From: Sycon ciliatum
Taxonomy: Eukaryota; Porifera; Calcarea; Leucosolenida; Sycettidae
DNA length: 64,000 bases
Direction: 5' to 3'
Assembly (NCBI RefSeq): GCF_964019385.1
Contig: NC_088651.1
Coordinates: 3,935,237-3,999,236 of the forward strand
The notes under the pieces are model-generated. The model was not told the origin of the DNA, made no database searches, and saw only the letters and a program-made list of their open reading frames with translations. The translations under genes were made by a program, and so were the position numbers. Within the stretch, counting starts at the first letter, position 1. Every line of letters begins with the position of its first letter. Positions 1 to 64,000 of this stretch are shown piece after piece.

Positions 1-286
1 GTGCACGATCATACAAATACCTAAACCGCGAACGTGACTTTGACAAAGTGTCGCAGGACCGGGCAATCTCGTCTTTCATGAATACGCGTTCGATGTTTAA
101 CGTGTGGTAAGCTTTGGTCCTGCGGACACGGTTCTCTACACCACCTGGACAAACACCATTGTCCAGACAACGTCTAAGGAACACTACGTTAAATGCAACA
201 CTACGATAATGAAATCGTGACTTCAGCGCATGGTTCAGAATATCTATCTGAGTCTGGCTATATCTCGACCTGAAGTATTTAAAAAT
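1..286 (-). CDS. Penelope-like element protein, N-terminal part, cut by window edge
   Basis: Read on the minus strand, this gives an open frame with YFRSRYSQTQIDILNH, ALKSRFHYRS and LDNGVCPGGVENR. I recognise this as the N-terminal region of a PLE polyprotein upstream of the reverse transcriptase. It begins just after the box TTGTCTCCTCGTCG (288-301, minus), which follows PLE 3' ends elsewhere in the window. The coding sequence therefore sits downstream, in the same orientation, of a pseudo-LTR made of a PLE 3' end (287-1240). This is the standard tandem PLE arrangement. The frame runs off the left edge, so intactness is unknown. No in-frame ATG is obvious at the boundary. Confidence 0.6.
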   Translation of the reverse strand, partial: MFKYFRSRYSQTQIDILNHALKSRFHYRSVAFNVVFLRRCLDNGVCPGGVENRVRRTKAYHTLNIERVFMKDEIARSCDTLSKSRSRFRYLYDRA

Positions 287-450
287 TCGACGAGGAGACA
301 ATAATTTTAATATGGCAATAAGTAGGACGAGCTGAAGCGACATGTGGACTACTTTATTAACAATGTAAGCGATGGAGACGATGCAAGAAACAACCTAAAG
401 GGTAAGGAAAAATACATGTAAGAAGAAAAAGGGCAATGGAAAAAAAAGAT

Positions 451-488
451 GATTCGAACAAGTTTTCGTACAACACTCTTCAGGAATC
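451..488 (-). ncRNA. Type I hammerhead ribozyme in PLE pseudo-LTR
   Basis: On the minus strand: stem I GATTC/GAATC, core CTGAAGA, short stem II GTG-TTG-TAC, GAAA, stem III AC-TT-GT, cleavage triplet TTC. It is identical to the plus copy at 3523-3560. Hammerheads with minimal stem III in PLE pseudo-LTRs are an established feature of this retroelement class. Confidence 0.8.
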
Positions 489-771
489 ACCGTTGTACTA
501 AAGAACAAAATGAGAACAAAGGAAATAATATAGCAATCAAGGTAGGGTGACACGATACAATGACAGCACTAGAATATCGAGGTGCGATTTCTCACAAAAG
601 TGTGCAGAAAACAAGGGTATACAAGTAAGAACTAAGCGTGACAAGTGTGTATCAGCAACAAAAAACAAAAAAGTGAGAACGAATGATAATAATAACAATA
701 ATAAACAAGAAGGTGACAAAACACATTTAGGCACAAGTGGCAACAACGTTGCCACACTACACAACAGAACA

Positions 772-1240
772 TTATTTGAACAATTTTAGGGTAATAACAC
801 TATCTTTCTGGACACACAAATTCGGCTTATGAATGCGCTGACAAACAGCTTCCAAAACTTGTAACTGCAAAAGATAACCATGACGAGCACGGCACAAAAC
901 AGAAAAACAGGAATCAGAATAAGTACGACAACAGTCAGTACTAGAAACCAAATGATTGTATACTGAAGACTTGTTATTACGAGACGGACGCACACAATCT
1001 CGACTCACGCGCACACCCTCACACTCCCTCTCACCCTCACTCAGCTCACCTTCTCCCTCACTGTCCGAATCAGAACCTGCTCCGTCATCCACCACGGTTT
1101 GACTCTCCTCCTCACTTGCATCGTCCTGCGTCTCACCTTCACCACCCACGCCAACCCTGAATGCCGTTGCCTTCACGTCAGTCGTCGTCCTTTCCGATTG
1201 TTTCCTTTGTATTTTTCCCGTGAATTCATAGGTCCGGTTG
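772..1240 (-). CDS. PLE C-terminal fragment (GIY-YIG C-terminal half)
   Basis: The minus frame from NRTYEFT to LKLFK and stop contains an acidic serine-rich linker and then the conserved PLE tail (SSVYNHL, LEAVCQRIHKPNLC, VQKDSV). The tail corresponds to the C-terminal part of the GIY-YIG nuclease, including the glutamate in LEAV. It is a truncated copy inside a pseudo-LTR, essentially identical to the end of the plus-strand PLE at 2767-3239. It is not expected to make a protein alone. Confidence 0.7.
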
Positions 1241-3239
1241 ACATCTGTATGGATGTATTGTACCGTAACGATGATGTTGATACTCCATGGGTATCGGAAG
1301 CGGCGTTTCGTCATTTGATGCTGTCAGTTACAACTGGTGTCGAATTTTCGTTCAACGATGTGATGTACAAGCAAGTAGATGGTGTGGCGATGGGATCTCC
1401 TCTTGGTCCCGTCCTCGCCAATATATTCGTTGGTTATTGTGAGTGCAAGATTGATGAGTCGCTTTGGCCCGCGTTCTACGTGCGTTTTGTTGACGATTCG
1501 TTCACGCATTTTGACAGTGTTGAGAGCAGTGAATTGTTTCTCGATGTGCTCAACAACCTACATCCTTCCCTCCGCTTTACTTGTGAGCACGAGCAGTCTA
1601 GTAAGTTGTCATTTCTAGACGTGCTTGTAGAGAAGACTGGCTGTGAAATGTTGACTTCTGTGTATCGTAAGCCTACGTTCACCACGAGCAGTCTAGTAAG
1701 TTGTCATTTCTAGACGTGCTTGTAGAGAAGACTGGCTGTGAAATGTTGACTTCTGTGTATCGTAAGCCTACGTTCACCGGTCAGTACATTGCCTTCGATT
1801 CATATTGTTCGTTTCAATACAAGGTCAACTTAGTTCGTAACCTCGTGGACCGTGCGAAACGTATTTGTTCGCCCAGTAAGCAGCAGGCCGAGCTCGATTT
1901 CCTTCGATCTGTTTTCTTGAAAAATGGCTACCCGGAATTCTTGTTGCGTAAGTTTCTGTCCATGGAGCAGAAACCGAAATCGGTGCTGATTGGTCCACCT
2001 CGCTGTCCCGTCTATCTATGTTTGCCATGGAAGGGGCAGGAATCGATCAAAGTGTGTCACGCAGTCAAGTCTATCGTCCGTCGTACTTATTATGCAGTAC
2101 ATTTTGTGCCAGTCTTCACAACAATGCGTGCGTTCACGGTGCGGAAGGACGTCCTACCAACCCTCCACCTCAGTCATGTTATCTACAACTTCGAATGCCG
2201 ACATTGTGCTAGTCGGTATGTTGGTAGGACTGTTCAGCACCTGAACGCACGTATCAAACAACACACTCCACTTCACATCCTTCCACCCAGTGCGCAATCT
2301 GAGAGGCCCAAACGCGGGAGGCCTAGGAAAAACCCATCACCTAGACGGCAGGATAGTTCCCTGCCGCTGTCTGCCGCTCCCCCTCTGACATCTGTGTTGG
2401 ACGGGCTGGAGCTTGGCAGCTCTTTGGAGGTGCGTGCGGAACCGCCACTGGTGCAGCCCTCGGGTGTGCCTAAGTCTGTGCCTCTGGGTGCTTTGCATGG
2501 GGCTGTGCCTCGAGTGGTGACAGCACCTCTGCCTCCCCCTGACCCTCCTCCTTCGAGGTCTGTGTTGGTGGGGAGCACCCGTGGTGGTCGATTTGTCCCA
2601 CCGGAACCAGAGCTGGATTCAACAGAAAGACCAACAACCATGGCGGCAACAACAACACCAGCTTCACATCCAACAACAACACCAGGTTCACATCCAACAA
2701 CAACAACAACAACAACTAATCCACAAAACAAAGCAGCAAATGACAGACCACGGAGATCTACAGCAGATTACAACCGGACCTATGAATTCACGGTAAAAAT
2801 ACAAAGGAAACAATCGGAAAGGACGACGACTGACGTGAAGGCAACGGCATTCAGGGTTGGCGTGGGTGGTGAAGGTGAGACGCAGGACGATGCAAGTGAG
2901 GAGGAGAGTCAAACCGTGGTGGATGACGGAGCAGGTTCTGATTCGGACAGTGAGGGAGAAGGTGAGCTGAGTGAGGGTGAGAGGGAGTGTGAGGGTGTGC
3001 GCGTGAGTCGAGATTGTGTGCGTCCGTCTCGTAATAACAAGTCTTCAGTATACAATCATTTGGTTTCTAGTACTGACTGTTGTCGTACTTATTCTGATTC
3101 CTGTTTTTCTGTTTTGTGCCGTGCTCGTCATGGTTATCTTTTGCAGTTACAAGTTTTGGAAGCTGTTTGTCAGCGCATTCATAAGCCGAATTTGTGTGTC
3201 CAGAAAGATAGTGTTATTACCCTAAAATTGTTCAAATAA
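1241..3239 (+). pseudogene. PLE-1 reverse transcriptase / GIY-YIG endonuclease, frameshifted
   Basis: Part 1 (to 1713) carries RT motifs: VDGVAMGSPLGPVLANIF, YVRFVDDSF (catalytic DD) and LSFLDVLVEKTG with VYRKPTFT. A 95-bp tandem duplication shifts the frame and brings in a stop. Part 2 resumes from the second duplicate and reads to 3239. It has the RT tail, then a GIY-YIG core: VIYNFECRHC (GIY strand plus CxxC), RYVGRT (YIG strand) and helix LNARIKQH with the catalytic Arg. About 200 residues of low-complexity linker follow, opening with an AT-hook (RGRPRK) and containing acidic stretches. The nuclease C-terminal half (LEAVCQRIHKPNLC) comes after the linker. The GIY-YIG fold thus appears split by a DNA-binding linker. 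The N-terminus is absent, so this is a dead copy. Confidence 0.85.
1588..1778 (+). repeat. 95-bp exact tandem duplication inside RT
   Basis: Bases 1588-1683 recur as 1683-1778 (offset 95 bp, both ending GTTCACC). Because 95 is not a multiple of three, the duplication itself causes the frameshift in PLE-1. It spans the end of the RT thumb/motif region (SSKLSFLDVL to RKPTFT). Confidence 0.95.
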
Positions 3240-3522
3240 TGTTCTGTTGTGTAGTGTGGCAACGTTGTTGCCACTTGTGCCTAAATGTGTTTTGTCACCT
3301 TCTTGTTTATTATTGTTATTATTATCATTCGTTCTCACTTTTTTGTTTTTTGTTGCTGATACACACTTGTCACGCTTAGTTCTTACTTGTATACCCTTGT
3401 TTTCTGCACACTTTTGTGAGAAATCGCACCTCGATATTCTAGTGCTGTCATTGTATCGTGTCACCCTACCTTGATTGCTATATTATTTCCTTTGTTCTCA
3501 TTTTGTTCTTTAGTACAACGGT

Positions 3523-3560
3523 GATTCCTGAAGAGTGTTGTACGAAAACTTGTTCGAATC
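3523..3560 (+). ncRNA. Type I hammerhead ribozyme in PLE-1 3' region
   Basis: Stem I GATTC/GAATC, extendable outwards to about 8 bp with flanking bases; CTGAAGA core; stem II GTG-TTG-TAC; GAAA; stem III AC-TT-GT; cleavage after TTC at 3555. All invariant core nucleotides are present. Confidence 0.85.
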
Positions 3561-3699
3561 ATCTTTTTTTTCCATTGCCCTTTTTCTTCTTACATGTATT
3601 TTTCCTTACCCTTTAGGTTGTTTCTTGCATCGTCTCCATCGCTTACATTGTTAATAAAGTAGTCCACATGTCGCTTCAGCTCGTCCTACTTATTGCCAT

Positions 3700-3871
<172 letters not shown>

Positions 3872-3998
3872 TAAATAGGCGTCGAGGCGACAATAGTTTT
3901 AGAATTGCGATCAACAGAACGAGCTGAACCGACATTTTCACAAAGGCTTTTATTGTATTCAAAAAACGAGTGTATACGAAGGCATTGTAAACTCAGTG

Positions 3999-5086
3999 GT
4001 GAGCTCGAATTTCTCCGTTCAGTTTTCACCAAAAACGGATACCCAGGCGACATGTTGGCAAAACTATTGTCTACAGCCCCCACGCCGAAACATGAATTGA
4101 TAGGGCCTGCTCGTTGTCCTGTCTTTTTGTGCTTACCATGGAAGGGCAAGAAGTCTGACAATGTGAGTCGTGAAGTTCGTGCGATCATCAAACAAACCTA
4201 CTATGCGGTACACTTCATACCCGTCTACACAACGATGCGTTCGTTCACGGTGTTGAAGGACGTCCTACCAACCCATCATTTAAGTCATGTAATCTACAAC
4301 TTTGAATGCCGGAATTGTGCTAGCCGGTATGTTGGTAGGACTGTTCAGCACCTGAGCGAACGCATCAAGCAACACACTCCTTTACACATTATCCCACGTA
4401 GCGCACAACTGGAGCGTCCCACGCGGGGAAGACCCCGTAAACAACCACTACCTCCGCCAACACAGGACCTAGCGTCTCACTCGACAAGTCCACCATTGGC
4501 TCCCGTGGCCATGAACAAGTCACTCCCTCCACCAGCGGAGGTGGATGTGGCTTTGGCGACGCCACGTGTGTTGCATGCAGACACGTTTGCATCAGCATCG
4601 CTTGCTGCATCACCGGCAGAGACGACAACAATACCTACCTCAATATCAACGAGACCCAGAAGAACAACTGCTAATTACACCATGACCTATTTCAGTACGG
4701 AAGTACCGAGCCAACGGAATACACAACAGGAACGTGAGACGAGGAATGGGAGGAGACGGGACCTGATTGCTCCGAGGCAGGAAGTCGTTGAGGAGGATTC
4801 GGCCAGTGAGTCCAGTGATTCCGGTGAGTGTGAGAGCGAGAATGATCGTGTGAGTAAGAGTGGGTGCGAGCGTGTGTTTTCTAGTAGGAAGTCATCAGTG
4901 TATAAGCATCTTGCATCTCGTCCTGATTGCTGTAAGGTTTATTCTGATTCTTCTTTTTCTGTTTTGTGCCGTGCTCGTCATGGTTATAAGTTGCAGTTGA
5001 GTGTGTTAGAAGCCGTTTGTCAACGTCTTCATAAGCCTAATCTGTGTGTCCAGAAGGACAGCATTATTCGTTTGAAATTGTTTTAG
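3999..5086 (+). CDS. PLE-2 C-terminal RT and GIY-YIG nuclease (5'-truncated)
   Basis: PLE homology starts at ELEFLRSVFTKNGYPGDML; the upstream part of the open frame is translated pseudo-LTR. The frame contains KQTYYAVHFIPVYTTMRSF, then the GIY-YIG core VIYNFECRNC, RYVGRT, and SERIKQH with the catalytic Arg. An AT-hook RGRPRK follows, then a linker rich in Pro, Thr and Ser, an acidic Ser/Glu segment and the conserved tail SSVYKHL, LEAVCQRLHKPNLC. The split nuclease architecture matches PLE-1. The frame is open to the natural stop, but RT catalytic motifs are missing, so it is non-autonomous. Confidence 0.8.
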
Positions 5087-5302
5087 TAGCAACTTGTTCT
5101 GTCTGTTTGGCTCTGGTTGGCCATGGTGTCATATCTTGTGTCACAGTATACTAGTAGTCCTTACAAGTTCGTTAAGTGCTTTCGCAGTTTTTCCTGTTAT
5201 TACCTTAGTGCTAGGATTATCATTTTCATAGGTGTTGTTTCTTCTCACTCCATTTCTCTTTATTAGTATCTTTCTGGATTGTTTTTCATTAGTACAACGT
5301 AG

Positions 5303-5338
5303 CTTCCTGAGGAGTGTTGTGCGAAAACTAGTTCGAAG
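5303..5338 (+). ncRNA. Type I hammerhead ribozyme of PLE-2
   Basis: Stem I CTTC/GAAG, core CTGAGGA, stem II GTG-TTG-TGC (weak, with wobbles), GAAA, palindromic stem III ACTAGT, cleavage triplet TTC. Relative to PLE-1, the stem I bases changed on both sides while pairing was kept, which supports selection on structure. Confidence 0.82.
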
Positions 5339-5488
5339 TACAAATTTTTTGTTCATCATTTCTTCCATATCACATTTTTTCTTTCTTCCATGTTCTTCAC
5401 TGCCTTCGTATACACTCGTTTTTTGAATACAATAAAAGCCTTTGTGAAAATGTCGGTTCAGCTCGTTCTGTTGATCGCAATTCTAAAA

Positions 5489-5509
5489 TAATAATAATAA
5501 TAATAATAA
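5489..5509. repeat. (AAT)n tract between two PLE 3' ends
   Basis: A short trinucleotide tract. PLE-2 (plus) and PLE-3 (minus) both terminate on it, tail to tail. Confidence 0.9.
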
Positions 5510-5580
5510 CGAAGGTACGTGTTGGGTCGTAAGTATCCACGCAAACACACATCCAGTCAAAATAAGGCACTTGTCAAAGT

Positions 5581-5614
5581 ATCCGAACGTTTTCGGTCCC
5601 TTCTCATCAAGGAT
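5581..5614 (-). ncRNA. Diverged hammerhead of PLE-3 (core TTGATGA)
   Basis: Minus strand: stem I ATCC/GGAT, core TTGATGA (C3 changed to U), a nine-base stem II region with poor pairing, GAAA, palindrome ACGT, then TC and GGAT. U3 could still wobble-pair with G8. The weak stem II makes activity doubtful. The second copy in the inverted arm lacks the 5' half of stem I. Confidence 0.5.
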
Positions 5615-5768
5615 TATACAGGGAATGGCTCAAGTTGGAAAGACTAAAACTTATATAGCGTAAAGATATGAGATAACAACACTCGTGACAAGGTGGAAAA
5701 AGTATCAAGTTCAGCACGACACAAAACTCGAAGGAAATAATAATAGCGACAAGAACATAGTGAGCAAA

Positions 5769-6574
5769 TTAAGTTACATTGTTAACACCTCGACGAGGAG
5801 TAACACCAAACAATTGTAGCGACAACACATTTTCTTTCTGTACGCAAAGTTCAGGATCTAACTTACGGATATACAAAGCTTCTAACACAGCCAGATGCAA
5901 CGCACATCTACCACGTGACAATATTGAGAACACATTATCACTGTACAACTCACGACAATTGGTACGGGCTGACAGATGTTGCTTGATGGACGAAGTGCGA
6001 TTCTTAGCTCCGTTGGGTGTAGTCTCCTCCAATGTCCCGTCATCTCGCCTCTTCGCGGCATCACCACTATCCGTCTCTTTGCTTTTCCGCGGCCTTCCAC
6101 GTTTTCTGACACTAGCCGTTGTGTGCGCGATGCCCAGTGTCCTTTCAGCTACGTCTCCTCCATTGCGGATTTCTATTGATCTTCTTACTCCAACTTGTCC
6201 GGTGTTCGAGATTGAGGTTAGTTTTCGCGGTCTACCACGTTTTCGAATATTGACTGTTGTTGTCACTTCCGTTGTCGTTGTACGGGCGTCCTCACCCGTC
6301 CGTATTTTTACTTGGCTTCGCGTAACCCTTCCCGACGCAGACAGATCCTTTGTCAATTTCGGTGGTTTACGTGTCGGTCTTTCACCATCTTTCACGCTGT
6401 TCTCAGCTGGACCCTGCGCTATACACGCGGAGGAGGACGGGCATGCAGTGATATCTTCACAGGAAGAGGAAGATCCACCGATGGACTGGACAGCACATTT
6501 TGGAGGACGACCACGGCGAGGACGACACTCACGCGAATCAAGCGGAACAAAACTTAACGGCACATGTTGACGAA
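5769..6574 (-). CDS. PLE-3 C-terminal protein with three AT-hooks
   Basis: The open minus frame starts, after pseudo-LTR sequence, at IRQHVPLSFVP (helix after the YIG strand). It then has three AT-hook motifs: RRGRPPK, KRGRPRK and KRGRPRK, spread over a linker of more than 150 residues. The PLE nuclease tail follows (SSIKQHLSARTNC, LAVLEALYIRKLDPELC, VQKENV). AT-hooks bind the minor groove of AT-rich DNA. Their placement within the nuclease suggests a role in choosing AT-rich targets such as (AAT)n. RT and the first half of GIY-YIG are absent by truncation. Confidence 0.72.
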
Positions 6575-6730
6575 TGATGAGAAGGGACCGAAAACGTTCG
6601 GATACTTTGACAAGTGCCTTATTTTGACTGGATGTGTGTTTGCGTGGATACTTACGACCCAACACGTACCTTCGTTATTAAAGTATTATCCGCCTCCGAC
6701 TTCTTGTAAAATAATAATAATAATAATAAT

Positions 6731-7004
6731 GTAGAAGAGAAAAGGACATATGGATACGAGTTAAGAGTAACTCTCCATCACTGTAACATGATACTTTATA
6801 CAGTCAGAAAGTGCAATAACTAGGCACAAAACTGACAGAGTACTGAAACATTCGACGTCCTGACACCTAGCTTCAACACATCTCCGTAGCGCTAACCGAC
6901 AGCCTTCCAACGTATCATGTTACAGTGATGGAGAGTTACTCTTAACTCGTATCCATATGTCCTTTTCTCTTCTACATTTATTTATGGCTCAACATCCGAG
7001 TTTC
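6731..7004. repeat. Truncated retrozyme copy forming a hairpin
   Basis: Bases 6731-6908 match the start of the 592-bp unit (minus orientation). From 6909 a 95-bp piece of the same unit follows inverted, ending at CCGAGTTTCA just before the hammerhead would start. An (AAT)n tract precedes (6711-6730) and follows it (about 7003-7026). There is no ribozyme in this copy. Confidence 0.8.
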
Positions 7005-7535
7005 AATAATAATAATAATAATATTAATGTAAAAGAGAAAAGGACATATGGATACGAGTTAAGAGTAACTCTCCATCACTGTAACATGATACTATATACA
7101 GTCAGAAAGTGCAATAACTAGGCACAAAACTGACAGAGTACTGAGACATTCGACGTCCTGACACCTAACTTCAACACATCTCCGTAGCGCTAACCGACAG
7201 CCTTCCAACTTGGAAGGTTCAAGGTTAAGGAAAGACCAAAGAGGGGAAGGCAAGCGCAACGAAAACGAGCAAAAGCTACAGTCTCAACGGAACAAAGAAT
7301 GTCGATTGTTACTGGACGATGACGAGACCAGTACGATATTTGACAAAGCGGTCTAACTACAATTCGAAGCAGCAAAGCAGCACACCACCCAACTTGGGTG
7401 GGTCATAAATATCAAAGATAAGTAAAGAAAGGGAAGCTTTGCGAAAACGAATTGTACAAGCCGAAAGCCAAACTCCTACAGTACTCCTCATGCATGACAT
7501 TGTGATGGACTAGTTGACTACAAAACAAGTTGTTT

Positions 7536-7584
7536 CACACGACGTACGTTTCGCCGTATGGTTCGTGACGGCTCATCAGGTGTG
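7536..7584 (-). ncRNA. Hammerhead ribozyme, 592-bp family, copy 1
   Basis: A 49-nt type I hammerhead. Stem I CACAC/GTGTG (5 bp), canonical CTGATGA core, stem II GCCGT/ACGGC with a 10-nt loop, GAAA, palindromic stem III CGTACG, cleavage triplet GTC. Every invariant position is present and all stems are fully paired. It is the best-formed ribozyme in the window. Confidence 0.93.
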
Positions 7585-8127
7585 CAATTTGAAACTCGGA
7601 TGTTGAGCCATAAATAAATGTGGAAGAGAAAAAGACATATGGATACGAGTTAAGAGTAACTCTCCATCACTGTAACATGATACTATATACAGTCAGAAAG
7701 TGCAATAACTAGGCACAAAACTGACAGAGTACTGAAACATTCGACGTCCTGACACCTAGCTTCAACACATCTCCGTAGCGCTAACCAACAGCCTTCCAAC
7801 TTGGAAGGTTCAAGGTTATCGAAAAGACCAAAGAGGGGAAGGCAAGCGCAACGAAAACGAGCAAAAGCTACAGTCTCAACGGAACAAAGAATGTCGATTG
7901 TTACTGGACGATGACGAGACCAGTACGATATTTGACAAAGCGGTCTAACTACAATTCGAAGCAGCAAAGCAGCACACCACCCAACTTGGGTGGGTCATAA
8001 ATATCAAAGATAAGTAAAGAAAGGGAAGCTTTGCGAAAACGAATTGTACAAGCCGAAAGCCAAACTCCTACAGTACTCCTCATGCATGACATTGTGATGG
8101 ACTAGTTGACTACAAAACAAGTTGTTT

Positions 8128-8176
8128 CACACGACGTACGTTTCGCCGTATGGTTCGTGACGGCTCATCAGGTGTG
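8128..8176 (-). ncRNA. Hammerhead ribozyme, 592-bp family, copy 2
   Basis: Identical by eye to copy 1, 592 bp further on. Stems, core and GTC cleavage site are intact. Confidence 0.93.
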
Positions 8177-8719
8177 CAATTTGAAACTCGGATGTTGAGC
8201 CATAAATAAATGTGGAAGAGAAAAAGACATATGGATACGAGTTAAGAGTAACTCTCCATCACTGTAACATGATACTATATACAGTCAGAAAGTGCAATAA
8301 CTAGGCACAAAACTGACAGAGTACTGAAACATTCGACGTCCTGACACCTAGCTTCAACACATCTCCGTAGCGCTAACCAACAGCCTTCCAACTTGGAAGG
8401 TTCAAGGTTATCGAAAAGACCAAAGAGGGGAAGGCAAGCGCAACGAAAACGAGCAAAAGCTACAGTCTCAACGGAACAAAGAATGTCGATTGTTACTGGA
8501 CGATGACGAGACCAGTACGATATTTGACAAAGCGGTCTAACTACAATTCGAAGCAGCAAAGCAGCACACCACCCAACTTGGGTGGGTCATAAATATCAAA
8601 GATAAGTAAAGAAAGGGAAGCTTTGCGAAAACGAATTGTACAAGCCGAAAGCCAAACTCCTACAGTACTCCTCATGCATGACATTGTGATGGACTAGTTG
8701 ACTACAAAACAAGTTGTTT

Positions 8720-8768
8720 CACACGACGTACGTTTCGCCGTATGGTTCGTGACGGCTCATCAGGTGTG
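8720..8768 (-). ncRNA. Hammerhead ribozyme, 592-bp family, copy 3
   Basis: Same 49-nt structure in the third unit of the minus half. Confidence 0.93.
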
Positions 8769-9311
8769 CAATTTGAAACTCGGATGTTGAGCCATAAATA
8801 AATGTGGAAGAGAAAAAGACATATGGATACGAGTTAAGAGTAACTCTCCATCACTGTAACATGATACTATATACAGTCAGAAAGTGCAATAACTAGGCAC
8901 AAAACTGACAGAGTACTGAAACATTCGACGTCCTGACACCTAGCTTCAACACATCTCCGTAGCGCTAACCAACAGCCTTCCAACTTGGAAGGTTCAAGGT
9001 TATCGAAAAGACCAAAGAGGGGAAGGCAAGCGCAACGAAAACGAGCAAAAGCTACAGTCTCAACGGAACAAAGAATGTCGATTGTTACTGGACGATGACG
9101 AGACCAGTACGATATTTGACAAAGCGGTCTAACTACAATTCGAAGCAGCAAAGCAGCACACCACCCAACTTGGGTGGGTCATAAATATCAAAGATAAGTA
9201 AAGAAAGGGAAGCTTTGCGAAAACGAATTGTACAAGCCGAAAGCCAAACTCCTACAGTACTCCTCATGCATGACATTGTGATGGACTAGTTGACTACAAA
9301 ACAAGTTGTTT

Positions 9312-9360
9312 CACACGACGTACGTTTCGCCGTATGGTTCGTGACGGCTCATCAGGTGTG
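9312..9360 (-). ncRNA. Hammerhead ribozyme, 592-bp family, copy 4
   Basis: Same 49-nt structure in the fourth unit of the minus half. Confidence 0.93.
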
Positions 9361-9903
9361 CAATTTGAAACTCGGATGTTGAGCCATAAATAAATGTGGA
9401 AGAGAAAAAGACATATGGATACGAGTTAAGAGTAACTCTCCATCACTGTAACATGATACTATATACAGTCAGAAAGTGCAATAACTAGGCACAAAACTGA
9501 CAGAGTACTGAAACATTCGACGTCCTGACACCTAGCTTCAACACATCTCCGTAGCGCTAACCAACAGCCTTCCAACTTGGAAGGTTCAAGGTTATCGAAA
9601 AGACCAAAGAGGGGAAGGCAAGCGCAACGAAAACGAGCAAAAGCTACAGTCTCAACGGAACAAAGAATGTCGATTGTTACTGGACGATGACGAGACCAGT
9701 ACGATATTTGACAAAGCGGTCTAACTACAATTCGAAGCAGCAAAGCAGCACACCACCCAACTTGGGTGGGTCATAAATATCAAAGATAAGTAAAGAAAGG
9801 GAAGCTTTGCGAAAACGAATTGTACAAGCCGAAAGCCAAACTCCTACAGTACTCCTCATGCATGACATTGTGATGGACTAGTTGACTACAAAACAAGTTG
9901 TTT

Positions 9904-9952
9904 CACACGACGTACGTTTCGCCGTATGGTTCGTGACGGCTCATCAGGTGTG
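9904..9952 (-). ncRNA. Hammerhead ribozyme, 592-bp family, copy 5
   Basis: Same 49-nt structure in the fifth unit of the minus half. Confidence 0.93.
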
Positions 9953-10495
9953 CAATTTGAAACTCGGATGTTGAGCCATAAATAAATGTGGAAGAGAAAA
10001 AGACATATGGATACGAGTTAAGAGTAACTCTCCATCACTGTAACATGATACTATATACAGTCAGAAAGTGCAATAACTAGGCACAAAACTGACAGAGTAC
10101 TGAAACATTCGACGTCCTGACACCTAGCTTCAACACATCTCCGTAGCGCTAACCAACAGCCTTCCAACTTGGAAGGTTCAAGGTTATCGAAAAGACCAAA
10201 GAGGGGAAGGCAAGCGCAACGAAAACGAGCAAAAGCTACAGTCTCAACGGAACAAAGAATGTCGATTGTTACTGGACGATGACGAGACCAGTACGATATT
10301 TGACAAAGCGGTCTAACTACAATTCGAAGCAGCAAAGCAGCACACCACCCAACTTGGGTGGGTCATAAATATCAAAGATAAGTAAAGAAAGGGAAGCTTT
10401 GCGAAAACGAATTGTACAAGCCGAAAGCCAAACTCCTACAGTACTCCTCATGCATGACATTGTGATGGACTAGTTGACTACAAAACAAGTTGTTT

Positions 10496-10544
10496 CACAC
10501 GACGTACGTTTCGCCGTATGGTTCGTGACGGCTCATCAGGTGTG
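10496..10544 (-). ncRNA. Hammerhead ribozyme, 592-bp family, copy 6
   Basis: Last ribozyme of the minus half, about 250 bp before the orientation switch. Confidence 0.93.
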
Positions 10545-10855
10545 CAATTTGAAACTCGGATGTTGAGCCATAAATAAATGTGGAAGAGAAAAAGACATAT
10601 GGATACGAGTTAAGAGTAACTCTCCATCACTGTAACATGATACTATATACAGTCAGAAAGTGCAATAACTAGGCACAAAACTGACAGAGTACTGAAACAT
10701 TCGACGTCCTGACACCTAGCTTCAACACATCTCCGTAGCGCTAACCAACAGCCTTCCAACTTGGAAGGTTCAAGGTTATCGAAAAGACCAAAGAGGTCCA
10801 TATGTCTTTTTCTCTTCCACATTTATTTATGGCTCAACATCCGAGTTTCAAATTG

Positions 10856-10904
10856 CACACCTGATGAGCCGTCACGAACCATACGGCGAAACGTACGTCG
10901 TGTG
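10856..10904 (+). ncRNA. Hammerhead ribozyme, 592-bp family, copy 7
   Basis: First ribozyme of the plus half, 60 bp after the orientation switch. Same sequence as copies 1-6. Confidence 0.93.
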
Positions 10905-11447
10905 AAACAACTTGTTTTGTAGTCAACTAGTCCATCACAATGTCATGCATGAGGAGTACTGTAGGAGTTTGGCTTTCGGCTTGTACAATTCGTTTTCGCA
11001 AAGCTTCCCTTTCTTTACTTATCTTTGATATTTATGACCCACCCAAGTTGGGTGGTGTGCTGCTTTGCTGCTTCGAATTGTAGTTAGACCGCTTTGTCAA
11101 ATATCGTACTGGTCTCGTCATCGTCCAGTAACAATCGACATTCTTTGTTCCGTTGAGACTGTAGCTTTTGCTCGTTTTCGTTGCGCTTGCCTTCCCCTCT
11201 TTGGTCTTTTCGATAACCTTGAACCTTCCAAGTTGGAAGGCTGTTGGTTAGCGCTACGGAGATGTGTTGAAGCTAGGTGTCAGGACGTCGAATGTTTCAG
11301 TACTCTGTCAGTTTTGTGCCTAGTTATTGCACTTTCTGACTGTATATAGTATCATGTTACAGTGATGGAGAGTTACTCTTAACTCGTATCCATATGTCTT
11401 TTTCTCTTCCACATTTATTTATGGCTCAACATCCGAGTTTCAAATTG

Positions 11448-11496
11448 CACACCTGATGAGCCGTCACGAACCATACGGCGAAACGTACGTCGTGTG
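11448..11496 (+). ncRNA. Hammerhead ribozyme, 592-bp family, copy 8
   Basis: Same 49-nt structure, plus strand. Confidence 0.93.
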
Positions 11497-12039
11497 AAAC
11501 AACTTGTTTTGTAGTCAACTAGTCCATCACAATGTCATGCATGAGGAGTACTGTAGGAGTTTGGCTTTCGGCTTGTACAATTCGTTTTCGCAAAGCTTCC
11601 CTTTCTTTACTTATCTTTGATATTTATGACCCACCCAAGTTGGGTGGTGTGCTGCTTTGCTGCTTCGAATTGTAGTTAGACCGCTTTGTCAAATATCGTA
11701 CTGGTCTCGTCATCGTCCAGTAACAATCGACATTCTTTGTTCCGTTGAGACTGTAGCTTTTGCTCGTTTTCGTTGCGCTTGCCTTCCCCTCTTTGGTCTT
11801 TTCGATAACCTTGAACCTTCCAAGTTGGAAGGCTGTTGGTTAGCGCTACGGAGATGTGTTGAAGCTAGGTGTCAGGACGTCGAATGTTTCAGTACTCTGT
11901 CAGTTTTGTGCCTAGTTATTGCACTTTCTGACTGTATATAGTATCATGTTACAGTGATGGAGAGTTACTCTTAACTCGTATCCATATGTCTTTTTCTCTT
12001 CCACATTTATTTATGGCTCAACATCCGAGTTTCAAATTG

Positions 12040-12088
12040 CACACCTGATGAGCCGTCACGAACCATACGGCGAAACGTACGTCGTGTG
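12040..12088 (+). ncRNA. Hammerhead ribozyme, 592-bp family, copy 9
   Basis: Same 49-nt structure, plus strand. Confidence 0.93.
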
Positions 12089-12631
12089 AAACAACTTGTT
12101 TTGTAGTCAACTAGTCCATCACAATGTCATGCATGAGGAGTACTGTAGGAGTTTGGCTTTCGGCTTGTACAATTCGTTTTCGCAAAGCTTCCCTTTCTTT
12201 ACTTATCTTTGATATTTATGACCCACCCAAGTTGGGTGGTGTGCTGCTTTGCTGCTTCGAATTGTAGTTAGACCGCTTTGTCAAATATCGTACTGGTCTC
12301 GTCATCGTCCAGTAACAATCGACATTCTTTGTTCCGTTGAGACTGTAGCTTTTGCTCGTTTTCGTTGCGCTTGCCTTCCCCTCTTTGGTCTTTTCGATAA
12401 CCTTGAACCTTCCAAGTTGGAAGGCTGTTGGTTAGCGCTACGGAGATGTGTTGAAGCTAGGTGTCAGGACGTCGAATGTTTCAGTACTCTGTCAGTTTTG
12501 TGCCTAGTTATTGCACTTTCTGACTGTATATAGTATCATGTTACAGTGATGGAGAGTTACTCTTAACTCGTATCCATATGTCTTTTTCTCTTCCACATTT
12601 ATTTATGGCTCAACATCCGAGTTTCAAATTG

Positions 12632-12680
12632 CACACCTGATGAGCCGTCACGAACCATACGGCGAAACGTACGTCGTGTG
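12632..12680 (+). ncRNA. Hammerhead ribozyme, 592-bp family, copy 10
   Basis: Last ribozyme of the array. The unit then runs to the terminal (AAT)n. Confidence 0.93.
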
Positions 12681-13186
12681 AAACAACTTGTTTTGTAGTC
12701 AACTAGTCCATCACAATGTCATGCATGAGGAGTACTGTAGGAGTTTGGCTTTCGGCTTGTACAATTCGTTTTCGCAAAGCTTCCCTTTCTTTACTTATCT
12801 TTGATATTTATGACCCACCCAAGTTGGGTGGTGTGCTGCTTTGCTGCTTCGAATTGTAGTTAGACCGCTTTGTCAAATATCGTACTGGTCTCGTCATCGT
12901 CCAGTAACAATCGACATTCTTTGTTCCGTTGAGACTGTAGCTTTTGCTCGTTTTCGTTGCGCTTGCCTTCCCCTCTTTGGTCTTTTCGATAACCTTGAAC
13001 CTTCCAAGTTGGAAGGCTGTTGGTTAGCGCTACGGAGATGTGTTGAAGCTAGGTGTCAGGACGTCGAATGTTTCAGTACTCTGTCAGTTTTGTGCCTAGT
13101 TATTGCACTTTCTGACTGTATATAGTATCATGTTACAGTGATGGAGAGTTACTCTTAACTCGTATCCATATGTCTTTTTCTCTTCC

Positions 13187-13417
13187 ACAATAATAATAAT
13201 AATAATAATAATAAAGGTTTGCTCCCCACACCGGAGCTCGCGCTATTCCGCCGACTTTACTTGACACTTGACTGACTCACGACTGCCATCCAGAGCACAC
13301 GAGAAGTCCATCGAACCTTCGACTCGGCAAACCTGCAAGAAAGCACCACTCCCTGAGCTCCGGTGTGGGGAGCAAACCTTTCTTACAAATCATCGCCGAA
13401 GTCGCAACCACTACTTC

Positions 13418-13420
<3 letters not shown>
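13187..13420. repeat. Fragment of second hammerhead-repeat family (family B), hairpin
   Basis: After (AAT)n (13187-13214) comes a sequence whose ends are inverted repeats: AAAGGTTTGCTCCCCAC near 13215 and GTGGGGAGCAAACCTTT near 13365. Inside is the block CTGACTCACGACTGCCATCC and GAGCACACGAGAAGTCCATC, also found at 49.4-49.7, 53.5 and 58.7 kb. At 49.5 kb that family carries a hammerhead; this copy lacks it. It ends in another (AAT)n. Confidence 0.7.
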
Positions 13421-13461
<41 letters not shown>

Positions 13462-13479
13462 GTCTCTTTCCCTCAAACC

Positions 13480-13532
<53 letters not shown>
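13421..13532. repeat. Two (AAT)n tracts flanking a 25-bp spacer
   Basis: Trinucleotide tracts at about 13420-13459 and 13483-13532. The second is fused directly to the 5' truncation point of an R2-like LINE. Confidence 0.95.
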
Positions 13533-13535
<3 letters not shown>

Positions 13536-14563
13536 GAGGCCGGGGCTTGGTCTCTTGTGAGGATATGCACGGCCGGAGCATGTGTGGCCTGGCCCGCTAC
13601 ATGAGTACCAGCCCAATAGACAGAATAAGCCTGCTTTATCAGTATCATCAACAAAAACCTACAACAAAAAGCCACTCAATAACTGCAAAGGCCGCTAAGT
13701 TCCTGTCGAGTTTGGATCTGCCAGCAGCTGGACCAGCTTTACCCAATAAGCATACCATTAAACAAGCGTGCGCTGAGCGAAAATCCAAAACACTTTCCAC
13801 TATGCCGCTGCATGGGAGATATTGGAGCCGATTGGAGGAGAATCGCCTAGATAAGGAGCTTACCTTCATGTGGTTGAAATCAAGGACACTGAAACCTTCA
13901 ACTGAAGGCATGATTATGGCAGCACAAGACCAATCCCTCAAAACGAAAAATTACCAATACGCCATAATGAAGTCAATTCCTCGAACTGATGCCAATTGCA
14001 GGCTTTGCAAGGGCAGCTTAGAAACAATTGACCACATTGTCAGTGCCTGCCCAGTTCTTGCTCGGACCAGTTACATTGAACGACATCACCGGATAGTAAA
14101 GTATGTGCACTTCGAAATGTGTAAAGCACGAGATCTACCTACTGGTGCTTCACGATTCGACCACCAGCTCAAGGCATTGGTCAAGAGTAATCAGTATCGC
14201 CTCTATTGGGAGTATTCGGTCCCAACTGACCTGAAACTATCAGCAAACAGGCCCGATCTGCTCCTTGTTGATGACAAGGAGCGCATCGCCTACATTATAG
14301 ACATCAGCGTTCCTGGTGAGAACAACATCAATAAGAAAATGGCTGAAAAGCGCTCGAAATATTATGATTTGAAGCGGGAGATTTCGAGGATTTGGTCCCT
14401 CAACCAGGTTGACGTGGTCCCTGTGGTTGTCGGTGCCCTGGGAGGCTTGGTGGGGGAGACTCCTCAATACCTTCGGACTGTGCAGGGAGGAGACCTGGCT
14501 ATTGTGCAACAGGAGGCTATACAAGGTTCGATTAAAATACTGAGAACTATCCTTAACATGTAG
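13533..14563 (+). CDS. R2-like LINE C-terminus: CCHC finger and restriction-like endonuclease
   Basis: The frame is open from the truncation point (GGRGLVSCEDMHGRSMC) to the stop. Around the middle lies a Cys-Cys-His-Cys finger (CRLC, then HIVSAC; CX2CX8HX4C). A restriction-like endonuclease site follows: RPD...IIDISVP (PD-X14-D) with downstream Lys/Tyr residues (KMAEKRSKYYDLK). This layout is diagnostic of R2/R4/NeSL-type elements, whose nuclease nicks the target for target-primed reverse transcription. Unlike copy B, the codon at 13813 is AGA and the frame is uninterrupted, but RT is missing. Confidence 0.85.
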
Positions 14564-14917
14564 ATGCACCTCTGCTGCGTTTGCATGTTCAATAGCTAAG
14601 AGACTTGAATAACGACTGATAAAGACTGATATTTCCTTTGTTACTACTCCCTTCATTGGTTGATGTATTTTGCCTGTCGCTGCGAATTCTTTATTATTGT
14701 TTTGATGTTGGAGTTCGGATTGAGTTTCTTTCCTTTCTTCCTCTTCCTTCAACTAGTTCTTGTCCCTTTGGTTTTTAGGTTTTATTTATTTATTTATTTT
14801 TGTTTTTGTTTTTTCACTTTCTTTTTACTGTCCCACCCATGGAAATATTTCCCGGTGGGTCTGGCTTATCGCCTTCGAAAGAAGTGAATAAAGGAGAAAT
14901 AATAATAATAATAATAA
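13533..14917 (+). mobile_element. R2-like non-LTR retrotransposon, copy A (5'-truncated)
   Basis: This copy contains only the C-terminal third of the ORF plus a 3' UTR ending ...AATAAAGGAGAA and an (AAT)n tail at about 14898-14917. It is nearly identical to copy B from 16287 onward. The 5' truncation falls precisely at an (AAT)n tract. Confidence 0.85.
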
Positions 14918-15227
14918 TCCCGTTCTCCCCTCTTTTTTGGGTATTCTTTGTACTTCGTCTTTCTTGTTTTTCTTGTTCCTTTGTTTTTTGTAGGACAGAT
15001 TTTTGGTGTACTGATTTCGGTTGTTGTTGTGTCTGACTCTATTCCCAATATCTAATTATGTGTTTGGTTTTCCAACTCATTGGGTTGTAGTTTCCATCAT
15101 GAGTTTGATTCCTTTGTGAGTTTTGATTCTATTTGCTATTTTTCGTTCCATTTTTGAGCTCACATCTATCTGCTTTTTTGGTGTTATTGGCTCGGACAAG
15201 AGGCTTCTTTCCATATAATAATAATAA
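14918..15227. other. Gap between LINE copies, no gene seen
   Basis: T-rich sequence with no supported coding region, ending in a short (AAT)n (15217-15227) at the truncation point of copy B. I see nothing else in it. Confidence 0.6.
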
Positions 15228-17315
15228 ATGCCCAAAGATTATAGACCAATTACGTGTCTTCCGATACAGTACAAGCTCTTTACCGCCGCCATATCGAAGA
15301 TTATGTGGCAGCACATCAATCAACATGAAATACTTGCAACGGAGCAGCGCGGTTGTGCAGCAGCTGGTCTTGGTTGCAAGGAGCACCTGATGGTGGATAA
15401 GATGATTCTGGAGGATGCCCATACGAAAGGGCGAAATCTGGTCATGGCATACCTGGACTTCAAAAAGGCATTTGATAGTGTGTCGCATGAATGGATTCTA
15501 CATGCTTTGACGATGTATCGATTCCACCCGTCTTTGGTCACAACTATTGCTCGTAGCATGCGGAACTGGAGAACGACAATGCACATATGCGACCAGGGAA
15601 GATGCAGGGTCACTACCGGCAACATTTCAATAAGAAGAGGCATATTTCAAGGTGACACATTATCCCCGTTACTGTTTTGCCTGGCGCTAAACCCAATCAG
15701 TTTTGAGCTCAACCGATTGCCTTTGGGATACAGAGTCAGCTGCAGAGACGCCGAGGTGTCTATCAATCACTCTTGGTACATGGACGACATTAAACTCTAT
15801 GGGAAAACTACAAAGGATGTGACTACCCTCGTGTCTACCGTGTGTGGCGTTGGTGATGACATCGGCATGAATCTCAACCCGGCCAAGTGTGCCGTGCTGC
15901 ACGTCAGGAGAGGAAAACCAGATGAAGGATGCTCTATCCAGGTTGGCGATGAGACCATTGCAGAGTCGCTACGACTCAATGAAACATACAAGTACCTTGG
16001 AGTAGTGCAAGCAGCCATGATACCTCACCCGAAGCTCAAGACGCAACTCACTGCAGAATACAACAAGAGATTGTATTTGCTTCTTAACAGTGGATTGAAT
16101 GCGCGAAACATGATCAAGGCCATCAATACGTATGCTCTGCCGGTTATGACATATAGTTATGGAATCGTAAATTGGACCGAGGCTGAAATCAAGACCACAC
16201 ATGGAGTGACAAGATCATCCTTGACTGCGTCTGGATTTCACCACCCCAAAGCCTCAGTCAACAGGCTCTACATGAAGAGGAGAGATGGAGGCCGGGGCTT
16301 GGTCTCTTGTGAGGATATGCACGGCCGGAGCATGTGTGGCCTGGCCCGCTACATGAGTACCAGCCCAATAGACAGAATAAGCCTGCTTTATCAGTATCAT
16401 CAACAAAAACCTACAACAAAAAGCCACTCAATAACTGCAAAGGCCGCTAAGTTCCTGTCGAGTTTGGATCTGCCAGCAGCTGGACCAGCTTTACCCAATA
16501 AGCATACCATTAAACAAGCGTGCGCTGAGCGAAAATCCAAAACACTTTCCACTATGCCGCTGCATGGGTGATATTGGAGCCGATTGGAGGAGAATCGCCT
16601 AGATAAGGAGCTTACCTTCATGTGGTTGAAATCAAGGACACTGAAACCTTCAACTGAAGGCATGATTATGGCAGCACAAGACCAATCCCTCAAAACGAAA
16701 AATTACCAATACGCCATAATGAAGTCAATTCCTCGAACTGATGCCAATTGCAGGCTTTGCAAGGGCAGCTTAGAAACAATTGACCACATTGTCAGTGCCT
16801 GCCCAGTTCTTGCTCGGACCAGTTACATTGAACGACATCACCGGATAGTAAAGTATGTGCACTTCGAACTGTGTAAAGCACGAGATCTACCTACTGGTGC
16901 TTCACGATTCGACCACCAGCTCAAGGCATTGGTCAAGAGTAATCAGTATCGCCTCTATTGGGAGTATTCGGTCCCAACTGACCTGAAACTATCAGCAAAC
17001 AGGCCCGATCTGCTCCTTGTTGATGACAATGAGCGCATCGCCTACATTATAGACATCAGCGTTCCTGGTGAGAACAACATCAATAAGAAAATGGCTGAAA
17101 AGCGCTCGCAATATTATGATTTGAAGCGGGAGATTTCGAGGATTTGGTCCCTCAACCAGGTTGACGTGGTCCCTGTGGTTGTCGGTGCCCTGGGAGGCTT
17201 GGTGGGGGAGACTCCTCAATGCCTTCGGACTGTGCAGGGAGGAGACCTGGCTATTGTGCAACAGGAGGCTATACAAGGTTCGATTAAAATACTGAGAACT
17301 ATCCTTAACATGTAG
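15228..17315 (+). pseudogene. R2-like LINE polyprotein, RT plus endonuclease, one internal stop
   Basis: RT motifs in order: DYRPITCLP, LDFKKAFDSVSHEWI (motif A), GIFQGDTLSPLLFCLAL (motif B), SWYMDDIKLYG (catalytic YMDD), MNLNPAKC, and YKYLGV. The CCHC finger (CRLC...HIVSAC) and endonuclease (RPD...IIDISVP) follow. A TGA at 16569-16571 replaces the AGA found in copy A, breaking an otherwise open frame of nearly 700 codons. The 5' truncation removes the N-terminal zinc-finger/Myb region. Copies A and B differ at only a few positions, so insertion was recent. Confidence 0.87.
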
Positions 17316-17543
17316 ATGCACCTCTGCTGCGTTTGCATGTTCAATAGCTAAGAGACTTGAATAACGACTGATAAAGACTGATATTTCCTTTGTTACTACT
17401 CCCTTCATTGGTTGATGTATTTTGCCTGTCGCTGCAAATTCTTTATTCTTGTTTCGATGTTGGAGTTCGGATTGAGTTTCTTTCCTTTCTTCCTTTTCCT
17501 TCAACTAGTTCTTGTCCCTTTGGTTTTTAGGTTTTATTTATTG

Positions 17544-17550
<7 letters not shown>

Positions 17551-17578
<28 letters not shown>

Positions 17579-18603
17579 GACACAATCTCATAGCATGTGA
17601 CAAGCATAGCTAATGCAGGGACAGAATCCCCTGAGACAAGGGCGTTGAGCCAGCCACGGCAATAGTAAGCTAGGAAATCAAAGCAAAATAATATGAATTA
17701 AAGCAGAAAATGAATGGAAAATTACAAAGAAAAACGATTAACGGAAGTGAGCACTATCAAAATTCGTGCATCACCCAGGTATTCGAGAATGTTCTTCGAT
17801 GATAATTATTGCGTCTAGTTCAGTTGTGATAGTAGATCTTTAAACTGACCAATAGAAGAACACGTTTTCAGACCGTATGGTAATGATAACCAATGAGAGT
17901 AGCCGGAAAACAAAGGGGACTTTAGATACTGGGCTGACTTAACAAGAGGCAGGGTGAGCGCGTTACGGGTAGAGCTTGTCGAAAACCAATTGTACTTCAT
18001 CATGTGTGAAGGGGTTTTATGAAGAAATATCTTATGAACCAGTGTACAGAGATGGTGCTTATGACGAACGGAGAGAGGAGAAGTGTGTGCAAGTCGATAA
18101 AGGGCATCCGAAGGAAAACATCGATCCTTGTTGTAAAGAATTTTAAGTATAAATCTATGGTGGACTTCTAATTGGCTCAGAGTTGTGTCAGAAAGGCCAC
18201 ACCAAGCGGTATCGCAATAGTCGAATATAGGGAGAATATAGCACTGATAAAATAATAGTTTACACTGGATGGGCAAATGAGTGCAATGTAATTGTAGTAC
18301 CCCTAAGGCTGAACTGGTTCGCTTGCATACACAGTTGACATGTGCAGCCCAAGAGAGTTTGCAGTCAAACATCACACCTAGATGTTTGTGCTGAGTAACA
18401 ACACGGATAGGCATAGTCGAGTCAGGGAAGAACAATGGTTGATCAGGAGGGGATGAAGAAATATACATGGCTTCTGTCTTGTCTAAATTGGGCTGGAGTT
18501 TCCACGTTTGCATCCACATGACAGTGCTGTTGATGCGATGCTGCATGGTAAGGAGTAATTGTGCAGGGGAGGAATCAGAACAGATAAGGCCAGTGTCATC
18601 CGC
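17551..18603 (-). mobile_element. CR1/Jockey-type LINE, 5'-truncated, inserted in R2-like 3' UTR
   Basis: A minus-strand element with a (TAA)n 3' tail (17551-17578 on plus as ATT repeats), bounded by the 7-bp target duplication ATTTATT. It is truncated right at the RT catalytic YADD box. The clade call is tentative. Confidence 0.75.
17815..18602 (-). CDS. LINE reverse transcriptase C-terminal fragment
   Basis: The minus frame starts ADDTGLICSD (catalytic ADD of the RT), then MQTWKLQPNLDKTEAM, HKHLGVMFDCKLSW and FDYCDTAWCGLSDTTL. These are the usual RT thumb and connection motifs of CR1/Jockey-group LINEs. It ends at a natural stop (LLSQLN). The catalytic palm is mostly missing, so it is inactive. 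Confidence 0.8.
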
Positions 18604-18709
18604 ATTTATTTTTGTTTTTGTTTTTTCACTTTCTTTTTGCTGTCCCACCCATGGAAATATTTCCCGGTGGGTCTGGCTTATCGCCTTCGAAAGAAGTGAA
18701 TAAAGGAGA

Positions 18710-18740
<31 letters not shown>

Positions 18741-18851
18741 TAAAGAACTCTTCCTCCTCTCCTCCATGCGCTCTCACAGCCGACTCACTGCTACCCTCAG
18801 TAGCCATTACACACACCAACCAAGGAAGGGTTGCAGGTAGATACTGAAATT

Positions 18852-18895
18852 CCTCCTGACAGCTGTTTCGACTTCATAAGGCTCATCAGAGAAGG
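18852..18895 (-). ncRNA. Type I hammerhead ribozyme, family C
   Basis: Minus strand: stem I CCTTCT/AGGAGG (6 bp, one wobble), core CTGATGA, a 13-nt stem II region GCCTT/AAGTC with one mismatch, GAAA, palindromic stem III CAGCTG, cleavage triplet GTC, then AGGAGG. All core bases are present. Confidence 0.8.
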
Positions 18896-18984
18896 TGATA
18901 TTGAATTAGATGATATCATGTGGAGATGGTCAGATTTATACTACAAAACATGGGCGCAAGATTACGGGCAAAGTGTGAGAATGA

Positions 18985-19130
18985 GAAGTTACAATTCTCC
19001 AGCAAGACAGTGCCAGGGGTTCCAAGAAAATGGCAGGTGAGTAATCCAATCACAAGCTGCTAACTTCTCCAGCAACACAGTGCCAGGGGTTCCAAGAAAA
19101 TGGCAGGTGAGAAATCCAATCACAAGCAGC
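18985..19130 (+). repeat. 70-bp tandem duplication
   Basis: Two copies of a segment containing GTGCCAGGGGTTCCAAG and ATCCAATCACAAGC, offset 70 bp, with a few differences. Confidence 0.85.
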
Positions 19131-19291
19131 TAACATTAATTTTCTAATGGCTAGGTGATAGTTTAAGAATTTTGGCGAGCCACCAAACAAAGCGAAAGAA
19201 AGTAGAGTACTAAGCGTGCAGTGCAGCAAAAGTTACAAAGAGTGCACACACGCATGAATGGACTGTAGTTACATGTAGATCTACTTTTCAC

Positions 19292-19322
<31 letters not shown>

Positions 19323-19323
<1 letters not shown>

Positions 19324-19477
19324 GGTAGAAAGGAAAAGGACATATGGAAACGAGTTAAGAGTAACTATCCATCACTGTAACTAGATACTATATACAGTCA
19401 GAAAGTGCAACAACTAGGCACAAAACTGACAGAGTACAGAGTACTGAGACATTCGACGTCCTGACACTGAGTTTCAA
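19323..19477 (-). repeat. Solo fragment of the 592-bp retrozyme
   Basis: About 150 bp matching the unit start (GAGTTAAGAGTAACT, CAGTCAGAAAGTGCAA, ATTCGACGTCCTGACAC), with substitutions. It is flanked on both sides by (ATT)n tracts (about 19292-19322 and 19478-19493). The hammerhead part is absent. It shows the family is dispersed, not only tandem. Confidence 0.8.
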
Positions 19478-20513
19478 ATTATTATTATTATTCTTTTATT
19501 CCACGATGGCGTGACGCCAATAAGGATGATTAATAAGTGCGATAGAACTGGTACTAGCCAGAAACAGCTAGATGGAAATTAACCGGGAGGCAAGAAGCAA
19601 TGGATCTTGAAAAACAAGCGGGGGCGATAACGTTAGCAGGGGTGATCGAGATAGTTAAGTACACGTTCGAGATATCAGAAACCAGGGGGATGCGCGGAGC
19701 AGGAGCAGGTACTGCTCAAAAGAAGACTGGATGCATTGTTTCGGAAAGAATTTCTACGAGGTTGGGTTGTGATGTCGATAGGGAGTGAGTTGTAGAGGGT
19801 GAGGGCACTGTTGATGGGGGAATCTCGGTGCCTGTTCGTGTGTGCGTGTCCGATGGAGTAGGTCCTTGTCTGTCGAAGGGTGTATGGCTGGTGTTGACGT
19901 TGTGGTGCAAGATGTGGTTGCTCCAGGTGTGGTGGGGAGGTTTGGTGGTGGATGTCCCATGCTAGTAGGGCTTGTTTAACAAGGAGTCGTGAGCTAAGGG
20001 TGGGGAGCTTTGCGTGATGGAGTAGGGAGCTGTGGTGAACTGGTGCAAAGAGGGGAATCCGAAGGCAGATGCGTATAGCACGGCGTTGAACTCTCTTCAG
20101 TGTGTCCCGCTGTTGCTGTGTGGTGTTGGAGAGGGCAAGGCTGCCATATTCGAGAACGGGTCGGATGTAGGTTGTGTGTGCACTTGGGCAGTTCTCCAGC
20201 CAACCGCGCAGGCATGCAGAGACGCACCACGTCGACTGTCCCCGCAGAGTCCCCTCCGGCGTTCTCCCGAGCAACAGATCTCCGCTGGCCGTCACACCTT
20301 GCTGCGCACCGTACGTGGCCGGACCGACCGCTACCTCGCGCTGTCCCCATTTGCGCCTCCGTTGCTCGCTGCCGTTGAACGTCGAGACAACCCGGCCGAG
20401 CGTGGCGAAAGCAAAAGCATAAATGAGAGTCCTAGGAGGAATTCGCTCGTCTGCCCCCCACAGCTGAGTTGTCGACGAAGACCATGCTTCCACGATAATG
20501 ACACCAGGATTTT
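19478..20513 (-). mobile_element. Second non-LTR LINE, 3' end, minus strand
   Basis: The 3' end reads ...GGAATAAAAG then (AAT)n on the minus strand. It includes the RT C-terminal coding fragment at 19675-20193. The 5' limit is unclear; at about 20514 it abuts a PLE fragment. Confidence 0.6.
19675..20193 (-). CDS. LINE RT C-terminal fragment
   Basis: Contains TYIRPVLEYGSLALSNTT, DTLKRVQRRAIRICLRIP and SRLLVKQALLAWDI, the conserved segment downstream of the RT thumb in Jockey/RTE-like LINEs. A low-complexity tail ends at a stop. The open frame continues upstream to 20493 without recognisable motifs. Confidence 0.65.
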   Translation of the reverse strand, partial: NCPSAHTTYIRPVLEYGSLALSNTTQQQRDTLKRVQRRAIRICLRIPLFAPVHHSSLLHHAKLPTLSSRLLVKQALLAWDIHHQTSPPHLEQPHLAPQRQHQPYTLRQTRTYSIGHAHTNRHRDSPINSALTLYNSLPIDITTQPRRNSFRNNASSLLLSSTCSCSAHPPGF

Positions 20514-21116
20514 ACAACAACTAATCCACAAAACAAAGCAGCAAATGACAGACTACGGAGATCTACAGCAGATTACAACCGGACCTATGAATTCACGTTA
20601 CAAATACAAAGGAAACAATCGGAAAGGACGACGACTGACATGAAGGCAACGGCATTCACGGTTGGCGTGAGTGGTGAAGGTGAGACGCAGGACGATGCAA
20701 GTGAGGAGGAGAGTCAAACCGCTGTGGATGACGGAGCAGGTTCTGATTCGGACAGTGAGGGATAAGGTGTGCTGAGTGAGGGTGAGAGTGAGTGTGAGGG
20801 TGTGCGCGTGAGTCGAGATTGTGTGCGTCCGTCTCGTAATAACAAGTCTTCAGTATACAATCATTTGGTTTCTAGTACTGAATGTTGTCGTACTTATTCT
20901 GATTCCTGTTTTTCTGTTTCGTGCCGTGCTCGTCATGGTTATCTTTTGCAGTTACAAGTTTTGGAAGCTGTTTGTCAGCGCATTCATAAGCCGAATTTGT
21001 GTGTCCAGAAAGATAGTGTTATTACCCTAAAATTGTTCAAACGAGAGAGCTTGGAAGCTCAGGGCCCTACGCTTCGCTTTTATGCTTTTTTGCCTAGCTC
21101 ATCGTACATGTTATAA
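20514..21116 (+). pseudogene. PLE-1-type C-terminal fragment fused to another repeat
   Basis: From the linker (CAACAACTAATCCACAAAAC) this follows the PLE-1 C-terminus closely, with a stop at 20763-20765 in the acidic linker. The tail SSVYNHL...LEAVCQRIHKPNLC...LKLFK then runs without the PLE stop into CGAGAGAGCTTGGAAGCTC. That sequence recurs at 29.1 and 30.45 kb. The read-through adds about 24 unrelated residues. It is a dead chimera. Confidence 0.8.
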
Positions 21117-21356
21117 GAACTGATTGAATTGTCTTTTTCCGTTGATTGGCCACATCACTGTATTACAAAAACGTTTCAATCGGTTTGAATATTATGAGTT
21201 AGGCAAAAGTATTTGCAGAATTTATTGCGGATTGTTGTTTCTCTAATAATCATCTACTTTTTTTTGTAAAAAGGCGACGTGGAGACAATAATCTTAATAA
21301 TGCAATGAATATAACTAAATGCGCACTCATATCACAACCATGGGGACGAATCATGT

Positions 21357-21394
21357 ATTCCAGAACGTTTTCTTGTCACAATTATCAATGGAAT
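21357..21394 (-). ncRNA. Hammerhead of PLE-4, covarying core, minus copy
   Basis: Same sequence as 21954-21991 on the opposite strand, in the inverted arm. Confidence 0.6.
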
Positions 21395-21590
21395 TCGTGA
21401 CTAAAGAGAATGATGAAACTACAATAGGATTTATACACTTGCAGTGGAACAGCGAGGATACAAGCATAGTAAGAAAAATAGCACAAACCTAGGAACAATT
21501 TGCACAGGTAATAAACTATAGGTGAGGTGAGAAATGATAGGAAATTCAGCAAGTGCAGTGTGACAATGGACATGCATGTCTAACCCCGTG

Positions 21591-21746
21591 TGTCGTGAAA
21601 GTTATGATGATTCTTGGTTCAGTGTTGTTCGTTCTGCAAGTAGTTTCAAGCAGTTGAAAGTTCTAGAAGCAGTCTACATTCGCATTCGTGATCCAAATCT
21701 TTGTAAACAAAAAGAAAATGTCACCGCACTTACGCTATTCCAGTAA
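21591..21746 (+). CDS. PLE-4 C-terminal nuclease tail
   Basis: 52 codons: CRESYDDSWFSVV, LKVLEAVYIRIRDPNLC, KQKENVTALTLFQ and stop. It matches the PLE GIY-YIG C-terminal block (Glu in LEAV, PNLC). The lineage is distinct from PLE-1/2. It is a fragment only. Confidence 0.75.
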   Translation, partial: CRESYDDSWFSVVRSASSFKQLKVLEAVYIRIRDPNLCKQKENVTALTLFQ

Positions 21747-21953
21747 ATTCGCACTCACACACACTTACACATGCATGTCCATTGTCACACTGCACTTGCT
21801 GAATTTCCTATCATTTCTCACCTCACCTATAGTTTATTACCTGTGCAAATTGTTCCTAGGTTTGTGCTATTTTTCTTACTATGCTTGTATCCTCGCTGTT
21901 CCACTGCAAGTGTATAAATCCTATTGTAGTTTCATCATTCTCTTTAGTCACGA

Positions 21954-21991
21954 ATTCCATTGATAATTGTGACAAGAAAACGTTCTGGAAT
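21954..21991 (+). ncRNA. Hammerhead of PLE-4 with core TTGATAA
   Basis: Stem I ATTCCA/TGGAAT (6 bp), stem II TTG-TGA-CAA (3 bp), GAAA, palindrome ACGT, cleavage triplet TTC. The core reads TTGATAA instead of CTGATGA: C3 is U and G8 is A. In known hammerhead structures C3 pairs with G8, so the double change keeps a Watson-Crick pair. Activity is unproven. Confidence 0.6.
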
Positions 21992-22904
21992 ACATGATTC
22001 GTCCCCATGGTTGTGATATGAGTGCGCATTTAGTTATATTCATTACTTTTGTTTTGCTCCTTCTTTAATTTTTATCTCCTTGTATTGTAAATCAACAAAT
22101 TTTCGATGAGAAATAGAAACCTCTCGATTAGGGAGGTTAAGATGCACGTTATTTCCGACGTGACGCGCAGTTTCACGTCAAATTTGAAATCGATCGGTAT
22201 TTTTGCTCTCACATGCATCCATTGCTCAATCATGCATCATTTGCTTATATGACAAACGTTGGCCTGCGATTTACTTTGGCCGGTTGGTACCAAGCGGCGA
22301 AATCAGCGAAATTAAATCGCCAGCGAACATTAGTTGATTTTAATACAGGAACCGGATTCTCTGGCCTTTTGGTAGTAATACATGTACATTGACCTGTTGA
22401 GCCAATGACGACGCCGAATGCATGGTTGCCTGTGGAGCACATTACATAACTTTACAGTCTCCTAAAATACGTATCCTGTCCGACGGCAAAAGAGGCTGCA
22501 GATTTAGTTTTTCTGCGCCAGAACCTATGGTGATGGATATAAAGGCACACATGCAAGAAAATACAGCCAAGGGGGGGGGGCTTTTTCTTCCTTTTTTATG
22601 TTGGCTTCAAAATTGTTGGATTTATCAGCACACCTACATTTACATGTACATGACTGTATATGTATACAATGTACATGTACAGTAGTTGTACATGATTGTA
22701 CAGTAATCATCATACATGTACATGTCTCTGGCCCTGTAGATGGCTCAAAAAGGCATATTTTTCAATTGATTTTCCTTGCATATTGAATTTTTAGTTCCTT
22801 TCAACTGCAATATGAAAATAAAGTACACATTGACATAGAGCAAGAAAAGAGCTTCATTTTGATATGCATCTCATACTATACAAAATATGGGTTCACATAC
22901 ATTC

Positions 22905-22998
22905 AAATGGGACTTCGGTTATAAGGACACTTCGCGAATAAGGACACTTTTCTGATGCCCCGCCGAATGTCGTTATTGGCGAAGTTGACTGTATCTAG
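22905..22998. repeat. Tigger/pogo-like terminal fragment
   Basis: Contains CTTCGGTTATAAGGACAC, GCGAATAAGGACAC and TTGGCGAAGTTGACTGTA. This style is typical of pogo/Tigger-type MITE termini (TACAGTCAACTTCGCC when reversed). No transposase. Confidence 0.45.
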
Positions 22999-23754
22999 TA
23001 ACATAGCTTGAACACAAAGCCAGATTCACTCAGCAGACCATTCAATGCTGTTGGCGTATCTTCACTCTTCAGCCTACACAATGGTTTTGATGAATGATTG
23101 TATAGTCGATGTGAACTCCATCGCAGCCATCTTGAATTTTCGTTTCCTGCAAAGAACAATTTTGAATTTATTAGCCTCGCAGGTCCTCGTCCAGAAGTTG
23201 CATTTTCATGTTGGACGATAGACCACTAACGTTAAACGAACATGCAACTGGACTTTGCTCCCTACAGCTCCCGAAAGCCCTCTGTGCAGATGTTTTTGCG
23301 TTGTGTTTCTTCCTTTTCTTCTTTCCTTTTTCCTCCTTTTGGTGGTCGCATTCTCGCAGATCCAGTGCCTGCAAGCTGCTCTGCTTGGCAGCAGCTCCGA
23401 TTTACCTTGTCCGTCTACCCCCTCCCCCTTGCAAGCAACGTAGCTGCTGAATCATTGGCACAGCTTCCTAAACTAATCTGGTAGTGACTCACTCACCCTC
23501 CCTCGCTCACCCCCCCCCCCCAACTAAATCTCTCTGCTTTTTTCTCCGTGTCTTTCTCTCTCCATCATGCTCTAGCTTTCAGGCTCTCACTCTTCCATAC
23601 ACAGTTGATCTTCTCTCCCCTCCCCCATGGTGCATGCTATGCGCGTTGATTTCGAGACCACGGGTCAGGGGAGGGTACTTCACCTCATGGGCATAGCTTT
23701 ATAGCGCCTAAATGCCCTGTGTAGTCCCCTATGTTTTCTTCTTGTTCTTGTTAT

Positions 23755-23883
23755 TCTCGTCGTTGTTGTTGTTGTTGTCGTCGTCGTCGTCGTCGTCGTT
23801 GTCAGTCGTTTTTGTTGTCGTCGTGGTCGTCGTTGTTGTCGTCGTCGTCGTCGTTGTTGTTGTATTTTTTGTTGTTGTCTGTC

Positions 23884-23914
<31 letters not shown>

Positions 23915-23915
23915 C
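23755..23915. repeat. GTC/GTT triplet microsatellite
   Basis: Imperfect GTC, GTT and CGT triplets. The poly-Val, Asp and Thr frames across it are artefacts. Confidence 0.9.
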
Positions 23916-25004
23916 TTTCCATTGTATACATTCAGGCAAGTGCACTTTTCTAAAGAAATGAACAAAAACACTAAAAACAGACCATACTGGTTGGCGCAAT
24001 AGAGATAATATATCAGTTGGAGGACTCCAGAGGAGTCAGCCGGCTGTCAGTTCCTCATTTTACCCAGGGACTACACTAATAATATCATCAAAACATGAAA
24101 ACAACCTAAAAGTAGAATCCCTAAGAAAGTGGTTGACATCACGCAACTGCAACATAAAGTAAAATCCCACATCCCAAATGATAGATTCTCGATATTCTAA
24201 AGTCAGATTCCCTTTCCCTCCTGGTACATGTCCAAAGCGGCATGTTAAAAGCGGTAAGGCAGTTTTAAAGCTTGACAATTTTATGTGTGATTGGTGTACA
24301 CCGCAACCAAAAATGCTTAGGAGTGCAATTTCAAATTTGGACTTCAAGAAGAATTTTAGAATTAGGAAATTAGAGGCCACATGCCACGTACTGCTCTTTT
24401 CTCTCTGAAACTCAACACTTGCAAGCCAGATATGAAAGAAAGAAAAAAAAATCATAAATGCTTAGGAGTGCGTAGTAGGTAAAGTTTAGTTTTTCAGCAC
24501 ACGTCGGGTTAGTTGTCTTGGCATGCTGGAACCGCACACAAACATTGGAATATGTAGCATGTGGTTGGCTCGTGCAACGTTCTGTGAGTATTTGGCATAT
24601 CAGGTACCCATTAGGCTCGTATTGCCAGCTACACATGTACATATACTATGAAAACTATGTATATGTACTATGCAGACGTGCAAACGGATACAAAAGGTCC
24701 GCTAGTGACCGTGTAGGCTTTGTCGAGTGCAATGAGTTTTCCGGGCTATGATTGGCGATCTCTCTTTCATGCCGAAGGTGAGTTTCCTTGAACAAGCTAG
24801 CAGGACCTCCAGGAAGAGGTGGTCATTCGCCCTGTTCCTTTTTAAAGCTTCAACTGGTAGGTTTTGAGTCCGTTAAAATGTGAAAAGTCATACTTTTCTC
24901 TTCATTCTCGTCTTCTTGCAGGCTCTTCTTCTTCCTTCTTTCCCTGAGCTCTTAACATCATCCTTTCTTCCGTGAAATATTCAACACGTCACAAAGCGGT
25001 CAAG

Positions 25005-28000
25005 ATGGCTTGCAGCAGTGTCCCCGTTCAGGAATTGCCAGAAAGTTTGTTCGGCCAGGAGGTTTATTACCACGAGACGGGCCTCCTCGACGACTCCATC
25101 ACCATTGAACGTCATGTTGTGGGTGATGGGACCTTCGCAGAGGTCCGAACAACGTACCTGCCTGGGGCAGATGGCGTAAGTTGAGGATCTATAGCATGTG
25201 CTTAACGTGAACACACTTGTTTCTCTCCTATTTATAGGAGCATCCCTATTTGCACAATGCGAGGGGATTTGGGCTGGTCTAGCACAGTGTACAATCTATG
25301 TATCCGACTATTACACAATATGAAACCCCAGAGTTCGTTTAGTATTCGTAGAGCATAAGACCTCGGTTTCGATTGATTATCGGGCACAGCGTTTAGTGTA
25401 GAATATACATTTACCTATCATTACATATACGTGTCTTCACCGATCGTTACATTCACCTTTTATAATTATTGCTCAAAGAAGGCGAGATCTGCCGTCATTG
25501 CTAAACACACAAGGTCAAGAAAAGTCTTAGCGTTTTCTCGTGATTTTTCACCATTAATCATGATGGGTCTGTTTGGGGATGCGTTTTTCCAGGTTGTCGC
25601 TAAGCAGATTAAGAAGCGGGATGGAATTCTCCACATGGTCAGGGCTGAGGCTGAAGTCTGTCTGCAACTCCGGCACCCTAACATCGCGGCGTGTTTCGGA
25701 GCTGCGCACACTAGCAGCTATGCATTTTTGTTTTTCGACCAGATCAACGGCCGTCCACTCTCTCAATGGACACATGACTTCAAGGCCCATTACAGGCGTA
25801 GTCCCGGCGAAGAGGATATCCGTCCGTTCTATTGGCAGGTTCTACACGCCCTGCACTACCTTCAGACGGGATATCTGGTTCATGCGTAAGTACCTATAAG
25901 AATGCTTTTTAAAAAAGCGCGACTCATGGTGGTGACAGTAATTGTATTGTTCAGGCTCTTCCCATTTGTGTCCTTCCCTCCAACCAGTGAACATCTTGCA
26001 GTAGGTAACGAAAACGAATTTCCAAAATTCAATGTTATCTCTTTTGGGGGAGAGTTTTTAGATGCTTCCTTTAGAAAATATGTGTACGTAGAGAAAGCCT
26101 AGTTACTTCTACGTGTGGACCACAGAAATCAATAATCATATATATTGTTGAGCGGAGAGTAGCAGGCTTTTTGCGCGGCCTGCAACATCATGGTTGTAGG
26201 GGTAAACGTTTTAGGGTAACACAGTTCTTAAGTTGTTTGCTAACTACTATCTGCGCAAACTCTTCGCCATGAATTTTTTAAGCCTTTTCCAGGCGACTCT
26301 GCCATGGTTGCTATGCATTCGTTTGCACATGGATTGATCTATGCGTAAGTAATAAACATACATACTATCTTTATTTTTTTCATAGCGATCTGCATGATGA
26401 GAACGTGATGATCACGGACAACAACGAGAAAGCCATCCTCATAGATTTTGGTTGGGTGCAGACCTTCCGCGAGGGAAAGCCAGGTATGAACCGGCCAAGC
26501 AGCTACGCGTACCCGCCGGAGATGGTCGACCAGCAGCTTGGTATCGACCACAAATGCGACGTTTTTTTCTGGTGAGTAACGAAGCGTGGAAAATTAATTC
26601 TGCTACATATTCTTCTATATACTTGTCTGGCCAAATGCTTGGGAGATGGGCTACTGGTATACATGCATGTGGAAATGTCGGCAGTCCAGGCAAGGCCTGT
26701 TTCACTCTGCTAGTAGTCGTTGAGATGGGCTACTGGTATACATGCATGTGGGAATGTCGGCAGTGCACGCAAGGCCTGTTTCACTCTGCTAATAGTCGTT
26801 GTAAAAAGTTGTCCTGATTCCATGGACAACCCTTTTTAAGCTGGGCCACGACGAACAAGCTCTAGTCATTTCATTTCGATCCCAAAGTCAATCTCCATGG
26901 AACTTTATGCTATTGTCGTGTGACTGCTTACTCTCTCACAGTGCCAGCATGTTCTACACAGTTTTATTCGACGAAGGTCCGTTTGGCGTAGTTGAAGGCG
27001 TTGACATACCAGATCAACTCAAGATCGTTCGGGCTGGTATGTGCGTGAAGCCATGCACAGCGTCGTCAGAGCCGCTCCAAGATCTGCTGCATCGCTGCCT
27101 CGCGTACGATGCAAACGACAGACCATGCGCCGCGGAGGCTCTGCTTTTCCAGTGGTTCGCTGGCTCAAATTTCACCAGGCCAGAGCTCAGACAGTACACG
27201 CAATACATACCGCCACTTAATCCTGCGCAGCTGGATCGCACCATTGTTGAGAAGATCCGTAGGGCGTGGGGATCAAAACCAGATCAAGTAGTCCACAATA
27301 TACTATTGTAAGTAAATGGAATCAAAAAGATTATCTAGTAACATAGCTTGCAAAGGCATGCATGTTATCAACCATCTGCTGAAGACTTATTATGCCAAAT
27401 TCCGTTGGATTATGTAGGTGAAATACGAACTCGTTAACACGTTTTGACTGAGATTTGAAATTTTCATTAGTTTTACAGAATGTTATCCGATACCAACGCA
27501 TATGGCCGATTGGTTAGCAGGCTTGCCTGCGAATCTTGAGGTCCCGAGTTCAAGACCCGCGCTGGTAGCAGGGAGCGTGTAAAAAAACTTTTTAGGCGTG
27601 GTGAACTGCGCCGACACCCACGGTCAACTGGGTACTCACAGCTCGGAGTGAGAATAACAAGGATGCAGTTTACAGGGTTATGGGCCGTTACACGCCCGAT
27701 TGGTTGAGAGACTAACCTCCTCTCCCCTGACTCACTTGTGAGGTCTGCATTCGCCACTAAGGTTAATAGGCATAGTGGTGGCCTGCGGATGCGAAGGCTA
27801 GTTTGTGTGTTTCTGAACATTCAAGCGATGCCAACGCGGATCCCGCGAATATTATTAATTTTTATCCGATACCTCCATATACTAGTAATCGCAAACCTCA
27901 CCCAGGGCGATCATTATTATAATGACTACAGTATGGAGCCAATTCTAGACCAAATGATATGAAATGTGTAACGCTAAGCTGACGCGATTCGTGCTGTATG

Positions 28001-28106
28001 TTTTTATTTGCACAGCGAAAAGAACGGAGCAATGGCGATTGCATACCAGGCCGGGCTGTTCTCGGCTGGGCAATTCTTCGCACCGGAGGCAACACCGACG
28101 AAGTAG
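25005..28106 (+). CDS. Protein kinase gene 1 (five exons, complete)
   Basis: Exons: 25005-25175, 25593-25885, 26386-26571, 26942-27307, 28016-28106. All junctions are GT/AG and phases agree, giving 368 residues. Start ATGGCTTGCAGC. Gly-loop GDGTFAEV; lysine in VVAKQIKK; alphaC region with RAEAEVCLQLRHPNI; catalytic loop HADLHDENVMI (Asp and Asn kept, HRD Arg is Ala); DFG in IDFGWV; PPE in YAYPPEM; then KCDVFFCASMFY and lobe helices (DLLHRCLAYDANDRP). The tail ends VVHNILFEKNGAMAIAYQAG, possibly UBA-like. Introns are large and repeat-filled. The intron 1 end is phase 0 after the Gly-loop; intron 2 splits the HRD Arg codon. It is the only plus-strand member with all exons visible. The kinase subfamily is not recognised; substrate unknown. 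Confidence 0.85.
26293..26344 (+). other. Possible extra or relict exon in kinase gene 1 intron 2
   Basis: A 52-nt segment with a good acceptor (CCTTTTCCAG) and donor (ATGC then GTAAGT), the same donor context as exon 2. It reads MVAMHSFAHGLIYA, resembling the end of exon 2 (LHALHYLQTGYLVHA). It could be an exon-2 duplicate remnant or an alternative exon. Its length (52) would only fit if spliced in a non-standard way. Confidence 0.35.
26645..26802 (+). repeat. 79-bp tandem duplication in kinase gene 1 intron 3
   Basis: Two copies of a segment with GATGGGCTACTGGTATACAT and CAAGGCCTGTTTCACTCTGC, offset 79 bp, close to identical. Confidence 0.88.
27485..27850 (+). repeat. tRNA-derived SINE, family 1
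   Basis: Head with A-box-like TGGCCGATTGGTTAGC (about 27500) and B-box-like GAGTTCAAGACC (about 27547) at tRNA spacing. The body includes ACCCACGGTCAACTGGGTAC and GGATGCAGTTTACAGGG. A second, truncated copy lies inverted at 39596-39755. It sits in intron 4 of kinase gene 1. The central motif CCCACRGTCAACTGGG is shared with SINE family 2, suggesting a conserved central domain. Confidence 0.75.
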
Positions 28107-28867
28107 ATTATATTCAGCATCGAATCCATACTGATTTACTAATAAACAATAAACAAAAAAGCCAATTTGCTGTACTTTCCAGGGCAGCGCAAGGGCAGCG
28201 CAGCCCAGCGCAAGGTTCAATGAGCGCGAAAAAGAAATGTTATTCCCGTAGCTATGCAGAAGACGTTACTGAAGTAACATCTGGCGCTAGCCAGGGTCCA
28301 CACGGCTTTAATTCTCGTAGTTATGCCCAGCAAAGACAGCTGGCTACTATATGTTTGTTTGTTTGTGCCATCGACATGCCTGGCGCTATCCCCTACCTGT
28401 CCCGTAGCATCAAGAGTACGGTACCATCAAGAGAATGAGTATATATGTGAAGTGTATCGGGGGAATGCATTCAGTGCAGTAACATTTTGTGTGGATTTGT
28501 GTGCGAGGCCGAGAACCCACTAGCAGGCTGGCTGGTCCGCCTGTCGACCAGCCCGGGGATCACATGTAGGCTGATAGCATAATAATTATAACGTATCAGA
28601 TTGAGTAATTATAACGTATATACAGTCATGTAGATCTATAGCAGGGAGTCATATTATGTAAACGACTCCCAGCTGTATGGGGAGATTTTCTGAAAAAAAA
28701 TACGAAGTAGGAGACGAGTGAATGCAATCAGAAAATCTCCCCATACAGCAGGGAGTCATATTATGTAAACGACTCCCTGCTGTATGGGGAGATTTTCTGA
28801 AAAAAATACGAAGTAGGGAGACGATTAAATGCAATCAGAATGGATGTTAGTTGCCGTCAGTATAATA

Positions 28868-28985
28868 AGAAGAAGAAGAACGCCCGTGATCGGCAGAGTC
28901 AGCGCCGGTCCCAAGAAACGTCAGGACAGACATCCCGTCGACTCCAGAACGCCCGTGATCGGCAGAGTCAGCGCCGGTCCCATAG
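28868..28985 (+). repeat. 69-bp minisatellite, short array
   Basis: Two units centred on GATCGGCAGAGTCAGCGCCG at 28896 and 28965, offset 69 bp. Confidence 0.9.
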
Positions 28986-29689
28986 CTATGCAGAAGGCGT
29001 TACTTGTACTTCAGTATCTCATTGAAACGTTTTTGCAATACAATGATGTAGCTAATCAAAGGAAAAAGCATTTCCATCAGTTCTAACAACATGCACAATG
29101 AGCTAGGCAACAAAGCATAGCGCAGGGCCCTGAGCTTCCAAGCTCTCTCGTTTGGTATTTGTGTGTTTGTGTCACACCTGGCGCTATCCCGTATCTGTCC
29201 CGTACGGTGCCATACTAGCAAAGACAACTAGTTGGCCACAATATTTTTGTTTGTTTGTGCCATTGGCATGCCTGGCGCTATCCTAGATCCTGTACCTGTC
29301 CCGTACCATCAAGAGTACGGTACCATCAAGAGAATGAGTATATATGCGAAGTGTATCGGAGGAATGCATTCAGGCCGATATTGCAGTAACATTTTGTGTG
29401 GATTTGTGGGCTAGGCCGAGATCCCACTAGCAGGCTGGTTGGGCCGCCTGTCGACCAGCTCGGGAATCGCATGTAGGCCGATAGCATACTAATTATAACA
29501 TATATCGATGTATAGCAGGGAGTAGTATTATGTAAACGACTCCCTGATGTATAGGGAAATTTTCTGGAAAGAAATACGAAGTAGGGAGACGAGGAAATGC
29601 AATTAGAATGGATGTTAGTTGCCGAATAGGTGACAGAATGCGTTAGCAAAAACATAGTTTGGAGGAGAGATCCCGTTGTCTCCAAAATA

Positions 29690-29930
29690 ATCCTGAACGG
29701 GCGAGTCAGCGCCGGTCACAGGAAACGTCGGAAGAGAGATTCCGTTGACTCCAGGACGTCCGTGATCGGCAGAGTCAGCGCCGGTCACAGGAAACGTCGG
29801 AAGAGAGATCCCGCCGACTCCAGAACATTAGTGATCGGCAGAGTCAGAACCGGTCACCGGAAACAGCAGGACAGACATCCCGTCGACTCGAGAACGCCCG
29901 TGATCAGCAGAGTTAGCGCCGGTCACTAGA
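29690..29930 (+). repeat. 69-bp minisatellite, long array
   Basis: Four units (GAGTCAGCGCCGGTC or variants at 29703, 29772, 29841, 29910), a constant 69-bp period, and a few substitutions per unit. The period is a multiple of three, so an open frame persists, but codon content gives no sign of coding selection. A related half unit occurs at about 30105-30170. Confidence 0.9.
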
Positions 29931-29932
29931 GG

Positions 29933-30097
29933 TGTGCGGATAATGCTGAAAAAGGTGGCAGTGAAATTGGCAGAACCATACCAACCTTATGGCGGGCAAT
30001 TCCTCGAATTCTACTCCATTTCTTTATCCACATACCAAACATGCATGAAACGTACCAGAAAAGTACCAAATTTTTCTCCCGGCATTATCCGCATGTG
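29933..30097. repeat. Short MITE with inverted ends
   Basis: Ends TGCGGATAATGC and GCATTATCCGCA are inverted repeats about 160 bp apart. The interior (GGCAGAACCATACCAACC, CTTATGGCGGGCAATTCCTC, CCACATACCAAACATGC) recurs at 58990-59180. It interrupts the minisatellite. Confidence 0.75.
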
Positions 30098-30490
30098 CCT
30101 ACTGGTCACAGGAAACGTCAGGACAGACATTCCGTCGACTCCAGAACGCCTGTGATCGGCAGAAACGAGACAGGTACGGGATAGCGCCGGGCATGCCGAT
30201 GGCACAAACAAACAAAAATATTGTGGCCATCTGTTTGTGGCCAGCTAGCTGTCTTTGATGGTCCGGTACGGTACGGGACAAATACGGGATAGCGCCAGGC
30301 GTGACACAAAAAAATAATAAATAAACACCAAAATATTAATCCCATAGCTAGCTATACAACAGACGTTACTTCAGTATCGTTTGGCGCTAGCCAGGGTCCA
30401 CACAGCTTTGACACGTCACATGCATGATGAGCAAGCAAAAAAGCATAGCGTAGGGCCCTGAGCTGCCAAGCTCTCTCGTTGTACTAGGAT

Positions 30491-32044
30491 ATAGCACGGC
30501 TGGAATATGAACACAAATCGTCACGTCTTGGAATCCGAGATGCCCTTAGTTCCACACGGGGACCAATGAGCCACAAATGCGACTCCAAATTTCAAGGCAG
30601 AATCAAGATGATCGGGCTACAGATGACCATCAGGCGGGCGGGTTTTAACACAAGTTAGAACCAGGCGAGAAACTGACACACACCAACGGCGCAAAGAGTT
30701 GGATTTAGGTGCGAAGATAATACGTTTGTTGCTAAGGAGCTAATTGTCATCAGAAAAGCGCAAAACAGGTATAAATCTTTAGAAGTTCAATCGGGGGCCG
30801 TTAATATTTTTTAAAGCTGTTACCCAAATCAAACACACCACAAACACACGCGATTCATATAGCATGAACACAAAGCTAGATTCACCCCATTTTGGGGACA
30901 AGTGTTCGAAATACCGTACCAAGATAGAACTTGTTTTCATTAGGACGCATCTACGCGCGATCCCAACTCTCTCATTTTATCAGGCCGGGAAATCTGCAGC
31001 TTATCTTATTGGTGAGATTGAGATGCTTTGAGATGTTTGTGCGTGGTTTGAATGTTTCCACAGCAGACCATTTAATGTTGTTGGCTTATCTTCATTCTTC
31101 AGCTTCCACAATTGTTTTGATGAATGAGCCACTTGAAGATTATTCCCTCTTCCAGCAGTTTCCAAGGATACTCTCCTACTGCGCCAATGCCATACTACCA
31201 CCTTCACGTGTTCAATGGCTGTGTCTGATTATTCTAAGTAATCTGCGAGGAGATAGTAATTCTCAGCTTTAGTCTAACAGTGGAATCGTACATAATTATG
31301 TCTCCCTGCATTATGATTGCGGCTTTTGACACTCCGTACGTCAATTATCCGTACATGTAACATAGTATTGACCATAGGACTCGGCAGGTTTTGGGTTTTA
31401 TTTGTTGAAGTAAATCGGTGACAATCCGTGTGTTGAAGGATTGCTTTGATGTAATTGTTCTTTCTTTCGTATTCTGCTATTGCATGCGTATTAGCACCTC
31501 ATTGACCGCGCTCGTTCCTCATTCTTCATTCCATTAGGCCCAAGCGAAGACTTGCCAAGCTTGCTGCTTGGCGATGTCAACGCGAAAAGGCTGATGATAA
31601 TAATTGGCTAACTACTGTATATGACCGGAGATCCTTTAGCTAGGGCCACCTCCACCCATATTTGCTTCTGTTCTCCTTTTTCCTGCCCCTTTCTTGTCGA
31701 CTTTTTACTCTTTTCCTCGCTATCCGTAGTTTAACATCCTGCAATCGCCACGTAAAGTGGCCATCGCTCGCTCTAGCCATGCATTGCTTGGAAAAAACTA
31801 AAACTAAAAACGTAGGGCGCGCAATCTCCACTGCAGCCACTTCATGTCATGAGTAACCCCAAACACACCATCGAAAATGGTCTCTTCGCTGCAAATTTCA
31901 AGATCCAATTAAATTGTTCGCCAGAATCCATCAACAGGAAAATGGAAACAGTTTCAAAAAATAGGAAACCGCATAAAACATACTGTACAGTTTATTACTA
32001 GGGTGCAAGTTCTAACATTTTGAACAACACCAACTACAATGGAA
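30491..32044. other. Region with two unconfirmed exon-like frames
   Basis: 31021-31272 (plus) has an open frame with DHLMLLAYLHSSAS and QFPRILSYCANAIL that resembles non-coding-like 23040-23100. At 31539-31640 a good acceptor (CATTCCATTAG) precedes KRRLAKLAAWRCQREK...YDRRSFS and stop. I cannot link them into a gene and do not recognise a family. The rest holds nothing I can name. Confidence 0.25.
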
Positions 32045-32420
32045 TCTGTCTAAGACGACTGCTCAAGGGACCTTCAAAATGACTGTTGTCTCTGTAACAA
32101 TGTGGTCTCCTTATCCAGGGTTAATGGAAATAGTATTCCTTGGTCCTGGTCGCGGTGGTCTGTGGACAGGTGGTCGCCTTGGATTGTATTGCAAAGCTGG
32201 TGTTTCAAAGCACACTCGCTCGCGGTTGAAGAGCCTATTCGCTCCTGGTTGTTTCTGTTCTCAAGCGAAGGTCCCTGATCAGAATCCTTGTGGTGACAGT
32301 CCATTTTTTATTCAGCCTTTTCCCGTTTGCAAGTTCCCTCAGACCAGTGATTGTTTTTTTCATTCGGTATTGAGCTTCTTGCCGCGTATGAGGAGTGTTG
32401 CTACGCTTTAATTTCGTATA
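32045..32420. repeat. Probable DNA-transposon (MITE) fragment
   Basis: Sequence of the style GACGACTGCTCAAGGGACC ... GTGGTCTCCTTATCCAGGG ... TGGTCTGTGGACAGGTGGTC, seen in non-autonomous mariner/pogo-like repeats. No transposase. The open frame has no recognisable motifs. Tentative. Confidence 0.3.
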
Positions 32421-32689
32421 TGGCACACATAGTCAGTTTATACGGAGGCCCTTTCCCACGTTTCCTCATCTCGCGCTCTCTCTCCACTTAATTGGCTGGC
32501 ATCGCTGCGTGCCCTCCCCCCTCCCTTGTGAACAGGTTGGACCCCAATGTACCACCAGCAAAAAAAGAACAATTCTATTTGCGTACACAGATAATATAAG
32601 TGAATGGTGTACGAATAGTGTACTAATTAATTTAAATTTCACGGTTCGCGTGAGACTCGGCTGGAAGACGGGCTTTCCGCATCCGTAAG

Positions 32690-32945
32690 AACGCCACCAC
32701 CCTTCAAGGATCAAGGCGCAGATGCAGCTCCTAAAGCGGTGGGAGGTGAGTAGATCAGCTCACCAGCAAGTGGTCAAAGACCGAAAATCCCATTCACTGC
32801 ATCCATGTTTTCCTCGTGCCAGGCCACGAGTTCCCAATTAACTGTGGGTCGCAGCACGGCTGGAAAAAATCCTTCCGCTTCCAAGCAGGACTTGAACCGT
32901 ACTACATGTGATCATATTCACAGCCGTAATCTCAGAACAGGGAGG
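32690..32945 (-). repeat. tRNA-derived SINE, family 2, diverged copy
   Basis: On the minus strand a B-box GGTTCAAGTCCTGC (about 32885-32900), then CAGCCGTGCTGCGACC and CCACAGTTAATTGGGAA. It is homologous to the better copies at 42530-42830 and 46975-47275. Confidence 0.7.
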
Positions 32946-33529
32946 CAGGAGACGCCGGGCGTAATAAATGGTTTTAGTGAATTGTCATCTGGCGTGCAAA
33001 AATGCCACTCTGCTTATACAGAGGTTACTCTAATTGTGACCCGGGTGGGCTCGGGTTGATTGCCGACGTTAGCGCGGTATGCTATGCCAAGCCAGCCATT
33101 TGGTTTCCTGTGCACATAAAGAAAATGGAACGGAGAGGAGAACATAATCGTATCACAATCGCAAGAATCTGACACCTCACCTGCAATAAAATATAATTTT
33201 TAACATCCATGCAACAGTTTCAGAGGCGTTGTGGTGAATGATCGTCAAAATGTCTTGGATATACATGTTGGATATACATGTTGGATATAGATGTACTGTG
33301 AAACCGGAACGTCTAACGACCAAACAGTTTACCGTTTTTGTAATTTTGGCATGATTACGTGCAGAATGTGTAACGATGGCAAACTGGCCACCCATTTGTA
33401 TGCGCATTTTTACACAGACATCTAGCGATAACGCTTTTTTTAAATAACGAATATAAGTGGTCGTTAAAACGTTAGAGCGTTGCGCATTGTGACTCATTAG
33501 ACTTGACGGTTTTACAGTACTGCAGACAT

Positions 33530-33632
33530 TGTTTTTTTTTGCAGACATGGATTTTTTTTGCAGACATTGATTTTTGTTGCAGACATTGTTTGTTTTTTTG
33601 CAGACATTGATTTTTTTGCAGACATTGATACA
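33530..33632. repeat. T-rich minisatellite, TGCAGACATTG units
   Basis: Five or six copies of TTTGCAGACATTG with variable T runs, just downstream of exon 4 of kinase gene 2. Confidence 0.85.
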
Positions 33633-33654
33633 TGCAATCCAAGTCTAAACTTAC

Positions 33655-36600
33655 GTCAGTACTGTATCTATGACAACAATGCGCTCCATTTCCAGCTTGG
33701 ATGCCAGGTTGTCGATGGCTGCTCCATTCAGCTCCTGAGGCGTGGTTGGGCTTGAGCAGGGTTTCCACTTCATCAGGCGCGGTATGCGATACTTGAACTC
33801 CGCTTGCCCCGTGAAGAATGTGTGCTTAATTGCCTGCTCCGCTGATAGTCTATGCGCACTATCCAGGGTCATCATGTTGACGAATAGATGTCGCAAGTCT
33901 GCACAGAGGTCCCTGAATTGCTTTGTGTTGACAACCAGTCCCTTGGCCATCATGCTCTCAAGAGTCGCGTCGGACTTGTCTTGCACGAACCCGAATGGCC
34001 AATCGACACAAGCATACTTGTACATCAAGGCACCCCTGAAGTGGAGATGGAAAATACCCAGCCAACATTGTGTCTTGTCATTTGTTTGTGTGTTGCTTTC
34101 TGCTATGTGTGCCGCACTCCGCCACACTGATACGTAACGCAGCTACCGAAAAGTTGTTGAGTAGAGTTTTTCATGTTCCGGTCCCGTAGTATTATACATG
34201 TGCTTTCGTGCTAGTATCACCCTGATCACGTGATTTCATGTCAATTCCAGATACGTTCATAACCCGAAGTGGGCTCGAAAAAAAGGTAAAATAATATTTT
34301 TTTTGTTTTCGTGTTCAGAAACAATAACCAAGCGGAAGATACCCGGAACACAGACTGTTATTGAAGAAAATGTGTGCTGTGAATGTCGGCGCTAGCGCTT
34401 CCTGCCGACTGACTTGACTCTTGTCTGACCCACAACTGCGTTTGGAGCTCACGAGAAGCTCCAACGTTCGGAGCAGACACTTTCTTCACTAATCATCTTC
34501 GATGCCGCAACATCTTTCGTACTTTTGTCCTTTGCTCGGAAATACAACTAAATGGTGGGAGGTGAGAGCACTACACAATGCAGAGCTCTCGGAGCAGAAC
34601 TTTCAGTAGTCTACTCAGGCCTAACTGATGAGGGGTGAATTCCCCGAAATACTGTGTGTTATGCAGGCAGTGCGTTTTTGCAGGTTTGCCAAGTGGAAGG
34701 TTGGACAGGGCTTCTCCTTTGCTCCTGACGCAGTCGTGAGTCTGTCAAGTATCAAGTCAGTAGGCGGGAAGCGCGAACTCCGACGCTCGGAGGAGACGCC
34801 TTCTTCAGTAATCACCGCCGATGTCGCTACATCTTTCCTACAGACTGTTCTGTTCGAGAAGCTGCCTGAAATACATGAACAATTAAAATATACTTTACAG
34901 TATATGTAGCTTGTACATCCGAGCAATTTATTCCTAACCGACTCTAACTCAAAACTATGAACTTGGCAATAATTTGTTTGTTTACATCGCAATCTCCAGA
35001 CGTAATTTCTTGTTTTCTTGGTTTGTATGATTATATATTCCTGTTTCATCTGTTGTGTTTGCTTTGCCCGTGAAAGAGGCTTGATATAATATTAATTCAT
35101 TGATCAGGCGCGGATTGATGTCGTACTTACAACATGAAAACGTCCGTCTTTGGGCAAATACCGCCCATGTTTAATGTTCTAGTCTCGGGAGGATGGGAGC
35201 GCTGGCGTGGTCGAACTTTAATATGACCTGGGTTCTTCATGTCGACTGCTAACCCGAAGTCAATCAGCTTAATCGTTCCGTCAGGGGATATCATAATATT
35301 GTCATTCTTAATGTCGCTGAAAATCACAAAAAAACGACCATACATGCAGGCACATACTCTAGCAAACACGTGTGAAACTCAGACACCCAATAGCGACAGA
35401 CATCATTCAAATCAATAATCCTAGATATATGATGTTTGATTGCATTAAACAACAGAGACAAGAGAGATAAAGCAGCTCGTGGAACAAGTAAATTGCCACA
35501 TCCTGGCCTAACCGTATTGAATTTTTACAATTTCTTCTGGGGGTAGGACCTGCTCGCATATGGGTAAGAATAGGTAGTCATCAATGGACACCTCAGGTCA
35601 CAGGCCAGAATATAAAACCGAACTCTACAACCAGTTTCGCCTTGCAGACAGTAGACTATGTAGATCCAATCATCTGGCCCAATGATGCTGACTTCCTGCA
35701 GTCAATAAACGTGAAACTTACCCGTGTACAATTCCAGCCGAGTCTAGGTAGCATAGTGCCTGCAGGGTTTGGTGCGTCACATCGCGCAACATCGCCTCTG
35801 GCATTGCCTGAGGTTCGTCCTTCCACAGTTCAAACAGAGTGATACCGGCCACCAACTCCATGACAAGTCCCGCACCCGTCTCCGTCTGGAGCGCACCGAA
35901 AAAGTCGCAGATGTTCGGGTGGCGCAACTGCCGCGCAATCACCACCTCGTTGATGAGTGCGTCATCCTGATTAACTCCGCCGCGCGCCAAAAGCTTAACA
36001 ATAGCGGTCTAGTAGAGAACGAGGAAACGGATATTACTTTTAGGTTATCTTCCTCTGACATGGCGGTAAATGGATGCTATTTGGCAGTCGATTTAGTATT
36101 TGCAAATAATCCAACAGTACAAAATGTGAACGTTTCCCAGAAAAGATAGTCTTACTGGTCAAAGGATCGTGTTTTGGTAAATAGCCGCGCAAGTGCGCAA
36201 TGCATATAGACCAGAGCATTTCAAAGCAGAAAGAGAAAGAGCAGCAGTTTGGATTCGTCGTAACGCAAAGCCAAGCCCATGGCAATGCATTTTCTCTACA
36301 CGGTGCATGTGCATGCTCATGTATACGTTCATCAGTTCACTGTGTCTATGTCGAGTTAGGACTGCTGAACCCTAGGAGTGTAAACCGCCACAAACCCTGG
36401 TGGTCTCTTGCATACCAGCCTCTTCAAATTCAGAAAATTGTTCTGCCAGGAGCCATCATCAGATTGTCCGAATTATGCCATAATTTCCATGTTTAGACAG
36501 TTTCCAAACTCCGCCAGAAAGTTGTTCTTACAACGTACATCCTGGGATAATTCTGGGATAAGTACGACCTCTGGTCGGCTGAACTTAAATAATGGGCCCC

Positions 36601-36920
36601 ACCTCCGCACTTCCTTATTCAATTCAGTGTCTGGAGAAAAATCGATTATTTAGAAATTATTTCGATATCAGACGGCATTTTCAAAGTTTTGTCTAAATTC
36701 TCCATTTCCTTACCTTCAACATGCCTGGTATTCGGCACTTGTATACTTTGGCAAAACTGCCCTGTCCGAGCGGCTCACCGAGGATTTTGATTTTACCATC
36801 CAACGTGAATTGGCTGCTGTTGAACTCCGTGACCTGGAAGAGATTCACCGGCAAACCATGACCTTCCTGCTGGACAAGAGCTGTCTTGAGATCTTTGAGC
36901 GTGTTTTCCATGTTGGCCAT
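33655..36920 (-). CDS. Protein kinase gene 2 (four exons resolved)
   Basis: Exons on the minus strand: 36714-36920 (ATG at 36920), 35722-36008, 35131-35316, 33655-34035. All are GT/AG and in phase. Gly-loop GQGSFAKV; lysine in TAIVKLLARG; RQLRHPNICDFFGALQ; catalytic loop HGDIKNDNIMI (Arg of HRD is Gly, codon split by intron); DFG in LIDFGLAV; HPPETRTLNMGG; KTDVFMLGALMY; ADLRHLFVNMMTLDSAHR. Exon 4 ends at a donor (GTAAGTTTAG), so a small last exon is expected. One candidate at 33220-33253 ends QRL-stop. A better-looking UBA-like peptide (HHNASETVAWMLK) lies there in another frame, so the 3' end is unresolved. Intron 3 contains the hammerhead repeat at 34.4-34.9 kb. Confidence 0.82.
34386..34855 (+). 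repeat. Hammerhead repeat family B, degenerate tandem dimer
   Basis: Two partial monomers about 309 bp apart (TTCTTCACTAATCATC at 34492 and TTCTTCAGTAATCACC at 34801), with a degraded hammerhead between them (34619-34664). The left part shares CTGCCGACTGACTTGACTC and CACGAGAAGCTCC with copies at 13.2, 49.4, 53.5 and 58.7 kb. It is non-coding and lies in intron 3 of kinase gene 2. Confidence 0.7.
34619..34664 (+). ncRNA. Degenerate hammerhead, family B
   Basis: CTGATGA, stem II GGGG/CCCC, and GAAA are perfect. Stem I GCCTAA/TTATGC has one mismatch, and the cleavage triplet is GTG, which is not of the permitted NUH form. Probably inactive. Confidence 0.6.
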
Positions 36921-37937
36921 TTTGAGACTCTAAAAACGTAAACGTGATCAAAAATTAATAATGTTGCTAATGGCGGCCAGGCAAGGAATCGGAAAGAATC
37001 AAACCGAGATGTCGAGATATTCCACGACTTATCCACTCATGCTTATCGTATAGTATAAGAGTACGGTTACTTCTAAGGAGTTCAAGATACGCCCTACAAC
37101 CTAAGGTGTATCCATATTGATTAATGTGCTGTAAATGAACACAATTAATGCTGGCTTTTTCCTTTCTACATTAATTTTATTATTGGCTCAATATCCGATT
37201 TTTAACATAATGCTGGCCCGTGAGAAGTTGACTCATCTCGAGTGACACTTTTGGCCGTCATCAAACTTTGGTCGATTGGGGTTTTCGAAAAAGATCGATC
37301 GATAGTTGTTCCTCTCACTGCCTCAATATTGCATAATTTGTCTCTAGAACAAACTTAGGGTGGCGATCTATTTGGGATGGATACCTCCAAGCCACGAAAT
37401 CAGCGAAATAAAATCGCAAGGAAAAATATTGATCGACAGTAGTTTGGTACTCAGTAATACATATAATTATTACTAATGGTCCTTCTCAATCTGCGGAAAG
37501 AACTGTTTCGTCCTACAGGAATTTATAAGCGCAACACAGAGAAAATGAGGCCGAAAATTCGGTACATCAGCTTTACTGGTCACATGTATTTAAGTCTGGG
37601 TAAGATGTACGGACGTAGCATTGGGAAACTGTTTCTCCAACTATCTGCACCCACGACCTGATATCAGCCATCAGAATTTACACAATTTCTGTCGAACTTG
37701 ACACCTAACTTACTGCATCGCCTATTTCACGTGCAGTAGAAACTTTAAGCTAACAAACGGGTACCTGGCTTAACGCGCGTGTTTCTTGTACCCTTTAGCA
37801 AGCCATACACCCTTTACAAGAGCATTGTCACTGGTTATGATCTTAAACACAAAGCCTCTTTTACGGGCATTCTGGAAGCATTTCTAGCCAGAATGAATCT
37901 TCTTCTTGAGAAAGAAAGAGAGAGAGAAAGAGAGAGT

Positions 37938-37975
<38 letters not shown>

Positions 37976-38040
37976 CAGGCAAACACACACATACACGCAC
38001 GCACATGCACATACACGCACACACAGGGAGAGAGAGCATG
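36921..38040. other. Intergenic region with GA and CA microsatellites
   Basis: No gene supported. (GA)n at about 37912-37973 is followed by CA-rich sequence (37980-38030). It lies 5' of kinase gene 2, so its promoter may be within the first few hundred bases, but I see no defined element. Confidence 0.5.
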
Positions 38041-38046
38041 AACTAT

Positions 38047-38898
38047 CTATAATTCAATTGGCTGTGAAGGAAGATCTGGCAGTGAAGGTTCATCATCGTC
38101 TTCGACTGCAACCAAGACAAGTGGCATGGCCGGCTTCCGTGGCGCAGGAACTCGTACATCGATGATGTGGGCGTTCTTGTGCAGAACGACTTGTGCATCG
38201 ATCATTTCTGCAGACAATTTGCTCCGGCGCTTGTCGACGATCTGTCCAGCAAAGGACAACACGCGCTCAGATGCAACAGAAGTTGCTGGAATGCACAAGT
38301 ACTTCCGTGCGAGTGGAGCCAGGCGGGGAAATCAGGCAGCATTTGTGCTCCACCACAACAGAGGGTCAACAGAGCGCTTGACTGGCTTTTCAGCCAGATA
38401 AGCTGCTACCTCTTCTTCGATGGACCCCTCGCTATCCTCATCCTCACCGTCGTCGCAAAGCAGCTGATTTAGTAGGCAGCGGCGTTTTGCTGGTGGCTCC
38501 GAGCTAGAGCTTGAAGATTCCGTGCAGGGCGAGCAGCCGACACTTGCGTAGCTGATGAGCGTTTGCTGCATTTCATGTTGCTCCAAGTCGATGAACCGTA
38601 GAGCCCGAAACCGAGGGTCCAACGCAGCAGCAAGCACTGCCTCTCCGTTGGCATCTAAGCCATCCAAATGAAAGCGCCTAGTTGTACGATCCGCAAATGC
38701 CTGCTTCACGCATGCCACTACCAGCAGGTCGTCATCATCTCCGGTCTGGCAATGGTACTTCAGTGCCGTCAGTAGAGGCAGAAGCCAGGACAGGGTTGAG
38801 TACTGCTCACCACCCAAAGATGTCGTCAACTTGTCCACCGACCTCAGGAAATCGAGGAGATGTTCAGCAGTGGCCCACTGGTCTGCGGACAAGTCCAT
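38047..38898 (-). pseudogene. hAT-type transposase, C-terminal part with one internal stop
   Basis: The minus frame from ATG at 38898: QWATAEHLLDFLRSVDKLT, CQTGDDDDLLV, LAAALDPRFRALRFI, an acidic Ser-rich insert, and EVAAYLAEKP then DPLLWWSTNAA. A TGA at about 38329-38331 stands where an Arg (CGA) is expected. The frame then continues FPRLAPLARKYLCIPATSVA, SERVLSFAGQIVDKRRSKL. That is the hAT C-terminal dimerisation motif. The N-terminal BED finger and first catalytic Asp are missing. Terminal inverted repeats were not found. A dead copy. Confidence 0.85.
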
Positions 38899-39085
38899 GG
38901 GGCGGCGATGAATGTTTTCCCCAAGTGTTCCACAAAATTGTAACTAAAGGTTCGACAAATAACCAATCCCAAAACAGCATACTACGGACAGACTTACATA
39001 GCTAAGCGGCAGCATGTTAGTACTGCAGGGAAATGATAATAGAAAGTAAGCTGCAGCACTCGGCCATTGAAAATCTGCGTCCACT

Positions 39086-39220
39086 TCACCACCGCCACCA
39101 TTGCGCTCTGTGACCGATCACGTGCACTTCCGACAACAGCAACAACATTTTTGTTGCCGTTGGCGGAAATGTACATGCTCGGTCGCAGGGTGCAACGGTG
39201 GTGGTGGTTAAGTGTACGCA
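39086..39220. repeat. Hairpin MITE 1
   Basis: Inverted arms ACCACCGCCACCATTGCG... and the reverse complement of ...CAACGGTGGTGGTGGT, with CGATCACGTGCACTTCC against GGAAATGTACATGCTCG, around a short AACAACA/TTTGTTG centre. Diverged arms suggest an old foldback copy. Confidence 0.7.
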
Positions 39221-39241
39221 GTATAGACTTAATAAATAATA

Positions 39242-39536
39242 ATACGGAGGATTAGCAAGACGAAATTCGCGTTCGCGTTCGCTCTCCAAAGAAAGTCGAA
39301 CTCAGTGACGGAATTCGCGTTATGAGAAGGATTATCAAACGGAATTCGCACATGCATGATGTTGACACGACGTAGGCAGTACAGGGTGGTAAATTTATGA
39401 CTGCCCTGACACGAATCCACGATTCGTGTTCCGATTACTTTTCCGAACGAAAAATGCGAAAGTTCGCAATCCAGTTCGCGAACTGAAAAATGTTTGCGAA
39501 CGCGAGCGCGAATTTCGTCTTGCTAATCCTCCGTAG
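39242..39536. repeat. MITE with ACGGAGGATTAGCAAGAC inverted ends
   Basis: The left end ACGGAGGATTAGCAAGACGA reads as the reverse complement of the right end at 39536. Arms are about 35 bp and include GAAATTCGCG. The interior is rich in TTCGCG/CGCGAA. It could duplicate TA on insertion; not certain. Confidence 0.8.
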
Positions 39537-39595
39537 TAATTCGCGGGATTCGCGTTGGCATCGCTAGAATGTTCAGAAACACACAAACTAGCCTT

Positions 39596-39755
39596 CGCTT
39601 CCGCAGGCCACCACTATGCCTATTCCTTGTACACCTTAGTGGCGAATGCAGACCTCACAAGTGAGTCAGGGGAGAGTAGGTGAGTCTCTCAATCAATCGG
39701 GCGTGTAACGGCCCATAACCCTGTAAACTGCATCCTTGTTACCCTCACTCCGAGT
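39596..39755 (-). repeat. SINE family 1, truncated inverted copy
   Basis: Reverse complement of the body of the 27.5-kb SINE: GTTACACGCCCGATTG, CTCTCCCCTGACTCACTTGT, GGATGCAGTTTACAGGG. The tRNA-like head is missing. Confidence 0.8.
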
Positions 39756-40160
39756 ATAGACTTACGGAATAAAAAAAACTGTTATACCGCTGATTCAGTA
39801 AATCACTAACTCAGAGCCAAGGCACAGGCGACTCGCTAAAGTGCCGTCTACAGTACATCCAAGTAGGCATACTTTTTCATTTTACAGGCTAAGTTATATT
39901 ATTATTATTGTAAAGCTTTCCTTTTGATCTTGTCTCTTATTGTTGTGACCTTTCCACAATAATTGTGTTGCATTGTCAAAAAATAAAATAAATAAAATAA
40001 ATTTGAACAAACGGCGAGGAGACAACAATTTGATAACCGCAATCAGTAATACAAGCTGGATCGACATTTGTGTACACTGTATTCATGTATTGTAAAACTG
40101 TGGACACAATGTGCAATAAAACGATGAAAAATGTGAAGAAATTGTGTAGAGAAAGAAAGG

Positions 40161-40198
40161 GATTCAAACAAGTTTTCGTACAACACTCATCAGGAATC
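40161..40198 (-). ncRNA. Type I hammerhead of PLE-5, minus copy
   Basis: Stem I GATTC/GAATC, CTGATGA, stem II GTG-TTG-TAC, GAAA, stem III AC-TT-GT, cleavage triplet TTT (allowed NUH). Confidence 0.8.
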
Positions 40199-40428
40199 GT
40201 CGTTGTACTAAACGACACTGAAACAAAAATTGAACTATTATAGAAAATCTAAGTTAAAGAAATAACACTAAGAGCAACAACAGTGAAATTTACAAGTGTG
40301 AATTTTAACAATCAAAGCGAGCAATGAACAAAGGAGAAAGGAAGGAAAGACAACGTGATAACACATAACAGCAGTACATTACACCTAGAAAATTAACGGC
40401 CAAGCTTGGCCGCACTAAACACGACACG

Positions 40429-40536
40429 TTACTTGAACAATTTCAACCCAATTATACTATCTTTCTGTACACACAAATCAGGCTTGTACAGACGCTGATA
40501 GATAGCTTCCAACACTTTTAACTGTAGTCCATAACC
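40429..40536 (-). CDS. PLE-5 C-terminal nuclease tail
   Basis: 36 codons: GYGLQLKVLEAIYQRLYKPD, LCVQKDSIIGLKLFK and stop. This is the conserved end of the PLE GIY-YIG protein, closest to PLE-1. A fragment. Confidence 0.75.
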   Translation of the reverse strand, partial: GYGLQLKVLEAIYQRLYKPDLCVQKDSIIGLKLFK

Positions 40537-40660
40537 AATCGCTTTGATTGTTAAAATTCACACTTGTAAATTTCACTGTTGTTGCTCTTAGTGTTATTTC
40601 TTTAACTTAGATTTTCTATAATAGTTCAATTTTTGTTTCAGTGTCCTTTAGTACAACGAC

Positions 40661-40698
40661 GATTCCTGATGAGTGTTGTACGAAAACTTGTTTGAATC
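40661..40698 (+). ncRNA. Type I hammerhead of PLE-5, plus copy
   Basis: Same 38-nt structure as the minus copy at 40161-40198. Confidence 0.8.
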
Positions 40699-40879
40699 CC
40701 TTTCTTTCTCTGCACAATTTCTTCACATTTTTCATCGTTTTATTGCACATTGTGTCCACAGTTTTACAATACATGAATACAGTGTACACAAATGTCGATC
40801 CAGCTTGTATTACTGATTGCGGTTATCAAATAAAATAAATAAAAAATATAAAATTATTCATACTGCCAGCAAAAAAAAA

Positions 40880-41383
40880 GAAAAAAAAGTAAGCATATGA
40901 TCTTCTATTATGATGGAAGATAGCAGCAGGGAGAATGCTATCTTTCCCCTGATGAATCACATAATATGAGAGTAATTGATCGCCTTCCTTGGATACCAAC
41001 AGGGAAGCTACTCGCTTGCAGAGGGATATCTTGCCAATTCCTCCGCTTGCATACGTCACAACAAGAAGAAATTCTTGTTCCACATGCCGCAGACCCTTTT
41101 CGTAACGCCTTCATTTTTTCTCTTTCGTGACAATGATGCACAATGGTAAAAGTAAAAAGCAAATTATCGTGTCCGTTACCGAAGGGAACTCACGACGGCC
41201 GCTAACACCCGATAAACCCTTGCACAATGGTATGTGGGGATGAAAAACGCAGAAAATGAGTGTTCCATCTAATCGACTACCCACAGCCCACTTGGCAGTG
41301 ACATCAAGCCGTGCATGTTCTTCGATGTTGACAGTTTGGTATCGGACCTCACCAGTCAGTGACTGTATCTTAGGCTTATGCAA
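40880..41383 (-). pseudogene. Degenerate retroelement-associated fragment
   Basis: Minus frames contain NIEEHARLDVTAKWAVG, then after a frameshift YASGGIGKISLCKRVASLL and SKEGDQLLSYYVI. This resembles a domain common in invertebrate retroelement-derived proteins (pattern EARLD...FDVRVFNP...SGGMG...KRLASLLA). Several residues of the pattern and the reading frame are lost. The family name is uncertain. Confidence 0.45.
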
Positions 41384-41949
41384 ACTTCAGTCACTTCTGC
41401 ATCAACTGTCGGACCAAAAAATGTCGGTAGCGCAAGAAGAAGCTGATCGTTTCGATTGACAAAATAGTGATCAAGTTGTTACCTGCTGAAATTTTCTCCG
41501 CTGTATACATGTAGTTTAATCGCCTTTTTGTTTCGCTCTTTTCCCCCTTCTTTCCCTTTTAGTTGTGCATATTAGATTATTTTCCAGCAAAAAATCCTCG
41601 CCATCACTATGCTCCCACTACGCAATTTTTTTGTCTTTGCCTGTGAGCTGTGATCATTGTAAAAATCAAAAATTATAATAATAAGTCCCCATTCCATTAT
41701 AATTATTATTATTATTATGAATATTATGAAGAAAACAGTTCTGAACCAATCCTCTCCTTCCCTTCCATTGCGTGCCTTGCGATTATTGTATAGCATTTAA
41801 CATATACATGTCGACATCTAGGAAATGCTTGCAGTGCAATTAGTCCTCCTTGTAGCTGCAGTACAAAATACACGTGCTGTAAAATTGTGACCATCAGCTG
41901 CAGGTAATATCTCGATGAACTAGTTCATTATAGCGATGAACAATAATAT

Positions 41950-42142
41950 AATAGCTATGAAAAGTATGAATGCCGCAGACATCACCACGCAACATGACAA
42001 TTTGTTCAAGGTTTGGTTTTGTGTGTTTCCAAAATCGATTTTCAAGCTCCGATCATCAGTGGAAATACGGAATTAAACCTTGAACAAATTGTCATGTTGC
42101 GTGGGGATGTCTGCGGCATTCATACTTTTCATAGCTATTATT
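41950..42142. repeat. Foldback sequence, 64-bp arms
   Basis: The left arm AATAGCTATGAAAAGTATGA... is the reverse complement of ...TCATACTTTTCATAGCTATT at the right. Arms reach to CAATTTGTTCAAGGTT with about 60 bp between them. It forms one edge of the 1547-bp repeat, and the second copy is at 46395-46587. Confidence 0.9.
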
Positions 42143-42207
42143 ATACTTTATCTCCACTTTATCTCCACGTAGATTATTTTATCAGGTTCGGCCTCATTTT
42201 CTCTGTG

Positions 42208-42253
42208 CTGCGCTGATGAGTTCAAAAAGAACGAAACAGCATGCTGTCCGCAG
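42208..42253 (+). ncRNA. Type I hammerhead ribozyme, family D, copy 1
   Basis: Stem I CTGCG/CGCAG (5 bp), CTGATGA, stem II GTTC-AAAAA-GAAC, GAAA, palindromic stem III CAGCATGCTG (4 bp), cleavage triplet GTC. Every invariant base is present. It is one of two in tandem, 228 bp apart. Confidence 0.92.
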
Positions 42254-42435
42254 ATTGAGTATTTCGCTCCTGCTCTTGTAGCAGTTGAGCACTCTTGCGT
42301 GGGGTAGTGCCTTTGCTGTTTGCGTTATGCAGAGCTCACTGACTTGTCAGTTTGAGCACTCTGGCAAGGTACGTTCGGGCCTGATTGGAAATTTTTATTT
42401 TCATTGCTATCAGGTTCGGCCTCATTTTCTCTGTG

Positions 42436-42481
42436 CTGCGCTGATGAGTTCAAAAAGAACGAAACAGCATGCTGTCCGCAG
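42436..42481 (+). ncRNA. Type I hammerhead ribozyme, family D, copy 2
   Basis: Identical to copy 1, offset 228 bp, defining a 228-bp monomer with both ends at the ribozyme. This is the hallmark layout of retrozymes. Confidence 0.92.
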
Positions 42482-42529
42482 ATTGAGTAAACAATAATAT
42501 AAAAAGTAAATAAGTAAATTATCGTATCC

Positions 42530-42830
42530 GTTCCCGAAGGGAACTCACGACGGCCGCTAACACCCGATAAACCCTAGCGGCAGATGCAGCGCCTAACGGT
42601 GGGGGTGAGTGGGTAAGTCTCACAACCAGTGGCACAAGTGCAGAAAGCGACCCCATTAGCTGCATCCATGTACCCCTTGTGCCTGGCCACAAGTTCCCAG
42701 TTGACTGTGGGTAGCAGCACGGCTGGAAAAACCGCTCCCATGCAGGACTTGAACCAGGTACCTCTCGTATCTCAATCATGGTCTTTGACCAACCCACTGT
42801 GCCTGCCTGGTTGGGGGAACAATAATATAG
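42530..42830 (-). repeat. tRNA-derived SINE, family 2, copy in left repeat
   Basis: Minus strand: A-box-like GTGGGTTGGTCAAAGACC, B-box GGTTCAAGTCCTGC at normal spacing, then CAGCCGTGCTGCTACCCAC and AGTCAACTGGGAAC. The 3' part ends CGTCGTGAGTTCCCTTCGGG. Duplicated at 46975-47275. Confidence 0.78.
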
Positions 42831-43972
42831 AACGCTCATAATCACAAACATTTGAACTAAAGTACCCAGATATGAATGCTTTCTCGTCACAATCATGAAT
42901 GGTATATCGTCACTAATGGGAAGGGAGAAACACCCTAAGGATTAGTTTTAATAGTTTGTTGTGGAAGAGATGATTTGGAAATTTACACAAGTACTCTCAA
43001 GTACTTGTACACAAGTACTCTGCCGACGCATCTGGCCTAAGATTAGGAGGCTCTTTGTGACTATGACTCAACGCAGCTGGTAAGTATTGGCTCGGTATGC
43101 AATTCCTAGCCATCCATTCGGTTTCCTGCATTCAAATAGGGAAAGAGTAAAGGAGAAAAAAAGCGAGTAACCTTAGAAGCGTATGTAAACACAAATTTAC
43201 GAATTTTCTTGATGCAAGACGTGTACTCTGTAGAAAACACGTTTTGTTATGAGATCTTCAGTTGAGGAGCTCGCAATGGTCCGAGAATGGATGTGGAGAC
43301 TACAAGGCTGTCATCATCTCAAAGAAATCCGTAATCCGCACCACAATAGTTAAACAGCGACCAATTGTGAGAACTTAACAAAGACCTAAAACGTGCGCTT
43401 TCCAGGAAATTATAGGACCGGAATATGATGCAATGGAGGAACGATTATACGCAAACATTTGCCATTGCTTGCGGATTTACGGGTATTTGTTTAAGGTGGC
43501 AGTCTGGGTTCAGAGGGTCAAAAAACAAAGTTTCGATTTTCTGTATTTTTTCACTGGCAGCGTCTTGTGTATGGTCCAAAGGGTTTATCCTGAAAATTTG
43601 AGCGTAATCGGGTGCTTCCTTCCGGAGATATAGCCGCGCAAAGTCTGCACAATTGTTTTTGAAATACTGAAATATCAGCAAATTTCTACAAAATTTAGGT
43701 TTGCACACTATTCCGATTTTTACCGTCAATCTTTGAGCGATTTCATTAAAATTTTCTGGAGCGACTCCTTGTACTCCTCTGCGCTGCAGACTGACAGCCG
43801 CGCACGATGTTTGTCACCATGGCAACCAAGATAACTTTTGCGCATGCGCAAATTCAAAAAAAAATTCAAATTTCGACTCTCATGATCTCAGCTGATCGCT
43901 CTGCTGTTGAAACTTTTGGAGTAATTGTTTTGGAGTAATTGTTTCTTGGAGCTAACCCCTTCGTTGGCTACT

Positions 43973-45811
43973 ATGGGGAAGTCTAGAACCAAGGGAAAGC
44001 CCGGACGATCTAAGAAAAGGAAAAGAACGTTCTATGGAGTGTCTCAGGCGCCGAAGGCTCCCTCTGGTAAAATTTCGCCTGCAGAACAAATTCCTGACTT
44101 GCCACTGTCTGATGACGACCTTGAAGTGCCAGCTGAAGCCACGTCTTCAAGCAGCGATAGTGATGGAAGTGGCGGTGAAGTCGACAGCAGTTCCTCCGAC
44201 AGTGACTTGGATGAAGAGTGTGAGGAAGGGGCGCATGGATTTCGCCTGATTGATCTCGAGTGCCTTCAGCAGCTTTTGTCAGCTGCAGTTTGTTGCAGTG
44301 GCTGTAATGGCGCAGTCACGATCAGCGAATCGCAACGGGGAGGCCTTGCATCATGCCTGGAGCTTTCCTGTGTTAACTGCGGCGACATAGCAAGCGAATT
44401 TATGTCCAAGAAGTTCAATCGGGTCTGGGAGGTGAACAGACGAGCAGTATTCGGAATGCGACTGATTGGCCGTGGACGTCAATCAATGGTAAAGCTGGCG
44501 GGTGCACTGAATATGCCATCACCTATGAGTCGGTCGACATTTTACAGCCATGCTAAAGGCCTGCATTCCGCGTCCAAGAGCGTCGCTGAGCGTAGCATGA
44601 CTGAGGCAGCTGAGAAAGCAGTGTCCGCAGCAGATGGGGGTAGCGATATCGCTGCTTCCTATGACGGTACCTGGATGCGCCGAGGATTCGCATCGCTCTT
44701 CGGAGCCTTCACTATAATTGCATATGATGTCGGCAAAGTGGTGGACTGCGAAGTGCTTTCAAAGTTTTGCCACAAGTGCACGCACTTGGCGTCTAGAAAA
44801 GAGAAGGGAGAGCTAACCAAAGATGACTATGATCGACAGATTGCCGAACACGATTGCTCAGTCAACACCACTGTATCAGCTCCTGCCATGGAGAGTGCAG
44901 CCGCCAAGACTCTGTGGGCCAGGTCCTTTGAGAGCCGCAAGCTGAGGTACACCACCTACATTGGTGATGGAGATACCAAGAGTTTTAAGGCTGTGCGTGA
45001 CGCTTGTCCGTATGGGCCCCAGGTGCCTGTAGTCAAGGAGGAATGTGTCGGCCACGTTCAAAAACGCATCGGTACCAGCCTAAGAAAGCTGAAGAAAAAC
45101 CTTGCGGGCAAGAAGCTTGCTGATGGGCGCACTATAGGCGGACGTGGTCGCCTCACGGATGCCATGATCGACAAGCTGCAAGCCTACTATGGCATGGCTG
45201 TGCGGAACAACAGCGGAGACTTGCAAGCCATGGCCAGGGCCATATGGGCATCCCTCATGCATCGTGCATCCAGCGACAGTAAACCTCAGCACCAGTATTG
45301 TCCGCCTGGAATTAACAGCTGGTGTAGATGGCAGCAGCAACAGGCAGGTGGTGATGTCTACGCCCACCACAATATCCTGCCAGAGGCAGTATGGAAGGAA
45401 CTGAAGCCGGTCTACATTCGGTTGTCCGACCGGAGTTTGCTCGAGCGCTGCCAGAAGGGTGCTACGCAGAATCGCAACGAAGCGTTCAATGGACTCGTGT
45501 GGCAGTTGTGTCCAAAGACAGGCTTTGCATCAGCTCCCACTGTCCAGATGTGCGTCTACCTGGCCGTGGCCTGGTTCAATGATGGAGGTGTGGCAGTGAA
45601 ACGCGTTCTGGACGAGATGGGCCTCCCTACTGGACACCATACGACACGTCTCATCAAGCTGCTAGACCGTGAGAGACAGGCACATGCTGCCAGAAAGAAG
45701 TCAGAAGAAGGGAAGAGGTCACGAAAGAAGCGAAGGAGGGTCAGGAAGGGCATCCAGGATGAGCAGCAAGAGGAAGAAGGTTTGACATATGAAGCTGGTG
45801 GCTTCGACTAA
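43973..45811 (+). CDS. Mutator-like transposase-domain protein, 612 aa
   Basis: The frame is open for 48 bases upstream without ATG; the first ATG is 43973. Basic N-terminus (KGKPGRSKKRKR, likely nuclear signal), acidic Ser-rich segment, and a CCXXC...CXXC zinc-ribbon-like part (CCSGC, CVNCG). The catalytic domain has YDGTWMRRG (first Asp, about residue 231), YIGDGDTKSF (second Asp, about 332), ECVGHVQKRIGTSLRKLKK, GRGRLTDAMIDKLQAYYG and TQNRNEAFNGLVW (Glu about 503). This is the DDE layout of Mutator-like transposases common in invertebrate genomes. The C-terminus is basic (KRSRKKRRRVRK). No introns or internal stops, so potentially functional. The flanks are 1547-bp direct repeats, not classical terminal inverted repeats, and I did not find transposon ends. 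Confidence 0.85.
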   Translation: MGKSRTKGKPGRSKKRKRTFYGVSQAPKAPSGKISPAEQIPDLPLSDDDLEVPAEATSSSSDSDGSGGEVDSSSSDSDLDEECEEGAHGFRLIDLECLQQLLSAAVCCSGCNGAVTISESQRGGLASCLELSCVNCGDIASEFMSKKFNRVWEVNRRAVFGMRLIGRGRQSMVKLAGALNMPSPMSRSTFYSHAKGLHSASKSVAERSMTEAAEKAVSAADGGSDIAASYDGTWMRRGFASLFGAFTIIAYDVGKVVDCEVLSKFCHKCTHLASRKEKGELTKDDYDRQIAEHDCSVNTTVSAPAMESAAAKTLWARSFESRKLRYTTYIGDGDTKSFKAVRDACPYGPQVPVVKEECVGHVQKRIGTSLRKLKKNLAGKKLADGRTIGGRGRLTDAMIDKLQAYYGMAVRNNSGDLQAMARAIWASLMHRASSDSKPQHQYCPPGINSWCRWQQQQAGGDVYAHHNILPEAVWKELKPVYIRLSDRSLLERCQKGATQNRNEAFNGLVWQLCPKTGFASAPTVQMCVYLAVAWFNDGGVAVKRVLDEMGLPTGHHTTRLIKLLDRERQAHAARKKSEEGKRSRKKRRRVRKGIQDEQQEEEGLTYEAGGFD

Positions 45812-46652
45812 GTTCTAGTAAGTTCTAGTTGGACAGACATACCTCCATCTGTACTTGCACAGAGCACTTTTTTTCTCCATTTTCCACTGAGTCCCGTACC
45901 TCTTAGACAGCGTAGCAAAGAACCTGTAAGTCACAGACCCCATAAACCATACATTTTTGGAAACTGTGAGCATTTATCAAGGTGCTAAGTGTCATGGATT
46001 TTTATATTTGTCTAGTAGCTTTGAGTAAAGTGCTACTGATCGAGGACCTAAATTTTGTGCGATTGCATGATTTTTGTTTGACAGCTTGAGTACTTTGTTC
46101 TGAATATGATTTCAAAATTCCGCTCCACTTAGCACCTAGGTATATGTGAAGGAAATCCTGTGGAGCACTCAGTTTCTACCCAGCTTCTTTCTGCGTTTGC
46201 ATATTGCGTCTAAGGTATTGGTGGTACGGCATAATCGCAGATTTGACTATTGTGTCTGCGGATTCCCATGTGTGAGCTTGATTTATACTTCATTGGACTT
46301 AGTGAAATACACTGGGTATGTGGTCAAGATTTGAGCAAAATTCATCAATTATTATGGAAGTTACGGCTGTGTTCATGCGGTCGGGCCGCGAACCAATAGC
46401 TATGAAAAGTATGAATGCCGCAGACATCACCACGCAACATGACAATTTGTTCAAGGTTTGGTTTTGTGTGTTTCCAAAATCGATTTTCAAGCTCCGATCA
46501 TCAGTGGAAATACGGAATTAAACCTTGAACAAATTGTCATGTTGCGTGGGGATGTCTGCGGCATTCATACTTTTCATAGCTATTATTATACTTTATCTCC
46601 ACTTTATCTCCACGTAGATTATTTTATCAGGTTCGGCCTCATTTTCTCTGTG

Positions 46653-46698
46653 CTGCGCTGATGAGTTCAAAAAGAACGAAACAGCATGCTGTCCGCAG
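46653..46698 (+). ncRNA. Type I hammerhead ribozyme, family D, copy 3
   Basis: Duplicate of 42208-42253 in the right direct repeat. Confidence 0.92.
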
Positions 46699-46880
46699 AT
46701 TGAGTATTTCGCTCCTGCTCTTGTAGCAGTTGAGCACTCTTGCGTGGGGTAGTGCCTTTGCTGTTTGCGTTATGCAGAGCTCACTGACTTGTCAGTTTGA
46801 GCACTCTGGCAAGGTACGTTCGGGCCTGATTGGAAATTTTTATTTTCATTGCTATCAGGTTCGGCCTCATTTTCTCTGTG

Positions 46881-46926
46881 CTGCGCTGATGAGTTCAAAA
46901 AGAACGAAACAGCATGCTGTCCGCAG
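46881..46926 (+). ncRNA. Type I hammerhead ribozyme, family D, copy 4
   Basis: Duplicate of 42436-42481 in the right direct repeat. Confidence 0.92.
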
Positions 46927-46974
46927 ATTGAGTAAACAATAATATAAAAAGTAAATAAGTAAATTATCGTATCC

Positions 46975-47275
46975 GTTCCCGAAGGGAACTCACGACGGCC
47001 GCTAACACCCGATAAACCCTAGCGGCAGATGCAGCGCCTAACGGTGGGGGTGAGTGGGTAAGTCTCACAACCAGTGGCACAAGTGCAGAAAGCGACCCCA
47101 TTAGCTGCATCCATGTACCCCTTGTGCCTGGCCACAAGTTCCCAGTTGACTGTGGGTAGCAGCACGGCTGGAAAAACCGCTCCCATGCAGGACTTGAACC
47201 AGGTACCTCTCGTATCTCAATCATGGTCTTTGACCAACCCACTGTGCCTGCCTGGTTGGGGGAACAATAATATAG
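46975..47275 (-). repeat. tRNA-derived SINE, family 2, copy in right repeat
   Basis: Identical to 42530-42830, duplicated with the surrounding 1547-bp block. Confidence 0.78.
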
Positions 47276-47986
47276 AACGCTCATAATCACAAACATTTGA
47301 ACTAAAGTACCCAGATATGAATGCTTTCTCGTCACAATCATGAATGGTATATCGTCACTAATGGGAAGGGAGAAACACCCTAAGGATTAGTTTTAATAGT
47401 TTGTTGTGGAAGAGATGATTTGGAAATTTACACAAGTACTCTCAAGTACTTGTACACAAGTACTCTGCCGACGCATCTGGCCTAAGATTAGGAGGCTCTT
47501 TGTGACTATGACTCAACGCAGCTGGTAAGTATTGGCTCGGTATGCAATTCCTAGCCATCCATTCGGTTTCCTGCATTCAAATAGGGAAAGAGTAAAGGAG
47601 AAAAAAAGCGAGTAACCTTAGAAGCGTATGTAAACACAAATTTACGAATTTTCTTGATGCAAGACGTGTACTCTGTAGAAAACACGTTTTGTTATGAGAT
47701 CTTCAGTTGAGGAGCTCGCAATGGTCCGAGAATGGATGTGGAGACTACAAGGCTGTCATCATCTCAAAGAAATCCGTAATCCGCACCACAATAGTTAAAC
47801 AGCGACCAATTGTGAGAACTTAACAAAGACCTAAAACGTGCGCTTTCCAGGAAATTATAGGACCGGAATATGATGCAATGGAGGAACGATTATACGCAAA
47901 CATTTGCCATTGCTTGCGGATTTACGGGTATTTGTTTAAGGAAACAAACCGATATACTATGTACTCAAAACAATGGAAAAGCTTAC

Positions 47987-50900
47987 CGTAGAATTATTTC
48001 AACAATATTAGCACGTGGTGCCTGAAACCTAGCTTGCAGGTCATCGATCGCAGCTGCATCAAGATCGTCCTCACTCTCTGGTGATGGACAAGCAGTAGGC
48101 ACCCTGAGAGGTGGAACTGGGTAGCATGGGCTGTCAGGTTGCGCCCTGAACCATCTGTGCTCAAGTGCCTGCTGCGCACCTATGCGTTCTTGTGGCAGGT
48201 AGGTCATCATCCGTATGAAAAGATCCTGCAGCTCTAGGCTCATGGAAGCGAACACTGAATCCTTTTTCGGACCGCCGCTGAGGAGGTCGAGCAGAGATGC
48301 TGGTGTCAGACTGCGGAGTTTACCAAATGGTTCGCATCCCAAAAACATTTGGTAAAGCATTGTAGCACTGCATTGCCAAAGGAGAAGAAACAGAATCCGA
48401 GAGATTAATATTACTTCGAAGCACGTGTTTCTAGCGCAACTAATCCTAGCTTTCCATACTAGTAAGCTGGATCGAACGACGGCAACTGCAACAAACCAAG
48501 AAGACTGCTCAGCCCAGACGTGGCAATTTAGTATCCTAGTTCATTCAGTAACCTATTGGGATGCAGTGATGTTCACTCAGGTCCTAATTCCGAAACTTGG
48601 AATTTTGTCCAAGGGCACATTAGCATCTGCATGTGAACTTACAGCATAAATATGTCGGTCTTTGGGCAGATGCCGCCCAATATGATGTCCCGGGTCTCCG
48701 GCGGATCTGCTCGAGCACGGGGACGTATACCAATCCTGTTCGGGTCGTACATGTCAACGGCACAACCGAAATCGATTAACTTCACCTGTCCACCAGCCGC
48801 CATCATGACGTTGTTACTTTTGATATCACTGCAGAAGAATCACAAGACCGAACGCATGTTTTATACTCTTGGCATGCATTGCACTTATAATCTCCGGCCA
48901 GCTTGCTGTGTCCATTAGCTGCGCTCTGTGATTGGCTTAACCTAGTGCGCGTAGCGGCAAGTCTCTCACTGAGACCTAGACCTTACCTTGCAGGACAATA
49001 CTATCGACTTTTGTAAGAAAGCGCTAAAGGCTTCTCGCTTTGCGATTGGATTTCCCTAATGCCAAAGCCGTGTCAAACTTGGCAAGCAATTTGTAAAAAA
49101 GCAAGCATGTAGACGTTGTGCATCAGAATCCGCTGAGCTTGAATATTACTTTTCAGATGGATTATTACATGAAATGTATGTCAAATCTCCCCCGTGGACG
49201 ACCCCACAAGAGATGGGTCGACAACATCAAAGAAAACTTCAAGCCTGTGAATGTGCTGATTAAGGAATGCCTCAACCTCGCCACCAACTCTGGTTAACGA
49301 TCATTCATAGATGCATGACCCCCGTATGATTTGTTCATAGGGCAATATGCGACCTGTGAAGAAGAGGGTGGTGCGACTTCGGCGATAGTAGGGGAAGTGT
49401 TTGTTGCTCCCCACTTGGGAGCTCGCGGTTTTCCTGCTGACTTGAATTCTCACTTAACTGACTCACGACAGCCATCCAGAGCACACGAGAGGTCCGCCGA
49501 GCCGTCCACTCGGCCAACCTGCAAGAAAACACCACTCCGTGCTCAATACATAGTGTTTCGGGGAATTCACCCCTCATCAGTTGAGCTGAGTGGACGGTTC
49601 GATGGACTTCTCGTGTGCTCTGGATGGCAATCGTGAGTCAGTCAAGTGAGAATTCAAATCGGCAGGAATATGCGACCTGTTCATATTAGTATTATTATTA
49701 TTATTATTATTATTATGTCAGATCTCTTTATAAAGTGGACAAAACAGGAATTCATTCCAGTGACGCAAGGGCATGTCGCTGCTGTGGAATGCACGCGTGC
49801 AACACAGTTCATGCGTTAATGAGAAACATACCCCGTCAAGGAAGAAGGTGGGTAAAACACTTACATGTTGTGCACGTGTTCATGCATGGTATGTTCATGC
49901 TTTGTACCTGCACTCGCTGGTATCGATTTGGACGTTTTACAAACGAAGTATTATGGAGTGAGCAAGTGATCGAGCGTGTCAACCAGAAACAAAAGAGATG
50001 CAAGGTCAAGACTCTTTTACAAAGGTGTAAAGCACCTCACGGTTATCGTTCGGGAAGAATACTTATTTGCAGAATACCTTCTTCCCCCGCGCTGCCTCTA
50101 TCATCATTACCATCCTCTGCTTTGCCCATACAATTTCAAAGGCAAAAGTCTTGAAAGTGAAAAACATGAAAAAACAGCATTAGGCAGCTGTGCTGGCAGT
50201 AGATGCACAATGTGACGTAGACTTACCTATGCACAATTCCTAGAGCCTCCAGGTAGCGCAAAGCCAACAGCAATTGGTGCATCAAATCCCGCAGCTCCTT
50301 TTCGCCAAGAAGGGGGAGTCTCTGTCGTTCTTGCCTGCCGCGACATATTTGCGAGAAAGTAACTCCGTCCACTCTTTCTAATATGTACACCACGCGATCT
50401 TGGCATTGGAGGGCTCCAAATAAGGCATTGATATTGGGGTGCTTTAACTCCCTCATCATGATTGCTTCATTGACAATGATGCGGTGCCTTGTCGCGTCCG
50501 TTACCATCACTGTCTTTGCAACAGCGGCCTAAGGAATAGGCGAAAGCAATTGCAAACGAATTTGTTTTGGTAATAGTACGCTAAGGACAGAGATAATGCC
50601 TCGCGCCGTGTACGGGCGTAGGGATTTTAGTTTTACTTGTAATGATAGCGGCGGACAAGAATAGCAACCGCCATCTTGTTCTTTATTAATATACCTTCAG
50701 GCAGTACCACGGCCGCAAGGTTAAGGTGCTAGGACTTTGCCACTACCGCTTGGCCAGGCCCGAAAATTTGTTGATCCGAAAGAGACCATGTTGACGATAT
50801 GTACTTTGTGTGTGGCTGCTTGCGAGTTCAGGCGTTTCCAGAAAAACATCATAAGCACACCACATCATTTAATCAAGAAAATCACAAAAACATTCACCAC

Positions 50901-51251
50901 ACAAAAGATTAAAAAGCTGTCACTAATTAAAAGAAACTAGGCCACACACGCATATATAATGTTCGACACCAAATTCTTCCTATAATACACAACAGCCAAC
51001 CACTGCGTGGTCTGAGCCTTTCCTTAACTCACTTTATGCATCCCCGGAATACTGCAGACGACTACAGTGCCGTATGCGCCTCTCCCCACAATCTTATCAT
51101 GGAGCTCAATTTCACCGTCCCAAGTATTTCGGGCCGCGTCGAACTCGGCTACCTGGAACAGGTCCTCAGGAAATTGCGAAGGGCGCTGGCGGTTAAAAAG
51201 ACTCCTCACAAGCCGCCTTGCTGCCCTGCAAAATACAGCACACCGATCCAT
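47987..51251 (-). CDS. Protein kinase gene 3 (four exons resolved)
   Basis: Minus-strand exons: 51033-51251 (ATG at 51251), 50227-50528, 48643-48828, 47987-48367. All are GT/AG and in phase. Gly-loop GRGAYGTV; lysine in AAVAKTVMV; RELKHPNINALFGALQ; catalytic loop HSDIKSNNVMM (HRD Arg codon split by intron and now Ser); DFG in LIDFGCAV; DPPETRDIILGG; KTDIFMLATMLYQMF; LQDLFIRMMTYLPQER; EHRWFRAQP. The C-terminal region AIDDLQARFQAPRANIVEIIL may start a UBA-like domain. Exon 4 ends at a donor (GTAAGC), so a last exon is expected. Only 45 bp of unique sequence follow before the 1547-bp repeat block. The final exon may have been separated by that insertion or lost. Intron 2 holds a hammerhead repeat. 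Confidence 0.83.
49341..49668 (-). repeat. Hammerhead repeat family B, foldback copy
   Basis: About 80-bp inverted arms (GACTGACTCACGA..., CATCCAGAGCACACGAGA, CTCGGCCAACCTGC versus GAGTGGACGGTTCGATGG...) with a hammerhead in the loop. One end resembles the 34.5-kb tail (GAAGAAGAGGGTGGTGCGAC). The other end is followed, after 20 bp, by (ATT)n (49689-49716). Non-coding; in intron 2 of kinase gene 3. The arm also reads TTGGCCGAGTGGACGG, similar to a tRNA A-box, but no matching B-box was established. Confidence 0.75.
49541..49586 (-). ncRNA. Type I hammerhead ribozyme, family B
   Basis: Minus strand: stem I GCTCAA/TTGAGC (6 bp), CTGATGA, stem II GGGG/CCCC with loop TGAATT, GAAA, stem III CA-CTA-TG, cleavage triplet GTA (allowed NUH). 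All core positions are intact. Confidence 0.88.
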
Positions 51252-52290
51252 CCTGCCTACTGACTATTTTCATATGATTCTTGTCGAAGTCGATAGAATA
51301 ACCTTCGACAAGGCTACATAACTCAGAAAATCAGCAGAGAGGGCTGTTCTTCATTATATTCCTCTTCTGAAAACGTAATACGGGCCTGCATAGCCGTATA
51401 TCTATCTGTACGCATGGATTCATATGCACATCCGATAATGAGTCACGCTACATGTGGTTGACAAACGTCCCATGAACCGATCAGTGTATGGAGTAAACAC
51501 CCATCTATGGCTGGCTTAGTTTTGGTTTTACTTTTGTTCTTTCAGTTCGCTACCTCAGCAGTACAAATATCAAGAGAGCCGAGCGAAAAGAGAAAGAAAA
51601 ACACAGGGCAGAACGGAAGATGCAACTGGAATGAAAGAAAAGCCGAGAAGATAATTATGTGGACTGGCCGGATTCACGAACCATTACCAGAGCGGGGCAA
51701 GACATGATTAGAAGGGGCAAGTGCGTCGATATCCATGTTTTGAAAATTCCAAGCCTTATCATATTGAACAATGGACGAAGAGACAATCGTAAAATGGCAA
51801 TTAATGACCCGGGTCAAATACTTTTTGCCCAACTATTTATTAAGACTGTAGACAAAATGCATTATAGTGAATGAAAAACGTAAAATGTTTGGCACCTTTG
51901 AAATAATAATTAGGGGATGGCCCACGCCTGGTAAAAACTCGATGAGGAGCTAAAGACATGTACGTATCGATAATAATACTGCTCGGCATGGCACGTTTAT
52001 GAGTCAGTGCTGCGAAATGGATGCCTCAGCCGAAACTACAAGAGCAGAAGATATGACAGGGGCGTGAGCAGAGTGGAGAGAGCGACTTCCACGCACACAC
52101 ATCATACTAGCCCTCACAAGCGCAAAGCTTGAGCGGCAACGAATGAAAGACATCACAACTGAAAAATGGGAAATAAATAAGATCAATTGTGCATTCATAA
52201 CAACAGCAAAAATGAACAAAAAAAGTTAAGTTCAACAACGTGTTCTTGTGACTTTCAACAATGGAACGCCGTCACATAAAAATGTAATAA
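51252..52290. other. Intergenic region upstream of kinase gene 3, no gene seen
   Basis: Includes the presumed promoter of the divergent minus-strand kinase gene 3 and A-rich sequence. No motif or coding frame can be supported. Confidence 0.5.
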
Positions 52291-52739
52291 CTAAACCACA
52301 TGTGGTAGAACAGCAGTATGGCATGAAGCCCCGCAGGTAACTCGTACAGCTGTACAGGAAAGGTTAAACAGTCTCTGTCTCTCTCTTGACTGTGCTGATA
52401 GGTGAGAGGCATAGGCAGGGAGAGGGTATTCAAAGTCAGGTGTAATCACACCAAGCAGGTACTGGCGACGGGCAAATGCTGCCATTTGGCGGAAGGTTCG
52501 TCGCAACGCGCCAATCTTGCGTGTCACTTTGGTGGTGATCTATGTACATATGAAACAAATAAGAGCTTGCCATAGATTATGATGCCTTGAGCCGAATTCT
52601 GACTTTGGCGCTCATAATATGGCCGAATTAGGACATTCTCCCAGTCGATCGAAAAGCCAACTAGGCGAAACGATCGGGCCGATTTGGGAAATGCCCAGTG
52701 CTGGGGCTTGAGGAGTCGCTTTCCGTCGTCGGGTAGCAA
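52291..52739 (-). pseudogene. Possible non-LTR reverse transcriptase C-terminal remnant
   Basis: Two minus frames, DGKRLLKPQHWAFPKSARSF, RLVGFSIDWENVLIR and, after a break near 52525, VTRKIGALRRTFRQM, LLGVITPDFEYPLPAYASHL. They resemble the RT thumb region of LINEs (sFrLLGf.id, then vi.P.fEY..p.y). The join could be a frameshift, or an intron ending CATAG. Weak similarity judged by eye. Confidence 0.35.
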
Positions 52740-54843
52740 ATTGGCAATGTTCCAATTTAATAAAATGGAGATATCACAAAATCTTTATTTCCAGAATACA
52801 TGTAGGTGGAAAACGTTTTAGGAGGCATATCCTGGGTGGTAGTGGAGATACATGTACTAGTAGTCTACTGTCCTGCAAGGCATGGTTTAGGAAAAAACCC
52901 TGTAAATGGTTCCCGCTATGGCCCTGGAAATTTGGCTATTTTAGGGATGCAATTTAGTGATGTTTGGAGATGATGGCCATTGCTTTCCTGGGTGTAGCCA
53001 TGGCTCTATGTGGTGGTGATGTTAAGACTAGCCGCGTGAGGTAATGTTAGCATGGTGGTGGTTTGTTCTTAGCTCCATTGTGTACGCTGTACCAGCGCAC
53101 GGTTTTGGACCCAAAATTCAGTAATACTTTGGGCCCATTTCGAGGTGGTCCCCGGTTCGAAGGAGTCCGTAAGTTGTGCACCGTGCCCTTTTGCATGGTT
53201 GTTGCAGACAACACATCACGGGAGAAAATTTCAGAAAGCAATAATAAGATCCACATAAAAGATAGGGTGGGGGGGGGGAGGGGGCTGAGCCGGGGCACTG
53301 GTGAGACTGGTGAGACTCAAACATGACTGCAGAAGTCAGGAAAATAAGCGACAATAAGGAACAAACCAGATGCCATACTTGCAAGCGATAATGTTGAGCG
53401 AGAAATCATTTCTTGCCTATCTTGCTGCGCTCGGCCGGCGAGAAAAATATCTTCTTTTCTGTGAATATTGTGAAAATGTTGTTTCATTATGAGAACTGGG
53501 TTGCTTCCCTACGTGGGAGCTCCCGCTGCTCCCGTCGACTTGAATTCTGACTTGACCGACTCACGACTGTCATCCATGCTCTCCAGGCCAAACCATCACC
53601 AGGGATACAAACTTACTTAGACGCTCCGTCACCAGGGCAACAAACACGTCGTGAGCATCAGAGAGCAGTGCGAGAAAGTGTCGCTCGTGGCTGATTTCAT
53701 TATCGAGAACTTTATTCTCTTTACACGTGTGTGAGGATATCCAGGAGATATCATGAGGGGATATCATGAAAAATGAAAACGTAGATCTACGATTCAAATA
53801 TTATTTCTAAACAGTTTGCCACATCGCATATGACAATATAAACATGGTTGTGATCAAACTTTACCACGTGACCAAGGAATTACGGGTACACATTACTGTA
53901 CGGTAGTTCTCGCATCGCACAAGCAAATTAATGATTACACAATAATATGAAAGCTAACAGGATCGCTTTTTTAAATAAAAGAGCCTTCGCCGCAAGGCGT
54001 AGTCATCGCGCAGGAGAGCGACGGGCCTTGAGCGCATTCAAGCTGCGTGGAGACGGGAAATAGATGTCGATATTATTCAGAGCTGTTGTTCGTTGCGTCT
54101 CAGCGTGACGTTAGCACGATAAGCAATGCCAAGCCATCCATTAGGTCGACTGCAAAGTGGAGCATAGAGAGAAGAGAGAGTATGCATTGTTTCTGTTTCT
54201 CCCTTTTGTGTTTTATCTGAAGTTTTCCTTCAGCAGTGTTTCTGCTAGATATTTTCCGTAGCCCCATTTCACTTCGATTTCGGCTCATCCACCCTTCCAG
54301 TAAACTCCTCCGATAAGTATTCATTTACTTTTGGAGAATCCTTCAAATAAAGTCTAAATGGAAGAAAAAAATTGTCTACACATGCATTTACGCAAGAAGC
54401 ACTACCAGACAATTAGGACATGTGTCATAAGTGTTGGAGATAAGACGTCCTGTGCATCTGTTTCTATTTTTCGTCTCCTTGAGTGCATCTTGTTACAATC
54501 CCACTTAACAACGAATTAGAGGTGTTCAGACATTGTCCTGTGAACTTTTGCACAAAAGGTTCCTTAACTTGAAGAAAAAAGGTATTCCTGCACCGCAGTC
54601 AGGCAAACAGCCTACTTGGGAATTACTACTAGAGACGGACAAATATTTCCAGTAAAACGTCTGTGATTTTGTATCCAGCATGAATTGCCGACCACACTGT
54701 TACGCATGATGATATACCAATATCCTGATGTTTCGGGAGACTTATGAAAACCGTAACTTAAACCTTTCGCTATAATTATAGCGATTCTCAACTAAAATCA
54801 GCAATTCCATAGCATTGGAAACATGCGGAACTCGAGAACCTAC
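52740..54843. other. Intergenic region with repeat fragments
   Basis: A hammerhead family B fragment at 53504-53580 (GGGAGCTCCCGCTGCTCC, GACTTGAATTCTGACTTGAC) lacks the ribozyme. A run of G at 53270-53282. A SINE-like tail at 54094-54180 (GACGTTAGCACGATAAGC, CAAGCCATCCATTAGGT), also seen at 33065-33140 and 43085-43140. The last exon of kinase gene 4 should lie here, but I could not identify it. Confidence 0.5.
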
Positions 54844-59891
<5,048 letters not shown>

Positions 59892-60540
59892 AGATGAGTT
59901 TGGTTGCGAAAAAAATATTTATGCTTCATGGACATCCAGGCCTGACACATCAGAACCAGTACTAGCACTTAGAACACGGACGAAGGCGATCCTGGTTCCT
60001 CACCCACAACATGCGTACACCCCAGCTATACAAGTCATGTACATGTATGTATGATCCGTAAAATTAATGGTGTATGCCGCTCTGTGGCCGTATTAGTATT
60101 ACTATGGTTTGCAAACACAATGGCAGATACGCGTGTACTGTACCTGTGGTCCGATATCGCTCTTGGCGTACGACTGGATATCCCCAGCACACTGTCTGTT
60201 CGACCACCGCTAAAATGCACCATGGCGTTCACGGCCAGATTTTTTGATAGGCATAATGTATTATTATTATTATTATTATTATTATACTGTCTTCGCGTCA
60301 TAAATGTAGCAGCAGCATGGGGTAGGTAGAATTGGGCAAATATTCATGGGGTAGGTTTGCCCCCATCAAGAAACTTCTTCTGCTAATCAGGTGACAAATG
60401 GCAGGAAGCGGGATGAGACAAAAGTGGTGAGGTAGAATGGCGGTCTCAACAGACCATTGGGATTCCACCGCCGCTCGTAAAACCAGTGATACAACTGCAC
60501 AGGCACTGTAGTATTAAATGGGCGATTCGCTGATCACAGG

Positions 60541-60600
60541 TATGTGTGTGGTGGTGTGGGGGGGGGGGGGGTGGGGGGGGGGGTGGGAGGGGGGGGGGTA
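60541..60600 (+). repeat. Long G-rich run
   Basis: About 60 bases, mostly G, with runs of 9-13 G interrupted by single T or A. Strong G-quadruplex potential and prone to sequencing length error. A short (ATT)n lies at 60259-60282. Confidence 0.9.
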
Positions 60601-60699
60601 GCACTGTGTATGTACTGAAGTAATGTCTTACAGGTTCCAGTGTCTAGTGTAGGCAATATTTTGTGTGAGATACATATTATGGCAATATGTAGGACGTGT

Positions 60700-60800
60700 G
60701 GCAAGCTTACATTGTTTAATAAAGTAAGCCAAATGTCACTTCAGCTCGTTCTGCATATTGCCATATTAAAATTGTTGTCTCCTTGTCGAATATCTAAATA
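60700..60800 (+). mobile_element. PLE-1-type 3'/5' tandem-junction fragment
   Basis: TTCAGCTCGTTCTGCATATT then GCCATATTAAAATTGTTGTC and TCCTTGTCGAATATCTAAA. This is a PLE 3' end followed directly by the start of the next unit, as in the minus-strand PLE at 270-340. It records a junction-spanning template although no coding region survives. Confidence 0.7.
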
Positions 60801-60989
60801 CATATAATAAGTATTACTTGCAGGATTCTTCACAGCATGTCTGAAACACCGGTGCGACGCCTAGTAGGGCTCGAAGTTGTTAATCCACCTGCGTGTAATT
60901 CAGGCCACTAGAGATAGCTGTCTGGGGCCTAAAATTATGTTACTGGCGGAGAAGCGTATAGTATTGGAGTGGCTGTCTGTTCATAAATT

Positions 60990-61885
60990 AATGATTTCCC
61001 CTGTTACCCTTCGCTCGCAGGTCCTTGAGCTCACAGACTCGTCAAAGGCAGGATAAGGCATAGCCGGCCCTGGACTAGTGCATCAAACCCTTCACACACG
61101 CCAGTGCATTGCACACTGATACTATAATTATAGAGTACAATTGAGAATAAGGCTAGAGCTAAAACACCGCTTAGGCCAGAAGTGTGGCATTCAAAGTATA
61201 TTACAATACACAAATAAACTAGATTTGAAAGACATTATAAGGAATACGTGCGCCGTGTGCTAGTAGTACTGGTGTAGTGTGCGAATCTGATCTCGATCAG
61301 GTACGAGTTCTCGTACTCACTCTCGCTACGCACTGCTATGATATCCAGCAATCACCGACAAGGTGCTGTCCCCGGACTTTCCCATGGCTGTACAATCATG
61401 CTCTAGCGCTTCGTACCATGTTCGATCAAAGACGCTACCGCATAATTATACGCACATCGAAGAGAGGAACGGAAAGCGAAAAAATCGAGAGAAAAAAAAA
61501 GAAAGAATACTCGTGCGCTGTTGCGGAGCGATCGCGTCGAACAAGACAAACACCTTCAGAATAGGCTCAGAGAACGGGCGTACATAAGTCGCTTGTTTCA
61601 GCCTTTTGGACGATCTGCTACCGAACGCCTGTCTAGGGTTACTTGGACCGGGAATTGTTCCGCCGCCTTTGCTGCACCGAGAAACCAGCGAAGTTCTGAA
61701 TCACCCCAGCGTGTATTTCTGGCTGCTGGAGATAGAGTAGTGCCTGTGTCTGAAAAACACAATCCTGGCAGGAACAGCGTGGCTTTCTGTTCAAATATTT
61801 CACCTGTTCCCTTTCGCTCGTAGGTCCTTGATCTCACAGCCTCGTCGCAGGCTGGAGAAGGCATAGTCTACCCTGGAGTCGGGTG
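60990..61885 (+). repeat. Duplicated 5'-flanking segment upstream of kinase gene 5
   Basis: 60995-61070 (CCCTGTTACCCTTCGCTCGC, AGGTCCTTGAGCTCACAG) resembles 61800-61870 (CCTGTTCCCTTTCGCTCGT, AGGTCCTTGATCTCACAG), about 800 bp apart, both with CTGGAGA/AGGATAAGGCATAG. The second directly precedes the kinase gene 5 start, so it may be a duplicated leader exon or promoter part. Both have acceptor-like CGCTCGYAG. Confidence 0.6.
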
Positions 61886-61900
61886 TGACTACCACCTTTG

Positions 61901-62095
61901 ATGTCCAGCTCGGCTCCACGAGGATGGGAAACAGCTGATCGGCCCGTTCCTCTGCCACGTGCCGTGGTGGGTGACGTTCAGGATGTGGACGAAACGACGC
62001 ACACCATAGCTGGCAAACTGACGGTTGGCCCCGATCTTCTCGGCAGGGGCAGGTTCGGTACAGTGCGCCCGGTCACCATTCCCGGAATGGAAGTT
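61901..62095 (+). CDS. Protein kinase gene 5, first exon only
   Basis: From ATG at 61901, 65 codons to a donor (GTAAGT at 62096), phase 0 as in the other four genes. It contains VVGDVQDVDETTHTIAGKLT, then the Gly-loop GRGRFGTVRPVTIPGMEV. The segment IPGM before the donor is shared with genes 2, 3 and 4. No exon 2 (with the VAK lysine) was found in the remaining 1.9 kb. In gene 4 that intron is about 3 kb, so the gene may continue past the window edge. It is on the opposite strand from genes 2-4. Confidence 0.65.
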
Positions 62096-62212
62096 GTAAG
62101 TCTTTTTTTCATGCGCATGTGTAGAGGGAATTTTGATGCCGCTGTCGCTTTTCATCTGGTGCTGCCTGCTCACTTGAAATATCTTGCTTCCATTGGACAG
62201 TATTACATGTAG

Positions 62213-64000
62213 TAGAAGGGAACAAGCAGCGTTCTAGGGTCTGTCGTGATGAGCTACCAAATGGCACTAGAAGCCCAACGTTCACTTCATTAGACTTACT
62301 TACTTGTCCTTTCAATGAGGTTGCACACGTTTATAGAAGCGTTGCTGGATCAGGGATTGACCAATTTCTTATAACACTGCCAAATCTCAAATAGCTGGGA
62401 AACTGTATTGTTTTCACACACGATTAATGGAGGAGGCAGGCAAGGGGTGAGGGAGTAGAGTGGCGTGCTGTAAACTGTGAAAATGATACGTGAGTAATCA
62501 CACTGGTGTAAACTGTGAAAGGCTATGGGAATAATCCCATAATATAGGTTTGCAATAAGGCAAGGCTAAAATTCCACGTTACTCTATAGAGTGTAATGGC
62601 TATTGTATCCATCATCATACAACAACAACAAGTGTGTTTCATACTTCCTCCGTATTCAAAAACTTCGTGACTTTTTTTAAGTCTGCGCACAGCTCTGGAA
62701 TTGTTCCGTTTGACTTGGAATAACATCTGTGGCATTGTCTAACCTGTTTACAAGCTATATACAAAGAAAAAAGCAACTCAGACGAATGAGGTTGAGCTTA
62801 TTCAGAGTCTTCGTCGCTCCTGCCATTGTCACCTGACGCCGCATCACCAACAGTCGCTACTTCCGCTCGCATTTCGTTCAGATTCTTTTCAGCTGCAGTG
62901 ATGATCCGACGCGGGACTTTGGCTACATCCTCTTCATCTCCAGAGCTATGTACGAATCGGTGTCAACTATATTCAGTCGTTCCAACCCGCGACCTCCATT
63001 ATGCCGTGAAACCAGTCGTTCAAACACATCCACATGCTTCCCATTTTCTTGGCAGGGTAATCCTCTCAGCATTCTGCGACGGCTTCGAGGAGGTCCATGC
63101 GATTCCCCTAGACGACGACGGAGACGTCTAACTGGAGAGAGGCGAAGAAAGCCAGGTCGTCGACATTCCGATCCGGAGTCAGCGCTGGTTGCACGACGAC
63201 TGAAATGTTTCATCTTGCCGTGCGAGCGGAACCTATTTATGTTCTCACGTTGCATGTGTGGCTGTGCACTGCAAGTACCAGCCTGGCCAGTTTCATGGCA
63301 GTGAGTGCTGCGTGACTCCGTGCTCCAGCCGCGAGCTCCACTTCATCACGGTGTCAGTTTCGAGCAAGTAAGTGTTATTTTTTTCAATTGACTCTTGAGT
63401 TCCTGTCGGCAACGTCCTCACTCGCATGGCTTCCGTGGAGAATCTGTTCGGGATCAACCAAACCTACCTCAACCATGAATTTGGGTTGTCGATCACAGCC
63501 TTAGCGTGGTTCGTTGAGCGGTGTTCTTGCTCAAAACTACTGTTGAGAAAAGTCACGAAGTTTTTGTATATGGATGAAGAAGGAATTATAATTCTTCTTG
63601 CCTTCCGTTTTGGCTCATTCTATAGGGAGCACACCGTTCTAATGTTATCATGAAATAGCCTTTACTCGGCATAATATGATTGCCATTCCTTCTCGCATTC
63701 ACATTTAAAAATCTACTTCCTCCGCGTCATCGAAATTGTCGCAGTTTGACTTTTGACATAAAATGGGGTATTTACTCACCAGCACTCGTACCAGAGGCAA
63801 GGAATTGGACATAGGCGATAGTCATCAGTATAGGGTGACGGCAAAGTTCTATTTTCTGTTATTGGAAGCTGAGATCTTTGAACTAGACGCGATTTCTTCG
63901 CTGATGTCGCTGCGATGGTAATTTCGACTCGTTGAGATCAGTCAGGCGTTGCAGCCCGCACATTTCTCGTGCTTATGGCCATTCACTCAAGCCTCATCAC
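62213..64000. other. Right edge, unresolved exon-like segments
   Basis: On the minus strand near 62810-62945 a frame reads DEEDVAKVPRRIITAAEKNL then EMRAEVATVGD and ends SDEDSE-stop, after an AG acceptor. On plus near 63195-63365 a cysteine-rich frame (YLCSHVACVAVHCKYQ, GSECCVTPCSSREL) ends at a donor GTAAGT. Neither is recognised. A roughly 20-bp inverted pair, CAAAAACTTCGTGACTTTT (62651) and its complement (63548), hints at another MITE. No firm gene model. Confidence 0.25.

Follow-up and report, generated by a model that had tools for sequence, protein, structure and literature searches.

The 592-bp tandem unit of Sycon ciliatum is very probably an outsized, non-coding and non-autonomous retrozyme. 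It would be inserted by PLE-type machinery, with priming on two strands and a circular RNA as template. The insertion ends of its copies point to PLE-type machinery specifically. They form a fixed pair, one of each kind, and a PLE in the same window (the whole 64,000-nucleotide stretch that was analysed) has a like signature.

The array and its hammerheads

The main array, E2, was originally predicted to be a tandem array of a 592-bp unit. The period (exactly 592 bp) and the ten units stand, and each unit contains a single type I hammerhead. However, E2 is not a single head-to-tail array. Six minus-strand hammerheads are followed by four on the plus strand, and the inversion point lies at 10796/10797. 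This inverted architecture, which carries the evidence on the insertion machinery, had been missed. The predicted range covered the ten units but did not extend to 6731-7004, where a further fragment of the element lies. The outer ends of E2 fall on the identical unit position on the left and on the right (position 1), both against (AAT)n, which is present at either flank. Identity is 100% among the nine full units and 98.8% for the leftmost one. The array features and the other copies in the window are as follows.

7029..10796, minus (hammerhead sense): left arm of E2, about 6.36 units of 592 bp; blastn starts at 7033, with two substitutions among the first four bases
7029-7619, minus: unit 1 of E2, variant over its first ~205 bp
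7587..7619, minus: the "tail" as in unit 1, unit positions 560-592, the interval between the two putative reverse-transcription start sites (deduced from insertion ends)
10797..13188, plus (hammerhead sense): right arm of E2, 4.04 units, its terminus at unit position 1 without tail, against (AAT)n
7541..7579, minus: hammerhead core of unit 1, predicted cleavage 3' of GTC
8133-8171, 8725-8763, 9317-9355, 9909-9947 and 10501-10539, minus: further hammerhead cores
10861..10899, plus: hammerhead core of the first inverted unit
11453-11491, 12045-12083 and 12637-12675, plus: further hammerhead cores
6731..7004, unstranded: E1, a separate insertion within (AAT)n, with a plus arm (6731-6911, no-tail end) and an inverted arm (6912-7004, tail end)
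19325..19477, unstranded: E3, an older insertion in (TTA)n, 87% identity, left end no-tail; one-armed by blastn, although by eye its final ~12 nt represent an inverted arm ending at the tail site
37050..37210, plus: E4, a tentative and heavily decayed copy (weak alignment) whose 3' side seems to stop near the tail site
6710..6730, unstranded: (AAT)n target, left of E1
7005..7023, unstranded: (AAT)n target between E1 and E2
13189..13214, unstranded: (AAT)n target, right of E2

The G+C content of the unit is 43%. As predicted, it has no coding content worth mention: the longest ATG ORF on the 592-nt circle is 47 aa. The unit works like a PLE at insertion but is no PLE, with no ORF for a reverse transcriptase and GIY-YIG.

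The hammerhead consists of 49 nt, with a stem I of 5 bp, CUGAUGA, a stem II of 5 bp, GAAA, the palindromic ACGUACGU and a GUC cleavage triplet. One per unit had been claimed, and all ten were found with every core residue and the GTC site. The ten copies are clones, so they represent a single observation. Stems I and II had also been called fully paired, and each has 5 bp. The palindromic stem III forms only 2 bp and a GUAC tetraloop in one molecule; its complete pairing requires a dimer. The Rfam scan of the array gave no match reaching the gathering score. The covariance check proposed earlier does return Hammerhead_1, with 26.8 bits (E 0.0029 on a 7.4-kb stretch), short of the cut-off of 34. 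The motif exceeds chance expectation: in 8.76 Mb of dinucleotide-shuffled sequence, searched on both strands, the strict descriptor had 0 matches and the relaxed one 6. At minimum free energy, the isolated motif takes an alternative fold (-14.2 versus -8.9 kcal/mol for the hammerhead). The 592-nt circle folds at -177 kcal/mol (60% of its bases paired; z -5.2 relative to 60 shuffles), and its antisense at -152.8. A hammerhead scan across viral contigs gave zero matches. Rfam miRNA matches at 6927-7077 are a product of the inverted repeat and no more.

Insertion ends across the genome

Matches to the unit number at least 230 in the 538-Mb genome, spread over many contigs; this is a lower bound, with 40 of 1642 first-look candidates scored. 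We read the ends of 37 two-armed insertions (27 + 10). The first 24 genome regions were chosen mostly because matches were listed on both strands, and the next 10 loci because they were apparently one-armed in the match listing. Nine of these ten proved two-armed (one with two insertions, 10 in total), and one did not. By blastn, four copies are one-armed: E3, L074, the second copy in L094, and C1:16.317M. The inner edge of L074 has a 15-base unit match, so its one-armed status is ambiguous. Copies cut by a region edge or present only as pieces were left uncounted: the first insertions of L051, L056 and L067, the pieces in L071, L073, L103 and L106, plus one piece in L068 with 76% identity.

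The arms face outward and the flanks are AT-rich, usually (AAT)n; arms and flanks together indicate that both target strands were primed. Both ends were recognised in 34 insertions. In 33 of them, one end is no-tail (unit position 1) and the other has the tail (559-563), with 33-34 nt between the two arm start positions. No insertion is tail/tail. The only no-tail/no-tail case is the E2 array of the window, which looks like a recombinant and an exception to the one-tail rule. Three further insertions have one end at an unrecognised position (55, 16 and 19). Judged from these genomic ends, the unit appears to have two start sites of the PLE type with an optional tail. Target duplications of 8, 9 and 10 bp are present at three insertions outside long simple repeats, and two more of about 10 bp were seen by eye; inside (AAT)n targets, duplications are not discernible.

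The 228-bp retrozyme of the window does not have the one-tail end pattern (20 loci and the window copy). This different scar suggests at least two helpers for retrozymes within one genome.

Penelope-like elements and other retrozymes

Several PLEs had been noted next to the array. PLE-A to PLE-D of the window are as follows.

307..3704, plus: PLE-A, right end no-tail in (AAT)n; minimal hammerheads at 456-483 (minus) and 3528-3555 (plus)
3871..5488, plus: PLE-B in (AAT)n, no tail at its right end and a tail on the inverted arm to the left (3871-3987); GIY-YIG matched weakly, RVT_1 present in relatives
5307-5334: minimal hammerhead of PLE-B
5494..6709, minus: PLE-C in (AAT)n, left end no-tail, inverted right arm 6575-6709 with tail
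40001..40837, unstranded: PLE-D, two 3' parts facing outward, the left with tail and the right without; minimal hammerheads at 40166-40193 (minus) and 40666-40693 (plus)

The window copies of PLE-B, PLE-C and PLE-D follow the same one-tail pattern as the unit. The left side of PLE-A was considered as a tail end and dropped; by eye, its inverted part reads on as the beginning of a PLE ORF, running toward the edge of the window. In the genome, the PLE-B 3' end has at least 40 matches (40 of 809 candidates scored), including 9 nearby opposite-strand pairs, counted only if both arms were among the 40 matches listed. All nine pairs face outward, and in all nine one end has a tail of ~26-29 nt and the other has none. 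Their targets are AT-rich DNA, mainly (AAT)n/(ATT)n.

Previous works describe similar features. According to excerpts of PMC11167929, a PLE enzyme cleaves the two strands at ATT motifs and extends each of them. It uses two adjacent internal start sites, and the interval between them is the PLE tail. Target duplications of rotifer PLEs are 8-10 bp, as given in part of PMC3846280. The excerpts of these two sources thus share with the unit the AT-rich target, both-strand priming, two adjacent internal starts, the optional tail of 30-40 bp, the inverted copies and the 8-10 bp duplications; the unit differs in being non-coding. On tails, these excerpts use the word "optional" and place them on "one of the inverted pLTRs", with no rule given for their number; we observe exactly one tail (33/34 for the unit, 9/9 for PLE-B).

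The original prediction assigned the unit to the retrozyme or hammerhead-satellite class. The family is correct, with a hammerhead in each non-coding repeat, but the helper was left unnamed beyond "another element's" enzyme. The metazoan non-LTR retrozymes of Cervera and de la Pena 2020 (PMC7229834, in excerpt) are likewise non-coding tandem repeats, from dimers to multimers, with one type I hammerhead each, G+C below 50%, self-paired RNA and PLE co-occurrence. The short stem III resembles the axolotl HHR_Amex2 type, and target duplications, where present, exceed 4 bp, as the 8, 9 and 10 bp at our three insertions do (same excerpts). The unit was rightly called large: the same source, in part, reports ~170-400 nt for animals and ~150-450 bp for metazoan retrozymes, a range that is descriptive and not defining. 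Its passages on metazoan retrozymes describe no insertion-end signature, while copies of the unit are outward inverted pairs with fixed ends and tails. Plant LTR retrozymes (Cervera 2016, PMC4918200), as described in PMC7229834, also form circles of comparable length (600-800 nt) and are processed by hammerheads. In contrast, they have type III hammerheads, LTRs, 4-bp duplications and a Gypsy helper; the unit has type I, no LTR-type ends and 8-10 bp. PLE-associated minimal hammerheads and Terminons (as cited in PMC7761336, in part) share type I in retroelements of the same enzyme class. However, those hammerheads are minimal and belong to autonomous elements, whereas the unit has longer stems and no ORF.

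Template, mechanism and alternatives

The RNA template is most likely circular. From the tail site, a hammerhead-cut linear monomer would give at most 547 bp, and 40 of the 54 arms are longer (up to 5209 bp), while some are shorter than one unit. Priming from the 3' end of such a monomer was therefore rejected: the arms are too long and the ends lie off the cleavage site. Inner ends are evenly spread round the unit (KS p 0.47), with the cleavage site in 1 of 54. Only one of 27 junctions is mirror-like. Both observations speak against hairpin self-priming, which was rejected. Units are homogeneous: identical pairs amount to 119/174 within insertions, 48/69 across arms and 7/276 between insertions. 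Variants within insertions number 28. Nineteen occur in no other insertion, and the 9 shared ones all lie in unit 1 of the E2 array; four of these nine are a blastn trimming effect representing two shared substitutions. Hammerhead variants among 79 units (mapped by hand) are in loop II, retain the pair as U-G or leave the triplet NUH. This pattern is as expected under selection for cleavage, though the variants are few.

We propose the following mechanism. The type I hammerhead would cut multimeric transcripts into 592-nt units, which a host ligase may close into circles. A Penelope-like reverse transcriptase/GIY-YIG enzyme, acting in trans, would nick the two strands of a target rich in AT, in most cases (AAT)n, ~8-10 bp apart. 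Reverse transcription would have two fixed starting points within the retrozyme RNA, separated by 33-34 nt, and each DNA strand would use one of them. From each strand, copying would proceed round the RNA, often for more than one lap. Finally, both first-strand cDNAs would join in mid-insertion with little or no microhomology. The product would be two inverted, outward-facing arms made of tandem units, of which only one carries the tail. We give an even chance to a further detail, that the enzyme, perhaps as a dimer, holds one RNA circle with one start site per DNA strand, so that both strands copy the same circle and each complete insertion receives exactly one tail.

A different template is conceivable but unlikely. 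Insertion could be equally PLE-type and use as template a multimeric RNA transcribed from a parent array and left uncut, with the hammerhead dispensable for insertion. A homogeneous parent array would also yield homogeneous copies, and in the Anolis PLE hammerhead mutants leave insertion unaffected (excerpts of PMC11167929). Nevertheless, some arrays are polymorphic internally, yet no internal variant is common to two insertions except in the E2 array, and the few hammerhead variants are compatible with selection for cleavage. A solo or derived pseudo-LTR, produced by deletion from a PLE family, is a rather unlikely alternative to an independent retrozyme. The unit shares the end rule with PLE-B, the PLEs of the window also carry minimal hammerheads near their 3' ends, and the start-site region shows at most a weak similarity to PLE-A and PLE-D (the exact offset ranks 28/592; the best within 10 nt ranks 2). 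However, blastn finds no similarity between the unit and the PLEs of the window. In the unit the hammerhead closely follows the start sites, whereas in PLE-A and PLE-B it precedes the no-tail end by ~150 nt; stem II of the unit has 5 bp instead of 3.

Two other explanations are highly improbable. Immobile satellite DNA grown by unequal crossing-over, its hammerhead a chance or a relic, would account for tandem arrays with a single ribozyme per unit. Ends at fixed positions, targets rich in AT, arms that face outward, short target duplications and dispersal over many contigs contradict it. Inverted arms with perfect identity are a familiar pattern of assembly or sequencing artefacts, and fold-back reads could create an inversion. 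Against this, the 27 junctions differ in position, with a single mirror-like one among them, and in 33 of 34 insertions the tail is present at one end only.

PLEs have been rated a strong or likely candidate for moving animal retrozymes, from co-occurrence and shared features (in excerpts of the literature; a strong candidate in PMC7229834). An arbitrary and specific insertion scar, common to the unit and a PLE, is far stronger evidence for a PLE helper than co-occurrence. The rule of one tail per insertion also adds new information on the insertion of PLEs themselves, a poorly understood step. If our reading is true, coupled two-site copying would be a general mechanism of PLE insertion, accounting for inverted pLTRs and tails, and retrozymes would be SINE-like parasites of PLEs.

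The 592-bp array and its hammerhead

The segment at 7029-13188 is built of 592-bp units, a non-coding hammerhead repeat of the retrozyme kind. Nine units are base-for-base identical, five full ones in a row in forward orientation and four inverted. The leftmost unit has 98.8% identity, with the differences confined to its first ~205 bp. A tandem array with a hammerhead in every unit had been proposed. Each of the 10 units does hold one hammerhead, but those of the first six read on the minus strand and those of the last four on the plus strand. The array inverts at 10796/10797, where the arms stop at unit positions 217 (left) and 24 (right). It is thus head-to-head, with the identical unit edge outward on both sides, abutting (AAT)n.

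The covariance-model check that the original prediction called for (Rfam, cmscan) gave nothing at the gathering score. Hammerhead_1 reached 26.8 bits for each of the 10 copies (cut-off 34, E 0.0029). A descriptor requiring core, stems and cleavage triplet recovers all 10 copies, with 0 strict and 6 relaxed matches in 8.76 Mb of shuffled sequence. Because the copies are clones of each other, the 10 hammerheads are one observation. The palindromic stem III (ACGUACGU) pairs fully in a dimer, but a single molecule has 2 bp and a GUAC loop. Passages of PMC7229834 describe animal retrozymes with weak helix III types and, in axolotl, dimers that cut better. Thermodynamic folding of the isolated motif favoured another structure. 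In 79 full units from the genome, hammerhead variation is confined to two positions of loop II, one stem II pair (which remains U-G) and the nucleotide preceding the cleavage site (which remains a permitted one). The invariant core residues show no change in these 79 units, with positions mapped by hand.

Insertion ends across the genome

The window lies on contig C10 of the 538-Mb Sycon ciliatum assembly. We searched this genome with the 592-bp unit and obtained at least 230 matches. Insertion ends were read from 24 fetched regions and from the ends of 10 further loci. The first set holds 27 two-armed insertions (two outward-facing inverted arms), 2 of them in the window. In 23, one end is at unit position 1 and the other at 559-563, the latter carrying a tail of ~33-34 nt between the inferred reverse-transcription start sites. 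The window array has position 1 at both ends, and three insertions have one end elsewhere. Loci that seemed one-armed yielded 10 more two-armed insertions, every one with both kinds of end. This gives 33/34 among insertions with both ends recognised. Half would be expected if ends were chosen independently (35/2^34, ~2e-9, by hand). The tail lies left or right about equally (11 and 12, first set). Target duplications of 8, 9 and 10 bp were read at 3 insertions that lie outside long simple repeats.

By blastn, four copies are one-armed (E3 in the window, L074, one in L094 and C1:16.317M), E3 and L074 being ambiguous. The regions were picked from the match list, so the one-armed share applies to these loci. 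No arm pair facing inward was observed; a switch from minus to plus ends a cluster, and any such pair would show up as one-armed pieces.

Forty of 54 arms exceed what a cut linear monomer could yield (longest 5209 bp). Units are far more similar within an insertion than between insertions, also across both arms. Arm junctions are evenly spread round the unit (KS p 0.47). Of 27 junctions, 16 have an overlap of 1-9 bp, 6 have none and 5 have filler of 1-23 bp.

Nineteen of the 28 variants seen within insertions are private. The remaining 9 are all in unit 1 of the window array and are also found in other insertions, several of them in one other only (L051 first). We infer that the window array is a recombinant of two insertions, which would explain both its odd left ~205 bp and its absent tail. 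The unit sub-variant 168A, 201C, 257T is near-identical at L051-L053, in the window array and in the C12:4602921 match, separate loci on C7, C10 and C12. This sequence likeness suggests very recent activity of the 592-bp unit.

The same ends in Penelope-like elements

The window contains several Penelope-like elements (PLEs), as the original prediction noted. They match GIY-YIG weakly, under the curated cut-off (E 0.0038 and 0.011), and their relatives carry RVT_1 with a similarly weak GIY-YIG. In each of PLE-B, -C and -D an inverted arm faces outward, and only one end of the copy is extended, by ~30 nt. For the PLE-B 3' end, the best 40 of 809 genome-wide candidates gave 40 matches. Among these listed matches there are 9 nearby opposite-strand pairs. 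All 9 face outward, and all 9 have one tail end and one tail-less end. Their targets are AT-rich DNA, mainly (AAT)n/(ATT)n.

Sections of PMC11167929 report that the purified Anolis PLE enzyme cleaves both strands, each at a 5'-ATT-3' motif, and extends both, and that two adjacent internal start sites delimit the genomic tail. In a rotifer, as excerpts of PMC3846280 describe, a 31-bp tail is optional on one of two inverted pseudo-LTRs, with duplications of 8-10 bp. Every one of these genomic marks is present in the 592-bp retrozyme, including the 8-10-bp duplications. No clear sequence similarity was found between the retrozyme and PLE start regions.

In the minimal hammerheads near the window PLE 3' ends, A and D share the stem I GAUUC/GAAUC and B has GCUUC/GAAGU, a difference that includes a compensatory change.

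Hammerheads found by descriptor
456-483, minus, minimal PLE hammerhead
3528-3555, plus, minimal PLE hammerhead
5307-5334, plus, minimal PLE hammerhead
40166-40193, minus, minimal PLE hammerhead
40666-40693, plus, minimal PLE hammerhead
49547-49580, minus, third-family hammerhead

The third small hammerhead-associated family (13215-13418; 49404-49690, minus; 34609-34850) is possibly a PLE pseudo-LTR. Its copy at 13215-13418, in (AAT)n, likewise has one extended end (~39 nt) and one without extension. LINE fragments (RVT_1, zf-RVT) at 13533-18739 also have 3' ends running into (AAT)n, a repeat that they may target or may carry.

A second retrozyme and the proposed mechanism

Second retrozyme, 228-bp period, 1.36 units, classical size
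42180-42489, hammerheads plus (42213, 42441)
46625-46934, hammerheads plus (46658, 46886)

Rfam HH9 gives 29-32 bits for this family, under its cut-off of 52. A 1547-bp segment at 41950-43496 and 46395-47941, 100% identical, flanks a Mutator-like transposase ORF (43925-45811); it is either a recent duplication or an assembly effect.

The 228-bp family is also present genome-wide. We compared 20 loci from the Rfam model, 18 with usable matches (L013 had none, L020 was decayed; L011/L012 and L017/L018 are apparent duplicates). In 16/18, the end on the 3' side of the RNA falls at unit position 47-52, 11-16 nt beyond the cleavage site; in L002 this range is reached by eye alone, and L019 has values of 50 and 59. 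The opposite end is variable, and an inverted arm occurs in one locus only (L019). These different ends mean that the two-start signature is not general to hammerhead repeats. The 228-bp retrozyme therefore inserts in another way, perhaps with another helper.

Full-text searches of the open-licence literature returned no paper joining Sycon ciliatum and hammerhead ribozymes. PLEs have already been proposed as a retrozyme helper (in parts of that literature, including PMC7229834). Judged by titles and abstract openings, none of the listed open-licence papers uses insertion ends as evidence that PLEs mobilise retrozymes.

In the proposed mechanism, the unit would be transcribed and its RNA self-cleaved and then ligated. 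A PLE protein would act on this RNA in trans; a PLE dimer has been predicted by modelling (in a portion of PMC11167929). That insertions carry one end of each kind suggests a single coordinated event in which each DNA strand takes one of the two start sites.
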